Source: Acidobacteriota bacterium
GTDB taxonomy: Bacteria > Acidobacteriota > Blastocatellia > Pyrinomonadales > Pyrinomonadaceae
NCBI GenBank assembly: GCA_020199835.1
Contig: JAIVJV010000010.1
Span: 1 to 64,000 of the forward strand
Length of the DNA: 64,000 bases
Direction: 5' to 3'
This document shows positions 1-64,000 of this stretch, one piece after another. Below the pieces are notes generated by a model. The model was not told where the DNA came from. It saw only the letters and a program-made list of their open reading frames with translations, and ran no database searches. How positions within the stretch are numbered: the first letter of the stretch is position 1; each line of letters begins with the position of its first letter. Position numbers and translations under genes: made by a program.

Positions 1-104
1 AGGAATACAACGAGGAGCGACCACATGAGTCTCTGCGCGACCTGACGCCCAGAGAATTTCTACTAACTCAAAAACCGGAAATCTCTACTCACGGGTGGTC
101 CTAA
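1..104 (+). CDS. IS3-family transposase orfB, C-terminal end (partial)
   Basis: The reading frame beginning at base 3 enters at the window edge and stops at 102-104. The visible residues (EYNEERPHESLRDLTPREF, then a short tail) match the conserved C-terminus of the IS3-family DDE integrase core, where a W-x-x-x-YN-x-x-RPHxSL-x-x-x-xPxEF pattern is typical. Only about 34 residues are inside the window, so whether the element is intact cannot be judged. Confidence 0.8.
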   Translation, partial: EYNEERPHESLRDLTPREFLLTQKPEISTHGWS

Positions 105-120
105 ATTCGGGACACTTACA
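1..120 (+). mobile_element. Right end of an IS3-family insertion sequence
   Basis: The transposase tail ends at 104 and is followed at 109-120 by GGGACACTTACA. Read outward-in this is TGTAAGTGTCCC, which resembles the TG...CA-type terminal inverted repeats of IS3-family elements. The left end is outside the window, so the boundary at about 120 is inferred and no target duplication could be checked. Confidence 0.55.
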
Positions 121-321
121 TATGCGTTCAAGAATTTCGTTCTGCGATAGCTTTAGAGCAATCCGAATCCCGTGAAGAAGCAGGCGCTCATACGCACGGC
201 AGTTCTCTGGTTATTTGGGGACGAACCGCCGAAGGCTTAGACATAGCTGGCGGGAGCACTCTGTAGCGTGTATCCAGTCTTAGGTTAGAGAGTTCGAGCA
301 CGAGTCTCTGCCACGTATGGA
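121..321. other. Intergenic, nothing recognised
   Basis: Sequence between the IS end and the stop codon of the first minus-strand gene. I see no coding frame with protein-like composition, no hairpin with a T-tract and no recognisable RNA. Confidence 0.5.
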
Positions 322-1053
322 TTACTTCTGTGGCTGCAAAGATACGTTTAACTCTTTCGTAGTATCTGGCGCCAATCGTAAGGTCTTAGTTTCGCCCCCC
401 GGCCGATCAGCGTTGTAGTGCCAGACTCGATAACCAGGTGCCGAAACCTTGAGATCAACAACTACGTCCGGCGGCACGAGGAGGTTAAAACTGTAGTCTG
501 ATCTATTTGCCCCGGATATCAAGAGCGTCTTTGGATTACCGGCGTGGGTAAGTGACACTTGTGCCTCTCGGATCTTTTTATTTGTTTCCGCGTCAACGAC
601 AGTTATCAGTAGGCGTCCGCCCTTGGGGCCGGCAAGGTGCACGATCACATCTTCAACAGTGGTGCCGTTCACAATAGTTATCTGCGGCCAATGCACAGCG
701 TTATACGCCTCTGAATAAAAAGAGAATGTCAAATCCGGGTAGCCGTCCTCTTCTTTGTAGGCGCGGATTGTATATTCGCCATCAGGTAGGTTGGATAGGC
801 TAAATCTGCCCTGATCGTCGGTTGTAACGGCGTTGCGCCGTGTACGCATTTCGCTACTCCCGAGCCGGCTCGCGGAGACCATGGCTTTGCTTACCGGCTC
901 ACCTCCGCTCGTAGTTACGATACCTTTAATCGCTGCGGAGTTCTTTCCAATGGGCTGGGTTGTGAGTTGACTACTGGTCTTACTCGCGGGTGTGTTAATT
1001 AGTGATAAGAATATTATTGCTAGAAGCGGGGAAAGCAGTAGGAGTTTTCTCAT
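322..1053 (-). CDS. Secreted protein with carboxypeptidase-regulatory-like domain
   Basis: This is a 243-residue protein with a signal peptide (basic MRKLLLL, hydrophobic core to about residue 22, then a Ser/Thr-rich stretch). Residues about 42-115 form a CarboxypepD_reg/CNA-B-like beta-sandwich: an AIKGIVTTSGGEPVSKAMV opening, then TDDQGRFSLSNLPDGEYTIRA. A second beta-rich part follows. Such domains are structural modules of exported proteins and no enzymatic residues are seen. The ATG at 1053 has an excellent Shine-Dalgarno (GGAGGA, 4 nt before it). It lies just downstream of the larger surface protein on the same strand (54-bp gap), so co-transcription is likely. Exact role unknown. Confidence 0.7.
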   Translation of the reverse strand: MRKLLLLSPLLAIIFLSLINTPASKTSSQLTTQPIGKNSAAIKGIVTTSGGEPVSKAMVSASRLGSSEMRTRRNAVTTDDQGRFSLSNLPDGEYTIRAYKEEDGYPDLTFSFYSEAYNAVHWPQITIVNGTTVEDVIVHLAGPKGGRLLITVVDAETNKKIREAQVSLTHAGNPKTLLISGANRSDYSFNLLVPPDVVVDLKVSAPGYRVWHYNADRPGGETKTLRLAPDTTKELNVSLQPQK

Positions 1054-1107
1054 TTCATCCTCCAGAGTTAACTCTGCAATTCAATGAATGCTAGTGGAGA
1101 TCTCAGC

Positions 1108-3522
1108 CTATGGACGGAATGGAGTATTCGGGGGCCAAGCCGTTGCCCGCCCATTTATCGTGACGCTATCCTTACGAACCTGACCGTTGAGACTGGCTAA
1201 TTTCACGATGCCCCTACTGAAGCTCCCGCACCAATACCAACCCCAATTTATATCGTACCCGCAGTTGGCGGGACCATTACCCGAACCGCACCCAGGGGAA
1301 ACAGTCTCAATAAATGTCCCGGTCGCAGTGCCAGTCGTAACGGTCGGGGCACATCCTGAAGCCTGCGGTTGCCCGTTTCCGCAAGTATTGTTGGTCACAC
1401 TGGCAAATTGTTCTTCAACAGGAACGTTGCCCACCGGTCCAGCTCCATTTGAGTCTTGTGAGACGACCTGGAAGTTTATCTGGCGAATAAAATACTGTGT
1501 CGCGCATTGTCCTCCGTTAGGGAGTTGAGTTGTAAAGCCTTGCAGATCTTGAAGAACTATTAAATGGTCTGGTGAAGCTGCTACCTGAACCGGGCTATTC
1601 TGGATGATCTGCTCGCTACTCTCTTCACAGACATAGGTGCCCAGCTCAAAATTGTAAACCGACGTGTACGAATATACCTCCCACTGCGCCGTTATAGTTG
1701 CCGTTCCGCTGCTTATAGCGGTGACATCAGCGTCACTTCCGATCCCGCTGACACCTGCGACGTTTGGATTAGTAGTGGTCCACAAATCTCCTACGTAGTA
1801 AGGAGGCGTCAATCCGCCGTAGCACGTGCGATCGCGCTGGACTCCTCGAAAAGTGGTCACATCGCCGGTAAAAATGTCTAGTGATACAGGATCGATCCAC
1901 GTGTTTCTAACGCTATTCGGACAGCACATGTGACACGCGTAACTGCTGCTGATTCCCTTTACTAAATCGACTTGCTCGGAACGCCCGAGCAGGGCTAAAG
2001 AATCAGGGCCTCGCACCGACCAGATGATTTTGCCGTGCTTAGCCTCCAAGGGAATTCTTCCACCTCTCTCATCCGGTACCTGGTTATCCCTCATCGCCCG
2101 CACGTCAAAAACTACGGTCTCACCGACTTTGATGGTCTTCAATCCAACAGAGTAATCTCCGCTCTCATGCGTTAAGCTGAAGGTGTACTTCTGCTCGTTC
2201 TTCGACACGTTTTTGATGTAAACATAAGTCGACGAACCGCCTTCTATGAACCAGGGATATCCGCCCGTGCCGTTTCGCTGTGCCGGAACGTCCCACATCG
2301 GAATTCTGAATACTTGATTAGCGTCAGTGCTTACGGTTTCTGCCGCCATTACGACGCTCCCGGGCGCAGTCGTGTAGTCGAACTCAATGCTCGCCGCAGC
2401 AATCTTTTTGGAGCGAATCTCTCTTCTGATTGCCCCCTCGACATCCAGGCTAGCGGCCTCGCCCGGATTTAGACGCGCCTTCGGCAGTTGCGCGACGCCG
2501 ACTGTGCCGTCCGTCATTGTGTAAGGCAAACGGCCTGTTAATTCAGTCGGCTCGGTTCCGACATTACGGGCGACGACAACGGGCGTTAGCTGTTCGCCTG
2601 TAGCCGTTGAAAGCCTCAGACCTGCGCCCTGATAAGCTGAAGACTTCCCGCCTTGCGGGTAATAGAATTGTGCTGAAAAAGAGTAGCCGGAATTCTGGTC
2701 CTGAACGAGAGCGCGTGCGATGAGAGCGCCATTCGCCTCAGTGTGATGAACAGACGCGCTGCCGACATCATCTTTGAATCCTGCGGCTGCATCACCCTTC
2801 TGCCGATTGACGTTGATAACTCTCGTTTCGTGTGGCGCAAGGGTGAGATCAACTGCTTGCAGATGAGGCGTGCCTGCATTTAATACTGCGTTCGCCGATA
2901 CTGTTTGCTCGCTCGTGTTTGACAATATAAGACTGACGTCTGAATGCCTGGAAGGCAGCCACCACACGCTCTCAAGTTGTGTAGAAGGAACTCTTTTGAA
3001 TTCAACCAGCTTCTCGTCGAAGCTCACACTCCTCGTTTCGTCAACCAGGTAGAGTTGTGCACCGATAACGAGGTCTGGTCCGCTATGAAATAGCTGCAGG
3101 CTGCCCTCGTCAAAGGGAGTTCCAGGCAATGCCCCAAACTCTCGGAGGTCAAAATTACGGAATGACTCTCCTTCTACCACCACGGGCGCGGCTTCTAACA
3201 TCCCGCCCGAAAGGCTAAAGAGCGTGGGCCTGACTTCGACAGGCTGAGGGCCCTTATTGTTCAGCATCAAGGTGGCATTTAGATTATCGCCTACCTTGTA
3301 GTAAGAGGCTGCTAAGAAATGAGGCTGGTCTATATCTTGCCCGCAGCAGAGTTTCGCAGCCTTAGCGGGTTGCGCGTTATCAACGATCTCTTTTCGCAGA
3401 CGACTCTTAATCAAGAAGGTCGAAACAGAAAACGCGAGTAAAAGAAGAAGGAGAAATAGAGCGATGTCGAATCGTGAGATGTTGGAAAGGCTGCGAATCG
3501 GGTGAGATTTACTATTTCGCAT
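1108..3522 (-). CDS. Membrane-anchored surface protein with Ig-like (BIG2-type) segment
   Basis: About 804 residues. I place the start at ATG 3522 because GGAGA lies at correct spacing; an in-frame ATG at 3537 has none. Residues about 20-40 form one transmembrane helix after a short basic N-terminus, leaving most of the protein outside. The body is beta-rich and has a Cys-rich part (CHMCCP, later several NxCG motifs). Around residues 580-620 an NPNVAGVSGIGSDADVTAIS stretch followed by GTATITAQW looks like a bacterial Ig-like group 2 repeat. No enzyme motif is seen. It is probably an envelope or adhesion-type protein, and the family was not recognised. Confidence 0.6.
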   Translation of the reverse strand: MRNSKSHPIRSLSNISRFDIALFLLLLLLAFSVSTFLIKSRLRKEIVDNAQPAKAAKLCCGQDIDQPHFLAASYYKVGDNLNATLMLNNKGPQPVEVRPTLFSLSGGMLEAAPVVVEGESFRNFDLREFGALPGTPFDEGSLQLFHSGPDLVIGAQLYLVDETRSVSFDEKLVEFKRVPSTQLESVWWLPSRHSDVSLILSNTSEQTVSANAVLNAGTPHLQAVDLTLAPHETRVINVNRQKGDAAAGFKDDVGSASVHHTEANGALIARALVQDQNSGYSFSAQFYYPQGGKSSAYQGAGLRLSTATGEQLTPVVVARNVGTEPTELTGRLPYTMTDGTVGVAQLPKARLNPGEAASLDVEGAIRREIRSKKIAAASIEFDYTTAPGSVVMAAETVSTDANQVFRIPMWDVPAQRNGTGGYPWFIEGGSSTYVYIKNVSKNEQKYTFSLTHESGDYSVGLKTIKVGETVVFDVRAMRDNQVPDERGGRIPLEAKHGKIIWSVRGPDSLALLGRSEQVDLVKGISSSYACHMCCPNSVRNTWIDPVSLDIFTGDVTTFRGVQRDRTCYGGLTPPYYVGDLWTTTNPNVAGVSGIGSDADVTAISSGTATITAQWEVYSYTSVYNFELGTYVCEESSEQIIQNSPVQVAASPDHLIVLQDLQGFTTQLPNGGQCATQYFIRQINFQVVSQDSNGAGPVGNVPVEEQFASVTNNTCGNGQPQASGCAPTVTTGTATGTFIETVSPGCGSGNGPANCGYDINWGWYWCGSFSRGIVKLASLNGQVRKDSVTINGRATAWPPNTPFRP

Positions 3523-4493
3523 TGTATCTCCATGCAAAGCCGATCGAGAGGAAACTCGTACTAGCTACCCGTTGGTTAAACCAACCCGCTATTTTGGTCG
3601 CCGGACTTTATCGGCGAGCGCCGGGAACATACAAGTGTTGATTTGGCTTGCCCGGGTTCCCTGGGAGGTGAGCGAATTGAACACCGAGGCGGAAAGAGAA
3701 TAAGCCTTGTATTTAAAGGAATCAACAAATTTCTCAAACAGCAGTGCGAATCTGAATGTTGTGGCGTCGCTGTTTCGCAAAAACGGAAATCTCTAGTAAC
3801 TCGTGGCTGCGATCGCGGGAGGCTTACAGAGCCACATCTGAATCGCACTTCGCGGTCGAGCGATCGAGGCCAAAACTGATTGAATTACGTGAATAAGACG
3901 GTCCACGAGAAGGCAGGTTCTTTCGCCTGCTTCCAGGCGGGCGCTCACTTTATGTCATTGCACGATAACCACTCCATGACACCGCTCCGACTAATGAAAC
4001 GGAGCCACGCGGCATCATCGAAGCACGCGAGGAGGTTTTAGAAGCAGCAGTGAAATACTTGAAGAAAGAAACCATATCAGCAATTCAACGATGAAACTCA
4101 CGACGCAATCTGTGTCGGAATCAGATTCATTGAGACCCTGGGTCAATTAAATGAAAGCTCGCTTAAAGTTTCAGACAGCACATGTCTTTAGCTATTGACT
4201 CTCGATCAATTTGGGAATATTGTGCGCTCACTTGCTGAAGTAATTTGAGTACCAGCTCAAGAACAAATGTGTGATCGGTCAGTCCTCCAAGCCTGCAGCC
4301 GCACACTTCTCCGGCATCAGCCCAGAACCAGTCTAAAACCACGAATTCTGGGGCAACAATTTTGAACTACTCTGTGGCTAACCTTGGCTGCCCCTAAATA
4401 GGTGTCTTATGAGCCGGGAACCAGCCAGGTGCTCGCTCGTTTCGCAATAGCAAACGCATCTAGCGCGGGCAAGAAAATTGGATCGTTAACAAT
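3523..4493. other. Long intergenic region, no convincing gene
   Basis: About 970 bp between the divergently transcribed surface protein and the sigma-54 activator. Short open frames exist (for example 3589-3780 on the minus strand, 63 codons), but none has a ribosome binding site or a recognisable motif. A possible sigma-70 promoter for the activator is listed separately. The length and low coding density are compatible with a decayed gene or an insertion scar. Confidence 0.4.
4195..4223 (+). promoter_or_regulatory. Possible sigma-70 promoter upstream of the sigma-54 activator
   Basis: TTGACT at 4195-4200 and TATTGT at 4218-4223 are separated by exactly 17 bp. It points toward the activator gene but would leave a leader of about 260 nt. 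A chance match cannot be excluded. Confidence 0.3.
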
Positions 4494-5576
4494 ATGGCTA
4501 TCGGACGGCAAGCTGGTCCCCGCAAACGGCGAAACGTGTCCGCACCCGATCGGGACCACAACGCTGCAGTGCCGGCGCTAGAAGATGTGGGCGAGTTCGC
4601 TTTGCTCTCCATGATCGGCTCCTCGCCCATTTTTAACGAAACCGTCAGACGAATGGGGCGAATTGCGATGCGCGATGCGTCCGTATTGATTGAAGGCGAG
4701 ACGGGTTCCGGAAAGGAGGTGGCAGCGAGAGCGATTCACTACCTTGGTGCACGACGCGGCAGGCCGTTCATTCCCGTGAACTGCGGCGCTGTTCCCGATT
4801 CGCTAATCGAAGCCGAATTTTTCGGCCATGGCCGCGGCGCCTTTACGGATGCGCGCGAAGCGCGAGCTGGTCTCATTGCACAAGCGCACGGCGGCACCTT
4901 GTTCCTCGATGAAATCGACTCGCTAACACCCAAGGCCCAAGTCGCATTATTACGATTTCTGCAAGATCAAAAATACAAGCCCATAGGGCGCGACGTCGAA
5001 CTTGAAGCAGACGTGCGCATCATTGCCGCTACCAATAAATCTCTCATCGCACTCGCAAACAGCGACCGGTTCCGAACAGATCTTCTACACCGCCTCAGGA
5101 TTCTCTACTTGTACATTCCCCCGCTGCGCGAGCGTGAAGGGGATGCCGAAATGCTTGCGCAGCACTTTCTGCGGCATTACCTCAAAAAATACAATCTGCC
5201 TCCCAAGCGATTCGCTCCTGAATCACTTCGCTGGATAGGCCAGCACCGGTGGGAGGGAAACGTGCGCGAGTTGGACAATGCCGTCCATCGCGAAGTTGTT
5301 CTTGCGGATGGCGACGTGATCAGATTTGACGTTGCGAACAGTGAGACAAAGCCCACCCATCCAACAGTAAATTCGAGCGCTGACGACTACGCTACACTCG
5401 ATTTCCAGAGCGCCAAGGCGAAGGCAGTCCACGACTTCGAACGCGGTTACCTCACCCGAATTCTGCAAATTGCTCATGGGAATGTCAGTGCTGCTGCGCG
5501 CATCGCGGAAAAAGAGCGGCGCGCGTTTGGCAAGCTCCTCAAGAAACACCAAATCAGCCGCGAGCAGTTCAAGTAA
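4494..5576 (+). CDS. Sigma-54-dependent transcriptional activator without sensory domain
   Basis: This is a 360-residue bacterial enhancer-binding protein. It hydrolyses ATP to remodel sigma-54 RNA polymerase. Visible parts: a short basic N-terminus (1-35), the AAA+ sigma-54-interaction domain (about 40-275) with Walker A GETGSGKE (68-75), loop 1 GAFTDA (115-120, where the canonical motif is GAFTGA), Walker B GGTLFLDEID (133-142), sensor II around GNVREL, and a Fis-type helix-turn-helix at the C-terminus (AHGNVSAAARIAEKERR). Like PspF it has no receiver, GAF, PAS or FHA domain, so the signal must come through another protein (inference). The gene directly precedes two sigma-54 promoters and three palindromes that are its likely binding sites. 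No strong Shine-Dalgarno is seen before ATG 4494. Confidence 0.93.
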   Translation: MAIGRQAGPRKRRNVSAPDRDHNAAVPALEDVGEFALLSMIGSSPIFNETVRRMGRIAMRDASVLIEGETGSGKEVAARAIHYLGARRGRPFIPVNCGAVPDSLIEAEFFGHGRGAFTDAREARAGLIAQAHGGTLFLDEIDSLTPKAQVALLRFLQDQKYKPIGRDVELEADVRIIAATNKSLIALANSDRFRTDLLHRLRILYLYIPPLREREGDAEMLAQHFLRHYLKKYNLPPKRFAPESLRWIGQHRWEGNVRELDNAVHREVVLADGDVIRFDVANSETKPTHPTVNSSADDYATLDFQSAKAKAVHDFERGYLTRILQIAHGNVSAAARIAEKERRAFGKLLKKHQISREQFK

Positions 5577-5581
5577 ATCAA

Positions 5582-5603
5582 AGTGGGTGAAGAATGACCC
5601 ACT
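5582..5603. promoter_or_regulatory. Likely enhancer (UAS) palindrome 1 for the sigma-54 activator
   Basis: Perfect inverted repeat AGTGGGT-N8-ACCCACT starting 6 bp after the activator stop codon. Its centre is about 52 bp upstream of the -24 GG of the promoter at 5643. The same half-site and the same 8-bp spacing recur at 5952 and 6042. It has no T-tract, so a terminator is less likely. Confidence 0.7.
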
Positions 5604-5642
5604 CCCCTCCCGAATCCGAATCGCAATAGGTGATTTCGGTCT

Positions 5643-5658
5643 TGGTACGTTTTGTGCT
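5643..5658 (+). promoter_or_regulatory. Sigma-54 (-24/-12) promoter for the 92-residue gene
   Basis: TGGTACGTTTTGTGCT matches the consensus TGGCACG-N4-TTGCW at most positions. The invariant GG (5644-5645) and GC (5656-5657) are separated by exactly 10 bp. The predicted start of transcription is near 5669, 13 nt before the GTG at 5682. Confidence 0.65.
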
Positions 5659-5681
5659 GCCTCCATTCAGCACCAATCGAC

Positions 5682-5960
5682 GTGAACAACGAAAACCGAA
5701 TACAGATTGAACGTCTTGTTCTCCAGATCGCTGAATATCTGGCTCGCAATCCAATGGCGGCTGATACGCTCGCCGGGATTCAGAGTTGGTGGTTATCAGG
5801 AGCAATGCGCAATGTTCACAGCAGTCACGTTAAAACCGCGGTCCGCCTGCTCGTGCAACGAAGAACGTTGCAGTGCAACATCCAGTCGGACGGTACGAAG
5901 ACCTACTCACGTGCAAACAGTGGAATCTCCGCGCGGCGATCCGATCACGTCGGTGGGTAA
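5682..5960 (+). CDS. Small protein of the sigma-54 locus, possibly winged-helix-like
   Basis: 92 residues from GTG 5682; the upstream in-frame ATG at 5652 lies inside the sigma-54 promoter and is ruled out by it. The pattern (helix RIQIERLVLQIAEYLARNP, then ADTLAGIQSWWL, then VKTAVRLLVQRRTLQCNIQS and DGTKTYSR) suggests helix-helix-helix followed by a beta-hairpin, as in small winged-helix folds. The family was not recognised. It lies between the activator and the protease operon, with its own -24/-12 promoter and a palindrome upstream. Because the activator has no sensory domain, a regulatory partner role is possible (inference). The stop codon overlaps palindrome 2. Confidence 0.6.
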   Translation: MNNENRIQIERLVLQIAEYLARNPMAADTLAGIQSWWLSGAMRNVHSSHVKTAVRLLVQRRTLQCNIQSDGTKTYSRANSGISARRSDHVGG

Positions 5961-5973
5961 ATTTCAACCCACG
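5952..5973. promoter_or_regulatory. Likely enhancer (UAS) palindrome 2
   Basis: GTGGGT (5953-5958), 8 bp, ACCCAC (5967-5972): same half-sites and spacing as the copy at 5582. It overlaps the stop codon of the 92-residue gene. Its centre is about 185 bp upstream of the -24 element of the protease-operon promoter. Confidence 0.65.
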
Positions 5974-6041
5974 TATTAACAACCCCTGCTCTCGTCACAT
6001 CGGGGACGTTCCGAACAGGGCAAGCGCTTTGAAGGTGCTAA

Positions 6042-6063
6042 ACCGGGTCTTGCTTGACCCACT
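6042..6063. promoter_or_regulatory. Likely enhancer (UAS) palindrome 3, imperfect
   Basis: The right half ACCCACT (6057-6063) is complete; the left half ACCGGGT (6042-6048) matches AGTGGGT at 5 of 7 positions, again with an 8-bp spacer. The centre is about 95 bp upstream of the -24 GG, a usual enhancer distance for sigma-54 promoters. Confidence 0.55.
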
Positions 6064-6145
6064 CTACTTCAACTGCCGTTTGTTCCGCTCAAGCCTATCG
6101 AACGTTTTGTTCACAAATTCTCCAACTTGGTCCATGCGCGTGTAC

Positions 6146-6161
6146 TGGTACTGCGCTTGCT
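6146..6161 (+). promoter_or_regulatory. Sigma-54 (-24/-12) promoter of the protease operon
   Basis: TGGTACTGCGCTTGCT fits TGGCACG-N4-TTGCW closely: the TGG, the AC at positions 5-6 and the whole TTGCT block match, and GG (6147-6148) and GC (6159-6160) are exactly 10 bp apart. Predicted transcription start near 6172, about 11 nt before the ATG of the S8 protease. Confidence 0.75.
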
Positions 6162-6182
6162 CGTGATGTGAAATCAAGTGAT

Positions 6183-7505
6183 ATGAAACCCCACATCACA
6201 TTAACGTTGCGGACCCCGTTGCAACGCGTCGCGCTGCCTTATTGGGTTGATGCGATCACGCAAGCGCACTTGCGCAGCGCGCAATTTTTCCCAGCAGTCG
6301 ATGCACTGTTTGCAAGACATAACCTTGCCTTCACGGCAACCCATGAGTACAGGCCGGCTGGATCGGTTTGGTCGCCGCAGGAAATTGCAACCGGCTTCGA
6401 TCGCGTGTACCGACTGGTGCTCCAATCGGATGTCAGCATTCCAACGGAGCTCATTCAATCTATCCGCGTGCTCCCGGAGGTGGAACGCGTTCACGTAGGC
6501 GCTATCGCCGAGATGGATTTGCAACCGCCGTATGCGGAATCGCTGAGCGTGCGCACCAATCGCGCGTCACGCGACGCGATCTTTCTGGACGAGGCACATG
6601 CGTTCAGCGAGGGCGATGAGGCCATCACGGTGGCGATCCTCGATACAGGCGTGGATTGCGATCATCCCGAATATAAAAATGCACTGCTCCCCGGCTACGA
6701 CTTCGTCGACATACTGGACGGCGCAACCGAATTCATCGGCGATTACCTCGGCGCCGATGCCATCCCGGAAGACGAAGTCGGTCACGGCACCCATGTCGCG
6801 GGCATCATCACGGGAAAAGGAAAGAACATGCCGCGCGGTGTTGCACCGCGCTGCCGCGTTCTGCCGGTGCGCGTGCTGGCGGCGATGAACAAGGACGGCC
6901 GCAAAGTCGGCGCCGGTTCCGTCGAGAATATTAACAACGGCGTTAAGTGGGCCATCGATAACGGTGCGGACGTGATCAACATGTCGCTGGGTGTACGCCA
7001 CACTGGCGGTGGACTCCCGCATAAAGAAGTTATCGAGTACGCGCAGCGTAAGGGCGTGACGGTGGTCGCGGCGTCGGGAAATGACGGACGGCAGGAGTTG
7101 TACTACCCGGGCGCATTTCCGAGTGTGATCGCAGTCGGCGCGGCCGATGACGAGGGTAACGTCGCGGAGTTCTCGACGTTCGGCGATCAGGTGTCCTTCA
7201 TCGCCCCGGGTGTGGACGTGTACAGCACTTCCATCGAAGACGGCTATGCGTTTTCCACGGGGACTTCTCACGCCGCGCCGTTCGTTACCGGCGCCGTTGC
7301 GTTGATGAAATCCTTTGCGCGGTCACAAGGCCACGACCTCAAAGATTCTCAAGTTAAGCACGTGCTCAAACACACAGCCGACAAAGTGGATCGCAATTTC
7401 AAGGACCGTAAAGCGGGATATGGCCGGCTCAATGTCGCTGATGGTCTGCGTTACCTGGATTACAAGCTCAACTCGTCAAGGAGAACGTCCCATGGCTACC
7501 ACTAA
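6183..7505 (+). CDS. Subtilisin-like serine protease (S8), no signal peptide
   Basis: 440 residues from ATG 6183; the frame is open further upstream, but that stretch contains the -24/-12 promoter. S8 catalytic residues are all visible: Asp154 (AILDTGVD), His201 (GHGTHVAGI), oxyanion Asn300 (AASGND) and Ser362 (GTSHAAPFV). Residues about 75-115 (LVLQSDVSIPTELIQSIRVL, then PEVERVHV) resemble an inhibitor-I9-type propeptide, so self-processing is plausible. There is no signal peptide or transmembrane helix, which suggests cytosolic activity or a non-Sec exit. It is the first gene of the sigma-54 operon and overlaps the next gene by 14 nt. Confidence 0.92.
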   Translation: MKPHITLTLRTPLQRVALPYWVDAITQAHLRSAQFFPAVDALFARHNLAFTATHEYRPAGSVWSPQEIATGFDRVYRLVLQSDVSIPTELIQSIRVLPEVERVHVGAIAEMDLQPPYAESLSVRTNRASRDAIFLDEAHAFSEGDEAITVAILDTGVDCDHPEYKNALLPGYDFVDILDGATEFIGDYLGADAIPEDEVGHGTHVAGIITGKGKNMPRGVAPRCRVLPVRVLAAMNKDGRKVGAGSVENINNGVKWAIDNGADVINMSLGVRHTGGGLPHKEVIEYAQRKGVTVVAASGNDGRQELYYPGAFPSVIAVGAADDEGNVAEFSTFGDQVSFIAPGVDVYSTSIEDGYAFSTGTSHAAPFVTGAVALMKSFARSQGHDLKDSQVKHVLKHTADKVDRNFKDRKAGYGRLNVADGLRYLDYKLNSSRRTSHGYH

Positions 7506-8211
7506 AAGGCCGAACTCAGGCCCGTCTAATAAAAAGAATCGCTACACCGATCTGCTGACAGATGTGCTTCCACCAAATGTGGGAACTAGCCGTGTAGGAA
7601 CAAGCGGCAGGGAAACTCCTTCACGAACAACGGTGCTTCCTGCCGATTTGATCGATTTTGATGACGAGAAACTTAAGGTTGGCTGGCGGAAGATCATTGA
7701 CAGTCAACGCAAGGGCGTCGAAACGGACGTGCTTAAAATCTCACCGCCACGCGCGAAACTTGATCCGATTGCGAAGAACGCGTTGGAGGACCTTCGCGCA
7801 AAGTTGGTCCACAAGTCGCCCTTGGACGGATCGGCTGAAGCGGGACCGCCGCAAAACCTTGAAAAGTACGTGCGCGGGTTTATTACCAGGAGAGGTATCG
7901 CCAGCGAAGTGAAGAGAGTCACTGATCGGCTCAACGCCCGCCGGATCACCGATGGCCGGCGCTGGGTACTCGCGACGACCTACGAGTTCATATTGGCAAA
8001 GTTATTTCAGGATCGAGGCGACGAGCTGGAAGAGTTCATCAAAGACGATCTCGGCGTCGCGGAAAAAATCCTGCTCGAGCTGGATTCTAAAGGTGGTCCA
8101 CTCGATGTCTTCGTCAATCTGATCGTCAACTCGGTGATGAAGCGCAACCGTATCAACCCGAGCAACACGCTTCGCGAAATCGTATCGCAGCAAGTCCGCG
8201 CCGCGATCTAA
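7492..8211 (+). CDS. Unknown helical protein of the protease operon
   Basis: 239 residues. The start is ATG 7492 because AAGGAG lies upstream at 7479-7484; longer frames run through the protease. It is basic and Ser/Thr-rich up to about residue 45, then mostly alpha-helical (LDPIAKNALEDLRAKLVHK, a WVLATTYEFILAKLF helix, DDLGVAEKILLELD). No signal peptide, no catalytic motif, not recognised. Translation is coupled to the S8 gene by the 14-nt overlap, so it may be made in proportion to the protease. Confidence 0.75.
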   Translation: MATTKRPNSGPSNKKNRYTDLLTDVLPPNVGTSRVGTSGRETPSRTTVLPADLIDFDDEKLKVGWRKIIDSQRKGVETDVLKISPPRAKLDPIAKNALEDLRAKLVHKSPLDGSAEAGPPQNLEKYVRGFITRRGIASEVKRVTDRLNARRITDGRRWVLATTYEFILAKLFQDRGDELEEFIKDDLGVAEKILLELDSKGGPLDVFVNLIVNSVMKRNRINPSNTLREIVSQQVRAAI

Positions 8212-8224
8212 TGGGAGAATGACC

Positions 8225-9448
8225 ATGATTAATGGAAACTCACGCACTGTATCCCTGGCCCCGGGCGGTCTCGAACCCGCCGTACTCCACATCATCGACC
8301 GGGTCAATGAGCAAGCACAGTTGCCGGTGTTCGTGGACATGTACATCCAAAACTCGGGGATCGCTGAAGACCGCTTCACCCCCGAGGTGCGCGCGGCGAT
8401 GGTGGATTACCTTCGCGAACGCGGCGCTGAATTCGAAAGCATCGATGCAGTGCTCGAGCGGGAGTACGACGAGCTGTTTGCGTTGGCATACGAAAACGCC
8501 ATCACTCGCAAGGCCGGTCGTGACGATCCAATCGACGCCGCGCACCAACCTGGCGGCGGTGCGATTGCAGCGGGCTGGGACTTCAGTGTGGATCTGTTCG
8601 ACGACGTCGAGCAGCAGGGTGTTGTCCGCGACAATATTCTGGCCGCCGGCGCGATCGATTACATCTACGAGCTCGGCGAACACATGGGCGTGTTCCGTCT
8701 CGTGGACGCGTTGGTATTGAACTGGGCCAGTGGTTCGATCGACGTGGTCGAAGGCGATGTCGTTTCACGCATGTACCGTTACTGGAAGCTGCGCGATCAG
8801 CGCATGTCATCCGAAGAGCGCGGCATGGTTTACCGCCGAGTGCTGAACAAGGGTGAAACCGACGTCCTCGATCGCATGGTCGCGAACGAGGAATGTCCGA
8901 ACCTGTGGCACAACCTGATGGCCGAGGTCGCCGACTACATCGACAAGACGGAACGGGTGAATTTAGGATCCAGCGAAAGTTCTCCTGTCTCACGCGCGCG
9001 CATTTTCCAGGCTGTGCGTGACTTGCAATACAACCTCACCGAGTACTGCACCGGCATGGCCCACATCCAGGCGCGCGAGCTTTATGCGCAACTTCAGGAA
9101 TGTGTCGAACTGCTGCGCGATCCGGACGTCCTGGCGTATTTCGGCGGCAACCGGCGCAAGAGTCTTTGGACTGTCATTGAGAAGATGTCGAAGCAGGAGT
9201 TTGGCGGGAGCCCAAATATCGCAGCGCTGCGCTCGCTCGCAGTCGATGGAAACACCATCTTCCGTTTTGTCGCCGACTTCACCGAGGGGGGCGTGAGGCA
9301 GGAAGAGTTCGCTCGTTTCCTGGATGCGGCCGAGTCATACATCCTGAATTATTCGACAGTCGGCGGCGACATGTCATCGATGGAAGAAGAAGACGGGGAA
9401 GAGAGCACCGAATTTGATGAGGAGGATGAGGAGTTGGATGAGTTCTAG
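8225..9448 (+). CDS. Unknown helical protein with acidic C-terminal tail
   Basis: 407 residues from ATG 8225, chosen because GGGAGA (8213-8218) is 6 nt upstream; ATG 8219 would touch it. The protein is largely helical, with many Asp/Glu and Trp/Tyr-containing helices, and ends in a highly acidic tail (about the last 22 residues are mostly Glu/Asp). No signal peptide, transmembrane segment or known motif. The acidic tail could be a binding tail for the very basic neighbours (inference). It starts 13 nt after the preceding stop and is followed after 55 nt by the next gene. Confidence 0.75.
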   Translation: MINGNSRTVSLAPGGLEPAVLHIIDRVNEQAQLPVFVDMYIQNSGIAEDRFTPEVRAAMVDYLRERGAEFESIDAVLEREYDELFALAYENAITRKAGRDDPIDAAHQPGGGAIAAGWDFSVDLFDDVEQQGVVRDNILAAGAIDYIYELGEHMGVFRLVDALVLNWASGSIDVVEGDVVSRMYRYWKLRDQRMSSEERGMVYRRVLNKGETDVLDRMVANEECPNLWHNLMAEVADYIDKTERVNLGSSESSPVSRARIFQAVRDLQYNLTEYCTGMAHIQARELYAQLQECVELLRDPDVLAYFGGNRRKSLWTVIEKMSKQEFGGSPNIAALRSLAVDGNTIFRFVADFTEGGVRQEEFARFLDAAESYILNYSTVGGDMSSMEEEDGEESTEFDEEDEELDEF

Positions 9449-9503
9449 GCTCCTCTCTCGTAACCAGCCCGAGTAGAAAATCAATTAACACGGGAGTTCA
9501 CCG

Positions 9504-10601
9504 ATGAGCGAATCGCAAGCAATGAAGGACCTGGCCCGCAGCTACGCGCGCGACGAGTTAATGAACCTGCCGACTTTTCGGCAACTAGGCACCGACGATC
9601 AACGTGCGCTCTATCGCGATGTTTACCATCGCCATGTCAATCGGCTGAGCCAACCACGGACCACGGCACGGGCATTCGCGGACCCCAAGAATGCGGGTGA
9701 GATGATCAATGACCAGCGACACCTCAACCAACGCATCGATCAGGCGGGCGAGTTGGCCGGTGGCTTTGTTGATGAAGTCGATTTTCCAGGGTTCGTAAAA
9801 GATCTATTGAAAGGCGTGTTCGATGCCAACCTGAAAGTCACTCTCGATCAGATGGAGGCGTACCAAAAACTGTTGAAGGCAGCAACGCAATCCCTGACTG
9901 CGTTCATGAGCAAGATCAAGCCCGAAGCTGCGTTTGGCTATTTGGCCGATAACAGTAGTGACGAGTTTGGCCTGTCGTTCAGCGAGAATGAATCCGACGA
10001 GGAGGGCAATAAGAAAGTCGTCCTCACGGACAAGGAAGGCAATGCCGTCGATACCGAGGATTCGCGCATCAAGTCGCGCATCATGGATGCGACATTACAG
10101 ATGGCACGCGAACAACGAGCGATGTTGCGCGAAACCATTCTGATGGGCATCACGCGGCTCGTCGTGGAAAGAGGAAACGTCAAAGCCTCGGTGTTATTCG
10201 ACATTAAAGCGAAGGAGCAAATCCAGAAGGGAGACAAGGCGGCACTCTCAGAACAGGTTGCCAGGAGCAGGAGCATCACCGCCAGCGGCGGGTTTCTTGG
10301 CTCGATCATAGGCGGCCCGTCCGGTGGCGGGACCAGCAGCGAGCGGAAAACGAAGTTGAGCGTCTCGTCGGCCAAGAGCGTCGCGAGCACGGAATTAGCC
10401 GCAAAGATCACAGGCTCCGTGGACATCACGTTCAAATCCGATTATTTCAAACTTGATAATTTTGCGGCGATGTATGGACCACTCGGTGGTGCCGGTGGTC
10501 CTGCACCGACAGCAGCAGCACCGGGAGCCGCGCCCGCCATGGCTCCAGGAGCAGCGCCGGCCGTTCCAACCGCGCCTGCTGGCGTGACTGCTCCGCGCTG
10601 A
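9504..10601 (+). CDS. Unknown protein with Gly-rich hinge and Ala/Pro-rich tail
   Basis: 365 residues with a good Shine-Dalgarno (GGGAG before ATG 9504). The N-terminal half is helical (residues 1-150) and residues 150-195 are acidic. Around 255-280 there is a Gly/Ser-rich hydrophobic stretch (SGGFLGSIIGGPSGGG), then a beta-like segment, and the last 35 residues are a low-complexity Gly-Ala-Pro tail. The tail and hinge resemble flexible linkers of structural or surface proteins. No family recognised. It is separated by 9 bp from the next gene. Confidence 0.75.
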   Translation: MSESQAMKDLARSYARDELMNLPTFRQLGTDDQRALYRDVYHRHVNRLSQPRTTARAFADPKNAGEMINDQRHLNQRIDQAGELAGGFVDEVDFPGFVKDLLKGVFDANLKVTLDQMEAYQKLLKAATQSLTAFMSKIKPEAAFGYLADNSSDEFGLSFSENESDEEGNKKVVLTDKEGNAVDTEDSRIKSRIMDATLQMAREQRAMLRETILMGITRLVVERGNVKASVLFDIKAKEQIQKGDKAALSEQVARSRSITASGGFLGSIIGGPSGGGTSSERKTKLSVSSAKSVASTELAAKITGSVDITFKSDYFKLDNFAAMYGPLGGAGGPAPTAAAPGAAPAMAPGAAPAVPTAPAGVTAPR

Positions 10602-10610
10602 TGAAACTCG

Positions 10611-12803
10611 ATGGCACTCGCGCTGCTTTGGGCTGAAACGCTGGAGGACGACGTATCCGCGTCAAGGCTGCGCTTTGACATTGGCCACAATCACTACTAC
10701 GTATGGCAACTTGGAGATCAAGGGCGGATCAACACCAACGGCATAGCGCGGCTGGCCAACGTCAAACAGCGTTCGCGCATGTTCGGTCCATTGCGTGAGA
10801 GCGCACGTGGCCGCGGGGTCCTGGAAATCCCGTCCGAACTGATGTCGAAAGAAGATCGGTTCGTGCAGTTGATAAGTTTTCGGACCGAGGGCGGTGCAGG
10901 CCCGGCCATCTCGCCAATAGTCGAGATGGATTGGACCAAAGCGCGGGGTAACGTGGAACGGTTGCCCGACATGGACACCCTGCCCGCGCTATTCGCAATC
11001 GGACGGAGCGCTACGAGACCACGGCGGGTGGCCGGCGCACTAAGTAAGGCGGATGGAGGCTTCACAGTGGCTTTAGCACAAACGTATTCATCCACGCCCG
11101 CGCGGATACAGCCCGTGGACGCGGCGCCTTTACGCTGGCGCGAACGCAACCTGAGCCAGGGAATGTTTCTTGGCGGACTGCTTTCTTCGCTCATGCCGAC
11201 TCTCGCGCCGGTCATTGGCAATGTGTTAACCAGCGCCGCTCCGGCGATTGGTCAATTCATCGGCGGCTTGTTGCCGGGTGCATCGGGTGGCGGCGCCGCA
11301 GGCGCGACCGGCGGCGCGAGTGGCACTCCCGCTAATACGCAGCTCACTCAATTGATCCAACAGTTGGTGCGCAGCATTGGTGGCGCTGTTGCTCCCGCGA
11401 CACCCGCGACCCCCGCCGCAACCCCGACAACGGCCACTGCGCATTCGCTGGCCTTCGGTTCGCTCGGCGCGCGTGTCGCGCGACAGGCGCCTTCCAGGTA
11501 TTCCTTTTCACACTCGGCGAGAAAGCGCGCACGGCGCAATCCGCGCGTCGTGCAATACGCGCAGGCACAAGACTACAGCCAGGCAATGATTGCGCCTGCT
11601 CTCCTCGCTGCCCTGCCGGCGTTGATGCCTGTATTGCAACAAGTATTGTCTCCGCAAACCATTCAAACCGTCCTCGACGCGCCGCAACGCGCTACCGGCC
11701 AGATCATGAACGGTTTGATGGATTTTGCGCGAATCGGTATGCAGGCCACTGAACAAGAACGTGCGCATCTGCGTCAACTTAATCCCGGTGTTGATGATCC
11801 CGCGCTCCACCAGTTGTTGATGAGCATGAGTCAGGGCGTCGCGGCAGCGCAGCGCTTGAACTACCGTCGCGTTGCGAGTGTGAAACTGAGTTTTGACGAC
11901 GCGCAGAGCCAGATGCTGTTCGGCCGCTCGCGCGTGTTGTATCGCAGGGACCGAGCGCTGCAATTTCCCCTGAGTGTGATCACGCCGAAGACGATTTCCG
12001 CCGCCCGGCTGGTGTTGCAGATCAAGCATCCGGACACCCTGGCGGTGCTGGTCGAGGACAGCGAGGACGTCGGCGAACTGTCCAGCGGTCCAATTCCTCT
12101 CGTGCCGCGCATTGATGAAGCAATGACTGCGCGCCTTGAGCCGAATCAGGATTACATCGTGATGGTGACGCTACTCTGGAAGAACAAGAAGAAGCAGCAA
12201 GTCGGCACCTCGATGCAACAGCGCATCACGCTGATCGGCGAGTATTCGTTTGATCGGGTGGAAGAAGGCGGCGAGCAGGTTGCGACTTCGGACTTCGAGC
12301 AATACCGCGACCTGTGGCACAAAGTCTGGCAGGGTGAGTTCAGCACGGGTGCGCACGCTGCCCGTCTCGACTGCCGTTACTATCTCGTCCTTAATCCAAA
12401 ACGCACCAACAACGCGCGGCTCGATACGCATGTCAAATCGGACAACGGCAAACTCGGCGGCAAACTCAAGACGGGAATGGAGTACAGCCCGTACGTGTTG
12501 AACCATTTGCTCACGCGCCTCACGCCCGAATCCACGCCACTCAGTGACGCTGAAATTGAAGCGCTATGCGGCAACGACTTTGTCGAGCGTTTTAATCAGG
12601 CTGCTCAATTCAGCGGCAAGTTGAAAGGCCGGCGCGGCGAAAGCGGCGCGTTGTGGGTGTATCCCGAGTTCAAGATCCAGACGCTCGTGTTGACTCGAGC
12701 TGAAGACGTAGACGAGAACGGCAATGTACGCACGCTGAACGAAACACGGGTGCGTTTTCCGATGCCCGTGATGATGCACTTCGTAGGAGTAAAAGGCGCA
12801 TGA
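10611..12803 (+). CDS. Unknown 730-residue protein with two hydrophobic segments
   Basis: Residues 1-180 are beta-rich. Residues about 185-223 are hydrophobic, Gly/Ala/Pro-rich and nearly uncharged (FLGGLLSSLMPTLAPVIGNV and onward), followed by a Gly/Ala/Thr/Pro-rich linker to about 290. A second hydrophobic stretch (MIAPALLAALPALMPVLQQV) lies at about 326-345. The remaining 350 residues are a mixed beta-rich domain with many charged residues. There is no signal peptide. The two segments could insert in membranes or pack as a core (inference only). It overlaps the next gene by 4 nt (ATGA), so translation is coupled. Confidence 0.78.
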   Translation: MALALLWAETLEDDVSASRLRFDIGHNHYYVWQLGDQGRINTNGIARLANVKQRSRMFGPLRESARGRGVLEIPSELMSKEDRFVQLISFRTEGGAGPAISPIVEMDWTKARGNVERLPDMDTLPALFAIGRSATRPRRVAGALSKADGGFTVALAQTYSSTPARIQPVDAAPLRWRERNLSQGMFLGGLLSSLMPTLAPVIGNVLTSAAPAIGQFIGGLLPGASGGGAAGATGGASGTPANTQLTQLIQQLVRSIGGAVAPATPATPAATPTTATAHSLAFGSLGARVARQAPSRYSFSHSARKRARRNPRVVQYAQAQDYSQAMIAPALLAALPALMPVLQQVLSPQTIQTVLDAPQRATGQIMNGLMDFARIGMQATEQERAHLRQLNPGVDDPALHQLLMSMSQGVAAAQRLNYRRVASVKLSFDDAQSQMLFGRSRVLYRRDRALQFPLSVITPKTISAARLVLQIKHPDTLAVLVEDSEDVGELSSGPIPLVPRIDEAMTARLEPNQDYIVMVTLLWKNKKKQQVGTSMQQRITLIGEYSFDRVEEGGEQVATSDFEQYRDLWHKVWQGEFSTGAHAARLDCRYYLVLNPKRTNNARLDTHVKSDNGKLGGKLKTGMEYSPYVLNHLLTRLTPESTPLSDAEIEALCGNDFVERFNQAAQFSGKLKGRRGESGALWVYPEFKIQTLVLTRAEDVDENGNVRTLNETRVRFPMPVMMHFVGVKGA

Positions 12804-12982
12804 ACCCGAAACGAAAACAGCTTGGCTGGGCGCAAGAGACCGATGCCGTTCCGAAACTCGAGGGAATGGAGATCGAGTTTGATGAAAAGGTGACGTTGTT
12901 TCCCGTGGACCTGGAAGAGATTCGTGATGTCGTGCCGAAGAGGTCGCCGGGTGCAACGCGCAATGGCAGGGCGACGCATTGA
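12800..12982 (+). CDS. Small unknown protein of the protease operon (60 aa)
   Basis: Starts inside the ATGA overlap with the preceding gene and ends 1 nt before the next start. This tight fit is the main reason for accepting it. The composition is acidic in the middle and basic at both ends (NPKRKQLGW at the start, RSPGATRNGR near the end). No recognisable motif. Confidence 0.6.
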   Translation: MNPKRKQLGWAQETDAVPKLEGMEIEFDEKVTLFPVDLEEIRDVVPKRSPGATRNGRATH

Positions 12983-12983
12983 G

Positions 12984-13295
12984 ATGAATGAACTTGCGCC
13001 GTACGAGATCAGTCCCCTGGATCGTCTTCCGGCGCTCGCTGAATTCCTCGCTGAACTGGCGGGCGCGGCGAGTGGCGATCCGGATTTTGCAGGAGAGGAA
13101 ACGATTTGGATCAGTGAGATCAGACTCGACCTGCCGATTGAACTGGATTTGTTGGAGGAGTCGGGTGCGTGGCAGCTCGATGCGTCGCCACCCACCCAGA
13201 TAATTGAAACGTCGGTAATGCCGGTTTTGCATCGAGTACGACTCAGAGTGACGGTAAACAATGGCGAACGCAATCTCGAACCCGTGGAACCTTGA
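12984..13295 (+). CDS. Small unknown protein of the protease operon (103 aa)
   Basis: 103 residues from ATG 12984, one base after the previous stop codon; the longer frame from 12924 would overlap the previous gene. An acidic helical N-terminus (LPALAEFLAELAG) is followed by beta strands (ISEIRLDLPIELDLL, SVMPVLHRVRLRVTV). It overlaps the next gene by 35 nt. Not recognised. The strand pattern suggests a small beta-sandwich or adaptor domain. Confidence 0.65.
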   Translation: MNELAPYEISPLDRLPALAEFLAELAGAASGDPDFAGEETIWISEIRLDLPIELDLLEESGAWQLDASPPTQIIETSVMPVLHRVRLRVTVNNGERNLEPVEP

Positions 13296-14031
13296 GAACT
13301 TTATCGATTCGCTCATTCTGGAACTCGATAAGGCTCAGGACACGCTCGCAATGAAAGGTCTGACACGGAAAATGACGTACGCCGTTAAAGACGTGGGGTT
13401 CGACCTGCACCTGTTTCCCACTTATGAAAACGGCAAACTCAAATTCCAGATGGCGAAGCCGGGCGATCAGGGTGGCTCGCGCATCTCGTTTCAGCTTGGA
13501 TCCATTACCGATCGCCAGATTCGAGAGTCCGGGAATGAGCCGCTGTCGCGCGATGACATCAGTATCGACAACCTGGAAGGTATGGACGACGAGGTGAAGG
13601 ATTCGTTGCGTAAGGTCGGAGTGCATTCTACTCGTGATTTGGAGAGGATGGACCAGCGCAACGTTAATGTCGAGAGAGTTGTGGAGAACAAAACGCAAGG
13701 CAAGAAGAAACTCGATTATAGCGACCTCGCCAACATGATTAACAAGGCGAAGCGGCGCAAGTTCGCGCCCCAGTTGTCGGCCGCGCAGGGACTGACTGGT
13801 GCAGAGGGGCTCGACCTGACGTTGCGCGGGCACAATTTCGTGCTGCCCGGCAATGATGACACTCGCTTTCCGATTGCGCTGCTCAATGGCGAATCGGTGC
13901 AGGTCGTTGCGGCGACGCACGACACATTGCGCCTCAAGGCGCCACAGCATTACCTCAAGCCTGGCGCTAACCGATTGTCGATCGCACTCGATCCTTATGC
14001 GGTAGTGAACATGGAGATCAACCAACCATGA
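13261..14031 (+). CDS. Unknown protein: beta domain + helix-hairpin-helix + IPT/TIG-like
   Basis: 256 residues. The N-terminal part (1-90) has one long helix and then a strand-rich region that looks loosely like small effector-associated beta domains. Residues 103-128 (LEGMDDEVKDSLRKVGVHST then RDLERM) have the pattern of a helix-hairpin-helix/DUF4332-like motif. Residues about 178-256 (LDLTLRGHNFVLPGNDDTRF, LKPGANRLSIALDPYAVVN) resemble an IPT/TIG-type immunoglobulin-like fold. This suggests a scaffold or adaptor. The assignments come from reading the sequence, and a profile search is needed for the N-terminal part. It overlaps the next gene by 4 nt (ATGA). Confidence 0.72.
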   Translation: MANAISNPWNLENFIDSLILELDKAQDTLAMKGLTRKMTYAVKDVGFDLHLFPTYENGKLKFQMAKPGDQGGSRISFQLGSITDRQIRESGNEPLSRDDISIDNLEGMDDEVKDSLRKVGVHSTRDLERMDQRNVNVERVVENKTQGKKKLDYSDLANMINKAKRRKFAPQLSAAQGLTGAEGLDLTLRGHNFVLPGNDDTRFPIALLNGESVQVVAATHDTLRLKAPQHYLKPGANRLSIALDPYAVVNMEINQP

Positions 14032-15152
14032 GCGCACGGTCATCCCGGTTACACGCATTGGAACGGGCCCTTAAATCGCCGGGTAAATCACGGGCCAAGG
14101 CCCGCAGGTTAACCGTGATGCGGTTTGAAGGCGCTTCCGCGCCAGCCGGCAACACGCGGCCCGCGGCTTTGCCCCCTGCTCGTTTGCCCAAAGACATGGA
14201 AGATCAAATCGCAATCGTGCGGGGTCGCGCCGTCGGCAAACCATCACGCGGCTTGATCCAGCTCGAAGAGCGCTTGCTACGACCGCGGGATACTGGTCCA
14301 ACAGCGGCGGCGGTTCAGCGCCATGATCATGGCGCGGTGCCGGTGTCCGCCGCTCCGATGTCGCAGCCACGTGTGCTGCCGCGGCAGCTGGCGGCGAGCG
14401 AGTTCGGTGGACGCTACAACGTGGAGTCGTTTGAAGACATGTCAACGATAACGGCTCCACGGCTGCCCACGTCCACACCCCAATTTAACGGAGGCACGAC
14501 ACCGGGCGCGATCTCCGCTCCCGCATTGCCTACAGTTCCACGTCCGGGAGTTACACCTTGCACTGAACCGCACGCGATTTCTCCGAGCGCACTTCCCGCA
14601 GTGCCAGAGCGCAGCGAGGCTCCCCGGCGGACTTCGCTTACTACCGATCAGGAAGCCGTAGCCGCGAACTTCGAGCGTGACGTTAGTGCGATGCTGGGTA
14701 CGCCAGCGCCGGCGGGCACACCCGAGAATCAACAATGGGACGACGCCTTGCGCAATGCGACAACCGGACCAACGGCAACACCTGCAACGCCGGTCGCTAC
14801 TCCGCAACCCGCGACGCCGAAGCAAGACCAACACGAAGTGTTCAATCAAATGGGCCTGGCGATGAACTATGCAAATAGCTTCGATCTCGGCGCGATGGAT
14901 ATCTCCGCGCGCTTTGATCGTTTTGACGAGGAACTTGCCCTCGCGCCGAAGCCTGCGGCGCAAACGTCCGCCGCTTTATCGTCGCCCGCCCCTCGTACTC
15001 CAGTGCAAGCTCTCTCGCTGGATGACTTTGATCTCGTAGAGGATTTGGCTGAAATCACTGGTGCTGCGCAGCCATGCCCTAACAAAGAAGACGCGCCCAC
15101 AGCAACTCCGACCCCTGCCAGCCCAGTTACAACTGAGAGGATGCAATCATGA
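14028..15152 (+). CDS. Pro/Ala/Thr-rich, probably disordered protein
   Basis: 374 residues. A basic N-terminus (SARSSRLHALERALKSPGKS) is followed by long Pro/Ala/Thr-rich stretches with repeated PALP and PATP-like elements, and two short ordered islands: LPKDMEDQIAIVRGRAVGKP near residue 55, and an acidic helical region around 265-305 (MGLAMNYANSFDLGAMDISA). It contains a FGGRYNVESF element also echoed as VRYNVEL before the second protease domain of the next protein. A linker, scaffold or protease-substrate role is possible (inference). It is coupled by ATGA overlaps on both sides. Confidence 0.68.
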   Translation: MSARSSRLHALERALKSPGKSRAKARRLTVMRFEGASAPAGNTRPAALPPARLPKDMEDQIAIVRGRAVGKPSRGLIQLEERLLRPRDTGPTAAAVQRHDHGAVPVSAAPMSQPRVLPRQLAASEFGGRYNVESFEDMSTITAPRLPTSTPQFNGGTTPGAISAPALPTVPRPGVTPCTEPHAISPSALPAVPERSEAPRRTSLTTDQEAVAANFERDVSAMLGTPAPAGTPENQQWDDALRNATTGPTATPATPVATPQPATPKQDQHEVFNQMGLAMNYANSFDLGAMDISARFDRFDEELALAPKPAAQTSAALSSPAPRTPVQALSLDDFDLVEDLAEITGAAQPCPNKEDAPTATPTPASPVTTERMQS

Positions 15153-16984
15153 CAAACCGCCTCGTCGATCTTGAATCCACCATCACTCGCTCTCACAAAA
15201 CGAAAGCCACACACCGGAACGGCAGGCGTCCGCCGGTTGCGCGCAAACCGCAAGGCGTGCTGACGCGGGTCGCCACCATGCCACCGCCGCCGGCTCCGTC
15301 GCTTTCGCCTGCGCCGGCGGTAGCGAAAGGATTGAGTGCCTTGGTCAGCAGGTGGCCGGCGCGCGCTGCCAGCAAAGCGCATGCGTTCGGAGCGGTCGAT
15401 TATACGGTTCCGGGACTCTTCAGCCCGCTGGCCCAACCACACTCCATGGCGTGTTGGGCCACCGTCTTTACGATGATGTGGTCATGGCGCCGGCAGCAAT
15501 CTTTGGACATCGAGACTTCGCTCGCTGCCCTGGGGCAAAGATGGCTGGATATGTATCGCGCCAATACTGGGTTGCCTGCTGAGGCCACAGCGGAGTTCAT
15601 GACTGCCGCCGGATTTGTGGCTGAACCACCGCGAAGTTATTCGGTCGAGGGATGGGAACAACTGCTGCGCAACTACGGACCGGTGTGGGTCACGACCGAT
15701 GAATTACCGGGTAAGGGTTGGGCCATCCATGCGCGGGTAATCACGGCCATATCAGGTGACGGCACGGCGGATAACACTTTTTTTACTATTGTTGACCCAA
15801 ATGGCGGACGCACGTATCGAGAATCGATCGCGGTGTTTATACCGAAGTACCAGGAGGAAGTAATTCAATCGGGCTACATGCGCATTCAGGTGGTCCATTG
15901 GTCCGCTGATGCGCGCGCCGAAGTGCGGGCGCAATCGTTCGGAGGTCGCACGACACGCGCTTCAGCCGCGCGGGCAAGTTCATTGTCCACTTCCTTTTCC
16001 GCGCCCAGCGTGGCGTTCGATTACTCCGGGGCACTGGCCGCGCATCGCCAGGCGTTGGCGCTGAGCCAGTCGTTTGATGTTCGGTACAACGTGGAGCTGG
16101 TGCCGCAGCAAACAGGTTTCTCCTGTTGGGCCGCGGGGTTCGCTATGATCGTTGGCTGGCGTGACCGCATGAGCATCAACCCTTCGGAAATCGCGCGCGC
16201 CACGGGCTACTGGGCACAATACCAGACCGGGTTGGATCCTGAGGACACTAGAGTCATGAGCACCTGGGGTTTAGTCGCTGAACTGCCTAAATCCTACATG
16301 ATCGAGGCGTTCGTGAATTTATTGCGCAGCTACGGACCACTATGGATTGCCAGTGCAGAGCCTGGTCCGCACATTCGGGTGGTCACGGGAATTCATGGCG
16401 ACGGCACTCCGGACGGGACCATACTGCATATCAACGATCCTTGGGAACAGGGCATGACGGCGTTCACTCCCACCAACCGCGGTTCGCAGTACACCGAGAC
16501 CTTCGCTCAATTTGAGCAGAAACAGGCCGAGTTGGCGATGCGGGAAACGGCCGTCGGAGCACCGATCTACGTCGCTCATCTTCCGAGCCTGCCGCTGTGG
16601 ATGAACAATCCGTTAGCGCAAAGTTTTTCGCATTACGTTGGCCGCCCACTGGCGATGGAAGCGCCCAGCAACCCGTCGAACTACCGGATGCTGACGTCGG
16701 GTATTTGGAGCAGTAACTCGACGCTGACGGTCCAGGGTGGTCAGGGCATGTGGTTCAAAATTCGTAACACGAACGTGTTAGGGACAACCATTCGAATCAC
16801 AGATCAGGCGAGACAAACCAAGCAGTCGATAATTTTGCCGGCGTCGAGTGTGGAATTTTTGTTCGCCATCTTTGGCAATGAACCGATGGGCTGGCGTTTT
16901 GATATCGCCACAGAAAGCGATGCCTTCATGGTAACGTGGGAGTTGTGGAGCACGTGGGTGCCAGGCATGCCGCCGAACGGATAA
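15149..16984 (+). CDS. Tandem papain-like (AvrRpt2/C70-type) cysteine protease
   Basis: 611 residues. After a basic Pro-rich N-terminus (1-80) there are two papain-like cysteine-protease domains. Domain 1: Gln97, Cys102 (SMACWATVF), His194 (WAIHARV), Asp216 (IVDPNGG). Domain 2: Gln320/321, Cys326 (GFSCWAAGF), His408 (GPHIRVV), Asp430 (INDPW). This Cys-His-Asp arrangement fits peptidase family C70, which includes the plant-pathogen effector AvrRpt2. Residues about 505-611 form a beta-sandwich-like C-terminal domain. No signal peptide is seen. It is the last gene of the sigma-54 operon and ends 24 bp before the convergent copper ATPase. Both domains keep the triad, so two active sites are expected. 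Confidence 0.85.
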   Translation: MTNRLVDLESTITRSHKTKATHRNGRRPPVARKPQGVLTRVATMPPPPAPSLSPAPAVAKGLSALVSRWPARAASKAHAFGAVDYTVPGLFSPLAQPHSMACWATVFTMMWSWRRQQSLDIETSLAALGQRWLDMYRANTGLPAEATAEFMTAAGFVAEPPRSYSVEGWEQLLRNYGPVWVTTDELPGKGWAIHARVITAISGDGTADNTFFTIVDPNGGRTYRESIAVFIPKYQEEVIQSGYMRIQVVHWSADARAEVRAQSFGGRTTRASAARASSLSTSFSAPSVAFDYSGALAAHRQALALSQSFDVRYNVELVPQQTGFSCWAAGFAMIVGWRDRMSINPSEIARATGYWAQYQTGLDPEDTRVMSTWGLVAELPKSYMIEAFVNLLRSYGPLWIASAEPGPHIRVVTGIHGDGTPDGTILHINDPWEQGMTAFTPTNRGSQYTETFAQFEQKQAELAMRETAVGAPIYVAHLPSLPLWMNNPLAQSFSHYVGRPLAMEAPSNPSNYRMLTSGIWSSNSTLTVQGGQGMWFKIRNTNVLGTTIRITDQARQTKQSIILPASSVEFLFAIFGNEPMGWRFDIATESDAFMVTWELWSTWVPGMPPNG

Positions 16985-17007
16985 GGGGGGCGCCGGGCAT
17001 TGGTCCA

Positions 17008-19503
17008 TTAAAGTGACACACGTCGCAGCCGCAGCGCATTCCCTATGACGGACACGGAGCTAAAACTCATCGCTGCCGCGGCGATCATCGGGCTTAATAA
17101 CAGGCCAAAGAATGGATACAAAACCCCAGCTGCAACGGGTACACCCAGCACGTTATAGATGAACGCAAAGAAGAGGTTCTGTTTGATGTTGCCCATTGTT
17201 GCCCGGCTTAACCGCCGTGCTCTAACAATTCCTCGCAGGTCACCTCTAACCAGCGTAACGCCGGCGCTCGCGATCGCCACGTCTGTTCCTGTTCCCATGG
17301 CAATCCCAACGTCAGCCTGGGCCAGCGCCGGTGCATCGTTGATGCCATCGCCTGCCATAGCTACCCTATGACCCTCCACCTGGAAACGCTTAACGATTTC
17401 AGCTTTCTGATTCGGAAGCACTTCGGCGACAACCTCGTCGATGTTCAACTTTGAAGCTACTGCGGTAGCTGTTGTGCGACTATCGCCAGTGAGCATCACG
17501 ATTCGGATGCCGTCCTTATGTAATTGCTTGATCGCTTCGGGCGTACTCTCCTTTATCGGATCAGCAACGCCTAACAGTCCCGCGGCTTTGCCATCAATAG
17601 CGACAAACATGACGGTTTGACCGTCGGCGCGAAACTTCTCTGCAAGTTGGCCCAGCTCACCAACTTCGATGCCAAGATCATCAATCAGTGTCCGATTTCC
17701 CAAAGCTACTGCGTGCTTCTCAACCTGACCTTTTACTCCTTTGCCCGTTATCGAATCGAACGAGTTTGCGTTCACAACTTCTACGCCCCGCTCCCGAGCA
17801 CCCGAAACGATGGCAGTCGCTAACGGATGTTCACTGCCTTTTTCGAGACTGGCCGCGAAGCGCAATAACTCGCGTTCATTTACCCCAGCGGCCGGAGCAA
17901 CCGTGACGAGTTTCGGTTTGCCTTCCGTCAGTGTTCCCGTCTTATCCATTACGAGCGTGTCTACGTCCCGCAGCACTTCGATAGCTTCTGCATCTTTGAA
18001 TAGGACACCGACCTGAGCTCCCTTGCCCATCGCTACCATGATTGACATCGGAGTTGCGAGACCAAGAGCACAGGGACACGCAATAATGAGCACGGCAACA
18101 GCATTTATGAGGGCGTAGGTCAATTGTGGTTCTGGTCCGACTGTCGCCCATACGATGAATGTTCCTATGGCCACCAGGATTACGGCGGGCACAAAATACG
18201 CCGACACGCGATCAGCCAGTTTCTGAATCGGAGCACGGCTGCGTTGCGCGTCCGCGACCAGCTGCACAATCTGTGAGAGCAGCGTCTCAGATCCGACGCG
18301 CTCAGCCCTGATAATCAGACTTCCCGTGCCGTTAACCGTTGCACCGATCACGCGATCGCCAGGATGCTTTTCAACAGGAATCGGCTCACCGCTAATCATC
18401 GATTCGTCGACAGCACTTGTTCCCTCCTCAACTATGCCATCGACCGGAATCTTCTCGCCTGGACGCGCGCGTAACAGATCACCGACCTGCACCTGGTCCA
18501 GCGGCACATCCAGCTCGTTTCCGTCAGGCGCAATCCTCCGCGCAGTTTTTGGAGCCAAGCCCAGCAAGGCCTTGATTGCCGCGCTCGTCTGACTACGAGC
18601 TTTCAGCTCCAAAACTTGACCGAGCAACACGAGCGTAGTGATTACAGCAGCGGCTTCGAAATAAACCGGAACCGAACCGCCGTGGCCGCGAAAAGAATGA
18701 GGGAAGATGTCAGGGAAGATCGTGGCGACCAGGCTGTATCCGTAAGCGACACCCACGCCGAGAGCAATCAACGTGAACATATTCAGGCTTCGGTTTACTA
18801 ATGAGTACCAGCCACGGACAAAGAACGGCCAACCACCCCAGAGCACTACTGGTGAAGCCAAAACAAGTTGGATCCACGTCAGTGCCGCGGGTGATACGAG
18901 GCGCTGCAATGGCGCCCCGGGTATGAGATCGCTCATACCCATTGCAAACACCGGAATCGTGAGAACGACACTAACCCAGAAGCGCCGCTTCATCTCGGTC
19001 AGCTCTGCATTCTCTTCTTCCAGTGTGACAGTGCGCGGCTCGAGCGCCATTCCACAGATCGGGCAGAAGCCCGGCGCATCACGGATGATCTGCGGATGCA
19101 TCGGGCACGTGTATTCGATCTTCTCCGTTGGCGCGGTTACTGTCAGCGGCTCCAGAGCCATTCCACATTTCGGACAGGAACCGGGCTTGTTCTGTCGCAC
19201 CTCCGGATGCATGGGACAGGTGAACTCAGATGTTGCAGGCGTTTTTGGTTCCAGCTTAGCTTCGCGGAGGTGGCTTGTTTTTTCTTCACTGCCATGACTG
19301 AGGAATCGCGCTGGCTCTTCGCTAAACTTTTTAAGACAGTGCGGGCTGCAGAAGTAGAACGTTTTGTCGTTGTATTCGGACGAACCGGCGGCTTCGTTTG
19401 GCTTCACGTTCATGCCGCACACGGGATCAACGACGGCGTCGCCGGCGTGGTCTCGAGACGTTGATTTATCGAAACTGCTGTCTATTATTCTTATCGGTTT
19501 CAT
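17008..19503 (-). CDS. copA: Cu(I)-exporting P-type ATPase with YHS and two metal-binding domains
   Basis: 831 residues; pumps Cu(I) out of the cytoplasm at the cost of ATP. N-terminal YHS domain (about 23-70, VCGM and YFCSPHC), then two HMBD motifs (CPMHPEV with [10 protein letters not shown], and CPMHPQI with [10 protein letters not shown]). There is no classical GMxCxxC HMA domain. The ATPase core has [29 protein letters not shown] and [11 protein letters not shown]. The last helices contain YN-x4-P and MSFSS, the signature of Cu(I) (P1B-1) pumps. It lies 39 bp downstream of a MerR-type regulator gene on the same strand, so the two are probably one transcript. Confidence 0.95.
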
Positions 19504-19542
19504 TGCTCATGTTCTCCTGGCCTATCGGCGGTGGGCCAACCG

Positions 19543-20049
19543 TTATTTCCTCTTTCCTTTTTTGCTAAGTCCGCGGGGAGTCGGATCTGAGTGCCCGATT
19601 TCTGTTCCCTCAATCAGCCCGCAAACCTGTCCATCCAGTTCGCCGGTCTCCTCCCACTTTGCCAGCGCCGTTCCCAGCTCTCTGCGGTACCGACGCATCT
19701 CTTTCATTCGCTCATCCAGTTCTTCGAGGCGTTGGCGCACAATTTCGCGCACCTCGCGACATGGACTCTTGCCGGCTTGTTTATCTGCGATGATGCGTTT
19801 GATTTCATCGAGTGAGAAACCGAGAACTTGCGCTCGCTTGATAAAATCGAGCCGTTGAAGGACTGCCGCGTCGTACATGCGATACCCGCTCTCCGTGCGA
19901 CCTGGCTGGCCAAGCAATCCGCTGCGCTCATAAAATCTAAGCGCCTCAATACCGATGCCCGTCAGTTTTGCTACTTCACCAATTCTTAATGTAGTAAAAC
20001 CTTCACTGTGTCCGCGCCGCTTCGATTGGGGCGCCATCATCTCTCTCAT
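19543..20049 (-). CDS. MerR-family metal-responsive regulator
   Basis: 168 residues. N-terminal winged helix (LRIGEVAKLTGIGIEALRFY to GYRMYD) and a long dimerisation helix. Cys97 (SPCREV) and Cys143 (QVCGLIE) occupy the first and last of the three Cys positions used by divalent-metal members (ZntR, CadR, MerR); the middle Cys is absent. Start ATG 20049 follows GGGGAGGA. It sits upstream of the Cu(I) ATPase, and its own promoter (20076-20107) carries the expected palindrome, so it most likely controls itself and the pump. The metal it senses is uncertain: the Cys97-type position is normally not found in Cu(I) sensors of the CueR kind. Confidence 0.9.
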   Translation of the reverse strand: MREMMAPQSKRRGHSEGFTTLRIGEVAKLTGIGIEALRFYERSGLLGQPGRTESGYRMYDAAVLQRLDFIKRAQVLGFSLDEIKRIIADKQAGKSPCREVREIVRQRLEELDERMKEMRRYRRELGTALAKWEETGELDGQVCGLIEGTEIGHSDPTPRGLSKKGKRK

Positions 20050-20075
20050 CGTTAGTTGTCCTCCCCAGCAATGAC

Positions 20076-20107
20076 ATTATAAACTCTGTAGTCGAATACA
20101 GAGTCAA
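20076..20107 (-). promoter_or_regulatory. MerR-type promoter and operator of regulator-copA operon
   Basis: On the minus strand TTGACT (20107-20102) and TATAAT (20081-20076) are separated by 20 bp, the overlong spacer typical of MerR-activated promoters. The spacer region holds the perfect inverted repeat ACTCTGTA-N6-TACAGAGT (20083-20104). All elements are seen directly. Confidence 0.88.
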
Positions 20108-20125
20108 GAGATAGTTAGGTGATGC

Positions 20126-20155
20126 TTGACACCCGGATTGCGCAAGGAATATAGT
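20126..20155 (+). promoter_or_regulatory. Sigma-70 promoter of the TonB receptor gene
   Basis: TTGACA (20126-20131) and TATAGT (20150-20155) with an 18-bp spacer, divergent from the MerR promoter. A Fur-like site lies just downstream. Confidence 0.7.
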
Positions 20156-20169
20156 CCCCTCTCACGTTT

Positions 20170-20188
20170 GAAATTGAAAACCATTTTC
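20170..20188 (+). promoter_or_regulatory. Fur-box-like operator
   Basis: GAAATTGAAAACCATTTTC matches the 19-bp Fur consensus GATAATGATAATCATTATC at 14 positions. It lies about 15-33 bp downstream of the -10 element, where iron-loaded Fur would block transcription of the receptor gene. Confidence 0.65.
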
Positions 20189-20235
20189 ATCTAGCTATTT
20201 ATCTCAATCGACGTGCTCGAAGGGACTAATCGTCT

Positions 20236-22662
20236 ATGCGCCTGCTCTTCGCCTACTTTCCGGCATTAACAATAGTCGTGTTATCAGCGTGGCTACCGGT
20301 AATGGCCCAATCCACTCAAGCATCCGTCACTGGACGGGTTCTGGATCAGCATAAGGCAACGATCACAGGATCGGAGGTGACATTGCGGACGAAAGGCGCA
20401 AACAAGGAAACCACCGTTGTGACCAATACGGATGGTGCGTATCACTTTGACGGACTGCTTCCGGGTGAGTACGAATTGAGAGCCGTTGCCAGAGGTTTTT
20501 CAGTTGCGAATCAAAGTGTCTCGTTCAAGTCTGGGGAAATTGCTGTTGTGGATCTGACGCTGCAGCCCTATTCGCTCGCTGAAACGGTCGTCGTCACTTC
20601 CAACCACTTGTTAATAAACGCTGAAAAGGTAGAACGGACTCCAGGATCCGTCGACATAATAGATAACAGCACGCTGGAGTCCAGCCGTCTGCTCAGCTCT
20701 TCTGAGGCATTGCGCAAGGTCGCGGGTCTGAACGTTCGTGATGAAGAGGGTTTTGGTCTTCGTCCTAACATTGGTATCCGCGGGCTCAATCCAACGCGCT
20801 CTACAAAAGTGCTCCTGCTTGAGGATGGTCTGCCTCTGACTTACGCACCTTACGGCGATAACTCCTCGTACTATCATCCACCTGTTGAGCGGTTTGAGAG
20901 TGTTGAAATAGTGAAGGGATCAGGACAGATTCTTTATGGTCCAACAACGGTCGGTGGCGTCATCAATTACCTAACGCCGCCTCCGCCGGTTAGCCCGTCC
21001 GGTTTTTTAACTCTCATGGGCGGAAACCGCGATTACTTCAACGGTCATATCAACTATGGCGGAACCTGGAGAAATACGGGTCTGCTCTTTGATTACACGC
21101 GCAAACAAGGCGAGCTGGCGCGACAGGATCAGCGATCGGGTCTGAACGATCTGAATTTCAAATCTGTGTCTGCATTCGGCATGAAGCATGCGCTGACTTT
21201 CAAGGCTAACTACTACGGAGAACGTTCTAATATCACTTACTCCGGTCTTACCGAAGCAGAGTATCAGGCCAATCCCCGCCAGAGCATTTTCAGGAATGAT
21301 TTCTTCGATGGTGATCGATTTGGCGGGTCTGTTACACACGCCTACGTTCCTAATAATGACGTTACACTCACGACGAATGTTTACGGATCGATCTTCTACC
21401 GCGACTGGTGGAGACAATCCAGCAACTCAGGTGAACGCCCCAACCGACTCAGCACGCTGGCCGGTGGCGATCCGGATTGCCGGAGCATGGCCGATCTCCA
21501 CACCACGTGCGGCAATCAAGGACGACTCCGCAAATACTATGTGCGAGGAGTAGAGTCGCGCCTTCGCGCGAATTTTGCTTTCCTGGGTGTTAGTAACGAA
21601 GCTGACTTCGGCGGACGCATTCACTTCGAAACGCAGGATCGGCAGCAGCAAAATGGGGACACGCCAAACGCAAGAAGTGGCATCGTCGTCGAAAACAACG
21701 AACGGAAGAATTCGGCCTATTCGGTTTTCTTGCAAAACCGCTTTCTCCTTCGCGACTGGACCATCACTCCCGGTATTCGGGTCGAACACATCAAGTTTCA
21801 ACGCACGAATCGCCTGGCAAATGGCGGCCTCGGTGTAACTGGTCGCACCCAGTTGACCCAAGTCGTGCCCGGCATCGGAATCTCTTACCACCCAACAAGC
21901 AGGTTCACAGTATTCGCCGGTGTGCATAGAGGATTCGCGCCTCCACGTACTGAGGACATTATTAACAATGCGACCGGCGGCAGTGTGGATCTGGATTCAG
22001 AACTGAGCTGGAATTATGAAGTGGGAATGCGCAGTGTGCCTGCAAAAGGTATTCAGTTAGACGCGACCCTGTTTCGGATGGATTATGACAACCAAATAGT
22101 TCCGGCGAGTCTTGCGGGCGGCGTTGGCTCGGCGTTTACCAATGGTGGTGAAACACTTCATCAGGGAATCGAAGTCACCGGACGGGTGGACTCTGGCGCG
22201 ATTCTCAGTTCGTCTCATAACTTCTATTTGAGAACGGCGTTCACCTATTTACCAGTCGCCAGGTTCAGTGGTACACGCTTCAGCAATGTGAGTGGCTTTA
22301 GTACCGTCAGCATTAGTGGGAACCGTCTGCCGTATGCCCCTGAGCAGCTCTTAAATTTAAGTTTGGGGTACTCTCACCCCAAGGGTGTGAACACTTTTCT
22401 CGAAGGCGTCTATGTTGGTCGCCAGTTTGGGGATGATTTGAACACAGTTAACCCGACGGCAAACGGCCAGCGTGGTGCTATCCCCAGCTATACAGTCTGG
22501 AATGCGACCTTTAACTACAGGGCCGAAGCGCTCCGGTCAACGTTCTTCATTACAATAAAAAATCTGTTCGATCGAACGTATATCGTGGATCGCTCACGAG
22601 GCATATTGCCGAGCAGCCCGAGGCTGATACAAACGGGAATTAAATTCTATCTCGGTCGTTAA
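20236..22662 (+). CDS. TonB-dependent receptor, FecA-like, with carboxypeptidase-like domain
   Basis: 808-residue outer-membrane receptor for energised uptake, probably of a ferric chelate. Signal peptide (1-25), CarboxypepD_reg-like domain (about 27-112, ASVTGRVLDQHKATITGSEV), plug domain (about 130-240, with RPNIGIRGLNPTRSTKVLLL and ILYGPTTVGGVINYL), then the beta barrel ending with an aromatic-rich strand (IKFYLGR). The plug most resembles FecA-type siderophore/citrate receptors. The promoter with a Fur-like box supports iron regulation. A C-terminal YIVDRSRGILPSSPRL element is typical of the family. The substrate cannot be told from sequence alone. Confidence 0.9.
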   Translation: MRLLFAYFPALTIVVLSAWLPVMAQSTQASVTGRVLDQHKATITGSEVTLRTKGANKETTVVTNTDGAYHFDGLLPGEYELRAVARGFSVANQSVSFKSGEIAVVDLTLQPYSLAETVVVTSNHLLINAEKVERTPGSVDIIDNSTLESSRLLSSSEALRKVAGLNVRDEEGFGLRPNIGIRGLNPTRSTKVLLLEDGLPLTYAPYGDNSSYYHPPVERFESVEIVKGSGQILYGPTTVGGVINYLTPPPPVSPSGFLTLMGGNRDYFNGHINYGGTWRNTGLLFDYTRKQGELARQDQRSGLNDLNFKSVSAFGMKHALTFKANYYGERSNITYSGLTEAEYQANPRQSIFRNDFFDGDRFGGSVTHAYVPNNDVTLTTNVYGSIFYRDWWRQSSNSGERPNRLSTLAGGDPDCRSMADLHTTCGNQGRLRKYYVRGVESRLRANFAFLGVSNEADFGGRIHFETQDRQQQNGDTPNARSGIVVENNERKNSAYSVFLQNRFLLRDWTITPGIRVEHIKFQRTNRLANGGLGVTGRTQLTQVVPGIGISYHPTSRFTVFAGVHRGFAPPRTEDIINNATGGSVDLDSELSWNYEVGMRSVPAKGIQLDATLFRMDYDNQIVPASLAGGVGSAFTNGGETLHQGIEVTGRVDSGAILSSSHNFYLRTAFTYLPVARFSGTRFSNVSGFSTVSISGNRLPYAPEQLLNLSLGYSHPKGVNTFLEGVYVGRQFGDDLNTVNPTANGQRGAIPSYTVWNATFNYRAEALRSTFFITIKNLFDRTYIVDRSRGILPSSPRLIQTGIKFYLGR

Positions 22663-22781
22663 GTGCCGGAAAAACGCCGAAGCACTCGTCGTGATGATGT
22701 TCTGATAGAGGGTCGTGCAAAAACTCCTTTTCCGGGCGTGTTCACCCGGACTCAGGCACCTGCCCAGTTCTGGCTCACAAC

Positions 22782-23882
22782 ATGACGCGCTCTTTTATCG
22801 CCAGCGTCTTCTCCTTCGTAGCAGTGACTGCGCTATTTTCTGCTCGGGTGCACGCGCATCCGGCGTGGGGTATTGCTGTTGATCCTCAGGGGCAAGTCTA
22901 TTTCAGTGACTTGAAAACCATCTGGAAGATTGACGCTCACCGCAAGCTGTCGGTGTTCAGAGCAGAAGGCGATAGGCACACGCATGACTTGAACATAGAC
23001 CAAGCCGGAAATCTCTACGGCGCAGACAATTCATACGAACCGGCGACACGACGCTTTTTCAGTGCGATGTGGAAGATGACGCCGGCAGGAAGCTTCTCAT
23101 ACCTTCTGTCTCCTACTGAGAACCCGCCGAACGGGACAAGTATTTGGCGTGACCGCGACGGGAATATGTATCACGTCACAAATTATCCGGACCGCGAACT
23201 GCTGGTCTTGAAAAGAACTCCGAACGGCAGCGTCAGCGCATTAGCCGGCAGCAGTAATGCCGCACGTGAGTACCGTCAGACTGTGCCGTACAGCGCCGGC
23301 GGGATTGCCTTGAGTAGCGACGGCGCGTTGTATTTTGTTCATGGCGCGAATGTCAGCAAGATAACGACGACCGGTACGTTGATTTCATTAGCTCGCAATC
23401 TGGTGGTGGAGAAACCTTCGGGACAGCCGGCCGGCGCCACTTCGTTATTCGGCATCTCGGTTGATGCACAGGGGAATGCCTTTGTCGCTGATTATGGAAA
23501 TCGGCGCGTGCTGAAGATTACTCAGCCCAATCAAATCACCACTGTGATACGTGCCGAAGAACCGTGGTTTCCGACTGGCGTTGCAATCAGTAACGGCGAG
23601 CTTTACATATTGGAGTACGGACACACACCAACGCACACGCCGATTGGCACGCGTGTGCGGAAGCTATCGACGGACGGAAGAACAACAACACTTGCAACCG
23701 TCACAGGAAACATAGCCTCATCTGGAAATCCGTCCACCGTTGACGGTCCATTCGGCGAAACGCCTCAAAGAGCCGAACGCGGACAGCGAATTTCGTACGC
23801 TTTGATTGGTGCAGGAATAGGCGTGTTGACTTTAACGGCTATCGTTTGGCGCGTCCGGAGAAGAAAAACACCATCAACGTAA
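22782..23882 (+). CDS. Secreted NHL/SMP-30-like beta-propeller protein with C-terminal anchor
   Basis: 366 residues. Signal peptide (about 1-26, ending ARVHA), then repeated propeller blades with NHL-like signatures (GIAVDPQGQVYFSD, DQAGNLYGADN, GISVDAQGNAFVADYGNRRV), and a C-terminal transmembrane helix followed by RRRK, a topology for periplasmic exposure with a membrane anchor. No catalytic residues are visible. It lies 119 bp downstream of the FecA-like receptor on the same strand, so it may be co-transcribed, but no specific partner can be named. Start ATG 22782 lacks a strong Shine-Dalgarno. Confidence 0.75.
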   Translation: MTRSFIASVFSFVAVTALFSARVHAHPAWGIAVDPQGQVYFSDLKTIWKIDAHRKLSVFRAEGDRHTHDLNIDQAGNLYGADNSYEPATRRFFSAMWKMTPAGSFSYLLSPTENPPNGTSIWRDRDGNMYHVTNYPDRELLVLKRTPNGSVSALAGSSNAAREYRQTVPYSAGGIALSSDGALYFVHGANVSKITTTGTLISLARNLVVEKPSGQPAGATSLFGISVDAQGNAFVADYGNRRVLKITQPNQITTVIRAEEPWFPTGVAISNGELYILEYGHTPTHTPIGTRVRKLSTDGRTTTLATVTGNIASSGNPSTVDGPFGETPQRAERGQRISYALIGAGIGVLTLTAIVWRVRRRKTPST

Positions 23883-23942
23883 GAACTCTGAAACAGGTGT
23901 TTAGTAATAATCGCACCGTCAAACACGTAAGGAGCAACACAG

Positions 23943-24524
23943 ATGAACGCAATCACACAGATCATTACGCAGCAGTTGGGTGGAAGCGCATCGCGCACGA
24001 TCGCGCAGCGATTTGGTATCAGTGAAACGACGGCTAACACGGCTATCCAAATGGCCGTGCCTTTAATCCTGACGGCCTTGGCACGCAACGCGTCACAACC
24101 GCAAGAGGCTCAGAACCTGCATCAAGCTATCGCCACCGACCATGATGGCAGCGTCCTGGACAACCTCATGGGTTATCTCGGAAATCCGCAAAGCGCAAAT
24201 GGCGCAGGAATTCTCGGGCACGTCTTCGGGAACCAGCGGCCTGTGGTGGAAAACAATCTGGCGCAGGCAACGGGAATGGACCAAAGTTCTGCCGGAGGAT
24301 TGCTCGAGACCTTAGCGCCCCTCGTCATGGGATCGCTGGGAAAAGCACAACAGGAAAATGGACTTGATCCTTCGGGTCTTTCCAACTTTTTGAACGGTCA
24401 ACAGCAAGAAGCACAGGCAACCGCGCCAAACGCGATGAGTGTGCTTAGTTCCATGTTAGACCAAAACAAGGACGGCAGCTCCATGGACGATCTTCAACGT
24501 ATGGCCGCGAAGTTCTTCAAGTAG
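23943..24524 (+). CDS. DUF937 (YidB-like) family protein
   Basis: 193 residues with the DUF937 pattern: ITQQLGGSASRTIAQRFGIS near the start, AVPLILTALARNA, then a Gly/Asn-rich middle and LETLAPLVMGSLGKAQQENG. A C-terminal segment (MSVLSSMLDQNKDGSSMDDL) with an EF-hand-like DQNKDGSS loop ends the protein. It has no signal peptide; the function of the family is not established. A strong Shine-Dalgarno (AAGGAG) precedes ATG 23943. Confidence 0.85.
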   Translation: MNAITQIITQQLGGSASRTIAQRFGISETTANTAIQMAVPLILTALARNASQPQEAQNLHQAIATDHDGSVLDNLMGYLGNPQSANGAGILGHVFGNQRPVVENNLAQATGMDQSSAGGLLETLAPLVMGSLGKAQQENGLDPSGLSNFLNGQQQEAQATAPNAMSVLSSMLDQNKDGSSMDDLQRMAAKFFK

Positions 24525-24542
24525 AAGCACAACCAAAACTTC

Positions 24543-24662
24543 ACGTTCCGTCGGGTCGAACCATTATGTTTTCGCGTTTGATATCACGATGGATGATGCC
24601 CGGCGGGTGCTGCGTCAAGTGCGCTCGCAACTTGTGCGGCAATCTCTAGAACGTCGTGTACG
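24543..24662 (-). pseudogene. Decayed fragment of a Ser/Thr protein kinase
   Basis: On the minus strand, one frame reads VLEIAAQVASALDAA and, after a one-base frame change, PPGIIHRDIKRENIMVRPDG. This is the catalytic loop of Pkn2-type kinases (HRDIKPEN). It ends in a stop and nothing of the N- or C-lobe remains around it, so this is a relic rather than a gene. Confidence 0.75.
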
Positions 24663-24702
24663 CATCGACGGCTGTGTCGAACGGTGGTAATCTCTAGCGA
24701 CC

Positions 24703-24786
24703 ATGAGTAATACCACATTGATAATTCTTATCGTCGTACTACTCCTGCTCTTCGGTGGCGGCGGCTACTTTTACCGTCGACGATGA
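24703..24786 (+). CDS. Tiny single-helix membrane protein (27 aa)
   Basis: ATG 24703 to TGA 24786 encodes 27 residues: MSNTT, a run of Leu/Ile/Val, a GGGGYFY turn and RRR. This type of short glycine-ended single transmembrane peptide is commonly seen in bacterial genomes and often left unannotated. No clear Shine-Dalgarno is visible, so expression is uncertain. Confidence 0.45.
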   Translation: MSNTTLIILIVVLLLLFGGGGYFYRRR

Positions 24787-24925
24787 GCAAGACACCGCAG
24801 GCACGAACTTTGCCATGAAGTTCTGAAGCGCTTAACGGAGCGACATTCCGCTTAAATAGCGCGGTTGGGGGCCTGACTCGCCCTACAGGATTTGTGCGTC
24901 GAGCAGCTTCGATAGCGAAGTGGCA
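24787..24925. other. Intergenic, nothing recognised
   Basis: Remainder of the gap between the DUF937 gene and the next minus-strand gene. Apart from the kinase relic and the tiny membrane peptide in the preceding 260 bp, nothing with coding or RNA-like structure was seen. Confidence 0.45.
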
Positions 24926-25570
24926 CTAGCGCGCAGTCTGGACCATGACCTCAGCGTCCTTCTGTACATAAACCATAAAGCGCTTGCCTACAGGCAAAAT
25001 GGCATCGCCTCCTCGTTTGAAGGCGCCGCCAACAACCCCGATTACCGCGCCCGGTGGAAACAGCGCGCCCAACACGATCGCACGTGCGGCCACTTCGCCA
25101 CCATGGCTGATGCCCCGGATGCGATTGCGATTGTCCGGAGAGTCCTGACTTGTCTGCACAGGAACACGCGAAAGGTCGACCGCAACCACGTCGGTCATTA
25201 TCCATGAGAGTTTTCCCGCTTTGCCCCACCGGCCGCCGCGTTTCGCTTCAACAACTCGGCCCGTCACCAGGGCATCCTTTTCAATAACGGTCACGTCCCC
25301 GATCGTAATCGGGACCAGTACACGGAAGCTCAAGTATTCGTTGGGACGCACATCAACGGAGCGCACAGTGTGTACCGCTTCGATCTCCAAAGGTGTGCCG
25401 GCGGGAACCTTCACCTTGCGCTTCTCTTTTGCGGCGACGTTAGAAGGCTCGGTAGATTGTTCTGACGTCTGGATAACTTTTGTGGCTTCGGATTCTTGCG
25501 GTGCTGTCTGCGCCTGGACCGCAAGCTGGCAAAGACAAATCGCAAACAATGCAATGAGAAGACTTTTCAC
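24926..25570 (-). CDS. Secreted protein of unknown function
   Basis: About 214 residues from GTG 25570, chosen because GGAG is 8 nt upstream and the product then starts with a normal signal peptide (KSLLIALFAICL, cleavage after VQAQ). The mature part has a Ser/Thr/Glu-rich linker, a beta region with VKVPAGTPLEIEAVHTVRSV and VIEKDALVTGRVVEAKRGGR, and a Gly-rich hydrophobic stretch (about 165-185) before KFMVYVQKDAEV-like strands. This pattern is seen in acidobacterial secreted proteins without known function. Confidence 0.65.
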   Translation of the reverse strand: MKSLLIALFAICLCQLAVQAQTAPQESEATKVIQTSEQSTEPSNVAAKEKRKVKVPAGTPLEIEAVHTVRSVDVRPNEYLSFRVLVPITIGDVTVIEKDALVTGRVVEAKRGGRWGKAGKLSWIMTDVVAVDLSRVPVQTSQDSPDNRNRIRGISHGGEVAARAIVLGALFPPGAVIGVVGGAFKRGGDAILPVGKRFMVYVQKDAEVMVQTAR

Positions 25571-25689
25571 GGCGTTCACTCCGGTTGAGGAATTCGGACC
25601 GGCTTCGAATCGGCAACTCCAGTGCCGCAGAACCCGTGCAGGTACCGGGCTGTACGGAGTGTTTATTTATGCTGTAGACGCGCGGTTAG

Positions 25690-27878
25690 TTAACGAAGGC
25701 TCATCACGTAAATTTCAAAGTTGCCGTCGCGGTTACTCTCAAACGCCAGCTTCGTTCCGTCGGGCGAGTATGCCGGGCGTCCATCGAACTTCGGGCCGGC
25801 TGTAAGGCGCTTGAGATTTCCTCCTTCCGCAGGCATCACAAAGATATTCGCCCTCAGTCCGTCATATTCGATAACAAACGTTATCGTCGCGCCGTCAGCC
25901 GACCACTTCGGTACGAAGGTCGAGTTCGGGCTACGCGTAATCATCTTGAGGTTACTACCATCGGCATCATTACGTATACCTGTAGCCAATAGTGGCTGCC
26001 GATAATTTCACGGCTGCGACTAACGAACGCGACTTTCCGGCCGTCCGGAGCCCACGCCGCGTGACCCGCCGCGCCTATCGTTGTCAGCCTTCGAACACCC
26101 TGGCCCGCGTGGTCCATGACATATATGTCCGGCTGACCATCTCGATTGCTGGTAAAGACGATCTTGCCATCAACGGACCATCGCGGCGAACTGTCTACGC
26201 CTGGATGATCAGTCAACCTCCTTGGATTGCTCCCATCGGCGTCAATCACATAAACGTCTTTGTTTCCGTCTCTCAGACTTGTAAACGCTATTCGTTTGCC
26301 GTCGGACGCCCAGGCCGGTTCCGTATCTTCGGCCGGAGAGTTTGTGATCTGTGCGAGCGAGCTTCCGTCGGCGTTCATCACATAAATGTGCTGTTTGCCG
26401 TTGCGGTTACTCGAAAAGGCGATCCTGGTTCCATCAGGAGACCAGTCGCGCGCGAGGTCGTCTGCCGCATCGTCGGTGAGCTGGGCCAGTTCACCGTCAA
26501 CGCTGATCATGTAAATCTCCCAGTTGCCATCCCGGTCCGTGTTGAAGATGAGCTTCGAGCCATCGGGCGACCAACTGGGCGAAGCATTATTTGCCGAATT
26601 GTGTGTCACACGCTTGAGATTCTCCCCGGCCGAGTCCATGACGAAAATTTGATCCTTGCCTTCGATTTTCCTCGAGAACGCGATGTTGTGCCCATCGATG
26701 GACCAGACCGGAGCGCCATCTGATTTGTCGTGATCGGCAGTAAGGTTCCTCTGCCCTGTTCCATCGGCATTCATTTCGTACACATCGAAGTTACGGTTTC
26801 TTCCCGTCATAAACACAATCTTGCGGCCGTCGGGCGACCACTGCGGGCCCACGTCATACTCGGGGTCATCTACTATTCTCCTGACGTTCGATCCGTCCGC
26901 ATTCATCACGTAGATGTCCAGGTTGTACGGGTTGTACGCAGGGCCTGTGGCTCGATTGCTCGCGAAGGCAATAAGGCTCCCGTCAGGTGACCAGGCGGCG
27001 GTGGTATCCACCGCGTTGTTCCGCGTGAGGCGGAGCTGGTTGCCGCCAGCGGCATCCATTACATAGACCTCTTTGTTACCGTCGCGCTCACTATCGAAGA
27101 GGATTCTGCCGCCGTCCGGGGACCAGCTCGCGTTTACATCGTCGGCCAGGTTGTTGGTGAGTCGCTTGACGTTCGCGCCGTCTACATCCATCACATAAAT
27201 TTCGTTCTTACCGTCGCCATTGCTTGCGAAGGCTATCCTCCTCCCATCAGGTGACCAGACGGGCCTGACATCCATTGCGGTGTTGTTGGTGAGCCTCACA
27301 AGCGTCGTCTTCGCGCGCGTGACAGGCGGCGCAGGCGACATCAACTGGGGCCTGCGTTTGATCAAGATAAAACCTGCGATCGCTGAACCAACCAGCGCGA
27401 CAGCAGCGACTCCTGCCCACATCCTTCGCTTCGTATTCCGATTCGTTACGACTGGCGCGAGCGTGGGTTTTTCCACAACGGGGGCCTCGGCAATCAAAGC
27501 CTCCTCGAGATCCACGTTGTCACTGAGGTCGCTCTCGTCGGTATCTGCCCGAGATACTTTCACGGGCGCGACGAACCGGTAACCGCGTTTCGGAATGGTC
27601 TCGATGTAGCGCGGATCGGAAGAATCGTCGCCTAACACCTTCCGCAAGCCATGTATGTTGTGCGACAGGCTGCCTTCTTCGACGAAGATATCGGGCCACA
27701 CCTCTCTTAGCAGTTGTTCCTTTGCAACAACCTGCGGCGCGTGCTGTACGAGGACGAGAAGGGTATCGAAAGCCTTCGGAGTGAGACGAACTGTCCCGCC
27801 GTCCTTGAGGAGAATCCTGCTGCGTCGGTCCATCACGTATGGCCCGAACTCATACAAATGATTCTCTTGCGAGGACAT
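25690..27878 (-). pseudogene. Winged-helix regulator fused to TolB-type propeller, frameshifted
   Basis: Residues 1-110: OmpR/CadC-type winged helix (VRLTPKAFDTLLVLVQHAPQ, RGYRFVAPVKV). Residues about 155-175: one transmembrane helix. From 195 on: PD40/TolB-like repeats (WSPDGRRIAFASNGDGKNEI and similar, about a dozen). The frame breaks near 25960, where the repeat motif VMNADGSN reads VM-MPMV in one frame and ends; the neighbouring frame continues correctly (DADGSNLK to FEIYVMSLR) to 25690. One deleted base explains this. The gene is either disrupted near its end or intact with a sequencing error. Such CadC-like proteins sense outside signals through the propeller and bind DNA inside. Confidence 0.85.
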
Positions 27879-27911
27879 AGGTGCTCTAAGAATTTTCTAA
27901 GGTTTCAATAA

Positions 27912-27944
27912 GAGTTTTTTCAACCCAGTTCTAAGAAAAACTCA
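27912..27944. repeat. AT-rich inverted repeat upstream of the winged-helix regulator
   Basis: GAGTTTTT (27913-27920) and AAAAACTC (27937-27944) form an 8-bp stem 34-66 bp upstream of the regulator start. It could be an operator or part of the leader; no further support. Confidence 0.3.
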
Positions 27945-28098
27945 AAAACTTCCGAGAGCCTTCCGGCGCGTTAGCGAGGGTGAAAGGACAGCCTCAAAGG
28001 CAGTTCGAAAACGTCGCGAATTATATTGCCGGGTGCCAACCACAGCAATGAGTCCATCCGGCACGGAAGCAACCTTACTAACTTAAAGGAGAACTCTC

Positions 28099-28587
28099 AT
28101 GAAACGCATTCTCAACTCAACCGTTATCGCCGTAATCGCCGTCCTACTGCTGGGGAGTCTTCCCGTAAAGGCCGTCGACCGCCCCTTTGCTTTTAATGGC
28201 GCGGGAGTCGCGACCTTTATCAAAGATGAAGCTGGCAACGTGATCGGCGGTGACGTGACCTCGACCGCCAATGCGACCCATCTCGGTTTGTGCACCACCA
28301 TCGGGAGAGTCAATTACACGTCCGCCAATGACCCCGATCACCCGCGTCGGCTACTGTCCAGTGGTTCAGGAACAATCACCGCCGCGAACGGTGATACGCT
28401 TGTAATCGAGTTTAGCGGCGTAGTAGATCCATCGGACGGTCCCACGGCTATTGATAGACCTGTCTTCCGCTTCGTCGGCGGTACAGGCCGGTTCGTCGGG
28501 GCGTCTGGCAGCGCGAACGCCGTGGTGGTTATCAACCTGGGCACTGGCGCGTTCGAGCTCACTATGGTCGGCAACATCGATTACTGA
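28099..28587 (+). CDS. Small secreted protein of unknown function
   Basis: 162 residues with a strong Shine-Dalgarno (AAAGGAG) and a signal peptide (MKRILNSTVIAVIAVLLLGS, cleavage after VKA). The mature part is beta-rich and Gly-rich, with FRFVGGTGRFVGASGSANAV, a pattern seen in secreted barrel proteins with allene-oxide-cyclase-like folds (resemblance by eye only). It contains a single Cys. No enzymatic function can be proposed. Confidence 0.7.
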   Translation: MKRILNSTVIAVIAVLLLGSLPVKAVDRPFAFNGAGVATFIKDEAGNVIGGDVTSTANATHLGLCTTIGRVNYTSANDPDHPRRLLSSGSGTITAANGDTLVIEFSGVVDPSDGPTAIDRPVFRFVGGTGRFVGASGSANAVVVINLGTGAFELTMVGNIDY

Positions 28588-28958
28588 GTATCACGCAGCA
28601 GCTTAAGGGTGTCTGAACGTCACGGCCGTGTTGATTAGTTTCTCCGCGGTTCAGACTTTCAGACACTCTTTCGCTTCTCCTCATCGTACATCACCGACCG
28701 ATTTGGTCGCCGATAACTGTCAGCGTGCTCGCAAGAGCTCTGGTTCATCAAGTAAGAGCGCGACACCCATCGATTCTTTGCCCGTCTCAGCCCTTCCTTT
28801 TTGTACTCTTTCCGCACAAACGTCTTTACTGCTTGTAATCTTTTTGTCATTTCAACCGTGAACTCACTTTTGACAAGAAGTTGCCACGTCACAATGCGTA
28901 ACATGGAGTCGTCGGGCCAACAAAGTTCCTCGGCAAGCAGTTCAGGAGTTTTCAAAGA
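28588..28958. other. Intergenic, one long-loop hairpin
   Basis: Apart from an inverted repeat (28605-28670) no feature is seen. A 98-codon minus-strand frame here has no ribosome binding site and a non-protein-like composition. Confidence 0.4.
28605..28670 (+). terminator. Possible terminator-like hairpin with long loop
   Basis: AAGGGTGTCTGAA (28605-28617) pairs with TTCAGACACTCTT (28658-28670), 13 bp with one G-T pair, and is followed by a T/C-rich stretch. The 40-nt loop is unusual for an intrinsic terminator, so an attenuator-like or protein-binding role is equally possible. Confidence 0.3.
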
Positions 28959-30098
28959 ATGTCAGTTGATCATATTCGCAATCAAGGCCGATTAACCTTC
29001 AAAAGAGACAATGCTTTCTATAAAGAGTTAAGACGAAGAGTCGACGACTATTTTCGCAGTTCAGATCGCAGTCCACGTGACTGTCCCGCGATGTATTTGA
29101 AAACGGCAATTATTCTGACTGCGTTTGGCGGGTTCTATTCATTGCTAGTATTCGTGGCGGGATCCTGGTGGCAAGCTTTGCCTCTGGCCGTCCTGCTTGG
29201 CCTGGCAATGGCAGCAATCGGTTTCAATATTGAACACGACGGCAGTCATCATTCTTATTCAAACCGTGCCTGGATCAACCGGTTGGCGGCTATGACGATG
29301 GATCTGATTGGCGCCAGTTCTTACGTATGGCACTGGAAACACGTAGTCGTACATCACACCTACGTAAACATCACCGGCCATGATGCCGATATTGATATTT
29401 CTGTTTTCGGCCGGCTAACGCCACATCAAAAGAGATTTGGCGTTCACCGCTGGCAGCACTTCTATTTATGGCCACTCTACGGATTGAACGTCATCAAGTG
29501 GCATCTGTACGACGATTTTCGCGACGTTATTGCGGGCCGAATCGGATCCGCGCGAATGCCCCGGCCGAAAGGGTGGGAACTCGCCGGTTTTGTTGGCGGT
29601 AAAGCGCTGTTCCTGACATTAGCCTTTGTATTGCCGCTTCTGGTCCATCCGCTCTGGACAGTGGTCCTGTTCTACGTGTTAACAGTCGGACTTGCGGGCG
29701 TGGTTGTCAGCGTTGTGTTTCAACTTGCTCATTGCGTCGAAGAGGCCGAGTTCCCCATGCCGCAAGAGCACTCCGACTCGATGGAAAATGCCTGGGCAGT
29801 CCATCAAGTAGAAACCACTGTAAATTTCGCGCGACGTAGTAAAGTCGAGAGTTGGCTGCTTGGTGGATTAAATTTTCAGATCGAACACCACCTTTTCCCT
29901 CGCGTTTGTCACGTCCATTACCCTGCCATCTCAAACCTTGTCGAACAAACCTGTCGAGATTTTGGTGTGAGATATGGTGAGCACACTTCTTTTCGTGCGG
30001 GACTGTCGTCTCATTTCCGCTGGCTGCGCCGTATGGGTGCACAAACTGCCGGCGGTTCACAGTTAATCGTTGCCCCGAAACATGGACCACTAAAGTGA
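28959..30098 (+). CDS. Membrane fatty acid desaturase (acyl-lipid/linoleoyl-type)
   Basis: 379 residues. Two hydrophobic double-helix regions (about 45-90 and 190-240) and the three histidine boxes of di-iron front-end-type desaturases: HDGSHH (93-98), HWKHVVVHH (125-133) and QIEHH in the C-terminal third. The Gln in the third box is typical of delta-6/linoleoyl-CoA-like desaturases; the cytochrome b5 domain found in eukaryotic relatives is absent. It introduces double bonds in membrane fatty acids, but regiospecificity cannot be read. It is followed after 18 bp by a radical SAM gene, suggesting co-transcription. Confidence 0.9.
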   Translation: MSVDHIRNQGRLTFKRDNAFYKELRRRVDDYFRSSDRSPRDCPAMYLKTAIILTAFGGFYSLLVFVAGSWWQALPLAVLLGLAMAAIGFNIEHDGSHHSYSNRAWINRLAAMTMDLIGASSYVWHWKHVVVHHTYVNITGHDADIDISVFGRLTPHQKRFGVHRWQHFYLWPLYGLNVIKWHLYDDFRDVIAGRIGSARMPRPKGWELAGFVGGKALFLTLAFVLPLLVHPLWTVVLFYVLTVGLAGVVVSVVFQLAHCVEEAEFPMPQEHSDSMENAWAVHQVETTVNFARRSKVESWLLGGLNFQIEHHLFPRVCHVHYPAISNLVEQTCRDFGVRYGEHTSFRAGLSSHFRWLRRMGAQTAGGSQLIVAPKHGPLK

Positions 30099-30116
30099 CG
30101 GAACGGAGCGTGTGTC

Positions 30117-31604
30117 ATGAAAGTTTTGTTAATCAATCCAGAGTTTCCCGATACCTATTGGAGTTTTCGACACGCGTTGCCCTTCGAAGGTAAGCGATGT
30201 GCATTTCCACCACTCGGGTTAATGACTGTTTCTGCGTTACTACCGCCCACCTGGGAGCGCCGACTGATCGATCTAAATGTGGAGTCGCTAAAGACCGCGG
30301 ACATCGAATGGGCCGACATGGTATTCGCCACGGCGATGCTGGTGCAGAAGGATTCTCTGAAGCAAGTCATAAAACGCTGCAAGTCGCAGGGGAAACGCGT
30401 AGTGCTGGGCGGTCCGTACGTCACCACGTCGATGGAGGATCTGCCTGATGCGGATCACATCTTTCTCGGAGAGGCGGAGGCGACGTTGCCGCAATTCGTT
30501 AAAGACCTGGAGGCCGGAGTTCCAAAACGCCGCTACGAAGTGGTCGAACGTCCAGCGCTTGCGGCGACTCCTGTCGCCCACTTTCACCTCGCGAATTTGA
30601 AGCGCTATAGCTCTATGAGCGTGCAGTATTCACGCGGGTGTCCGTTCTCCTGCGAGTTTTGCGACATTATTGAAATCTACGGGCGCGTGCCACGGACCAA
30701 GAGCATTCAACAAATGCTGGCTGAGTTTGATGCACTGCGCGAGCTCAATTGGCGCGGAACCGTCTTTATCGTGGACGATAACTTTATCGGGAACAAAAAG
30801 AATGTCAGGTTACTACTACCCGCGCTCGCAGAGTGGCAGAAACGAAATGGTTATCCTTTCTCGCTCCTGACTGAATCAAGCGTGAATCTCGCGGACGATG
30901 AACCACTGCTCGAAGCTATGCGGGAAGCCGGCTTTGCACGCGTATTCCTGGGCATCGAAACTCCAGTAGAAGAGAGTTTGAAAGAAGCTCAGAAGCCACA
31001 AAACCGCGGTAACTTGCTCGCCTCAGTGAAGAAGATTCAGAGCTATGGTATGGAGGTGATGGCCGGTTTTATCGTCGGCTTCGACAACGATCCCGAGGAT
31101 GTTTTTGAGCGACAGATCGACTTCATCCGAAAGAGCGCGATCCCGCTGGCGATGGTCGGCCTGCTAGGCGCGCTTCCTGACACCCAATTGTGGAGACGGC
31201 TGGCGCGAGAGGGTCGGCTATTGGGAGACGCTACAGGAGACAATACGAACTGCTCGTTGAATTTCAAGCCTCGAATGGATCCGGCGGTGCTGATTAAAGG
31301 CTATCAATCGATCATGCAGACGATTTACGCGCCACGTGAGTACTATCAGCGCGTGCTTGACTCGATCAAAGGAACAGCCCGCCCTTACGCACATCCCCAC
31401 TATGATGTTGTTAGCGCTGTCGCGTCGTTCGCCCGTGTGATGCTAAAGCTTGGAATAGTTGACGGTGAACGCAAAGAGTTCTGGAGATTCTTTACCCGAG
31501 CTCTCGTGAAGCATCACGACAGGCTTCCCGAGTCGTTGGTATTGGCGGCCATGGGGTACCACTTTCGAAAGTTGACCACGCGTATGGCCGGCAGCTCAGC
31601 GTGA
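30117..31604 (+). CDS. B12-binding-type radical SAM protein with DUF4070-like C-terminus
   Basis: 495 residues. N-terminal Rossmann-like cobalamin-binding-type domain (about 1-135, [25 protein letters not shown]). The radical SAM core has Cys175, Cys179, Cys182 in CxxxCxxC (GCPFSCEFC) for the 4Fe-4S cluster. The C-terminal part after about 370 ([20 protein letters not shown]) is the DUF4070 region found in the hopanoid C2-methylase HpnP group. These enzymes methylate or couple unactivated carbons of lipids. It lies 18 bp behind a desaturase, so a lipid substrate is likely (inference). Whether it methylates hopanoids cannot be said, as no hopanoid genes are in the window. Confidence 0.85.
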
Positions 31605-31608
31605 TCAA

Positions 31609-31956
31609 CTAAATGGAATGAGCATGAATGAGCCGGCGTATGCGATCCGCGAATAACACATCCATTTTCTGTGGTTCTATGATCGCAGTTACCTCGCCTT
31701 CACCAAACGTGGGATGCACCAGCGTCTGTCCCTTACGATAGGTTCGAGCCCGATCATACGGTGCGCCGAGCTCGCCGGTAGCGCGACGCGTTGTGCCGGC
31801 CCGGTACACTACACGTGACGCGCACATGGGACAACTAACGCGTGTGATCTTTCCTGTCTTGCTGATGGAAACCACGATGTGGCCGCGCTCCTCGTTACAG
31901 GTGACGCACATCTGGTCGACACGGTCGCCGATTTTCAAAGCTAACTTCTCGTCCAT
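31609..31956 (-). CDS. Small Cys-rich protein with Tudor/DUF3553-like C-terminus
   Basis: 115 residues. Two Cys pairs, CVTC (17-20) and CPMC (42-45), form a likely zinc ribbon. The C-terminal half (YRKGQTLVHPTFGEGEVTAI onward) has the pattern of the small SH3/Tudor-like segment seen in CarD-like and UvrD-tail proteins (K-G-x-x-V-x-H-P-x-F-G-x-G-x-V). Such proteins often touch RNA polymerase or nucleic acid. Convergent with the radical SAM gene (4-bp gap). Role not known. Confidence 0.7.
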   Translation of the reverse strand: MDEKLALKIGDRVDQMCVTCNEERGHIVVSISKTGKITRVSCPMCASRVVYRAGTTRRATGELGAPYDRARTYRKGQTLVHPTFGEGEVTAIIEPQKMDVLFADRIRRLIHAHSI

Positions 31957-32019
31957 GATTTCTCCTGCCTTTTAGATATCGTCCACAGTATTTGTATCAT
32001 TTTTAGGTGGCGTTGTCGC

Positions 32020-32922
32020 TTAACGATGTTCAGACTTCACCCGGGCGGCGACCGGTTGCCAGGCAGAAGAGACGCGATTGAAACGAACGCGCTTTACGCC
32101 GTGGGCCAATCCGAGAAATTGCAAGGCCCTGATTCCTAACCAGTTCAAATCAATCTCGTACCAACGAAGACCGTGCTGCGCGGAGGTTGGATAAGCGTGA
32201 TGGTTGTTGTGCCATCCTTCGCCGAATGTCAGCAGAGCCACCCACCAACTATTGCGCGAATCGTCACCGGTTTCGAACCTTGTTCTTCCCCACAGATGCG
32301 TGGCCGAGTTAACGAGCCAGGTGGAATGCAGCGCCAGCGTCAGCCGGAGGAAAACTCCCCACAGCAACACGCTCCATCCGCCAAAGATAAAGAGCAGCAC
32401 TCCTACCACTAACAAAGGAACGTAGTAGCGGCGGCTAAGCCAGCGATAGTAGGGGTCGTTCATTACATCAGGCGCGTAGTGAGCAATAGTAGCCGGTGTG
32501 TGATTTTGGGCCGTGCCCCAGAGTATCCAACCGATGTGAGCCCACCAACCTCCATCGCGCGGCGTATGCGGATCGCCTGGACGATCTGTGTGCGCATGAT
32601 GTATGCGGTGCGTTACCACCCATTGGATTGGACCACCTTCGAGAGCCATCGTGCCGCAAGTCACCAGAAAGTATTCGACGATTTTCGGGACCTTGTAACC
32701 GCGGTGGGTCAGCAACCGGTGATAGCCCATACCGATACCCAGACTGCCGCCAACCCAATACAAGACAATGGCGGTTATGACGGCGGGCCAGCTCCAGAAA
32801 AAGAGCGCCGCGATTGCAGCGAGATGGGCGCACACGAGGAATATCCCAGTGCCCCAGTTACCTTTGGTCCAATCCGTTTGGAGCCTCACGCGCGTGTTTT
32901 CGCTACGTTCTTCTGAAGTCAT
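32020..32922 (-). CDS. Acyl-CoA delta-9-type desaturase
   Basis: 300 residues, membrane di-iron desaturase of the stearoyl-CoA type. Histidine boxes: HRLLTH, HRIHHAHTD, and HNNHHAYP, plus NSATHLWG. Four hydrophobic stretches in two pairs. It inserts a cis double bond into saturated acyl chains. It is in the same island as the first desaturase and two radical SAM enzymes but on the opposite strand. A paralogue with a different specificity from the 28959 gene, judged by the different boxes. Confidence 0.93.
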   Translation of the reverse strand: MTSEERSENTRVRLQTDWTKGNWGTGIFLVCAHLAAIAALFFWSWPAVITAIVLYWVGGSLGIGMGYHRLLTHRGYKVPKIVEYFLVTCGTMALEGGPIQWVVTHRIHHAHTDRPGDPHTPRDGGWWAHIGWILWGTAQNHTPATIAHYAPDVMNDPYYRWLSRRYYVPLLVVGVLLFIFGGWSVLLWGVFLRLTLALHSTWLVNSATHLWGRTRFETGDDSRNSWWVALLTFGEGWHNNHHAYPTSAQHGLRWYEIDLNWLGIRALQFLGLAHGVKRVRFNRVSSAWQPVAARVKSEHR

Positions 32923-33019
32923 TTAACAATTTACCAGGTTCTTAATTGATAGCAGTGCGCATCTCCGTGATGGATTGAGACCATAACGGAGACCCGCGCA
33001 GGCGTTGAGCGCTGGTTGT

Positions 33020-33334
33020 TTACCAGCGATTCTCGGACCTGCGTCCACCGCCATTGTTACTAAAGCCACGTCCGCCGCCACGATCTTCGCGTGGTTTGGC
33101 TTCATTGACCTTCAGGAAGCGACCGTCGATTTCCTTGCCATTGAATTGCTCAATCGCCGAAGTCGCTTCATCCTGACTGGACATTTCGACGAAGGCAAAG
33201 CCTCTCGAGCGTCCCGTATCGCGGTCTTCCACGACACTCGCAGATTGAACCGTTCCAGCTTGCCCAAACAACTGCTCGAGGTCCTGACTGGTGGTTTGGA
33301 AGGCGAGGTTTCCAACATAAAGTTTCGTTGACAT
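33020..33334 (-). CDS. RRM-type RNA-binding protein
   Basis: 104 residues from ATG 33334, preceded by a purine-rich GGGGAAAGG. One RRM domain (residues 3-80) with RNP2 LYVGNL and RNP1 RGFAFVEM, then a Gly/Arg-rich tail. This is the architecture of cyanobacterial Rbp and other bacterial RRM proteins, several of which are cold-inducible. The neighbouring desaturases make a cold-response link attractive (inference). An open upstream extension to 33466 is in frame but carries no ribosome binding site. Confidence 0.9.
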   Translation of the reverse strand: MSTKLYVGNLAFQTTSQDLEQLFGQAGTVQSASVVEDRDTGRSRGFAFVEMSSQDEATSAIEQFNGKEIDGRFLKVNEAKPREDRGGGRGFSNNGGGRRSENRW

Positions 33335-33652
<318 letters not shown>

Positions 33653-33916
33653 ATGACCTCCGTTTTTATGATCGTTCCTAAATTCGAGAGAGTTTTGACT
33701 AAGGAGAAGCGCACCTTCTACTGGCTTGCCAAGGAGACAGGTGTCAGTCATACAACTCTGTGGCGGCTAAAAAAGGGTAGGGCAGCTGGGATAAATTTTG
33801 AGACGCTGGAGAAAATCTGCCGCGCCCTGAGATGCCAGCCCGGTGATGTTTTGGTCCTTACAAGCGATATCACTCCCCCACGGCGTCAAGCTTCGAAAAA
33901 GGCCCGGAAGGCCTGA
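33653..33916 (+). CDS. XRE-family small HTH regulator
   Basis: About 87 residues from ATG 33653 (the frame is open to 33593, but that part is A/T-rich promoter-like DNA). HTH_26/Cro-type helix-turn-helix: RTFYWLAKETGVSHTTLWRL, then LEKICRALRCQPGDVLVLTS, with a basic C-terminal tail (RRQASKKARKA). It sits upstream of the second radical SAM gene (57-bp gap, same strand) and may control this unit. The target site is unknown. Confidence 0.8.
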   Translation: MTSVFMIVPKFERVLTKEKRTFYWLAKETGVSHTTLWRLKKGRAAGINFETLEKICRALRCQPGDVLVLTSDITPPRRQASKKARKA

Positions 33917-33973
33917 GCTGAAGCACTTGCCTTTCCGCGTTATACCAATCAGACTGTTCGGGGAACCACACGC

Positions 33974-35551
33974 ATGAGAATTTTACTTTACAACCCAGAT
34001 AACGGAGTGACGCGGAACTTCATGCCGCACTTGTGGATGTTTCTTCTCAAGTCACTCACTCCTCCTGAGCATGAAGTGTTGCTGATCGATGGCAACGCCA
34101 AGCCGATGAACGAGCAACAGCTCGTGCGGTTTGCGCGGCAAGAAAAGATTGGCCTCGTAGGTATCGGAGCAATGACGCGAATGATTGCTCGTGCTTACTC
34201 CTTTGCCGACGCCCTACGCGCGGCCGGCATACCCGTAGTCATGGGTGGTCCACACGTTACTGAATTACCTGACGAAGCGTTGGGGCGTGACGGCGGGCTG
34301 CGGCACGCTGACGCAGTAGCGCTCGGCGAAGCCGATGAGACCTGGCCCAGAATCGTTGCTGATGCTGCTGAAGGCAAGTTGAAGGAGATTTACGAACCGG
34401 TCGACGAATCCGGTAAAGAACGAAAGCCCTCCCTAAAGGCCTACCCGGTAATCCCGTGGGATACCATCGACCTTGACCAGTTTAATTTGATTCCCCGCAT
34501 GTTTCGGCGTTTCACAGAGAAACAGGGTTCAGGATGGAAATACCTGAACATGATGCCGATTGAGTCGGGTCGCGGGTGTCCTTACGGTTGCGAGTTTTGC
34601 ACGGTGACCGGTTTCTTTGGCGACTCGATCCGCTTTAGAACCAACGAAAGCGTCGTTAACGAACTCCTGATGTTGAAACGTCGCGCTCGCAGCGAGCGCG
34701 GACAAATATCCGTTTTCTTCATCGACGATAACTTCGCCATCAATATAAAACGGACCAAGTCGTTACTGCGTGACATCATTGCGGCCGAGGCGCAATTACC
34801 CTGGACCGCGCAAATCAGCGCGAATCTTTTGCGCGATGAAGAGCTCGTAGATCTGATTGCCGCCTCAGGCGGCAAATGGATTTTTATCGGAATGGAATCT
34901 CTCGACGCTGTTAATCTTTCGGATGTAAACAAAAGCTTCAGCAAGCCCGAAGAATACGAAGCGGTCCTTAATCGGCTCGCCCAGCGCAACATCTATGCGA
35001 TCACTTCTTTTATCCTTGGGCTCGACAACGACACTCCAGGTGTGGCTGATCGTATGCTGGAACACATAGAGAGATGGCCGCCGGGATTGCCGGTTTTCAG
35101 CCCGCTCACTCCCTTACCCGGCACTCCGCTGTATGAAAGATTGAAGACTGAGGGACGTTTGACCAGGCCGAAGCACTGGTTAAATTTTGCTCAGTACAAA
35201 ATGTCGCACGTGCCTTTAAAGATAACGATCGCCGAGGCGCAGCAGGAGCTCGACACGGCGTGGCGAAAAACGTACAGCCCGCAGCGCAACAAGCATGTTA
35301 CTGACATGCTCACAGAGCAAAATCTCAATGTGGGCGCCATGCACTTCCTGATGAGACTTTTCTTTCGCGGCATCTACGTTCCACAGATGACGAAAAGAGC
35401 ATGGCTGAGTTTGATCGTTCAAAACCGTAAATCGATCCTCAAGTTATTACGAAACGGCGTTGTGAAATACCGTGAGCACCACGCCGCAATGCGTGCTACT
35501 CCAGTTAAACGCGTTAACGCGAAGGTAATTGAAGACGGTCGGAGTCAGTGA
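33974..35551 (+). CDS. B12-binding-type radical SAM protein, second copy
   Basis: 525 residues. B12-binding-like N-terminal domain (1-140, [24 protein letters not shown]) and radical SAM core with Cys202, Cys206, Cys209 (GCPYGCEFC). Overall layout like the 30117 gene, but sequences differ clearly, so they are distant paralogues with probably different reactions. The C-terminal extension (about 400-525) is basic and helical. GGGGA lies before ATG 33974. The position in the desaturase island suggests a lipid or isoprenoid substrate (inference). Confidence 0.85.
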
Positions 35552-35570
35552 CGGCAAATGAACGAGGGTT

Positions 35571-35807
35571 ATGAACGGACTGCGCATATTTATCCGGCCG
35601 GACAAAGCTTCGATTGAAGATAATGTTTTCTATAGCCAGCGTAGCCGTGGTCCGATATACCGCTGGCACTACGAAGAGCGCCTTGCCAGGTGGCACGTTA
35701 TGCGGGTCGATGTTTCCCACTGGAGTTCGCACGAATTGTGCCTTGCCCGTTGGCGCTCCGTTCCTCAGGCGCTCAAGGTTCAATTGAGGGAACACTACGT
35801 CGAATAG
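35571..35807 (+). CDS. Small unknown protein (78 aa)
   Basis: Starts 19 bp after the radical SAM gene, same strand, and ends exactly where the convergent gene's stop begins. The composition is protein-like, rich in Trp, Arg and His ([31 protein letters not shown]), which argues against a chance frame. No family recognised. Confidence 0.5.
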
Positions 35808-36653
35808 TTACGCGACAACGGCAGTTAGTTCGAGAACGTGGTTGCCCAGACGCAGATCGCCTTGAATCTCAATTTGTGCTCTCGCTAAATCGCGATCGAT
35901 TCCTTTCGTAAAAACACGCCACGCGATTTCCTGCGGTATCGTCACTCGCGCCGCCGGCTCTGTTCCTGATTCCTTTACCAGTTCCCAGCTGCCACTCGCT
36001 CTCGACAAGAGCCACTGCCCACCGGATTCGCCCGTGATCACTACCAGCAATACAGTGCCGGCAGGTGCGTCCGTTTCCCGATAAAGGTGAGGCAAGCCGC
36101 GGAGAAAGCAGTCGAGGACCGGATGATAGAGTTCCGGGGTCATGATCCCGGGGCGATTTACGGCAACTCTAATTTGCTGTTGATGATGCCAGCGCTCCGT
36201 CAACTCGCGAGCGGTGTCAAACCAGTTAAGAGAGACCGCTTCTCCCGCCCAACTCACACCAAACGCAGCCGGAGCAAACGGGTCGAGCGATTCGTGAAAC
36301 TTCGCGCTTTGCTCACACGCAATTTTCATTAGATCGATGAGGACGGGCGGACTAAGACGCCGATAAACTGTCACGCCCTCTTCGTTCAGACGATTGACCA
36401 ACGTGACTACATCCGGTGGCGATTTGATCTTGTCCGTTTCGACGTACCACGCGTCCCGCGCTACCGACAATTTGCGCAGCACCGTGTCGAGCAGGTGCGC
36501 CGCGACATCGCGAACCTTCCACTGAGGCGCAACGGTTTGCACCTCCCACTCGCTCGCGGACAACGAAAGTAAAAGCTCGATTAGTTTGTCATCAACTCTG
36601 CGCAACAGATGCGGGCAGAGGATCGGATCAAGGCCACTCGATTGAAAGCTCAT
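35808..36653 (-). CDS. DinB/maleylpyruvate-isomerase-fold protein
   Basis: 281 residues from ATG 36653; the frame continues upstream to 36734 but with a Cys/Lys-rich, non-homologous extension. The N-terminal four-helix part (ELLLSLSASEWEVQTVAPQW, KVRDVAAHLLD) matches the maleylpyruvate isomerase N-terminal/DinB-like fold, with the typical W-x-V-x-D-V-x-A-H-L. The C-terminal part (TGESGGQWLLSRASGSWELV, then PQEIAWRVFTKG) resembles the SCP2-like tail of these proteins. Known members use thiols such as mycothiol or bacillithiol; the true reaction is unknown here. Confidence 0.75.
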   Translation of the reverse strand: MSFQSSGLDPILCPHLLRRVDDKLIELLLSLSASEWEVQTVAPQWKVRDVAAHLLDTVLRKLSVARDAWYVETDKIKSPPDVVTLVNRLNEEGVTVYRRLSPPVLIDLMKIACEQSAKFHESLDPFAPAAFGVSWAGEAVSLNWFDTARELTERWHHQQQIRVAVNRPGIMTPELYHPVLDCFLRGLPHLYRETDAPAGTVLLVVITGESGGQWLLSRASGSWELVKESGTEPAARVTIPQEIAWRVFTKGIDRDLARAQIEIQGDLRLGNHVLELTAVVA

Positions 36654-36769
36654 GCTGATTTTCACGTTAGCATAACTTCGCAATTTTGGAACCGAATCCG
36701 AAAACGCGTCTACTGCTTTACAACGACTCTTCAAACTTTCAGATCCTCTTCATGGTCCTTAACTCATCT

Positions 36770-36789
36770 TCAATTTTGGAAAAAATTGA
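36770..36789. promoter_or_regulatory. Palindrome 1 upstream of Oar-like receptor
   Basis: TCAATTTT-GGAA-AAAATTGA, perfect 8-bp arms. Only 4 bp from the second palindrome; possible operator. Confidence 0.45.
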
Positions 36790-36793
36790 GAGA

Positions 36794-36814
36794 TTTGGAT
36801 CGCGTTGATCCAAA
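36794..36814. promoter_or_regulatory. Palindrome 2 upstream of Oar-like receptor
   Basis: TTTGGATC-N5-GATCCAAA, perfect 8-bp arms with a 5-bp spacer, a usual operator geometry for dimeric repressors. Confidence 0.5.
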
Positions 36815-36960
36815 GGCGTAGAAACTCTTCTCTTCATCGTTCTCGATCGCTGCGTCTCAACATTGGCTCGTTAGTTGCCCACCGATTTCCACACCAGGTC
36901 ATTCTTGGTAAGGACAAAAGCCAAACTCCAGAGCAAGTCCGAAATTTCGGAGGAAAACAG

Positions 36961-39900
36961 ATGGCAAAACTGAAATACTTTAGCGCTTTGACAATGCTGA
37001 TTCTGCTCGCACTGGCGCCCACCGCAATGGGCCAAACCAGTAAGGGCTTTGTGGTCGGGACAATCGCCGACCCTAACGGCGCCGCCGTCGCGGCTGCCAC
37101 GATCAAAATCACCCACACGGCTACGGGAGTCTCACGCGAAACGACTGCGCAAGAAGATGGCAGCTATCGTTTCGACGCCGTCGATCCCGGAACCTACAAA
37201 CTCGAAGTCACTGCAACGGGATTCAAGACCGCGACTCGCGAAGTCGTAGTCGCAGCAGCCCAGACTGCTGAAGCTTCAATTCCGTTGGAAGTGGGAAATC
37301 CGACCGAGGTCGTAACCGTAACCTCGGGAACTACAGTTGAACTTCAAACGCAGGACGGCGCGCGCGTAAACACGATCGGCACGCGTGAGATTACCGAGAT
37401 GCCGGTTCAGGGTTTGAACCCCGTGAATCTCGTGTTCACGCTTCCCGGTGTTACCGATCCTGGTCCATTGGCCGGCGGCTTTGTTCAAGGAACAGAGTTC
37501 TCCGTCAACGGGCTGCGCGCTCGTGCTAACAACCAGTTGATCGACGGACTGGATAACAACGACAACTCGATCACCGGCCAGTTTTATCAACCGGTTTTGC
37601 GCGACGGCTATAACGAAGTGACTGTGCTGCAGAGCGACTACTCGGCTGAGTATGGCCGAGCGGGTGGCGCTGTGGTGAACGTTATAACGCGCAGTGGAAC
37701 CAACGACTTTCACGGCTCGATATACGACGTTATTACTCCGAGCAAGCTCGCCGCACTTTCACCATTTGAGAAGGCCGGCCTCGGTTTGACCAAGAAACCG
37801 GTCACTATCCAGAACGACTATGGCTTCTCGGTTGGTGGTCCAATCATCAAGAACAAGCTGTTCTTCTTTGGCACGATTCAGTGGTCTCCGTTCCGAGCCG
37901 GCGGCGTGACGTCTTCACCCGCTGTCCCGACCGCCGAAGGTGTGGCGCAACTGCGCGCGCTCTTCCCGGCAGGCGCGAGTCCGAATCTCGATCGTTATCT
38001 CGCTTCAATCGGTGACCTCCGCGGCACAACGGGCGTCTTCAATGTGCCTCTCGGCGGCGGTCGCGGATCGATTCCGTTCGGCACCGCGACTCGAACCAGC
38101 GCCCAACCCGTGGATGATACGCAGTATCTCTTCCGCGTAGATTGGACCGCGAGCTCGAAGGACGCCGTCTCCGTTCGTTACCTGGCTGATGATCAAATCT
38201 TCTCGAACCAGGTCCCGCAGTTCTCATCGCTGCAATTTCCGGGAACGGAAGTTGACGTGCCCAGCTTGATTCAGAATGCCTACATCAACTGGACGCGCAC
38301 GTTCTCGCCGAACACAACCAACGAACTTCGGTTTGGTTATGGCCGGTTCAATGTGCTGTTCAACTATCGCAATCCCGAACTACTGACGGCGCCCGCGCAG
38401 TTTCTTTTCGGCGGAACGGCTTCGAACGTAACCGGCATTGGTCCTGATCCCACTTTCCCGCAGGGTCGAATCTTCAATAACTGGCAGCTTCAGGACACGA
38501 TCTCGCACACAATGGGTAATCACACCATTCGCGCCGGGTTCGACATGATGCTCCAACGTGCGAAGCAGTTCGTACCCATCAACACCCGCGGAACTTTAAC
38601 GTTCACCGATGCTGTTGACGAGGAAGGCAACGTTCTCTTTCCGGCTTTCGGAAACTTCGTTGACAACTTCTCGGGCAATTCAGGCGGGTTTGCCGCGAAA
38701 GTATTTGGCGCGAACGTTGATTACCCCAACGTGTTCAACCAGTCATACTTCGTCAACGACAACTGGCGTGCTCGTCCCAATCTGACGTTCAACCTCGGCT
38801 TGCGTTACGAGCTTTACGGTGTGGCGCAAAACGCAGCGCACTTCCCGGCGTTCTGTGGTTTCGACGTGCCGTTCCCGACTCGTTGCGAAGTGAAACGAGA
38901 CACGAACAACTTTGCTCCGCGCTTCAGCTTTGCTTACACGCCGAAGTTCTGGAAGCGGATGTTTGGCGAAGATGTAACTGTAATCCGGGGCGGCTTCGCT
39001 GTGAATTACGACGTCTTCTTCAACAACATACTTAGTAACACAGTGGCTTCGTCGCCTAACGCGGTCGGCGTCACGACGTTTGGATCGGACGCACCAGGCC
39101 CGCGTGGTTTTGCGAACGCCTCCAACACGCTTCCGGACGAAGCAGCTGATCCGAATCCGTTGGCGACTCAATCGACAGTGTTGCCGAACCTGCACAACCC
39201 GAAGACCTACGTTTGGAATTTCGGTATTCAACGACAACTTCCCTGGCGGATGGTCGCGGACGTTGCTTACGTAGGATCGCGTGGTATTCACCTCTTCATC
39301 AATGAAGAATTGAATCCGCGTAACATCCTGGCAGCCGGTGCTCCGCGCGTAAATTCGGGTTTTGGTCCGGTTCAGCCGCGTACCAATGGTGGCGATTCGA
39401 ATTACCATTCGTTGCAGACGCGACTCGAAAGAGGTTTCGCAGACCGCGTACTATTCCGTCTTGCGTACACCTTCTCGAAAGCGATCGACAACGTCAATAG
39501 CGAAGTCTTCGTGACCTCGGGTGGAAGCAGCCGTGCCTCTGACCTGTTGGGTAATCTGGGTGGACGGCGAATTGACCGCAGTGTGGCCAGCTACGATGTG
39601 CCGCACGCAGCATCCTTCTCGTTCCTCTACGATATTCCGACAGCTTCGGATAATCGCATCATCAGAGGCATCACGAGTGGTTTTACTCTTTCGGGAATCT
39701 GGCGCCTTCAATCAGGAGCTGTCGAAACGGCTTACTTGAATGGCTTTGACATTAACGGCGATGGCGTGGCTTTTAACGATCGCCCCGCAATCAGCAATTC
39801 AAATGCTCCGGCTAACTCGGTCGCGATCGCCAACGCGCTATGCGATGTTGCTTCACCGACCGGATATTGCCGGAACGATTTCGTCACTCCGATCGGGCTC

Positions 39901-40236
39901 AACGATGCACGTTTTGTAGTCGATCCCGACATTCGCACAGGAATCGTGGGACGCAATACGCTTCGTGCTCCGAGCTGGAACAGGCTGGATCTCAGTCTTA
40001 CCAAAGCGATCGGAATGCCGTTCACTCCATGGGAAGGTGACAAGTTTGAAATTCGCGTGGACTTCTTCAACGTATTCAACCGTCCGATCTTTACGTGGGA
40101 CGCACTTACGGTGGGTGGTCTGAGCGATGGCGATGTTTTCAACACCTTCTTCAACCAACCGGAACTCAACGGAGGACCAAACAACGTACTCCGCACTTCC
40201 CGGTCGGGACGAATCCAACTGCGGTATTCGTTCTGA
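36961..40236 (+). CDS. Oar-like TonB-dependent outer-membrane protein
   Basis: 1,091 residues from ATG 36961 (GGAGGAAAA 4 nt upstream; the longer frame lacks a site and a signal peptide). Signal peptide (1-25), CarboxypepD_reg domain (about 28-110, FVVGTIADPNGAAVAAATIK), plug region with SVNGLRARANNQLIDGLDNN and YSAEYGRAGGAVVNVITRSG, then a very large barrel and the C-terminal RTSRSGRIQLRYSF. Oar proteins are expanded in Acidobacteriota and Myxococcota and are thought to move large substrates or export proteins. A strong terminator follows. Confidence 0.92.
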   Translation: MAKLKYFSALTMLILLALAPTAMGQTSKGFVVGTIADPNGAAVAAATIKITHTATGVSRETTAQEDGSYRFDAVDPGTYKLEVTATGFKTATREVVVAAAQTAEASIPLEVGNPTEVVTVTSGTTVELQTQDGARVNTIGTREITEMPVQGLNPVNLVFTLPGVTDPGPLAGGFVQGTEFSVNGLRARANNQLIDGLDNNDNSITGQFYQPVLRDGYNEVTVLQSDYSAEYGRAGGAVVNVITRSGTNDFHGSIYDVITPSKLAALSPFEKAGLGLTKKPVTIQNDYGFSVGGPIIKNKLFFFGTIQWSPFRAGGVTSSPAVPTAEGVAQLRALFPAGASPNLDRYLASIGDLRGTTGVFNVPLGGGRGSIPFGTATRTSAQPVDDTQYLFRVDWTASSKDAVSVRYLADDQIFSNQVPQFSSLQFPGTEVDVPSLIQNAYINWTRTFSPNTTNELRFGYGRFNVLFNYRNPELLTAPAQFLFGGTASNVTGIGPDPTFPQGRIFNNWQLQDTISHTMGNHTIRAGFDMMLQRAKQFVPINTRGTLTFTDAVDEEGNVLFPAFGNFVDNFSGNSGGFAAKVFGANVDYPNVFNQSYFVNDNWRARPNLTFNLGLRYELYGVAQNAAHFPAFCGFDVPFPTRCEVKRDTNNFAPRFSFAYTPKFWKRMFGEDVTVIRGGFAVNYDVFFNNILSNTVASSPNAVGVTTFGSDAPGPRGFANASNTLPDEAADPNPLATQSTVLPNLHNPKTYVWNFGIQRQLPWRMVADVAYVGSRGIHLFINEELNPRNILAAGAPRVNSGFGPVQPRTNGGDSNYHSLQTRLERGFADRVLFRLAYTFSKAIDNVNSEVFVTSGGSSRASDLLGNLGGRRIDRSVASYDVPHAASFSFLYDIPTASDNRIIRGITSGFTLSGIWRLQSGAVETAYLNGFDINGDGVAFNDRPAISNSNAPANSVAIANALCDVASPTGYCRNDFVTPIGLNDARFVVDPDIRTGIVGRNTLRAPSWNRLDLSLTKAIGMPFTPWEGDKFEIRVDFFNVFNRPIFTWDALTVGGLSDGDVFNTFFNQPELNGGPNNVLRTSRSGRIQLRYSF

Positions 40237-40259
40237 GGATTAAAAGCTGGACACTGTTA

Positions 40260-40293
40260 GGGGCGGGACCTTCTTAGGCCCGCCCCTCTTTTA
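40260..40293 (+). terminator. Intrinsic terminator after the Oar-like gene
   Basis: GGGGCGGG-A-CC (40260-40270), 6-nt loop, GGCCCGCCCC (40277-40286), followed by TCTTTTAT. A GC-rich 10-bp stem with one bulge. Confidence 0.9.
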
Positions 40294-40314
40294 TGTCCAC
40301 GAAGTTAGTGAGAC

Positions 40315-40950
40315 TCACTTCTTTGCAGACCTGCCCAATAGCTTGGCTTCGCGCTTGATCTCCTCACTGCAATCCACGATCTTCTCGAGATTCTCGGCGG
40401 CGGCATCAATCACCTTTGCATCAACTACGCCGAGATTCTTGAAGAGCGGATTTGCCACAAAGCTCACCACCAGGTCGTGCAGGGCTACGATATTTTGCTT
40501 GATGTGACTTTCGTCGATCGTTTCCGCGTGAGTAGTCTTCACTTCAGTCTTCTCGGGTTCAGGAAGTGAAAGATTTTCCCGCAATCGAGAGCTTCGTTTC
40601 TTCATGTCATCCGTCAGATCGGCGAGGCGATCGTAATCAAGAGTCTTGTCCGGCTGAAGCATGCGGACGATCTCATTGTGGATCACCTGTATGCGTTGAA
40701 AGTCGTCGTTAATTTGCGGAAAGAGATTTCGCCTTCGTTCCCTGGCCGCCTTCGCATCGTTCCTCATGCGATTGATCGTGCGATCGTAATCGTCCGCGGC
40801 CCTACTACCGTCGCGAGCGGCGGGACCTGGCAAGCGCGACTGTGATTGGGCAACCTCTGCGACGGCGAGCAGGATGAGTGGCAAGGAAATAATCGTGCAG
40901 CAATGCTTACGGTTAAAGCGCTGAAGGACCGTGGGTCTCGACTGGCTCAT
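40315..40950 (-). CDS. Secreted helical protein of unknown function
   Basis: 211 residues from ATG 40950 (GGAGGCAACATC precedes it; the frame is open further but has no site). Signal peptide with cleavage near AQSQS, then mainly helical charged sequence (DDYDRTINRMRNDAKAARER, DLTDDMKKRSSRLRENLSLP). No Cys pairs except one, no motif. Acidobacteriota secrete many such proteins; function not known. Confidence 0.65.
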   Translation of the reverse strand: MSQSRPTVLQRFNRKHCCTIISLPLILLAVAEVAQSQSRLPGPAARDGSRAADDYDRTINRMRNDAKAARERRRNLFPQINDDFQRIQVIHNEIVRMLQPDKTLDYDRLADLTDDMKKRSSRLRENLSLPEPEKTEVKTTHAETIDESHIKQNIVALHDLVVSFVANPLFKNLGVVDAKVIDAAAENLEKIVDCSEEIKREAKLLGRSAKK

Positions 40951-41131
40951 GATGTTGCCTCCGAGATGTTTTGTATTGCAAAGCGGCTGGACGACGTAAG
41001 TATAAAACTGGCGATGGTAAAAACACAAAATTTTTTGACGACCTACGGCGCGCTCTGTATAGTCGTGATCAGTTTTCCAGCTTGCCTACCTCGACGTCGG
41101 CATTTCTAATAATCCCAGCCGAGGAGATTTT

Positions 41132-41365
41132 ATGAGACGTGAACCCCTAGCGATTCTCTCTGCCGTCGTTCTCTCTGTAAACCTGTTTCTCAACCATCCT
41201 ACGGCCCTCGCGTTTGCGGATGAACGATTCGCCACCCAGGTGAAGCTCTCAGAACCGATCCCCGGTTTCGGAATGACTGTGGATATCGACGGCACAGTCC
41301 GTTTTCCATCCCCTCCGTTTACATTTTCCAGTAGGGTGGTCCATCTTCCGCGACGGGCGGAATGA
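41132..41365 (+). CDS. Small exported peptide-like protein (77 aa)
   Basis: GAGGAG 6 nt before ATG 41132, signal peptide (REPLAILSAVVLSVNLFLNH, cleavage after LAFA), and a short mature part of about 45 residues without motif. It lies 31 bp upstream of the cytochrome P460 gene. The last third may be non-conserved. Confidence 0.5.
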   Translation: MRREPLAILSAVVLSVNLFLNHPTALAFADERFATQVKLSEPIPGFGMTVDIDGTVRFPSPPFTFSSRVVHLPRRAE

Positions 41366-41396
41366 TGCTGATTGATCGATGAAGGAAGGCACCCTT

Positions 41397-41930
41397 ATGA
41401 AACGCATGACTCTCTTGTTTGCTCTTGCAACACTGGCGAGCATTATCGCTTTTGCGGCGCCCGCATCCCGGCGCGCTGATCAAAACGCGTCCCAAAACGC
41501 CGCACCGGTTTTCGTGAAAACAATTCCAGCGGGTTACCGCGACTGGCGGTTGGTCTCCGTTGCACGCGAAGAAGGCGATCTGAAGGACATTCGCGCCATT
41601 CTCGGCAACGACGCTGCCATCAAGGCCTATCGCGAAGCGACGCTTCCCTTCCCGGACGGCACGATCATCGCGCGGCTTGCGTGGAGTCACGACGTGTCGG
41701 AGGAAAACAACAAAACCTTTGGTCGTGCTCAATCGTTCGTCGCCGGAGCACCGAAAAACGGCGTTCAGTTTATGGTAAAAGACTCGAAGAAATACGCCTC
41801 GACCGGCGGCTGGGGATTTGCTCATTTCAACGACGGCAAAGCTGCCGATGACGCCGTGCTCAACACGTGTTTTGCCTGCCATCTGGCGGTGAAAGATCGC
41901 GACCTCGTTTTCACCCGTTACGCACCGTAA
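41397..41930 (+). CDS. Cytochrome P460-family haem protein
   Basis: 177 residues from ATG 41397 (AAGGAAGG upstream). Signal peptide to about residue 26, then the P460 domain: IPAGYRDWRLVSV, FPDGTIIARLAWSHDV, VQFMVKDSKKYASTGGWGFA, and the haem motif CFACH (about residue 161). P460 cytochromes oxidise hydroxylamine or bind NO/H2O2, but many family members have no known substrate. A Lys cross-linked to haem is expected, but the exact residue cannot be assigned here. Periplasmic location. Confidence 0.85.
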   Translation: MKRMTLLFALATLASIIAFAAPASRRADQNASQNAAPVFVKTIPAGYRDWRLVSVAREEGDLKDIRAILGNDAAIKAYREATLPFPDGTIIARLAWSHDVSEENNKTFGRAQSFVAGAPKNGVQFMVKDSKKYASTGGWGFAHFNDGKAADDAVLNTCFACHLAVKDRDLVFTRYAP

Positions 41931-41954
41931 TAACGACAGAAAAGGACGAAGACG

Positions 41955-42635
41955 ATGACGACAGAACCAACCATTGACATGAAACTCGAAGTGGCGGTGC
42001 TTAGCGTCTCCGACGTGGACCGCGCGAAGTCGTTCTATCAGAAGCTCGGCTGGCGCGAGGACATTGATATCGCGAACGGCGACTTCCGCGGCGTGCAGAT
42101 CACGCCGCACAATTCGCAAACCTCTATCATCTTCGGTAAGGGAACGAAATCAGGAAAGCCTGGCTCGGGCACGCTGCTTCTCGCAGTCCACGATATCGAC
42201 GCCGCGCGCGCCGACTTGCACGCCCGTGGCGTTGACGTGAGCGAGGTGTTCCATTATGCCGCCGGGCCCTTGAACGACACGGTGCCAAATTCTCGCCTCC
42301 CCGGCCGCGATCCTGAAGGTCGTTCGTATTTCTCGTTCGCGTCGTTTGAGGATCCGGACGGGAACAGTTGGTTGCTCCAGGAGATCACGATGCGGCTTCC
42401 CGGACGCGAGTGGAAACCTGCTGGAGCACAAGCCGCGGATGTCGGAGCACTTGCAGAACTGCTTCACGAGACGGAGGAACACCACGGCGCTTATGAGAAG
42501 ACGCACGGGGAACATCACTGGTGGGACTGGTATGCTTCGTACCTGAGCGCGCGGCAGAACGGCAGTGGTCCAGAGGAAGCGTCAGCCGCAGCGAAGCGGT
42601 ACATGGATGAGGTTTTTCAGGTGCCGCTAAGATGA
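41955..42635 (+). CDS. VOC-family (glyoxalase-like) protein with extra C-terminal domain
   Basis: 226 residues. Residues about 8-148 form a VOC fold (EVAVLSVSDVDRAKSFYQKL, FASFEDPDGNSWLLQEI). Residues about 165-226 add a helical, His/Trp-rich extension (HGEHHWWDWYASYLSARQNG) found in some actinobacterial and acidobacterial VOC proteins. No substrate can be assigned. Follows the P460 gene by 24 bp. Confidence 0.8.
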   Translation: MTTEPTIDMKLEVAVLSVSDVDRAKSFYQKLGWREDIDIANGDFRGVQITPHNSQTSIIFGKGTKSGKPGSGTLLLAVHDIDAARADLHARGVDVSEVFHYAAGPLNDTVPNSRLPGRDPEGRSYFSFASFEDPDGNSWLLQEITMRLPGREWKPAGAQAADVGALAELLHETEEHHGAYEKTHGEHHWWDWYASYLSARQNGSGPEEASAAAKRYMDEVFQVPLR

Positions 42636-42644
42636 TTTGAAGTT

Positions 42645-43724
42645 TCAACTTGCGACTACTTCGCGGTAAACCTGCTCGGTATCCGTCACCATTCGCTTTA
42701 GTGAAAAGCGCTCCCGCGCCGCAAGTGACGCGTTGCGACCGAGGCGTGCACGCTCAAGCGGATCGTCGAGCAGCTCTTCGACTGCCTGGGCCAACGCTTC
42801 TGGATCGTCCACGGGTACAAGTCTGCCGGTGACTCCGTCCTCGATGATCTCCTGGCCACCTTCGGATGCCGTCGCAACGATTGGCAGCCCGGCCGCCATT
42901 GCCTCCACAATCGCGAGACCGAATGGCTCCGACCGTGCCGCGGATACGAACAAGGTTAGCGACGACAGTGCCGCGGGCATGTCGTCGCGCCAACCCGAAA
43001 TTGAGACCGCGTCGTGAAGACGGAGTTCGGCGATGAGACTTTCGAGGGATCGTCGATGGTCCATCTCCGGAGACTTGTCCTCACCAATTACCACAAAGTG
43101 CACACCACGGCGGTGTGCGGCGATCAGCGCCGCCGCGCGCACAAAAACATCGTGACCTTTTATCGGCGAGAGGTGGCCCACCGTTCCAACGAGCACGGGA
43201 GCATCGCCGTCGCGTGCGCCCGCACGCGACCGATCGAAACGCTCGGTATCAATCCCGTTATGGACCACCGTTATCTTTGAAGACTCGATTACGCCGTTTT
43301 GCCGCAGACTTTCTGCCACAGCCTGCGACACTGCGATCACACGACCGGCGCCACTCAGTAGCGGTTTGTTAATTCCTTTTAGCGGGAAAAGCGTGTGACG
43401 CGTAAGCACGAGCCGCCCGCGTGACGCGAGTTTCACAGCAAGCGCTGCAAGGTGATAATCCCTCGCCGCATGCGCGTGAACGATCTCGATCCCGTTCGCA
43501 CGCACAAACTTCGCAAGTCCTCTCAGGTTCTTCAGGTAGTGGCGCGGACTCAGCGCGAAGTGCCGTCCTTCAGGCAAGAACGACAATTCAGCCCACAACG
43601 GAGATCCGGGAACTGACGCTGCGTAAACCTCGTGTCCGAGATCTACCAACGCGTGAGACAGGTCTGCCAAGTGACGTTCGCCGCCGCCGAACGTGATCAC
43701 GGAGCATACCTGTAAAATTCTCAT
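42645..43724 (-). CDS. GT4-family glycosyltransferase
   Basis: 359 residues from ATG 43724; the frame is open to 43772 without a site. GT-B fold: N-terminal Rossmann part with MRILQVCSVITFGGGERHLA, and C-terminal donor-binding part with VGTVGHLSPIKGHDVFVRAA and E-x7-E region (SEPFGLAIVEAMAAGLPIVA). A retaining transferase for envelope polysaccharide or lipopolysaccharide. No other glycan genes are nearby, so the product is unknown. Confidence 0.88.
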   Translation of the reverse strand: MRILQVCSVITFGGGERHLADLSHALVDLGHEVYAASVPGSPLWAELSFLPEGRHFALSPRHYLKNLRGLAKFVRANGIEIVHAHAARDYHLAALAVKLASRGRLVLTRHTLFPLKGINKPLLSGAGRVIAVSQAVAESLRQNGVIESSKITVVHNGIDTERFDRSRAGARDGDAPVLVGTVGHLSPIKGHDVFVRAAALIAAHRRGVHFVVIGEDKSPEMDHRRSLESLIAELRLHDAVSISGWRDDMPAALSSLTLFVSAARSEPFGLAIVEAMAAGLPIVATASEGGQEIIEDGVTGRLVPVDDPEALAQAVEELLDDPLERARLGRNASLAARERFSLKRMVTDTEQVYREVVAS

Positions 43725-43847
43725 TGCACGCGCACGACCCACTCTGCTACAACTTCGCGTAGCTGTTGCCAAGGGTTGTCCTCTCTAACGATTCCCGATT
43801 TCCATTGAATCACGCGTGCACCAAAAGCACACCTGAAGGAGCTAAAC

Positions 43848-46784
43848 ATGCGACTCCGCCCCGCGGGTCTTGTTCTGGTTTTCTGTTTGACCATCCTTTC
43901 CGCTCAAACGTCTGCGCTGGCTTCGCCTTGCGAAAACGGGCAGGAAAGCGGCTTGCCGCTGCCGAGTACATTTCGCCCGGCGCGGCTTTCTGAGTTTCAG
44001 GCGCAACTCAAAACATTTCTCAGCAGCAGAAAATATAAGACACTGAACTGGTGCGAAGACAAGAAGCTGCGCGACACTGGTCCATTTGTCAACAACACCA
44101 GCTACGGTGTTCATCCGACCGTAAAAATCTATTACTCCCCTGTCGTCATTAATTGGCTCAGCGACCGAAGCAAAGTGATTCCGGACGGCGCAATGATCGT
44201 GAAGGAACAGTATTCGCCCCCTGCCGCGAGATACCAGTTCGCGCCACCGAAAGCAGTCAACGGCTGGACCATCATGATCAAAGACAGCAAGGGCTCGCAG
44301 GACGGTTGGTACTGGGCGGAAATCTGGGATGCTCAATGTGTTGACAATAACAAACCTCCGTTTGCCTATCCGTATGCAGGATTCGGGCTCTACTGCGTGC
44401 GGTGCCACGCATCGGCCGAGAGAGAACACACGTTCACTTATTCAAAGAACATCAAAGGCTTTCCCGGCGATCCCGATTCGTACTTCGTCGATCTGTCGTG
44501 GGCGTCGAATGCCGTATCGGGGCACTCGTCAGCTCCGGCACAACCGTGTAGCGATGCCGCAACAAGCGATCGCGACGTTCCTACCGCTGGCCACAATACA
44601 GATGCCAGCGACGTGCAGGAACAAACGGTTTACCGGCAAATTGCGAGTCTGCAATCCGCGACTGTCGATCCGAAATTCGCCGCCTTCTACAAGTCGATCG
44701 CTCCCGTACCGCTGGACAAGGTGCTGAAGTTTCCGGGAGAGACCTACGATCATGTTTACCCGACGACTAAAGGAAGCAATCAGTTTCTGACTTCCGATCA
44801 GTGCATGGGCTGTCACAGCGCGGGCGCGTACGGCAACGTGATGATGTATTCCGGCGCGAAACAACCCGATGGTTCAACGCCGGTGATGAACGTTTCACCG
44901 TACGGCGAGTGGCGTTGGTCGCCAATGGGTCTGGCCGGCCGCGATCCGGTCTTTTATGCACAACTCGACAGCGAGATCGCCTTCGTAAAGGAGTTCTTTA
45001 AAAACGATCCGGCGAAGGTCGCGGAAAATATCAAGACGATTAACAACACGTGCTTCAAATGCCACGGCGTGATGGGCAAACGCCGTCTCGACGACGATCA
45101 CGGTGGGCCCGGCAAAGGCGACTTCGATCCCGCCCTCGTCTACGCGACTTACGACACAGATCCTTCAACTAAGAAAGACTCGTACATCTATGGCGCCTTA
45201 GCCCGCGATGGCGTTAGCTGTATGGCCTGTCATCGAATCGTTGAAGACAAAGGTTCATTCAGCGACTTCCTCAAGACGAAGATCACCGGCAACTTCACGA
45301 CTGGCAATCCCGAAGAACTTTATGGTCCTTTCGAAGATAAAGAGATCGTCACCGATCCGATGAACAACGCTCTCGCAATCAAGCCGAAACACAATGCGTA
45401 CATCAAGAGCTCGCGTATGTGCGGCAACTGCCACACGATCAACCTGCCGTTGATGGACAATCCCGATGCGGATCCCAACAAACCGCACCTCGAGCAGGTG
45501 ACTTATCTCGAATGGCTCAACAGCGGTTATCAGAACGAGGTGGGCACAAATTCAAAAGCGCAAACGTGCCAGAACTGCCACATGCCTACGAAGTACAGCA
45601 ACTCCAAAGGCACACTCAATATTCCCGTCATCCAACAGCCGATCGCGTTCATCGAAGACACTCAATACCCGCAAACGGGCAACCGTTTACCGGATGAGAA
45701 GATTCTGGTTCGCTTCCGCGACAAAGGCTTTGCTCGTCATCAATTTCAGGGACTGAACGTCACGTTGCTCGAAATGTTTCGGCAGTTTATGTCGCCTTAC
45801 AAATCGAACGGAACGAACATTCTTGCCAACGTCATTCTCGGCGTCCGGCAAAACGATTACATGTCAGGTCTGGATGATTTAACGACAGCGATCGACGCGT
45901 TCGTGCAACAAGCACAGAACTCGACTGCCGATGTCTCGGTATCTGAGCCGACAATCAGCAACGAAAAGCTGATCGCTGACGTGAAGGTTACAAACAAGAC
46001 CGGCCATCGTTTCCCGAGTGGCGTTGGGTTTCGCCGCGCGTTTTTAGAGTTACGTGTAACCGATAACGATAGCGGCAAGATTGCCTGGTGTTCCGGTTGT
46101 ACGAATGAGCTCGGCGTCATTTTGAAAGGCACCAGCACTGAACGACTGCCGTCAGAATTGTTTGACGTCTACACTGACGGCACCAAGCCCGCGACGCTCG
46201 GTTATCCGGCCGCATGCAATAAAACCGTTCCCAGTATAAGCCCACAACATTACCAACCACACTATTTTTGGGATACGCAAAAGAACACCGGCACGGCCAT
46301 CACACGGCAAGATCAGGTTCAGATCTATGAAGAGTTGAACCTGAATATTCAGTGCGCGATGACCACGAGTTTTCTTCGCCGCGATTATCAGTTAAAAGAC
46401 AACCGTCTGCTGCCGTTTGGCTGGAGCCGCACCGGCCCGCTCAACCCTGACAAGACGCCTTACATTCCCGCGGATTACCTGCACGAGACTTTTCCGGTCA
46501 AGGTTGATGGCGATCCGGCTTACGCGGACGGAAGTGGAACGAGTGTCGTGAGGTATGAGATCCCGTTGAGCGCGTTCACCGGCAAAAACGTGACCATGAC
46601 GGCGACGATCTATTACCAGTCGATACCGCCGTACTTCCTGAACGATCGTTTTACCCAGGCGCCGAACGCGCCGGCGACGCAGCGGCTCTATTACCTGACG
46701 TCGAACCTGCAAACAAAAGGCACTCCGATCGAAAACTGGAAGTTCCAGATTGCGCAAGCGACTCAGACCGCTAGTGTTCGTTGA
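43848..46784 (+). CDS. P460-like domain fused to multihaem cytochrome c
   Basis: 978 residues, signal peptide (RLRPAGLVLVFCLTILS), good Shine-Dalgarno (GAAGGAG). Six CxxCH motifs: CVRCH, CMGCH, CFKCH, CMACH, CGNCH, CQNCH. The N-terminal domain up to the first CxxCH (about residues 40-190) repeats the P460 pattern seen in the 41397 gene: IPDGAMIVKEQY, GWTIMIKDSKGSQDGWYW, CVRCHASAE. The other five haems lie in a larger C-terminal part up to about residue 580, followed by a beta-rich region. This is a likely periplasmic electron-transfer or oxidoreductase protein. Two P460-type domains within 7 kb suggest a common process, possibly N-oxide or peroxide chemistry (inference). Confidence 0.85.
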   Translation: MRLRPAGLVLVFCLTILSAQTSALASPCENGQESGLPLPSTFRPARLSEFQAQLKTFLSSRKYKTLNWCEDKKLRDTGPFVNNTSYGVHPTVKIYYSPVVINWLSDRSKVIPDGAMIVKEQYSPPAARYQFAPPKAVNGWTIMIKDSKGSQDGWYWAEIWDAQCVDNNKPPFAYPYAGFGLYCVRCHASAEREHTFTYSKNIKGFPGDPDSYFVDLSWASNAVSGHSSAPAQPCSDAATSDRDVPTAGHNTDASDVQEQTVYRQIASLQSATVDPKFAAFYKSIAPVPLDKVLKFPGETYDHVYPTTKGSNQFLTSDQCMGCHSAGAYGNVMMYSGAKQPDGSTPVMNVSPYGEWRWSPMGLAGRDPVFYAQLDSEIAFVKEFFKNDPAKVAENIKTINNTCFKCHGVMGKRRLDDDHGGPGKGDFDPALVYATYDTDPSTKKDSYIYGALARDGVSCMACHRIVEDKGSFSDFLKTKITGNFTTGNPEELYGPFEDKEIVTDPMNNALAIKPKHNAYIKSSRMCGNCHTINLPLMDNPDADPNKPHLEQVTYLEWLNSGYQNEVGTNSKAQTCQNCHMPTKYSNSKGTLNIPVIQQPIAFIEDTQYPQTGNRLPDEKILVRFRDKGFARHQFQGLNVTLLEMFRQFMSPYKSNGTNILANVILGVRQNDYMSGLDDLTTAIDAFVQQAQNSTADVSVSEPTISNEKLIADVKVTNKTGHRFPSGVGFRRAFLELRVTDNDSGKIAWCSGCTNELGVILKGTSTERLPSELFDVYTDGTKPATLGYPAACNKTVPSISPQHYQPHYFWDTQKNTGTAITRQDQVQIYEELNLNIQCAMTTSFLRRDYQLKDNRLLPFGWSRTGPLNPDKTPYIPADYLHETFPVKVDGDPAYADGSGTSVVRYEIPLSAFTGKNVTMTATIYYQSIPPYFLNDRFTQAPNAPATQRLYYLTSNLQTKGTPIENWKFQIAQATQTASVR

Positions 46785-46881
46785 TGTCGAGGTTGGGGCT
46801 GCATCAGCAACCCATTACGAGTTATCATCGTACTACAACCTAAACCGCCGGCTATTTTCTTCAACACCTGGAGGGTAGTAA

Positions 46882-48822
46882 ATGAAACTCAAAGCTTTAG
46901 TACTGCTGCTGCAACTTCTGATTGCTTTCCCCGTCTCGGCTCTGGCGCAAAAGAAAGTTGACGTAAAGGCAGGACTTGCGCCGCTTATTCCGCTGAAGGA
47001 TTTCTTCCGAAATCCCACCAAGGTTGCGTATGCGCTTTCGCCGAACGGCGAGTACCTCGCGTTTATGCAGCCGTGGGAGAGCCGCCTCAACATCTTCGTC
47101 GAGAAGATCGGAACCGGCAATGCCGTTCGCGTCACCAGCGCCAAACAGCGCGACATCTCCGGCTACGCGTGGAAGGGCAACAATCGCATCGTCTATATCC
47201 AGGACACCGGTGGCGATGAAAACTTCCGGCTTTACGCAGTCGGGATCGACGGCTCGAATCAGAAGGACCTGACTCCGTTTGAGAAGGTTCGCGCCCAAAT
47301 CATCGACCGCCTCGAACGAAACGAGAACGAAATCCTTGTTGGACTCAACAAACGTGATCCGCGCGTCTCTGACGTCTATCGCATCAACGTCAACACAGGC
47401 GAGATGAACATGATCGCGGAGAACCCCGGCAACTACACGGGTTGGGCGACCGATTGGGATGGAAAACTCCGCATTGCTGTAACAACGGACGGCGTCAACA
47501 GCACTCTCATGTTCCGCAACACTGAAGCGGAAAAATTCGCGCCGCTTGTAACTACCAGCTTCAGAGAAACCATCGCGCCGTTGCTCTTCACTCCCGATAA
47601 CAACCACCTGTACGTAGCGAGCAACGTGGGGCGTGACAAGACGGCTGTGGTCAAATACGACGTCGAAAACAAGAAAGAGATCGAGAAGATCTTCGAGCAT
47701 CCCGAAGTCGACGTGAACAATCTGCTCAGCTCTCGCAAGCGCCGCGTGATCACCGGCGTCTCTTACATCACAGACAAAACACGCTACCAGTTCATCGACA
47801 AGCAGCGCGCGGATCTACAAAAAGATCTCGAGGGTCGCTTGCCGGGTTATGAAGTGCGTCTGGCAGGCTGCAATCTTGAAGAAGACAAGTGTTTAGTGCG
47901 AACGTTCACCGACCGCTCGCTCGGCGCTTACTACTTCTACGATCTGAAGTCGAAAGATTTTCGAAAGCTCGCGGACGTCAGCCCATGGCTGAACGAGCAG
48001 GATCTGGTTTCAATGAAACCGATCAAGTATCAAAGCCGCGACGGTTTGACCATCCATGGATACCTGACGCTTCCCAAAGGCGTGCCGGCTCGCAATCTTC
48101 CGGTGGTCGTGAATCCGCACGGTGGTCCATGGTATCGCGACCAGTGGGGCTTCAATCCGGAAGTGCAGTTCCTGGCAAACCGCGGTTATGCGGTGTTGCA
48201 GGTTAACTTCCGCGGCTCCACCGGATATGGACGCAAGTTTTGGGAGGCCAGCTTCAAACAGTGGGGCAAGACCATGCAGGACGACATCACTGACGGTGTC
48301 CAATGGCTGATCAAGCAAGGCATCGCCGATCCGAAACGCATCGGCATTTACGGCGGCAGCTACGGCGGTTATGCCACGCTCGCGGGGCTGGTTTACACGC
48401 CGGATCTTTACGCAGCCGGTGTTGACTACGTGGGCGTTTCAAACCTGTTCACGTTCATCAAGGCCATTCCGCCTTATTGGAAACCATATCTCGAGATGCT
48501 CTACGAGATGATCGGGCACCCCGAGAAAGATAAAGATTTGCTGACCGCGGCGTCACCGGTTTTCCATACCGATAAGATCAAAGTGCCGCTTTTGATCGCG
48601 CAGGGAGCAAACGATCCGCGCGTGAACAAAGCCGAGTCGGATCAGATGGTGGAAGCGCTGAAGAAACGCGGCATCGAAGTGCCTTACATCGTGAAGTCCA
48701 ACGAAGGACACGGCTTCGCGAACGAGGAAAACCGCTTCGAGTTTTACCGTGCGATGGAGGAGTTTCTCGGCAAGCACCTCGGTGGACGAGTGGAGAAACG
48801 GAGCGAGAGCAGCAAGAACTGA
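46882..48822 (+). CDS. Secreted S9-family prolyl-oligopeptidase-like peptidase
   Basis: 646 residues. Signal peptide (1-23), N-terminal beta-propeller (about 50-380) and alpha/beta-hydrolase catalytic domain with Ser493 (YGGSYGGYATL), Asp578 (GANDPRVNK) and His610 (NEGHGFAN). It is of the acylaminoacyl/dipeptidyl-peptidase branch that cleaves short peptides in the periplasm. GGAGGG precedes ATG 46882. A strong terminator follows. Confidence 0.92.
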   Translation: MKLKALVLLLQLLIAFPVSALAQKKVDVKAGLAPLIPLKDFFRNPTKVAYALSPNGEYLAFMQPWESRLNIFVEKIGTGNAVRVTSAKQRDISGYAWKGNNRIVYIQDTGGDENFRLYAVGIDGSNQKDLTPFEKVRAQIIDRLERNENEILVGLNKRDPRVSDVYRINVNTGEMNMIAENPGNYTGWATDWDGKLRIAVTTDGVNSTLMFRNTEAEKFAPLVTTSFRETIAPLLFTPDNNHLYVASNVGRDKTAVVKYDVENKKEIEKIFEHPEVDVNNLLSSRKRRVITGVSYITDKTRYQFIDKQRADLQKDLEGRLPGYEVRLAGCNLEEDKCLVRTFTDRSLGAYYFYDLKSKDFRKLADVSPWLNEQDLVSMKPIKYQSRDGLTIHGYLTLPKGVPARNLPVVVNPHGGPWYRDQWGFNPEVQFLANRGYAVLQVNFRGSTGYGRKFWEASFKQWGKTMQDDITDGVQWLIKQGIADPKRIGIYGGSYGGYATLAGLVYTPDLYAAGVDYVGVSNLFTFIKAIPPYWKPYLEMLYEMIGHPEKDKDLLTAASPVFHTDKIKVPLLIAQGANDPRVNKAESDQMVEALKKRGIEVPYIVKSNEGHGFANEENRFEFYRAMEEFLGKHLGGRVEKRSESSKN

Positions 48823-48855
48823 GCGACCTGGATTTATAGTCGCGCATGTCCTAAG

Positions 48856-48888
48856 GCGTAGCTGAAGCAGTTATTTCTTCAGCTACGC
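48856..48888 (+). terminator. Intrinsic terminator after the S9 peptidase
   Basis: Perfect 12-bp stem GCGTAGCTGAAG/CTTCAGCTACGC with a 9-nt loop followed by TGTTTATTTT. It lies between two convergent genes and could serve both, though the T-tract is only on the plus side. Confidence 0.9.
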
Positions 48889-48891
48889 TGT

Positions 48892-50094
48892 TTATTTTGC
48901 GAGCAAGACCGTCACAGAGTCGGCTTCCATATTGCTCGTCACTACATCGAGCTTTCCATCTCCGTTAAGGTCACCGAGATCTAGTCGCCAGGTGCCTGGA
49001 CCACTTCGCGTTGATGGGCCTGTCGTAAACCCGCCCTGCCCGTCGCCTAGCATCACGCGCACACTGTCGCCTGCGGCAGCAATCACGTCACTCTTGCCAT
49101 CGCGATTAACATCCGCGACGCGTGCATGAAAGACGTTCCCACCGAAGTCGAATGGTGAGCCTAACGCTTCAACAAACCCGCCACGGCCGTTGCCAAGCAG
49201 TACGGTGAGCTTATTCATATCGTGATGAGTCGCCACGACGTCGGGTTTACGATCGCCGTTGAAGTCGCTGATGGCCGCGAACCACGGTTCACCCGTGCGC
49301 AACGGCAACTGCGTGGAGGTATAAGCTCCCTTTCCATCGGCCAGGAGCAGAGTCAGCGCCCGGCTCTGCGGCAGTTGTTGAGCTCTCAATGGACCGGTGG
49401 CCGTGGCAGTCGCAACGATATCGAGCTGCCCATCGCCGTTGACGTCGCCGACCGCAAACGGATATGGACTTGGACCAACGGGGAATGGTGAGCGTGGCAA
49501 ACGAGTGAAGCCTCCACGTCCATCGCCAAAAGCTACGGACACGTCGTTGTCCGTGCTGTTGACAGTGACGAGATCCATCTTGTTGTCACGGTTCATGTCC
49601 GCGAGAACGACGCCGTGTGTGTGCGGATAATCGCCGTCACGCATCACGATTGTCGAGTTTGGAGCTGGACTGAATCCTCCATTGCCGTCTCCGAAGAGCA
49701 GCAAGATGCCGTAACTATCGTGAGTCCCAACAGCGAGGTCGAGCTTGCCATCAAGGTTTACATCTCCCAGTGCGATCTCGTGAGGAGGATGCGGCACCGT
49801 CGTCGCGTTAGCCGTAGCGGCAAACTGTCCGCCGCCGCGGCCCAACAAAACGGTGATGCTGCGGTTGTTTGCACCCGCCACTACGAGGTCCGGCTTTTTA
49901 TCATTGTTCACGTCGCCAATGACGATATTGCCCGCGCCGCCCGGCACGGAGATCGGCGAACCCGCTGCGGGCGCGAATAGCGTTTGTTGCGCCTGGGTAT
50001 TGGTGGCGTTCCCGGGCTGGCACGAGGTAAAGACCACGGATAAGACGGTTATTAGTACAACCAGGGTTGAACGACAAGCGATCGAGTGTTTCAC
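48892..50094 (-). CDS. FG-GAP/VCBS-repeat lipoprotein
   Basis: About 400 residues from GTG 50094 (GGAGGT upstream; an ATG 12 nt earlier overlaps the site). Lipobox VFTSC near residue 27 predicts a lipid-anchored protein. Six to seven FG-GAP/VCBS blades (GDVNNDKKPDLVVAG, DMNRDNKMDLVTV, DLNGDGKLDVVTSN) with the DxNxDxxxD calcium-binding pattern. An integrin-like propeller for binding; no enzymatic residues. Divergent from the TetR gene. Confidence 0.85.
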   Translation of the reverse strand: MKHSIACRSTLVVLITVLSVVFTSCQPGNATNTQAQQTLFAPAAGSPISVPGGAGNIVIGDVNNDKKPDLVVAGANNRSITVLLGRGGGQFAATANATTVPHPPHEIALGDVNLDGKLDLAVGTHDSYGILLLFGDGNGGFSPAPNSTIVMRDGDYPHTHGVVLADMNRDNKMDLVTVNSTDNDVSVAFGDGRGGFTRLPRSPFPVGPSPYPFAVGDVNGDGQLDIVATATATGPLRAQQLPQSRALTLLLADGKGAYTSTQLPLRTGEPWFAAISDFNGDRKPDVVATHHDMNKLTVLLGNGRGGFVEALGSPFDFGGNVFHARVADVNRDGKSDVIAAAGDSVRVMLGDGQGGFTTGPSTRSGPGTWRLDLGDLNGDGKLDVVTSNMEADSVTVLLAK

Positions 50095-50166
50095 CACTAC
50101 CTCCATTCAAGTGTTGGACGGGAAACAGCCTCGTTTTCTTCCAAGTAATTTACAGTAATCCAATTC

Positions 50167-50195
50167 TTGACTAAGCGTTCCAGAAAGAATATAAA
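50167..50195 (+). promoter_or_regulatory. Promoter of the TetR gene with repressor half-site
   Basis: TTGACT (50167-50172) and TATAAA (50190-50195), 17-bp spacer. TTCCAGAAA in the spacer (50178-50186) repeats the right half of the operator upstream of the oxidoreductase gene, supporting autoregulation. Confidence 0.75.
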
Positions 50196-50220
50196 GGCTC
50201 CGGACAGTAGAGGTTCGAAA

Positions 50221-50802
50221 ATGGCGCGCCATAAAGAGTTCGATCGAGACGAGGCCCTTCATAAAGCGATGGAGGTCTTCTGGGCCCGTGGCTTCGAGGC
50301 CGCGTCCGTTCAGGATCTCGTCGAGCACATGGGCATCAACCGCCAGAGTCTCTACGACACCTTTGGCGACAAGCATTCGCTTTACCTGCAGGCACTCGAC
50401 CGCTATGAGCAGGTGGAATCCCGCAAACTTTTCGAGTTGCTGCAAAGACCGGGACCCGTGAAGAAGGCGTTCAAAGACTTATTCAACGGCGTGGTCGAAG
50501 GATCTCTTTGCGATCAGCAGCACCGCGGCTGCTTGATGAACAACGCAATGTCGGAGTTGGCAGGACGTTGTGCGGCGACCGCTGAGAAGACGCGCCACAA
50601 CATGGCTGCGATCGAAGACGCTTTTCACGGCGCGCTACTACGCGGAAAGAAATCGGGCGAGTTGAAGGGAGTGCGCGAGCCGCGCGCTATGGCGCGTTTT
50701 CTCTACAACAGTTTTCAGGGGCTAACGCTGATGGCCAAGGCAACTCCGGATCGCAAGGTGCTGGAAGACGTCGTCAGGGTAACGCTCTCCGTGCTCGATT
50801 AA
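50221..50802 (+). CDS. TetR-family regulator
   Basis: 193 residues from ATG 50221; the upstream in-frame extension is excluded because it contains the promoter. HTH at about 28-55 (ASVQDLVEHMGINRQSLYDT). The C-terminal part contains LCDQQHRGCLMNN with Cys97 and Cys104 and Cys117, in the ligand domain of TetR_C-type regulators. The gene precedes an Old Yellow Enzyme in the same direction, an arrangement like nemR-nemA, where the repressor responds to electrophiles through cysteine. A shared operator (see 50819) supports control of the downstream gene. Confidence 0.9.
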   Translation: MARHKEFDRDEALHKAMEVFWARGFEAASVQDLVEHMGINRQSLYDTFGDKHSLYLQALDRYEQVESRKLFELLQRPGPVKKAFKDLFNGVVEGSLCDQQHRGCLMNNAMSELAGRCAATAEKTRHNMAAIEDAFHGALLRGKKSGELKGVREPRAMARFLYNSFQGLTLMAKATPDRKVLEDVVRVTLSVLD

Positions 50803-50818
50803 TTTTTTTGATGTTTTT

Positions 50819-50834
50819 TGGAACGGCTATTCCA
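50819..50834 (+). promoter_or_regulatory. TetR operator upstream of the Old Yellow Enzyme gene
   Basis: Perfect palindrome TGGAA-N6-TTCCA followed by GAAAAG. The TTCCAGAAA block also occurs within the promoter of the TetR gene, so one regulator probably binds both. Confidence 0.65.
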
Positions 50835-50862
50835 GAAAAGGATTGTTATTAAGGAGAAACTC

Positions 50863-51939
50863 ATGACTAAGTTACTTGACTCATTGAGGGTCGGACAAAT
50901 GGAACTCGACAACCGTATCATCATGGCTCCGATGACACGTAGCCGCGCGAGCGACGACGGCGTGCAACCGGCTTACGTCGCAGAGTATTACCGGCAACGC
51001 GCGTCCGCGGGCCTGATCATCACCGAGGCCACAAACGTGTCGCCGCTGGCGAAGGGTTACGTCCGCACGCCCGGCATTTACACGCCCGAGCAAATCGAAA
51101 GTTGGCGTCCGGTGACGCAGGCCGTGCACGCTCGTGGCGGCAAGATCTTTATGCAGATCTTTCACACCGGCCGCATTGCCCTGCCTGACTTTCTGCCGAG
51201 CAACACGCAGCCCGTCGCGCCGAGTGCAATTCGTGCGAACGGGAGCAACTACACGGATGAAGGGATGAAGCCGTTCGTCACACCGCGCGAGATCACGAAA
51301 GAAGAGATTGCGCAGACGGTCAAAGACTTTGCCACGGCAACGAGGAATGCAATCGCTGCCGGGTTCGACGGCGTGGAGCTGCACGCGGCGAGCGGTTACC
51401 TGGTCCAACAGTTCCTGACGACTAACGTCAACTTCCGTACGGACGAATACGGCGGCTCGATTGAGAACCGCACGAGGTTCCTCTTCGAAGTGCTGGACGC
51501 GATGATCGACGCAATTGGCGCAGAGCGCGTCAGTGTGAAGTTTTCCCCGCAGATACCGTTCAACGACATCGAGGAGCTCGACGCGGGCGAGGTCTATCCG
51601 TACATTCTCGAACGTCTGAACGACAAGAACCTGGCTTACGTTCACGTCACGGACGGTACGACGGCCGGCTGGCACGCGAAATTGCGCCCGCATTACAAGG
51701 GTCTTTATTTCGCCAACGGCGGCTTCACTCTCGACAGCGGCGCGAATCTTCTAGCCCAGGGCGGAGCAGATGCGATCGTATACGGAACGACGTTCCTCGC
51801 GAATCCGGATCTTCCGGAGCGTTTCAGGCGGGGCGCCGAACTGAACGAACCCGATCGCGCAACCTTCTACACACCCGGCGAGAACGGTTACACGGATTAC
51901 CCGACGCTCGAACGCACGGCGCAAGTGGCGGTTATCTGA
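50863..51939 (+). CDS. Old Yellow Enzyme-family NADH:flavin oxidoreductase (NemA-like)
   Basis: 358 residues from ATG 50863 (AAGGAG upstream). FMN-binding TIM barrel: NRIIMAPMTRSRA, GLIITEATNVSPLAKGY, GKIFMQIFHTGR, the core FDGVELHAASGYLVQQFLTT with DEYGGSIENRTRF, and GGADAIVYGTTFLANPDL. It reduces activated alkenes, nitroesters or maleimide-like electrophiles with NAD(P)H. Directly behind the TetR gene with its operator upstream, it is probably an electrophile-inducible detoxification enzyme. Confidence 0.93.
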   Translation: MTKLLDSLRVGQMELDNRIIMAPMTRSRASDDGVQPAYVAEYYRQRASAGLIITEATNVSPLAKGYVRTPGIYTPEQIESWRPVTQAVHARGGKIFMQIFHTGRIALPDFLPSNTQPVAPSAIRANGSNYTDEGMKPFVTPREITKEEIAQTVKDFATATRNAIAAGFDGVELHAASGYLVQQFLTTNVNFRTDEYGGSIENRTRFLFEVLDAMIDAIGAERVSVKFSPQIPFNDIEELDAGEVYPYILERLNDKNLAYVHVTDGTTAGWHAKLRPHYKGLYFANGGFTLDSGANLLAQGGADAIVYGTTFLANPDLPERFRRGAELNEPDRATFYTPGENGYTDYPTLERTAQVAVI

Positions 51940-51949
51940 AGCGGGTAGG

Positions 51950-52321
51950 TCACGAAACGCATTGTACAATCTCGAGCATGTTGCCGCCGGGATCGCGCAC
52001 GTAAAATCGCGACGTTCCCTCGATTGGACGCGGGTCGGGAATAATCTCGACCCCCGCTTCCCGAAACCTGTTTTCCGCCGCACTTAAATCAGAAACGGTG
52101 AAGCATACGTGACCAGTGCTGAGCGCGCGGCGTCCCTCTCTTTCAACTGAGAGATGCAGTTGGCTGGCGCCGATTTGATACCACGCGCCACTTGGTCGCG
52201 TGCCGCTCGGTTTTGAAAGCTGTTCCAGCCCCAGCACATTCCCGTAGAAGTTTTTCGCTTCCGCTTCGGCATCAGGCGGAACTGTAATGTTGACGTGATG
52301 AAGCGCGAGCACTAAACCCAT
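51950..52321 (-). CDS. VOC-family (glyoxalase-like) protein
   Basis: 123 residues with the VOC pattern: LALHHVNITVPPDAEAEAKN, FYGNVLGLEQL, HVCFTVSDLSAAENRF, and FYVRDPGGNMLEIVQ. Metal ligands of the HxH-E type are plausible (His8/His9 region, His72, Glu118). Substrate unknown; convergent to the Old Yellow Enzyme gene. Confidence 0.82.
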   Translation of the reverse strand: MGLVLALHHVNITVPPDAEAEAKNFYGNVLGLEQLSKPSGTRPSGAWYQIGASQLHLSVEREGRRALSTGHVCFTVSDLSAAENRFREAGVEIIPDPRPIEGTSRFYVRDPGGNMLEIVQCVS

Positions 52322-52334
52322 GAATGGTGAAATG

Positions 52335-53384
52335 CTATTTCTTTTCCTTTAGTTGACGAATCAGTTGACGCACCGCGTCAGCATCTTCAGCCTTCGGCGC
52401 AACTTTCAGATAAGTTTCCAATTGCGCGATGGCCCGGGCGGTATCGCCGCGCGCATGATAGATCGCTCCCAGGTACCGATGCGCTTCTTTCATTTGTTCG
52501 CCGCCCAGAGTAATCGCCGCGTTCAATTCTTTTTCCGCGTCATCGAAGGCGCCGAGATACGCGAGGGCGCGCCCAAGGTAGAAATGAGCGATTGCCGACT
52601 GATCGTTCTCTTTCAGCGCCGCGCGCAAATGCACTTCAGCCTCTGCGTACTTCTTCAAACGAACCAGCACGATCCCGTGATTAACCAGCGGCGCGAAGGA
52701 AGTTGGCGAAATCTTCAACGCGGATTGCAGCGCTTCGTTGGCTTTCTCCAGCTCGCCCACCTTTTGATACTGCACTCCAAGCTCGTTGAACGCGAGCATG
52801 AAATTCGGGTGAGCCGTAATCGCCTGGTTGAGCCTTTCGATCGCGGCCTTGTTCTTTCCGTCCTGAGCGAGTTTAAGCGCGGTGTTGTAAAGGTCCAACG
52901 CCGGTTTCGGAACGTTCGCGAGGTCCGCATGCACGACTTCCGGCTTAACCGAGTCACTCGCCTTGTACTTCAATCTGATCTGTACCGGGATGATCTCCTC
53001 GGTTGAACTTGTAGCCGCATTGCGACCGGCTTGAATGATGTTCGTTTGCTCGTTTACGTTCTCGTAATCCTTATCACCCTCGATGATGATCGTATAGTTT
53101 CCGGGCGAGAGCCGGCGAAACAAAAACCGACCATTCGTATCCGTCATGGTCGAAACTTCACCACGCGTGGCGGTGTACAGACGAACCTTCATCGGCCGAT
53201 CGACCCGCTGACCTGAGGGGAACAAAAGGGTGCCCTGAATAATGTACCTGCCTCCGGTACCCATATCAGCAGTATCGGACTCCAGCGTCATCCGTTGTGC
53301 CGAAGCAGATCCGATCAGACACAAACAGGAGAACGCAATCAGTAAAGGTCGGAACGCGATTCTTAATGCCAATGCTGAAAACAT
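52335..53384 (-). CDS. Secreted TPR protein with carboxypeptidase-regulatory-like domain
   Basis: 349 residues from ATG 53384 (AAAGGAG 9-15 nt upstream; the longer frame has none). Signal peptide (about 1-29), CarboxypepD_reg-like domain (about 45-130, TDTNGRFLFRRLSPGNYTII), then six TPR units (about 160-340, LDLYNTALKLAQDGKNKAAI, AIAHFYLGRALAYLGAFDDA). A periplasmic protein-protein scaffold. Downstream of the two-component operon but separated from it by about 100 bp. Confidence 0.85.
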   Translation of the reverse strand: MFSALALRIAFRPLLIAFSCLCLIGSASAQRMTLESDTADMGTGGRYIIQGTLLFPSGQRVDRPMKVRLYTATRGEVSTMTDTNGRFLFRRLSPGNYTIIIEGDKDYENVNEQTNIIQAGRNAATSSTEEIIPVQIRLKYKASDSVKPEVVHADLANVPKPALDLYNTALKLAQDGKNKAAIERLNQAITAHPNFMLAFNELGVQYQKVGELEKANEALQSALKISPTSFAPLVNHGIVLVRLKKYAEAEVHLRAALKENDQSAIAHFYLGRALAYLGAFDDAEKELNAAITLGGEQMKEAHRYLGAIYHARGDTARAIAQLETYLKVAPKAEDADAVRQLIRQLKEKK

Positions 53385-53488
53385 GAGGCTCGTCTCCTTT
53401 CGGACGTTTGCGCGTTTACTTGCTATTGAAACAGGCGGGAATCGGATTATATGGAACTTACGTATGAAAATATAGGTCTGGCGGTGGA

Positions 53489-54943
53489 TCAACTCCCAAG
53501 CGGCAGCCGAACCTGGAAACAAGTGTCACCCGGCCTTGATTCGAAACGAACGTTGCCGCGGTGTTTTCGGACGATACGAGCCACGGTGTCCAGGCCTAGT
53601 CCGGTTCCTTCGCCAACCGTCTTCGTGGTGAAGAATGGCTCGAAAATACGCGATCGCGCAGACGCAGGTATTCCCACACCGTTATCGCGAATCTCAACCA
53701 TGACATCGGTAGGTTCGCGCTTCGTGCGTACCTTCAACTTTCCGCCTTCGCTCATCGCATCCACAGCATTGACGATCAGGTTGGTCCACACCTGGTTGAG
53801 CTCACTACCGTAGGCTTTGATCAGGGGCAGCGACTCGGCATAGTCGCGCGTAACGGTGATGTTCTTTTTTCTCAACTTGTATTTCAGTATGAGCAGCGTG
53901 TTCTCCAGCGCCTTGTGAATGTCTACTTCCTGGACCGACGCCTGGTCCATGTAGCTATATTCCTTGATCGCTTTAACCAATTCGGAGATGCGGGCCGTGC
54001 TCGTCCTGATTTCACTGGCGAGCTTCGCCGCCGCCAGTTGGCAATTGACTCGGGAAAGCACATCGACGAGCGTGGCCGGCGGTATATCACCCAGCAGTTG
54101 GACCAGGGCGGCGGAATCTATTCCCGCCTCGACGAGATTGGCCGAAAGTTTCCACGGCTCCTGGATGCCCTGTGACTCGAGCCACTGGGAGACTTCATCT
54201 TCCCGATCGCTCTGATCGAGCGAGTTCAACTGCTCGGCCGTCGCCGTGCCATCAATTGCTCTGCTTTCGAACTCATCAATAGCCGCCTGTTGCTTGGCAG
54301 TCAGATCGTGAGCACAGAGTCGCATGTCAGCGACGCGAAGCTGCTTCAAAGTTTCGATCAAATCGTTGGCGGCGCGCGTTGCGCCCGCGGCGGGGTTGTT
54401 AAGCTCGTGCGCAAGCCCCGCGGACAGTTTGCCGAGCGCCATCAGTTTGTCCTGCTGTTGATCGAGAGTGGTTGCTTCACGCACGCGATCGCTCATGATC
54501 CCGACGAGACGTTGGACCAAAACGGGCATGCGGTGCATCAGCTCGGGAAACAAACTTACGGGAAACCGCAACAGACGTACGTCCGTCACTGCGCGTCCGG
54601 TTACCTGAAATTGAGTCATGCGCGAAAACGGAAGCATGCCACTTACTTCAGTTGACTGGTCGCCGGCCCGACCGATGTAAACCTGGTCGTGATCGCTCTC
54701 GTCCCAATACGCATGGACCTCACCTTCCAGATAAATCACCATGAACTCAGGCTTATCGCCTTTGCGAAACAAGACGTCTCCCGTTACATAACGGTACTCT
54801 TCAGCGTGATCGACGAACCACTGCAACTGATCGTCCGGCAGATCGGCAAACACATGGACACGCCGAAGCGCTTCGACTTTGTCCGCGGGTGAAGAGCTCG
54901 CGGGAACGATCGTTTCAATGCTGCCCGAGACTGTTTCTTCCAT
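53489..54943 (-). CDS. Sensor histidine kinase with cyclic-nucleotide-binding-like domain
   Basis: 484 residues, soluble. Residues about 25-150: cNMP-binding/CAP-ED-like domain (VHVFADLPDDQLQWFVDHAE, VTGDVLFRKGD, FMVIYLEGEVHAY). Residues about 170-185: HisKA with phospho-accepting His (LSAGLAHELNNPAAG). C-terminal HATPase: NLIVNAVDAMSEG, IRDNGVGI, FEPFFTTKTVGEGTGLGL. It starts 3 nt after the stop of the REC-flavoprotein gene, so the two form a pair. No transmembrane part, so the input is probably internal. Confidence 0.92.
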   Translation of the reverse strand: MEETVSGSIETIVPASSSPADKVEALRRVHVFADLPDDQLQWFVDHAEEYRYVTGDVLFRKGDKPEFMVIYLEGEVHAYWDESDHDQVYIGRAGDQSTEVSGMLPFSRMTQFQVTGRAVTDVRLLRFPVSLFPELMHRMPVLVQRLVGIMSDRVREATTLDQQQDKLMALGKLSAGLAHELNNPAAGATRAANDLIETLKQLRVADMRLCAHDLTAKQQAAIDEFESRAIDGTATAEQLNSLDQSDREDEVSQWLESQGIQEPWKLSANLVEAGIDSAALVQLLGDIPPATLVDVLSRVNCQLAAAKLASEIRTSTARISELVKAIKEYSYMDQASVQEVDIHKALENTLLILKYKLRKKNITVTRDYAESLPLIKAYGSELNQVWTNLIVNAVDAMSEGGKLKVRTKREPTDVMVEIRDNGVGIPASARSRIFEPFFTTKTVGEGTGLGLDTVARIVRKHRGNVRFESRPGDTCFQVRLPLGS

Positions 54944-54946
54944 GCG

Positions 54947-56620
54947 TTACACGACCTTGCTTAGATATTGATGCACGAACGAGATTGCGACCGATCCCTC
55001 GCCCACGCCCGATGCCACGCGCTTGATCGAACCGTGCCGAACGTCACCCACGACAAAGATTCCGGGCACGTTTGTTTCCAACAGCCCCGGATCGCGATCG
55101 AGTTTCCAGCCGTTGGGCCGTTTGCCATCGCGTGTGAGCTGTGGGCCGGAATAGATAAAACCGCGTTCGTCGCGTTCCACGATACCGGCAAGCCAATCCG
55201 TATTGGGCGCGGCGCCGATCATGATGAACAGAGAGTTGGCTGGTACCTTGTTGATCTCATTCGTCTCCAGACACTGAATCGAAACCGCTTCGAGCCGATC
55301 TGCGCCGTGGACCTCTACCACGCTCGTGTTGTACTCGATCTGCACGTTTGGCGTCGCTTTGAGTTGATTGATTAAGTATTGCGACATAGAAGACGCCAGC
55401 GATGAGCCACGCACGAGCATGACCACTCGCCGCGCGAATCGAGAAAAGTGCATCGCCGCCTGTCCTGCACTGTTTGCGCCGCCGACAACATAAACATCTT
55501 CGCCCCTGGTGGACATTGCTTCCGTCATCGCTGCGCCGTAATAAATGCCCGCGCCAGTCAGACGTTCAACTCCCGGCGCTTCCAGTCTGCGCCACTGCAC
55601 GCCGGTCGCAACCAGCAACGCATGGCAACTCACTTCCGCGCCGTTCGCGAGTTTTAGCAGGCGATATGGACCATCGACTCGCACGGCAGTAGCCTCAGCG
55701 GAAATGATCTCCACACCGAATCGTCGCGCCTGGACCACGGCCCGACGGGCGAGGTCGGCGCCGGTGAGTCCACTCGGAAAACCGAGATAGTTTTCAATGC
55801 GACTGGACATGCCCGCCTGACCACCCGGGGCTTCCCGTTCGATCATCACCGTTCGCAGACCTTCGCTCGCGCCATAAACAGCCGCCGCGAGTCCGGCTGG
55901 ACCACCACCGACAATCGCAAGATCGTAGAACGCTTCCGTAGCCCGCGTTTTGAATCCTGCGTGTTCGGCGAGTTCCGCCAGTGACGGCTGTCGCAAACGC
56001 ACACCGTTCGGAAGAATCACGATCGGCAAGCTGCGCGTCTCCTCCTCTTCCAACAACGCGACGAGGTCGCGAACTTCGGAATCAGAGGCGGCCGTTTCTA
56101 TGTCGAGCCACTGGTACGGAACGTGATTGCGCGCCAGAAAGTCTTTGATGTTATGCGAGACCGGCGACCACCGGTTTCCCAATACGCGAATCCCTTCAAA
56201 CTGCGGCGGGAACGCAGCACTCCAATCCTCGAGCAGTTCGTTAACGACGGGATACAGATTTTCTTCAGGTGGGTCCCAGGGTTTGAGCAGGTAATAATTG
56301 ATGCCGGCTTCGTTGATAGCAGCGATTGCTGCATCAGTGTCCGCATATGCAGTTAACAACACACGCTTGGCATCGGGAAATAGTTTGACCGCCTCGGCCA
56401 GAAACTTCACGCCGGACATTCCAGGCATTCTTTGATCAATCAAAAATAGTGCGATGGAATTGTTTCTGATTTTCAGTTCACGAACGATATCGAGCGCCTC
56501 GGGACCCGAGCCCGCGCGCAACACGCGATAGTCGCTGCCATACTTCCGCCGCAGGTCGCGCTCGACGGCGCGCAACACCTCGCGATCGTCGTCGACCGCC
56601 AGCAATACCGGTTTCGCCAT
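54947..56620 (-). CDS. Response regulator fused to thioredoxin-reductase-like flavoprotein
   Basis: 557 residues in three parts. REC domain (1-125: VLLAVDDDREVL, phospho-Asp in LFLIDQRMPG, Lys in LLKPWD). Thioredoxin/glutaredoxin-like part (about 145-225: VLGNRWSPVSHNIKDFLARN, LPIVILPNG) with SPVS where an active CxxC would be. FAD/NAD(P)H reductase part (about 232-557: AIVGGGPAGLAAAVYGASEG, VYVVGGANSAGQAAMHF, VPGIFVVGDVRHG). The CxxC of thioredoxin reductases is replaced by YYGAAM. The fold and cofactor binding are kept, but disulfide reduction is not expected. Similar REC-TrxR fusions occur in Actinobacteria and Acidobacteria; the output is unknown. Confidence 0.92.
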   Translation of the reverse strand: MAKPVLLAVDDDREVLRAVERDLRRKYGSDYRVLRAGSGPEALDIVRELKIRNNSIALFLIDQRMPGMSGVKFLAEAVKLFPDAKRVLLTAYADTDAAIAAINEAGINYYLLKPWDPPEENLYPVVNELLEDWSAAFPPQFEGIRVLGNRWSPVSHNIKDFLARNHVPYQWLDIETAASDSEVRDLVALLEEEETRSLPIVILPNGVRLRQPSLAELAEHAGFKTRATEAFYDLAIVGGGPAGLAAAVYGASEGLRTVMIEREAPGGQAGMSSRIENYLGFPSGLTGADLARRAVVQARRFGVEIISAEATAVRVDGPYRLLKLANGAEVSCHALLVATGVQWRRLEAPGVERLTGAGIYYGAAMTEAMSTRGEDVYVVGGANSAGQAAMHFSRFARRVVMLVRGSSLASSMSQYLINQLKATPNVQIEYNTSVVEVHGADRLEAVSIQCLETNEINKVPANSLFIMIGAAPNTDWLAGIVERDERGFIYSGPQLTRDGKRPNGWKLDRDPGLLETNVPGIFVVGDVRHGSIKRVASGVGEGSVAISFVHQYLSKVV

Positions 56621-56801
56621 AAGTGCTCCGAAAGAAGCATTCTGCCACGTAGTGTCAACCGGCGCATCACCGCATCGTGGATCCGTGCTTGCGGGTACAC
56701 ATCTGGCGTAAGCTGCAAAAGCGAGGCGCGGTGGCTATCAAGAACTCGGTCGACGTTTTTGCAGAAAAGAGGCACAAGGTAAAAAGGTACGCTCTCGAAA
56801 C

Positions 56802-58043
56802 ATGTCGGAAAGAAATGATCCGCTGATAATGAACGAAACAGCGACTATCGAGCAGGCATCCACGTTGCGCGGTAAGGTTGTCGACTACCTGAGTCTCGAA
56901 CGCAACGTCTCTATCGCCTCAGCCGCAGTTTTCATCCTTGGCCTCGGTGAAGAATTGTGGAAGAAGTTCTTGCCGAAGTACCTCGAAGCGCTCGGTGCTA
57001 GTACGCCAGTGATTGGATTGTTCGGAACTGCAAAGGACTTCTTTGATGCCGTTTACCAATATCCAGGGGGCTGGATTGCAGATCGTCTCGGTCGCCGGCG
57101 GGCATTCCTGATCTTTGTGTTACTTGCTTCAGCAGGATACCTCGTGTATTTGCTCAGTCCTTCCTGGCCGTTTCTCTTCGTGGGTCTTGCGTTAGCAATG
57201 GCGTGGCAAAGCATGGCATCGCCCGCGATCTTTGCCATCATCGGAGATTCGTTGCCAAGAGAACGACGGGCAATGGGTTTCACGCTGCAATCGATTTTAA
57301 AGCGTGTGCCGATTGTGATTGCGCCGATCGGCGGTAGTTTCCTGATCGCCTCGTTCGGTGTCATTACAGGCATTCACGTTGGACTGCTAGTGACGCTGGT
57401 ACTCGCTTTCGTGACGGTGGTACTCGTGTCTCGGATTAACCTCACGGCCAATGCTTTGCACGCAACGAGCATCGTTGGCGTGTGGCAGACTTTTCATGCG
57501 GCGCTTAAGCGGCTACTCGTTTCAGATGTGATCATTCGAACATGTGAAGGCATGACCGGCGTGATCACGATCCTTTACATCACGAATGTGCAGGGTCTGA
57601 CCATTAAGCAGTACGGCACACTTGTCGCAATTCAAATGATCACTTCAATCCTAGTCTATATTCCAGCGGGCAAGATCGCCGATCGAGTGGGTCGAAAGCC
57701 GTTTGTCATCGCAACGTTTTTGAGCTTCGCGTTGTTTCCGCTTGCGATTATTACCGCATCGAGCTTCGCGTTGATCATTCTCGCATTCGTGATAGGTGGT
57801 CTGCGTGAAATCGGCGAACCTGCACGCAAGGCGCTGATCGTCGACCTCGCACAAGATAATGTGCGCGCGCGTTCAGTCGGCCTTTATTACCTCGTGCGCA
57901 GTCTGTCCATCACTCCCGCCGCGCTTGTTGGTGGACTGCTTTGGGGTATTGCTCCGGAGGTGCCGTTTATTGTCGCCGGCGTCCTCGGATTGATCGGCAC
58001 GTTTGTATTCGCAATAACAGTCGAAGAGAAGTACGCGGGTTAA
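56802..58043 (+). CDS. MFS transporter
   Basis: 413 residues with 12 hydrophobic segments and the MFS signature twice: [14 protein letters not shown] (loop 2-3) and [13 protein letters not shown] (loop 8-9). The substrate cannot be inferred; the family includes drug and metabolite exporters. It precedes the chromate transporter by 22 bp, so they may form one operon. Confidence 0.85.
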
Positions 58044-58065
58044 CGCAAAAGGAAGCATAAAGAAG

Positions 58066-59451
58066 TTGGCTCTGTGGCAGGCAGACGACGAGGTTCAGAC
58101 ACCAGCAAGCGACTCGGAGACTGCTCGACGAAGCGTTGCTTTCGCCGAGGCGTTCCGCTTCTGGGTAAAGTTAGGGTTTATATCGTTTGGCGGACCGGCA
58201 GGGCAGATTGCGATCATGCACCGCGAATTGGTTGACCGGCGGCGATGGATCAGTGAGGAGAGATTCCTGCATGCTCTCAATTACTGCATGTTGCTCCCCG
58301 GCCCCGAAGCGCAGCAGCTTGCGATTTACATCGGTTGGCTGTTGCACCGGACTTGGGGAGGTATAGTGGCGGGCGCTTTCTTCGTCATCCCCTCGATCTT
58401 CATTCTGCTTGTGCTCTCATACATCTACGCGGCGTATGGCAACTTGCCTGCGGTCGCCGGAGTGCTTACCGGCTTCAAGCCGGTTGTTGTCGCGATCGTA
58501 GTTGAAGCCGTGTTGAAGATCGGTGGTAGGGCATTAAAAAGACGTGCGCACTTTCTCATCGCCGCCGCGGCCTTCATCGCTATCTATTTCTTGCGCGTTC
58601 CCTTTCCACTCATCGTTGTGATCGCGGCGCTGGTGGGACTTGCGGGCGCGCGGTTCTGGCCACGGACCTTCGCGCCAAAACCGGCAACGAAAGAAGCAGA
58701 CATTAAAACAGAAGGCGACTCTGGGCTGGTTCCGCTTGTGATCGACGACGACGCAGCGCTTCCGCCGCACACGCTTCCATCTCGCGCCCGCGCACTGAAA
58801 ATTCTCGCGCTCGGTTTCATGTTATGGCTGCTGCCGTTGGCCGCACTGGTCGCGTGGCGCGGCTGGGGGAGTCTTCACGCGCAGGAGTACCGATTCTTCA
58901 CACAGGCTGCACTCGTCACCTTCGGTGGCGCCTACGCTGTGCTGGCGTACGTCACACAAGCCGCCGCGGGGTCTTACGGCTGGATCACGCATACGCAGGC
59001 TATTGACGGCCTGGCGCTCGCCGAGACGACGCCGGGGCCGCTTATCATGGTCCTACAGTTCGTCGGATTTATGGCCGGGTGGAACAACCCGCAAGGGCTC
59101 TACCAGACAACAAGTGCAGTGCTGGGAGCGCTCGTGACTACCTACGCGACGTTTCTGCCGTGCTTTCTCTTTATTTTTCTTGGCGCACCTTACATCGAAG
59201 TGCTGCGCGGGAATAAAAACCTGACAGGCGCGCTGACCGGCGTCACGGCAGCGGTGGTGGGAGTCGTGCTGAACCTCGCGATCGTATTTGGCGCGGCAGT
59301 GATCTGGCCGCGCGGCTTGGCTCAAGCGCCAGATTGGTTTTCACTGCTGATGGGGATCGGTTCCTTCGTCGCGCTCTACCGCTTCAAAGCAGACGTGCTG
59401 TGGGTGGTGCTCGCAGGTGGAGTTATCGGTCTCGCGTGGACGCTGATGTGA
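58066..59451 (+). CDS. chrA: Chromate transporter (ChrA)
   Basis: 461 residues from TTG 58066 (GGAAG upstream; no in-frame ATG gives the conserved N-terminus). Two homologous halves: [38 protein letters not shown] in the first and [38 protein letters not shown] in the second. This is the long-chain two-domain form. Exports chromate. A 70-residue hydrophilic linker joins the halves. It is followed by a superoxide dismutase, fitting a redox-metal stress theme. Confidence 0.93.
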
Positions 59452-59473
59452 AATTGATGCAAGGAGTACCGTG

Positions 59474-60217
59474 ATGAAAGACATATCAAGAAGAGATGCC
59501 ATATCAATAATTGCGACGGGTGCTGCGGGTTTGGGATTAGTGGCCGCTTCGACTGAAAGGGTAACTGCAAACCAGGGCTCCACAGCTGATGCAATGCCTG
59601 CGCGCGCATTTCGCGGCCAACATCAACCTCGCCCGTTGCCCTTCGATCCGACCAAGCTCAAAGGACTATCTGAAAAATTGATTCGTTCTCACTGGGAGAA
59701 CAATTACGGCGGTGCTGTTAAGGCGCTCAACGCCGTCGAACAACGTCTGGCTGCCATGCTGAAAGAAAAAGATTTGCCGGCGTATATGTATGGCGATCTC
59801 AAACGTGAAGAGTTGGTTCGCAGTGGTTCCCTCGTGTTACACGAACTGTACTTCGCAAATCTCGGAGGCGATCCGAAACCTGCCGGCAAGGTGCTGGATG
59901 TCATTAAACAGTGGTTCGGCAGTTATGAGCAGTGGGAAGACGAATTTAAGAAAACGGCGAATGCTCTCAGCGGGGGCTCAGGCTGGGTGATCTTCGCGCA
60001 AAACGCGCACACCGGTGAATTTCATAATTACTGGGCCTGGGACCACATGCACAACGCTCCCCTGAGCCGGCCGCTGCTGGTGCTCGACATGTACGAACAC
60101 TCTTACCACCTGGACTACGGCGCCGCCGCCGCAAAATACGTTGACGCGTTTCTGCAAAACGTGAACTGGGAAGAGGTAAACCGTCGCACGGAAGCCCTGT
60201 CGAGAACCTCTCCTTAA
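59474..60217 (+). CDS. Tat-exported Fe/Mn-type superoxide dismutase
   Basis: 247 residues from ATG 59474 (AAGGAG upstream). Tat signal peptide ([18 protein letters not shown]). SOD domain: [18 protein letters not shown] (first His), [13 protein letters not shown] (second His), and [14 protein letters not shown], whose D-x-x-E-H is the last metal ligand pair (Trp of the usual DxWEH is Met here). It converts superoxide outside the cytoplasm. Metal (Fe or Mn) cannot be decided. Confidence 0.88.
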
Positions 60218-61198
60218 TTGATTCTCAACGTCGCTGTTGCTGTTGCTGAATTTCCCGCTTGATCGACGGCGCGCACGACGATCGTGTACAGGTGACCGTC
60301 TCTGTCATTACCGGGCCTGTTTGCGGGCAGCGCGAGTGTGAACGAGTAGCTCCCGTTTGGTTGCACGGCAACTGGCCCACTCGGCTGCATCGTGCCATAT
60401 TCATCAATTACGTTGAAGCTGCTGCTGATTGCACTCACAGCGTCGGTCACACTTCCAGAGATCGTGACATTAACCGGCTTCGGACCCTTCGGAGCAGTCG
60501 ATGGATTGGCTGCCGCCGTAACAAGCGGAGCGTCAGTATCGATCTTTACCACGAGCGTGCGCGTTGCCTCAACGTAGACGTGGTCGATGCTCCAGTAGTC
60601 GATCGTGTGCAGGCCCCCGGAGAGCTTCGGTCGCCGTTCATCACCGACCTTGTCCAGATCAACGTACCGGTATTTGCGTTAACCGCGTAGAGAGTTCCAC
60701 CCGATCCAGCTCCACTCGTATAAATGATGCCTTCACGAACCGTTGGCGGCGCAGAGAATAAAAACTGATTTGAAAGTTGGAGACTCCAGAGCACTGCACC
60801 CGTCGCGCCATCGAACGCGCGTAACAACCCGCTGCCGTTCACTGCAAACACGCGGCCATTTTCGTAACACGCCGCAGACCAGGGAAAAGATCCGCCGAAT
60901 GCAAAAGACCAGATTGTCGCTCCGCTCGCTGAGTCGAGCGCGTGGAGCGTCGTTCCGCCAGATGGATTCGTGACAGTGACAAAAACCTTTCCGTCCGCGA
61001 TGAGCGGATAGGAAATGCTTTGTCCGAAATGCGCACCCAACGCTGTTTGAGCGGCGGCACCAGGGCTTCGGACGATGAGCCTGTGTGCGTCGAGTCGATT
61101 TGAAAATTGCGTGCTTGTTCAGGAGCAACCTGGGCAGACGCCGTGGTCGCGAACAGAGTAAAGATCGCCACCAGGAGATATAGGGGGAAGTTTTTCAT
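60214..61198 (-). pseudogene. Broken PQQ-like beta-propeller protein with Ig-like C-terminus
   Basis: Three pieces in two frame changes. (1) 61198-about 61040: signal peptide (KNFPLYLLVAIFTLFATTAS) and mature start. (2) From about 61040 to 60610: PQQ/WD-like propeller blades (GKVFVTVTNPSGGTTLHALD, GRVFAVNGSGLLRAFDGATG, LYAVNANTGTLIWTRSV). (3) From about 60610 to 60214: Ig-like tail (GGLHTIDYWSID, VVKIDTDAPLVTAAANPST). One G missing near 61040 explains the first break; at the second, the propeller is far too short, so an internal deletion is likely. Secreted in origin, now non-functional unless the assembly is wrong. Confidence 0.8.
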
Positions 61199-61337
61199 GT
61201 GTATCAACGTTCTTAGAAAGAGGTCGTTAGGCGAGCGGGGCAAACGCCGCCGGAATAATAGACATGCCTCCCCAAAGAAGATCAATGAATTTTTTGTTAA
61301 CATCACAACCACACGCATTCAATAAAAGGGGGTTTTT

Positions 61338-62396
61338 ATGTACCAAGCGCAAGCTTACTCTGCGGCCGGTGCGACTGCGCCGCTGGCTGCCACATCCATT
61401 TCTCGTCGCGAGCCGACCGAACGCGACGTTCAGATCGAGATTCTTTTCTGCGGTATCTGCCACTCGGATCTGCACGCAGTGCGCGACGAGTGGAACGAGT
61501 TCATGCCGACGATCTATCCGATCGTGCCGGGCCACGAGATCGTCGGTCGTGTCACGAATGTTGGTTCAACCGTCAAGAAGTTCAAACCCGGCGATCTCGT
61601 TGGCGTTGGTTGCCTCGTTGATTCGGACGGTACCTGTCACGAGTGTGAAGCAGACCTGGAGCAGTTCTGTCCAAACAGGATCCTGACGTACAACTCGCCG
61701 GACAGACATTCCGGCAGTGTGACTTACGGTGGCTATTCGGAAAGCGTCGTCGTTGACGAACGATTCGTGCTGCGCGTTCCGGAGAATTTCGATCTGGCGG
61801 CTGCCGCGCCGCTGCTCTGCGCCGGCATCACGACCTATTCGCCGCTTCGTCACTGGGGCGTAACGAAAGGCAAGAAAGTCGGCGTTGTCGGTCTCGGTGG
61901 ATTGGGCCACATGGGTGTGAAGATCGCAAATGCGCTCGGTGCACACGTGGTCGTCTTCACGACTTCACCAAACAAGACAGAAGACGCGCTGCGTCTCGGC
62001 GCTCATGAAGTCGTCGTGTCGCGCAACGCCGATGAGATGGCGAAGCACGCCGAAACTTTCGATTTCATTCTCGATACTGTTTCCGCGCAGCACGACATCA
62101 ACAGTTATCTCGACCTGCTCGCGCGTGACGGCAACATCACGCTCGTCGGCGCGCCGCCGGAAGGACTGAATGTTAAGGCGTTCTCGCTGATCGGTGGGCG
62201 GCGCAGTTTGTCCGGTTCTCCTATCGGCGGCTTGCGCGAAACACAGGAGATGCTGGATTTCTGCGGTGAACACGACATCACCGCGGACGTCGAAGTCATT
62301 CCCATTCAGAAGATCAACGAAGCCTACGACCGTTTGAGTAACTCTGACGTGAAATACCGCTTCTCGATCGACATGGCTTCACTGAAGTCTCAGTAA
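61338..62396 (+). CDS. Zinc-type NAD(P)-dependent alcohol dehydrogenase (YahK/CAD-like)
   Basis: 352 residues with GGGGG before ATG 61338. Catalytic zinc ligands Cys41 (GICHSDLH), His66-Glu67 (PGHEIVG) and a later Cys (LLCAGITTYSP). NAD(P) site VGVVGLGGLGHMGVKIANAL. The structural zinc cluster normally has four Cys; here the first is Asp97 (DSDGTCHECEADLEQFC), with Cys100, Cys103, Cys111 kept. It reduces aldehydes. It is followed after 24 bp by an aldo/keto reductase, suggesting a two-gene carbonyl-detoxification unit. Confidence 0.93.
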   Translation: MYQAQAYSAAGATAPLAATSISRREPTERDVQIEILFCGICHSDLHAVRDEWNEFMPTIYPIVPGHEIVGRVTNVGSTVKKFKPGDLVGVGCLVDSDGTCHECEADLEQFCPNRILTYNSPDRHSGSVTYGGYSESVVVDERFVLRVPENFDLAAAAPLLCAGITTYSPLRHWGVTKGKKVGVVGLGGLGHMGVKIANALGAHVVVFTTSPNKTEDALRLGAHEVVVSRNADEMAKHAETFDFILDTVSAQHDINSYLDLLARDGNITLVGAPPEGLNVKAFSLIGGRRSLSGSPIGGLRETQEMLDFCGEHDITADVEVIPIQKINEAYDRLSNSDVKYRFSIDMASLKSQ

Positions 62397-63418
<1,022 letters not shown>

Positions 63419-63434
63419 CTACAACGCAAAAATT

Positions 63435-64000
63435 TCAGTTAGCTCTGCTGGTTCCGTAACGCAGGAGATATTTGCCGAGCGCGACCACCCAGGGAGCAGT
63501 CTGCCAAGGCCGCCAGCGCGGGCGCTGTTCGCTTGTGGGGATCCTGCCGAACCGCTCTTTCAACCGCAGGAAAGGTTGTTCCAGCCACCTGTACGAAGCG
63601 GCGGCGAGTAGGACAGTCAGCGCAAAGGAGAGCAACACGCGCATTGGAACACCCACGGGAATTCCGAAATTGACGATTAAGATCTGGGGCACAAGCGCGA
63701 GTGCGAGCAGATGAACTACGTATAGACCATAAGAAATGCGGCCGAGGTACACCAACCACGAGAACGCCGGCCGCCGCAGGAATTTCGCATCAGTGTGAAG
63801 GACCGCCAGCAGCACCATCACGCTCGCCAGCGCTGTTGCGGTGTACGTAATTACACTCGTCGGTCCGTCCTGGTGCAGAAACTTCGCGACCAGCAGAAAC
63901 GTCGCCACTCCCGCGCCACCCAGCAACACACGAAAAACATTCTTCATTTGCGAAGCGCGCCCGCGAAGTCCAACCGCGAGTATCGCGCCCAACGCGATCG
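63435..64000 (-). CDS. Acyltransferase-3-family membrane protein (C-terminal part)
   Basis: The frame is open to the window edge, so about 188 C-terminal residues are visible and the start is outside. Several transmembrane helices, with FSWLVYLGRISYGLYVVHLL and SYRWLEQPFLRLKERFG, the characteristic ending of acyltransferase-3 (OafA/NodX-type) proteins that O-acylate sugars or lipids. A short soluble tail follows. Confidence 0.88.
   Translation of the reverse strand, partial: IALGAILAVGLRGRASQMKNVFRVLLGGAGVATFLLVAKFLHQDGPTSVITYTATALASVMVLLAVLHTDAKFLRRPAFSWLVYLGRISYGLYVVHLLALALVPQILIVNFGIPVGVPMRVLLSFALTVLLAAASYRWLEQPFLRLKERFGRIPTSEQRPRWRPWQTAPWVVALGKYLLRYGTSRAN

What the first reader, a model, noticed from the sequence alone, without database searches (positions are those of the whole stretch)
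4494..16984. Sigma-54-switched two-protease operon of unknown function
A stand-alone sigma-54 activator is followed by a small gene and ten tightly packed genes (several ATGA overlaps) that begin with a signal-less S8 protease and end with a tandem C70-like cysteine protease. The eight proteins between are not recognisable to me. No phage, secretion, toxin-immunity or metabolic genes are included, so this is not an obvious version of a known locus. Two proteases of different catalytic class under one sigma-54 promoter, with scaffold-like partners (disordered, HhH/IPT, hydrophobic), suggest a regulated proteolytic assembly: stress response, contact or predation-linked effector, or conflict system. 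The function is inference; the layout is seen.
Basis: partly seen in the sequence, partly recalled or inferred. Interest (0 to 1): 0.9.

Follow-up and report, generated by a model that had tools for sequence, protein, structure and literature searches.

The report
Conserved mobile two-protease operon, function unknown
A ten-gene bacterial operon that opens with a subtilisin-like protease and closes with a double papain-like protease is kept gene for gene in four sampled genomes, with a shared core on cyanobacterial and Burkholderia plasmids, and fits no described system found, so it may be a new kind of protease-armed machine.

Summary
A stand-alone sigma-54 activator (4494-5576) precedes ten packed genes, S8 protease to tandem C70 protease (6183-16984). 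All ten recur in order in three gammaproteobacterial genomes. S8, E, F, J and (by alignment only in Burkholderia) I recur on a Tolypothrix plasmid and a Burkholderia megaplasmid; G in five of six loci. Catalytic residues are invariant: S8 in 6 of 6 loci, both C70 sets in 4 of 4. The eight middle genes found no convincing family in the library scans; no phage or injection part was seen.

The enzyme slot varies: tandem C70; Amidase_2-C92-C70 (Burkholderia); alpha/beta hydrolase plus peptidoglycan-binding protein (Tolypothrix). Distant E relatives lie near HExxH-like proteins in four other loci. Best reading: an inducible cytosolic assembly whose S8 protease matures a swappable, often cell-wall-directed hydrolase used against other cells, invaders or the own envelope. 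Anatomy and conservation are shown; function, order of action and target are inferred.

Sigma-54 control is unproven: the activator lies just upstream of the cluster in three of six loci, 6 kb off in one, unseen in two; promoter matches are near chance. The operon looks horizontally acquired. Structure predictions were too poor to help.

The parts
4494..5576 (+). A: stand-alone sigma-54 activator (AAA+ and C-terminal helix-turn-helix, no sensor domain); central motif reads GAFTDA
   Evidence: Pfam PF00158 1.6e-58; in Ch67 and HdN1 its best match in the genome is the activator upstream of the operon; 46% over 228 aa to the Burkholderia locus activator
5642..5657 (+). sigma-54 promoter-like site TTGGTACG-N4-GTGC between A and B
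   Evidence: 1 mismatch to TGGYNCGNNNNTTGC; 16 such sites in the window against 12.63 expected, so weak; a site stands between activator and cluster in Burkholderia too, L019:11247-11263
5682..5960 (+). B: small basic protein; apparently not part of the conserved unit
   Evidence: of 6 genomes searched, matches only at G000:C7:70787 (39%) and, weaker, in G060, G439 and G059, none beside the operon
6183..7505 (+). C: S8 (subtilisin-type) protease without signal peptide, conserved N-terminal region
   Evidence: PF00082 4.6e-54; D154, H201, N300, S362 invariant in 6 of 6 loci; 56% over 432 aa to Tolypothrix
7492..8211 (+). D: unknown family
   Evidence: 34-36% to three syntenic homologues; no match to the Tolypothrix protein in its place
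8219..9448 (+). E: unknown family with acidic C-terminal tail; core protein
   Evidence: 63-64% to three homologues; Tolypothrix 45.7%, Burkholderia 28.4% and a second copy there
9504..10601 (+). F: unknown family; core protein
   Evidence: 68% to three homologues; Tolypothrix 37.2% and Burkholderia 26.2%; two copies in Burkholderia align
10611..12803 (+). G: unknown family with two hydrophobic Ala/Pro/Gly-rich stretches and a predicted beta-sandwich at about 420-545
   Evidence: 48-49% to three homologues; Tolypothrix 37.9%; model m0090e78d7ac3 mean pLDDT 39.7, block means 58-83 over 441-540
12800..12982 (+). H: 60-aa protein with a conserved core (M/L)E(I/V)EF(D/N)(E/D)K(V/A)TLFPV
   Evidence: read at the same place, ATGA overlap with G, in L004, L005 and L006
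12984..13295 (+). I: small acidic protein; core
   Evidence: 38-39% to three homologues, 35% Tolypothrix, 23% to an 87-aa Burkholderia protein; Tolypothrix BLASTP 43% over 56 aa, 1e-16
13261..14031 (+). J: core protein of unknown family
   Evidence: 58-62% to three homologues; Tolypothrix 41.1%, Burkholderia 26.8% 4e-4; only sub-threshold domain matches: TIG 19.8 of 20.9 bits in Tolypothrix, Trypco2 in 1 of 7 and Phasin in 4 of 7 rows scanned
14028..15152 (+). K: Pro/Ala-rich, probably disordered protein with conserved short motifs (MGLxMxYANSFDLG)
   Evidence: 36-38% to three homologues; no match to the Tolypothrix protein in its place
15149..16984 (+). L: tandem C70 papain-like cysteine protease with a C-terminal domain of unknown type
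   Evidence: PF12385 4e-87, two stretches; C102/H194/D216 and C326/H408/N429 invariant in 4 of 4 loci

Best explanation
A horizontally moving operon for an inducible, cytosolic multi-protein assembly that carries and matures a hydrolytic effector. Probable working: a signal lets the stand-alone activator A start sigma-54 transcription (inferred). Signal-less proteins E, F, G, I and J form the chassis (inferred from joint conservation). The S8 protease C matures or releases the effector, possibly by cutting the disordered partner K or L's long Pro-rich N-terminus (inferred). The effector, here the tandem C70 protease L, acts outside the cytosol on the envelope, on other cells or on an invader (inferred from peptidoglycan-directed domains in related loci). 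Shown: gene order, conservation, intact catalytic residues, different hydrolases in related loci, no recognised family in the libraries scanned.
For: Ten genes in the same order in the window and three further loci. C, E, F and J also in Tolypothrix (L018) and Burkholderia (L019), I in Tolypothrix and by alignment only in Burkholderia, G in Tolypothrix. Hydrolases differ: Amidase_2 + C92 + C70 in one 1254-aa protein, alpha/beta hydrolase and PG_binding_1 proteins, tandem C70. Catalytic residues kept. Distant E relatives lie within a few genes of HExxH-like proteins in 4 of 4 further loci read, two of them with an OmpA-domain protein. Activator upstream on the same strand in window, Ch67, Burkholderia and, across an insertion, HdN1; sigma-54 factor gene in 4 of 4 genomes searched. 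Rare, slightly higher-GC, with plasmid-borne relatives: a mobile accessory trait.
Against: No interaction, cleavage or phenotype data. No exporter gene recognised in the operon, so delivery outside the cell is unexplained. Tolypothrix shows no C70 and no recognisable D or K; in Burkholderia no G or D was recognised. HN01 has no activator in the 5.6 kb upstream that its contig holds. Promoter matches are near the chance rate. The E and G models are too poor for mechanism.
Confidence: 0.33

Rival explanations
1. Intracellular defence or suicide system: infection or stress activates the S8 protease, which cuts an operon protein so that G or F disrupts the own membrane and C70 degrades host or phage proteins.
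For: All products look cytosolic; PADLOC subtilase and IetS models match the S8 gene (4.7e-28, 1.7e-7); rare, partly plasmid-borne distribution; one J homologue touches Trypco2, a domain reported beside conflict-system trypsins.
Against: S8 is a huge family and the PADLOC match may be generic; Trypco2 is below its cut-off and in 1 of 7 rows; no NTPase sensor recognised besides the transcription activator; a sigma-54 response would be slow for infection (inference).
Confidence: 0.27
2. Maker of a cell-surface or cell-wall structure: the proteases process building parts and E to J form a filament, shell or envelope patch.
For: Conserved proteins of unknown fold with coordinated small genes; OmpA, PG_binding_1 and amidase domains in related loci.
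Against: No signal-like N-termini and no recognised exporter; only a trace match of C70 to the FapD model (0.059).
Confidence: 0.15
3. Two catalytic proteases in a stress or protein-quality operon under sigma-54, with the middle genes as substrates or adaptors.
For: Cytosolic proteases and a stand-alone activator without sensor domain.
Against: Patchy distribution, plasmid-borne relatives and different cell-wall hydrolases do not suit housekeeping quality control.
Confidence: 0.12
4. Remnant or variant of a contractile injection system or phage.
For: Conserved middle genes of unknown fold; a C70 protein can be an injected effector (EvpQ abstract).
Against: No PHROGs match at E <= 0.1 for D to G, I, K or L; J has one trace match (0.092) to a family of unknown function, B a trace match (0.039) to a tail protein, and C matches a protease family; no phage record hit for E or F, none confirmed among viral contigs, no Pfam injection family.
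Confidence: 0.06

Closest known systems
Multi-peptidase and trypsin/Trypco conflict systems of Kaur et al. 2020 (PMC7159879; passages seen)
   Same: Several peptidases of different class in one operon, with papain-like and peptidoglycan-directed effectors and small partner proteins
   Different: No MoxR, vWA, VMAP, STAND NTPase, NucA or EAD domain recognised here; S8 plus C70 instead of trypsin/caspase; Trypco2 only sub-threshold in 1 of 7 rows
C70 effectors AvrRpt2 and EvpQ (EvpQ abstract)
   Same: Papain-like C70 domain PF12385
   Different: Here two C70 domains in tandem, inside a ten-gene operon with its own S8 protease; no secretion-system gene recognised in the operon
Mycosin and PatA/PatG S8 proteases
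   Same: Best-scoring NCBIfam models for the S8 gene
   Different: Both below their curated cut-offs (206.6 against 278.75 and 131.4 against 421.05 bits); no type VII secretion or cyanobactin genes recognised in the operon
PspF-like stand-alone sigma-54 activators
   Same: AAA+ and helix-turn-helix without sensor domain
   Different: Below the curated cut-off of all 25 NCBIfam models shown of 33 matched; no psp genes recognised

Membership tests
Sigma-54 activator | Sigma54_activat AAA+ domain | tested here: met
   PF00158 1.6e-58, above cut-off
Sigma-54 activator | -24/-12 promoter under its control | tested here: inconclusive
   Window: 1-mismatch site at 5643-5657, but 16 sites against 12.63 expected. 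Burkholderia: one 1-mismatch site between activator and cluster, the best of 22 against 16.28 expected at up to 2 mismatches. HdN1 and HN01: a 2-mismatch site upstream of S8 each, totals 10 against 10.58 and 2 against 4.16. Ch67: none between the genes
Peptidase S8 | Asp/His/Ser triad and oxyanion Asn | tested here: met
   D154, H201, S362, N300 invariant in 6 of 6; residue roles recalled
Peptidase C70 | PF12385 with Cys-His-Asp/Asn | tested here: met
   4e-87, two stretches; both residue sets invariant in 4 of 4; residue roles recalled
Trypco/VMAP conflict systems | MoxR ATPase, vWA protein and VMAP | tested here: not met
   In Pfam scans of A to L only the AAA region of A (several AAA models), S8 and C70 reach a cut-off
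Trypco/VMAP conflict systems | Trypco1 or Trypco2 partner | tested here: inconclusive
   Trypco2 0.0097 in 1 of 7 rows of the J alignment, one row (L024) not being a J homologue; 16.6 bits against cut-off 24.2
Phage or contractile injection system | sheath, tube or baseplate genes | tested here: not met
   No such Pfam match for A to L; in PHROGs (A and H not run) only a trace match of B to a tail protein, 0.039; sequence level only, folds untested
Known anti-phage systems in PADLOC | system-level gene set | tested here: not met
   Activator and subtilase/IetS models match A and C; B, E, F, G, J, L none, D a trace match of 0.053; H, I and K not run

The most novel reading that the evidence does not exclude
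A new class of mobile bacterial conflict or predation machine: a cytosolically built E-F chassis carries a swappable hydrolase that a partner protease of exchangeable class (S8 here, HExxH-like proteins in the second context) arms on demand.
Probability: 0.3. Interest if true: 0.85.

Novelty: categorically new. Interest (0 to 1): 0.68.

Why it matters
Eight gene families without a recognised relative travel together with two active-looking proteases. If they form one machine, this opens a new protease-armed system to direct test, and gives names and partners to many hypothetical proteins. The label 'categorically new' rests on the absence of matches in the libraries and papers searched, not on a demonstrated function; if it proves to be a conflict system, 'new variant of a known kind' would be fairer.

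Tried and rejected
Structure prediction of E (mean pLDDT 45.6) and G (39.7) from four-row alignments gave poor models; the G beta-sandwich matches many unrelated sandwiches at Z near 9 to 10, so it shows no function, and other parts of G were barely tested. Profile searches of solved structures with E, F and G gave nothing convincing; for G two BamA chains at 0.0052 and 0.014. Trypco2 search in the own genome and relatives: 0 of 39. DUF2589, which F resembled to my eye (recalled), rang in 0 of 29 genomes and in no control genome, so it is untested. The C70 match in Leadbetterella (L007) has a different neighbourhood and was dropped from the synteny count. Row L024:11217-12068 of alignment A7 and rows L019:21107 and L019:24881 of A8 proved not to be J or F homologues; A13 drops the two A8 rows, but A7 was scanned with its wrong row and A8 was searched against solved structures with its wrong rows. 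In alignment A6 the L024 and L026 rows are only 20 and 22% identical to the window. Viral contigs: 66 and 139 stretches matched the E and F patterns, none confirmed. Literature: searches listed no description of this gene order; the library holds open-licence papers only and supplements were not read.

Full report
What is there. The window holds a stand-alone sigma-54 activator (A), a small gene (B) and ten packed genes C to L from an S8 protease to a tandem C70 protease. Three ATGA overlaps (G/H, J/K, K/L) and two longer overlaps (C/D 14 bases, I/J 35 bases) tie the genes together; the largest gap inside C-L is 55 bases. No product shows a signal-like N-terminus by hydropathy; only G has a 19-residue stretch above 1.6. 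The operon is a little richer in GC (0.58) than its left (0.51) and right (0.547) flanks. The own genome has one copy of G. Of 59 genomes searched with G, three matched: the own one and two same-class genomes with short weak matches (2.7e-6 and 6.2e-4); the 15 same-genus and 20 same-family genomes had none. The left-flank gene has two paralogues on other contigs of the own genome, so the contig is unlikely to be chimeric there.

Synteny. One scan of named genomes with L gave four loci. Three, the gammaproteobacterial MAG Ch67 (L004), Hahella sp. HN01 (L005) and strain HdN1 (L006), hold all ten genes in order. Identities to the window protein: C 63-66%, D 34-36%, E 63-64%, F 68%, G 48-49%, I 38-39%, J 58-62%, K 36-38%, L 65-71%; H was read at the same place with its conserved core and ATGA overlap in the three. 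The fourth, Leadbetterella (L007), shares only a C70 stretch in a different neighbourhood. The loci were found through L, so their number says nothing about how often L accompanies the rest.

Wider core. Searching plasmids with E found four records: three cyanobacterial ones with identical scores and one Burkholderia pyrrocinia megaplasmid. The Tolypothrix plasmid has, in order, alpha/beta hydrolase, S8, a peptidoglycan-binding protein, E, F, G, a 436-aa protein without match to K, I and J. The Burkholderia locus has a sigma-54 activator, a DUF3467 protein, a 1254-aa Amidase_2-C92-C70 protein, a 361-aa protein, an I-like 87-aa protein (alignment only), J, S8, E, a 350-aa protein, two F copies and a second E. 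G and D were not recognised there. So some genes stay and the hydrolase changes; that the hydrolases fill one functional slot is inference.

Second context of E. Profile searches found distant E proteins in two genomes of HN01's phylum (3 of 299 with HN01 itself) and in two genomes of the host's phylum (3 of 347 with the own one, E 3.2e-74 and 4.3e-7). In the four loci read (L024, L026, L031, L033) E lies next to, or within about three genes of, a protein with an HExxH-like motif and no obvious signal peptide, both seen by eye; no Pfam metallopeptidase was matched to it. Two of the four also have an OmpA-domain protein, and L024 a trypsin gene. F-profile searches found 1 of 369 genomes of HdN1's class (HdN1 itself) and 2 of 396 of the host's phylum, the second being an F-like gene with no protease in the 3.5 kb read. 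The system is rare in these draws.

Enzymes. The S8 triad and oxyanion Asn are invariant in 6 of 6 loci; both C70 catalytic sets are invariant in 4 of 4. The residue roles are recalled from the families.

Regulation. Window, Ch67 and Burkholderia have the activator just upstream of the cluster; in HdN1 it lies about 6 kb upstream, behind an inserted helicase-like gene group on the other strand. None was seen in the 5.6 kb that HN01's contig holds upstream, or in the Tolypothrix stretch. A's best match in the Ch67 and HdN1 genomes is that very activator, which suggests joint inheritance; in HN01 the best match is on another contig. The window site at 5643-5657 is one of 16 in the window against 12.63 expected and carries little weight alone. 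Burkholderia has a one-mismatch site between activator and cluster (22 sites of up to two mismatches against 16.28 expected). HdN1 and HN01 have a two-mismatch site upstream of S8 each, with totals at or below chance; Ch67 has none between the genes. Sigma-54 itself was found in 4 of 4 genomes searched.

What it is not. D to K have no match above a curated cut-off in Pfam or NCBIfam (H was scanned in Pfam only). PHROGs (run without A and H) gave only trace matches for B and J, and for C a protease family and one of unknown function. PADLOC (run without H, I, K) matched activator models for A and subtilase/IetS models for C, with a trace match for D. Phage records hold no match to E or F and viral contigs no confirmed one. 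The conflict systems of Kaur et al. 2020 are the nearest idea, but their NTPase core was not found here. Sequence searches of solved structures and the two structure models did not help.

Reading. A mobile accessory operon in which a conserved set of cytosolic proteins and an S8 protease carry a changeable hydrolase, often one that acts on cell wall, fits best. Delivery, signal and target are unknown. Defence by self-damage is a close rival.

Noticed in passing
L017:3421-9284: In HdN1 a gene group on the opposite strand, including a 912-aa helicase-like protein, sits between the activator and the S8 gene; it looks like an inserted defence element (by eye).
   Followed up: no
L031:4115-12514, L033:7175-12968, L024:7178-13214, L026:8458-13402: Second cluster type: HExxH-like protein plus distant E, with OmpA-domain proteins in two loci and strongly acidic proteins in L024, L026 and L031.
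   Followed up: partly
window 4494-5576: The sigma-54 contact motif of the activator reads GAFTDA, where the Ch67 one reads GAFTGA (read by eye; motif recalled).
   Followed up: no
window 1108-3537: Left-flank protein has two paralogues on contigs C11 and C13 of the own genome and matches in 1 of 14 other same-genus genomes.
   Followed up: partly
L023:365-4197: HN01 has pairs of paralogous genes upstream of the operon, immunity-gene-like to the eye.
   Followed up: no
L036:539-2022: F-like gene with a small neighbour in G649, no protease in the short locus read.
   Followed up: partly
L007:9110-10522: Leadbetterella protein joins an astacin-like stretch (recalled motif) to a C70 stretch and appears secreted.
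   Followed up: no

Follow-up and report, generated by a model that had tools for sequence, protein, structure and literature searches.

Inverted repeats upstream of two putative σ54-type promoters as probable enhancers of an adjoining activator in an Acidobacteriota genome

Introduction

Bacterial enhancer-binding proteins (bEBPs) bind dyad sequences as dimers and form a ring through their AAA+ domains. The ring reaches the σ54-RNA polymerase by DNA looping and opens the promoter through ATP hydrolysis. That σ54 enhancers adjoin the gene of a dedicated activator is textbook knowledge.

In the text of two surveys of bEBPs that control single operons (PMC6615313, PMC4641369), the upstream activating sequences (UAS) are short inverted repeats, often several per promoter, which lie upstream of a -24/-12 promoter and adjoin the activator gene, mostly with one operon per activator. 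The locus described here shares these features. It is part of a 64,000-nucleotide stretch of an Acidobacteriota genome (the window), for which an initial annotation had proposed three copies of a palindrome as probable binding sites of a σ54-dependent activator. We compared the locus with related loci of other genomes.

Results

On the forward strand, the window encodes a putative σ54-dependent activator of 360 aa (4494-5576), identified by Pfam (Sigma54_activat E=1.6e-58, AAA_lid_14 E=5.5e-19) and by alignments. It consists of an AAA+ domain and a putative C-terminal helix-turn-helix of the Fis type (HTH, ...KERRAFGKLLKKH), and no N-terminal sensor domain was recognisable in it. Sigma54_activat covers residues 40-204, that is, the AAA+ σ54-interaction domain is present. 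The HTH_8 match is weak (E=0.03, 14.4 bits, below the cut-off of 22), and the stretch is conserved in relatives. The loop motif, GAFTGA in its textbook form, reads GAFTDA both here and in the activator of a syntenic gammaproteobacterial locus (L060, see below); other relatives carry GAYTDA, GAFTSA or GAYTGA. Genes for σ54 itself (rpoN, PF04552) were found in the window genome (E=1.1e-58) and in the L060 genome.

The activator gene is followed on the same strand by a gene for a 92-aa protein with a GTG start (5682-5960). This small protein is a predicted winged helix: the structure model has the order H-H-H-E-E (pLDDT 76), and matches to winged-helix families are weak (best E 6e-3). To rank -24/-12 elements, we applied a simple consensus score with self-chosen weights to all positions on both strands of the 64-kb window. 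Putative promoter 1 (5642-5658, forward strand, TTGGTACG-TTTT-GTGCT) precedes the small gene and ranked fourth. Putative promoter 2 (6145-6161, forward strand, CTGGTACT-GCGC-TTGCT) shared the top score and precedes an operon that starts with an S8 subtilisin-like protease gene (6183-7505, forward strand; Pfam Peptidase_S8 E=4.6e-54).

Eight further forward-strand genes (7492-16984) complete this putative target operon. Proteins of 239, 409, 365, 730, 123, 256 and 374 aa are without family match, and the last gene (15149-16984) encodes a 611-aa protein in which two stretches match Peptidase_C70 (papain-like). The S8 protease is 56% identical to a homologue on a Tolypothrix plasmid, where five of the other operon proteins (409, 365, 730, 123 and 256 aa) have homologues in the same order. 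No relative of the 409-aa protein was found in phages, and a scan of viral contigs with the S8 protease returned nothing. Neither Pfam nor PHROG gave a match to tail sheath, tube or Pvc16-like proteins within 6183-16984. That is, by any family match the operon is not a contractile-injection (eCIS) cluster. Distant homologues occur on the Burkholderia pyrrocinia plasmid pBPJTT as well as in one acidobacterial genome (L055). The operon is directly followed by opposite-strand genes (17008-20049) for a MerR-like regulator and for a heavy-metal P-type ATPase that contains HMBD and YHS domains.

The initial annotation had reported three copies of AGTGGGT-N8-ACCCACT, all with an 8-bp spacer, at about 52, 185 and 95 bp from the -24 elements. 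All three are present: site 1 at 5582-5603 (AGTGGGT-GAAGAATG-ACCCACT, 14/14 positions), site 2 at 5952-5973 (GGTGGGT-AAATTTCA-ACCCACG, 12/14, with 6/7 per arm and a core of 10/10) and site 3 at 6042-6063 (ACCGGGT-CTTGCTTG-ACCCACT, 12/14, with a perfect right arm and a core of 9/10); no strand is assigned to them. Measured from the site centre to the GG of the -24 element, the distances are 51.5, 184.5 and 94.5 bp, in agreement with those reported. Counted from the start of the core, site 1 lies 58 bp upstream of the promoter 1 element, and sites 2 and 3 lie 191 and 101 bp upstream of the promoter 2 element. A location between the activator gene and the promoters, as annotated, holds for site 1, whereas sites 2 and 3 are downstream of promoter 1. 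In addition, the annotation had left out the small gene, whose stop codon is overlapped by site 2.

By itself, the count of matches in the window is unremarkable: with up to 3 mismatches we found 3, against a shuffle mean of 1.19, and 11 of 100 shuffles reached 3. The significance of the palindrome comes from the clustering of all three copies within 482 bp and from a search that started from dyads in general. When 1024 five-base arms were combined with 21 spacers (0-20) and scored in the intergenic stretch 5577-6182 (606 bp), TGGGT-N8-ACCCA ranked top of the 21,504 spaced dyads, its score was matched in 0/150 dinucleotide shuffles, and the outcome was unchanged when the homologous L060 region was added. 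With the motif fixed from site 1, the remaining 579 bp contained two more sites that deviate from the core at no more than one position (0/2000 shuffles as good; mean 0.0115). Both tests allow for a post-hoc choice of the motif.

An equal frequency of the motif in random intergenic DNA of the genome had been named as an observation that would speak against the annotation. The exact core TGGGT-N8-ACCCA occurs only three times in the 4.87-Mb genome, two of them at this locus; with up to one mismatch there are 65 matches, versus 56 for a reversed control pattern. Of these other matches with at most one core mismatch, 13 have no strong σ54 site within 350 bp. The motif is thus local to the operon, and nothing points to a regulon across the genome.

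Among species genomes, the closest activator was found at L060, a locus in a groundwater gammaproteobacterial MAG. Here, the activator (74% identity), the small protein (51%), the S8 protease (78%) and the 239-aa protein (56%) all have counterparts. The counterpart of promoter 2, CTGGAACA-GCGA-TTGCA (CTGGAACAGCGATTGCA), is the best σ54 match of the L060 locus, and the dyads TGGGT-N8-GCCCA and TGGGT-N8-ACCCG lie 187 and 105 bp upstream of this element before the S8 gene. In the whole L060 genome (3.4 Mb) only four sites have at most one mismatch to ATGGGT-N8-ACCCAC, and two of the four are at this locus. The sites are 82 bp apart, compared with 90 bp in the window (distances to the promoter of 101 and 191 bp), so that both site-to-promoter and site-to-site distances differ in helical phase. 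The counterpart of site 1 is degenerate (TGGGT-N18-ACCCA), and no dyad was seen within 260 bp of the σ54-like site before the L060 small gene (12114). In L060, activator and small gene are separated by an insertion (9158-12136) that codes for an NMT1-like substrate-binding protein as well as for a hybrid histidine kinase. Among the sampled Acidobacteriota and Gammaproteobacteria, the 239-aa protein was found in the window genome and L060 alone, and plasmids and viral contigs yielded none; this restricted distribution points to horizontal transfer.

Further loci were reached through profiles of the activator or of the small protein, not through the motif. These searches added ten gammaproteobacterial loci, each with a -24/-12-like element followed by a related small winged-helix gene. 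Eight of them have an activator of the same family nearby; within the sections read, none was seen at L108 and L115. The TGGGT-N8 dyad is present at seven of these loci (L094, L095, L108-L111 and L115), with one or two sites per promoter at no more than one core mismatch. In 6/7 promoters, the distance from the start of the proximal core down to the -24/-12 element is 78-81 bp (68 bp in L095), and a second site is located 158-175 bp upstream in 7/7, with two mismatches in L094 and L115. An eighth further promoter with the dyad comes from a genome of the window's own genus. All eight precede a related small gene and most precede eCIS genes. Thus the conservation in relatives that the annotation had called for is seen before σ54-type promoters in the L060 synteny and at these eight promoters.

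The eCIS link was assigned by Pfam domains (tail sheath, Pvc16_N, gp19 tube or T4 baseplate) in L109, L111 and L112, while L094, L108, L113 and L114 resemble eCIS loci by protein starts. Relatives of the small protein occur alongside the activator family and are often found ahead of eCIS genes; none was found on plasmids. The activators of L095, L110 and L111 are extended at the N-terminus, to a total of about 460-470 aa.

For nine promoters (the seven gammaproteobacterial ones, the window and L060) we recorded the spacing spectrum of GGGY-Nd-RCCC. The maximum lies at d=8: 16 sites, distributed over 9/9 promoters, against a shuffle mean of 0.17; none of 300 shuffles was as good. It is therefore hardly conceivable that the palindromes are a chance similarity of short GC-rich dyads. 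The unremarkable window-wide count would fit such a view, but the shuffles of the fixed-motif, dyad-first and spacing tests do not, and the conserved position at promoters found without the motif already contradicts it.

In an alignment of 17 sites, the arms hardly vary at any position, and the spacers, 70% A+T, differ in 17/17 cases. Because every spacer differs, the sites are not duplicated segments. Invariant arms with variable spacers are, judged from the alignment, the half-site pattern of a dimeric protein. Constant arm letters at a constant 8-bp distance, with spacers that vary in sequence, argue against RNA hairpins or terminators, a very improbable explanation of the repeats. Sites 1 and 3 do fold better as RNA than shuffles (z -2.8), and site 1, which comes after the stop codon of the activator gene, resembles a terminator when read on the minus strand. 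However, the sites lie upstream of promoters. We rejected the hairpin or terminator reading since none of the sites is followed by a T-tract on the coding strand and the L060 sites fold at the level of shuffles (z 0.3 and -1.1).

The palindrome was then compared with the HTH of the activators. In the activator tree, the window and L060 form a pair (100/100) within a ten-member clade (97/98). Three members with the HTH KERR(T/S)F-KL(L/M)EKHG form their own clade (100/99); the TGGGT-N8 dyad is absent at their loci, and 3/3 carry GGGY-N6-RCCC instead (shuffle mean 0.13; class recognised after inspection). In this sister clade of eCIS-linked activators (L112-L114), the same half-site is found with a 6-bp rather than an 8-bp spacer. 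Activator relatives in the bacterial class are at most 51% identical; part of them have GGACA-N4-TGTCC, and L031 fits the TGGGT class. For acidobacterial activators of the KNRRAFWQLIRKH type, GGACA-N4-TGTCC lies between activator and small gene in 6/11 loci. Among all 12 acidobacterial spacers between these two genes, GGACA-N4 occurs in six and one matches the TGGGT-N8 pattern; neither dyad was seen in the remaining five (L017, L019, L025, L032 and L033), so the GGACA-N4 class is not fully defined.

A further such case is a second activator/small-gene module of the window genome itself (L130, 5113-7000), with GGACA-N4-TGTCC before eCIS genes and no TGGGT-N8 site in its intergenic region. In a genome of the same genus, a sheath-bearing locus combines a TGGGT-type helix, GKERRSFGRMIKKYG, with GGGGT-N8-ACCCA, as predicted if helix and site go together. 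A homologous S8 cluster is also found on a Burkholderia plasmid. The HTH of its activator is unrelated, and a different palindrome, TGTGACAG-N5-CTGTCACA, stands just after the activator gene, followed by a σ54-type site. Since activators with other recognition helices have other dyads in the same place, palindrome and helix change together, and this co-variation with the HTH suggests that the activator is the binder.

The main rival binder would be the small winged-helix protein, with the palindromes as its operators and the protein as repressor or co-activator. It is a predicted DNA-binding fold encoded between the sites, and it co-occurs with them. As small protein and activator are nearly always found together, co-occurrence alone does not tell which of the two binds. 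Against the small protein stand the sites' classic bEBP enhancer distances upstream of -24/-12 elements, the change of the dyad with the HTH type of the activator, and the Burkholderia S8 locus, where a palindrome follows the activator and the annotation lists no small winged-helix gene by that name. We therefore consider this rival unlikely.

Discussion

We interpret the palindromes as UAS (enhancers) of the activator encoded at 4494-5576, with a probability of about 0.9. The comparison thus supports the earlier view of them as probable activator sites. They are inverted repeats at about 50-250 bp upstream of -24/-12 promoters, distances that agree with the UAS distances in the text of the published surveys (PMC6615313, PMC4641369), and they are conserved together with an orthologous activator and target. 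Some observations fit less well. Site 1 is rather close to promoter 1 (58 bp), and its L060 counterpart is degenerate; the σ54-like site before the L060 small gene has no dyad within 260 bp, and the distances in the window and L060 differ in helical phase; the activator has the GAFTDA loop; the sites are also weak RNA hairpins; the small protein accompanies the activator at nearly all loci. Likewise, 5/11 acidobacterial loci of the other HTH type are without GGACA-N4, and the spacer-6 class was recognised post hoc.

In the mechanism that we propose, dimers of the activator would bind TGGGT-N8-ACCCA through their Fis-type HTHs. DNA looping would bring the AAA+ ring to the σ54-RNA polymerase, where it would contact the enzyme at the -24/-12 elements and open the promoter with ATP. 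Site 1 would serve promoter 1, through which the activator would switch on the small winged-helix protein, and sites 2 and 3 would serve promoter 2 and the S8-protease operon. Since the activator lacks a sensor domain, its activity probably depends on its abundance, on a partner protein or on the small winged-helix protein. The longer N-termini of L095, L110 and L111 and the inserted substrate-binding protein and kinase of L060 suggest that signal input differs between loci.

On a broader view, for which the arguments seem to us evenly balanced, an undescribed family of σ54 activators with small winged-helix partners may be a widespread local regulator of eCIS in Gammaproteobacteria and Acidobacteriota. 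Helix and palindrome would form distinct pairs in its members (TGGGT-N8, GGGY-N6, GGACA-N4), which would apparently be kept separate even within one cell. The cassette of the window, horizontally transferred between phyla, would drive a non-eCIS S8-protease operon that may itself be a secreted machine. The conditions that switch this operon on offer a route to its role. The locus makes it possible to deduce cis/trans wiring from the sequence for organisms that are mainly known through metagenomes. A single activator family offers three pairings of helix and site, with a change in spacer length among them, by which DNA recognition by the Fis-type HTHs of bEBPs can be tested directly.

Among known regulators, the activator resembles bEBPs of the PspF type, which also consist of AAA+ domain and HTH without a sensor, and PspF models match its AAA+ part. 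Unlike PspF, it has a GAFTDA loop, no psp gene context and a small winged-helix gene after it. The best database models for the AAA+/HTH part are those of RtcR (PADLOC RtcR_PspF2, NCBIfam RNA_repair_RtcR). However, there is no CARF domain and no adjacent rtcAB, and the NCBIfam score is 285 versus a cut-off of 650.

We found no description of the activator/winged-helix/eCIS unit or of its site code in the open-access literature searched, and the string TGGGT is absent from the text, figures and supplements aside, of the UAS surveys (PMC6615313, PMC4641369). As for contractile machines, type VI secretion is likewise under σ54 activators (RpoN/Sfa2, VasH; PMC8855297), whereas the genes concerned here are eCIS clusters (Pvc16_N, sheath) or, in the window, the S8-protease operon. 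In the main text of an eCIS survey (PMC8213781), in which the word sigma does not occur, only GerE, BTAD and RfaH are named as regulators, with genes that also adjoin eCIS loci; the present family adds a concrete, testable regulator and promoter for such clusters. Compared with the surveyed bEBP UAS, these loci stand apart in that the site recurs as a unit together with the genes of the activator and of the small winged-helix protein.
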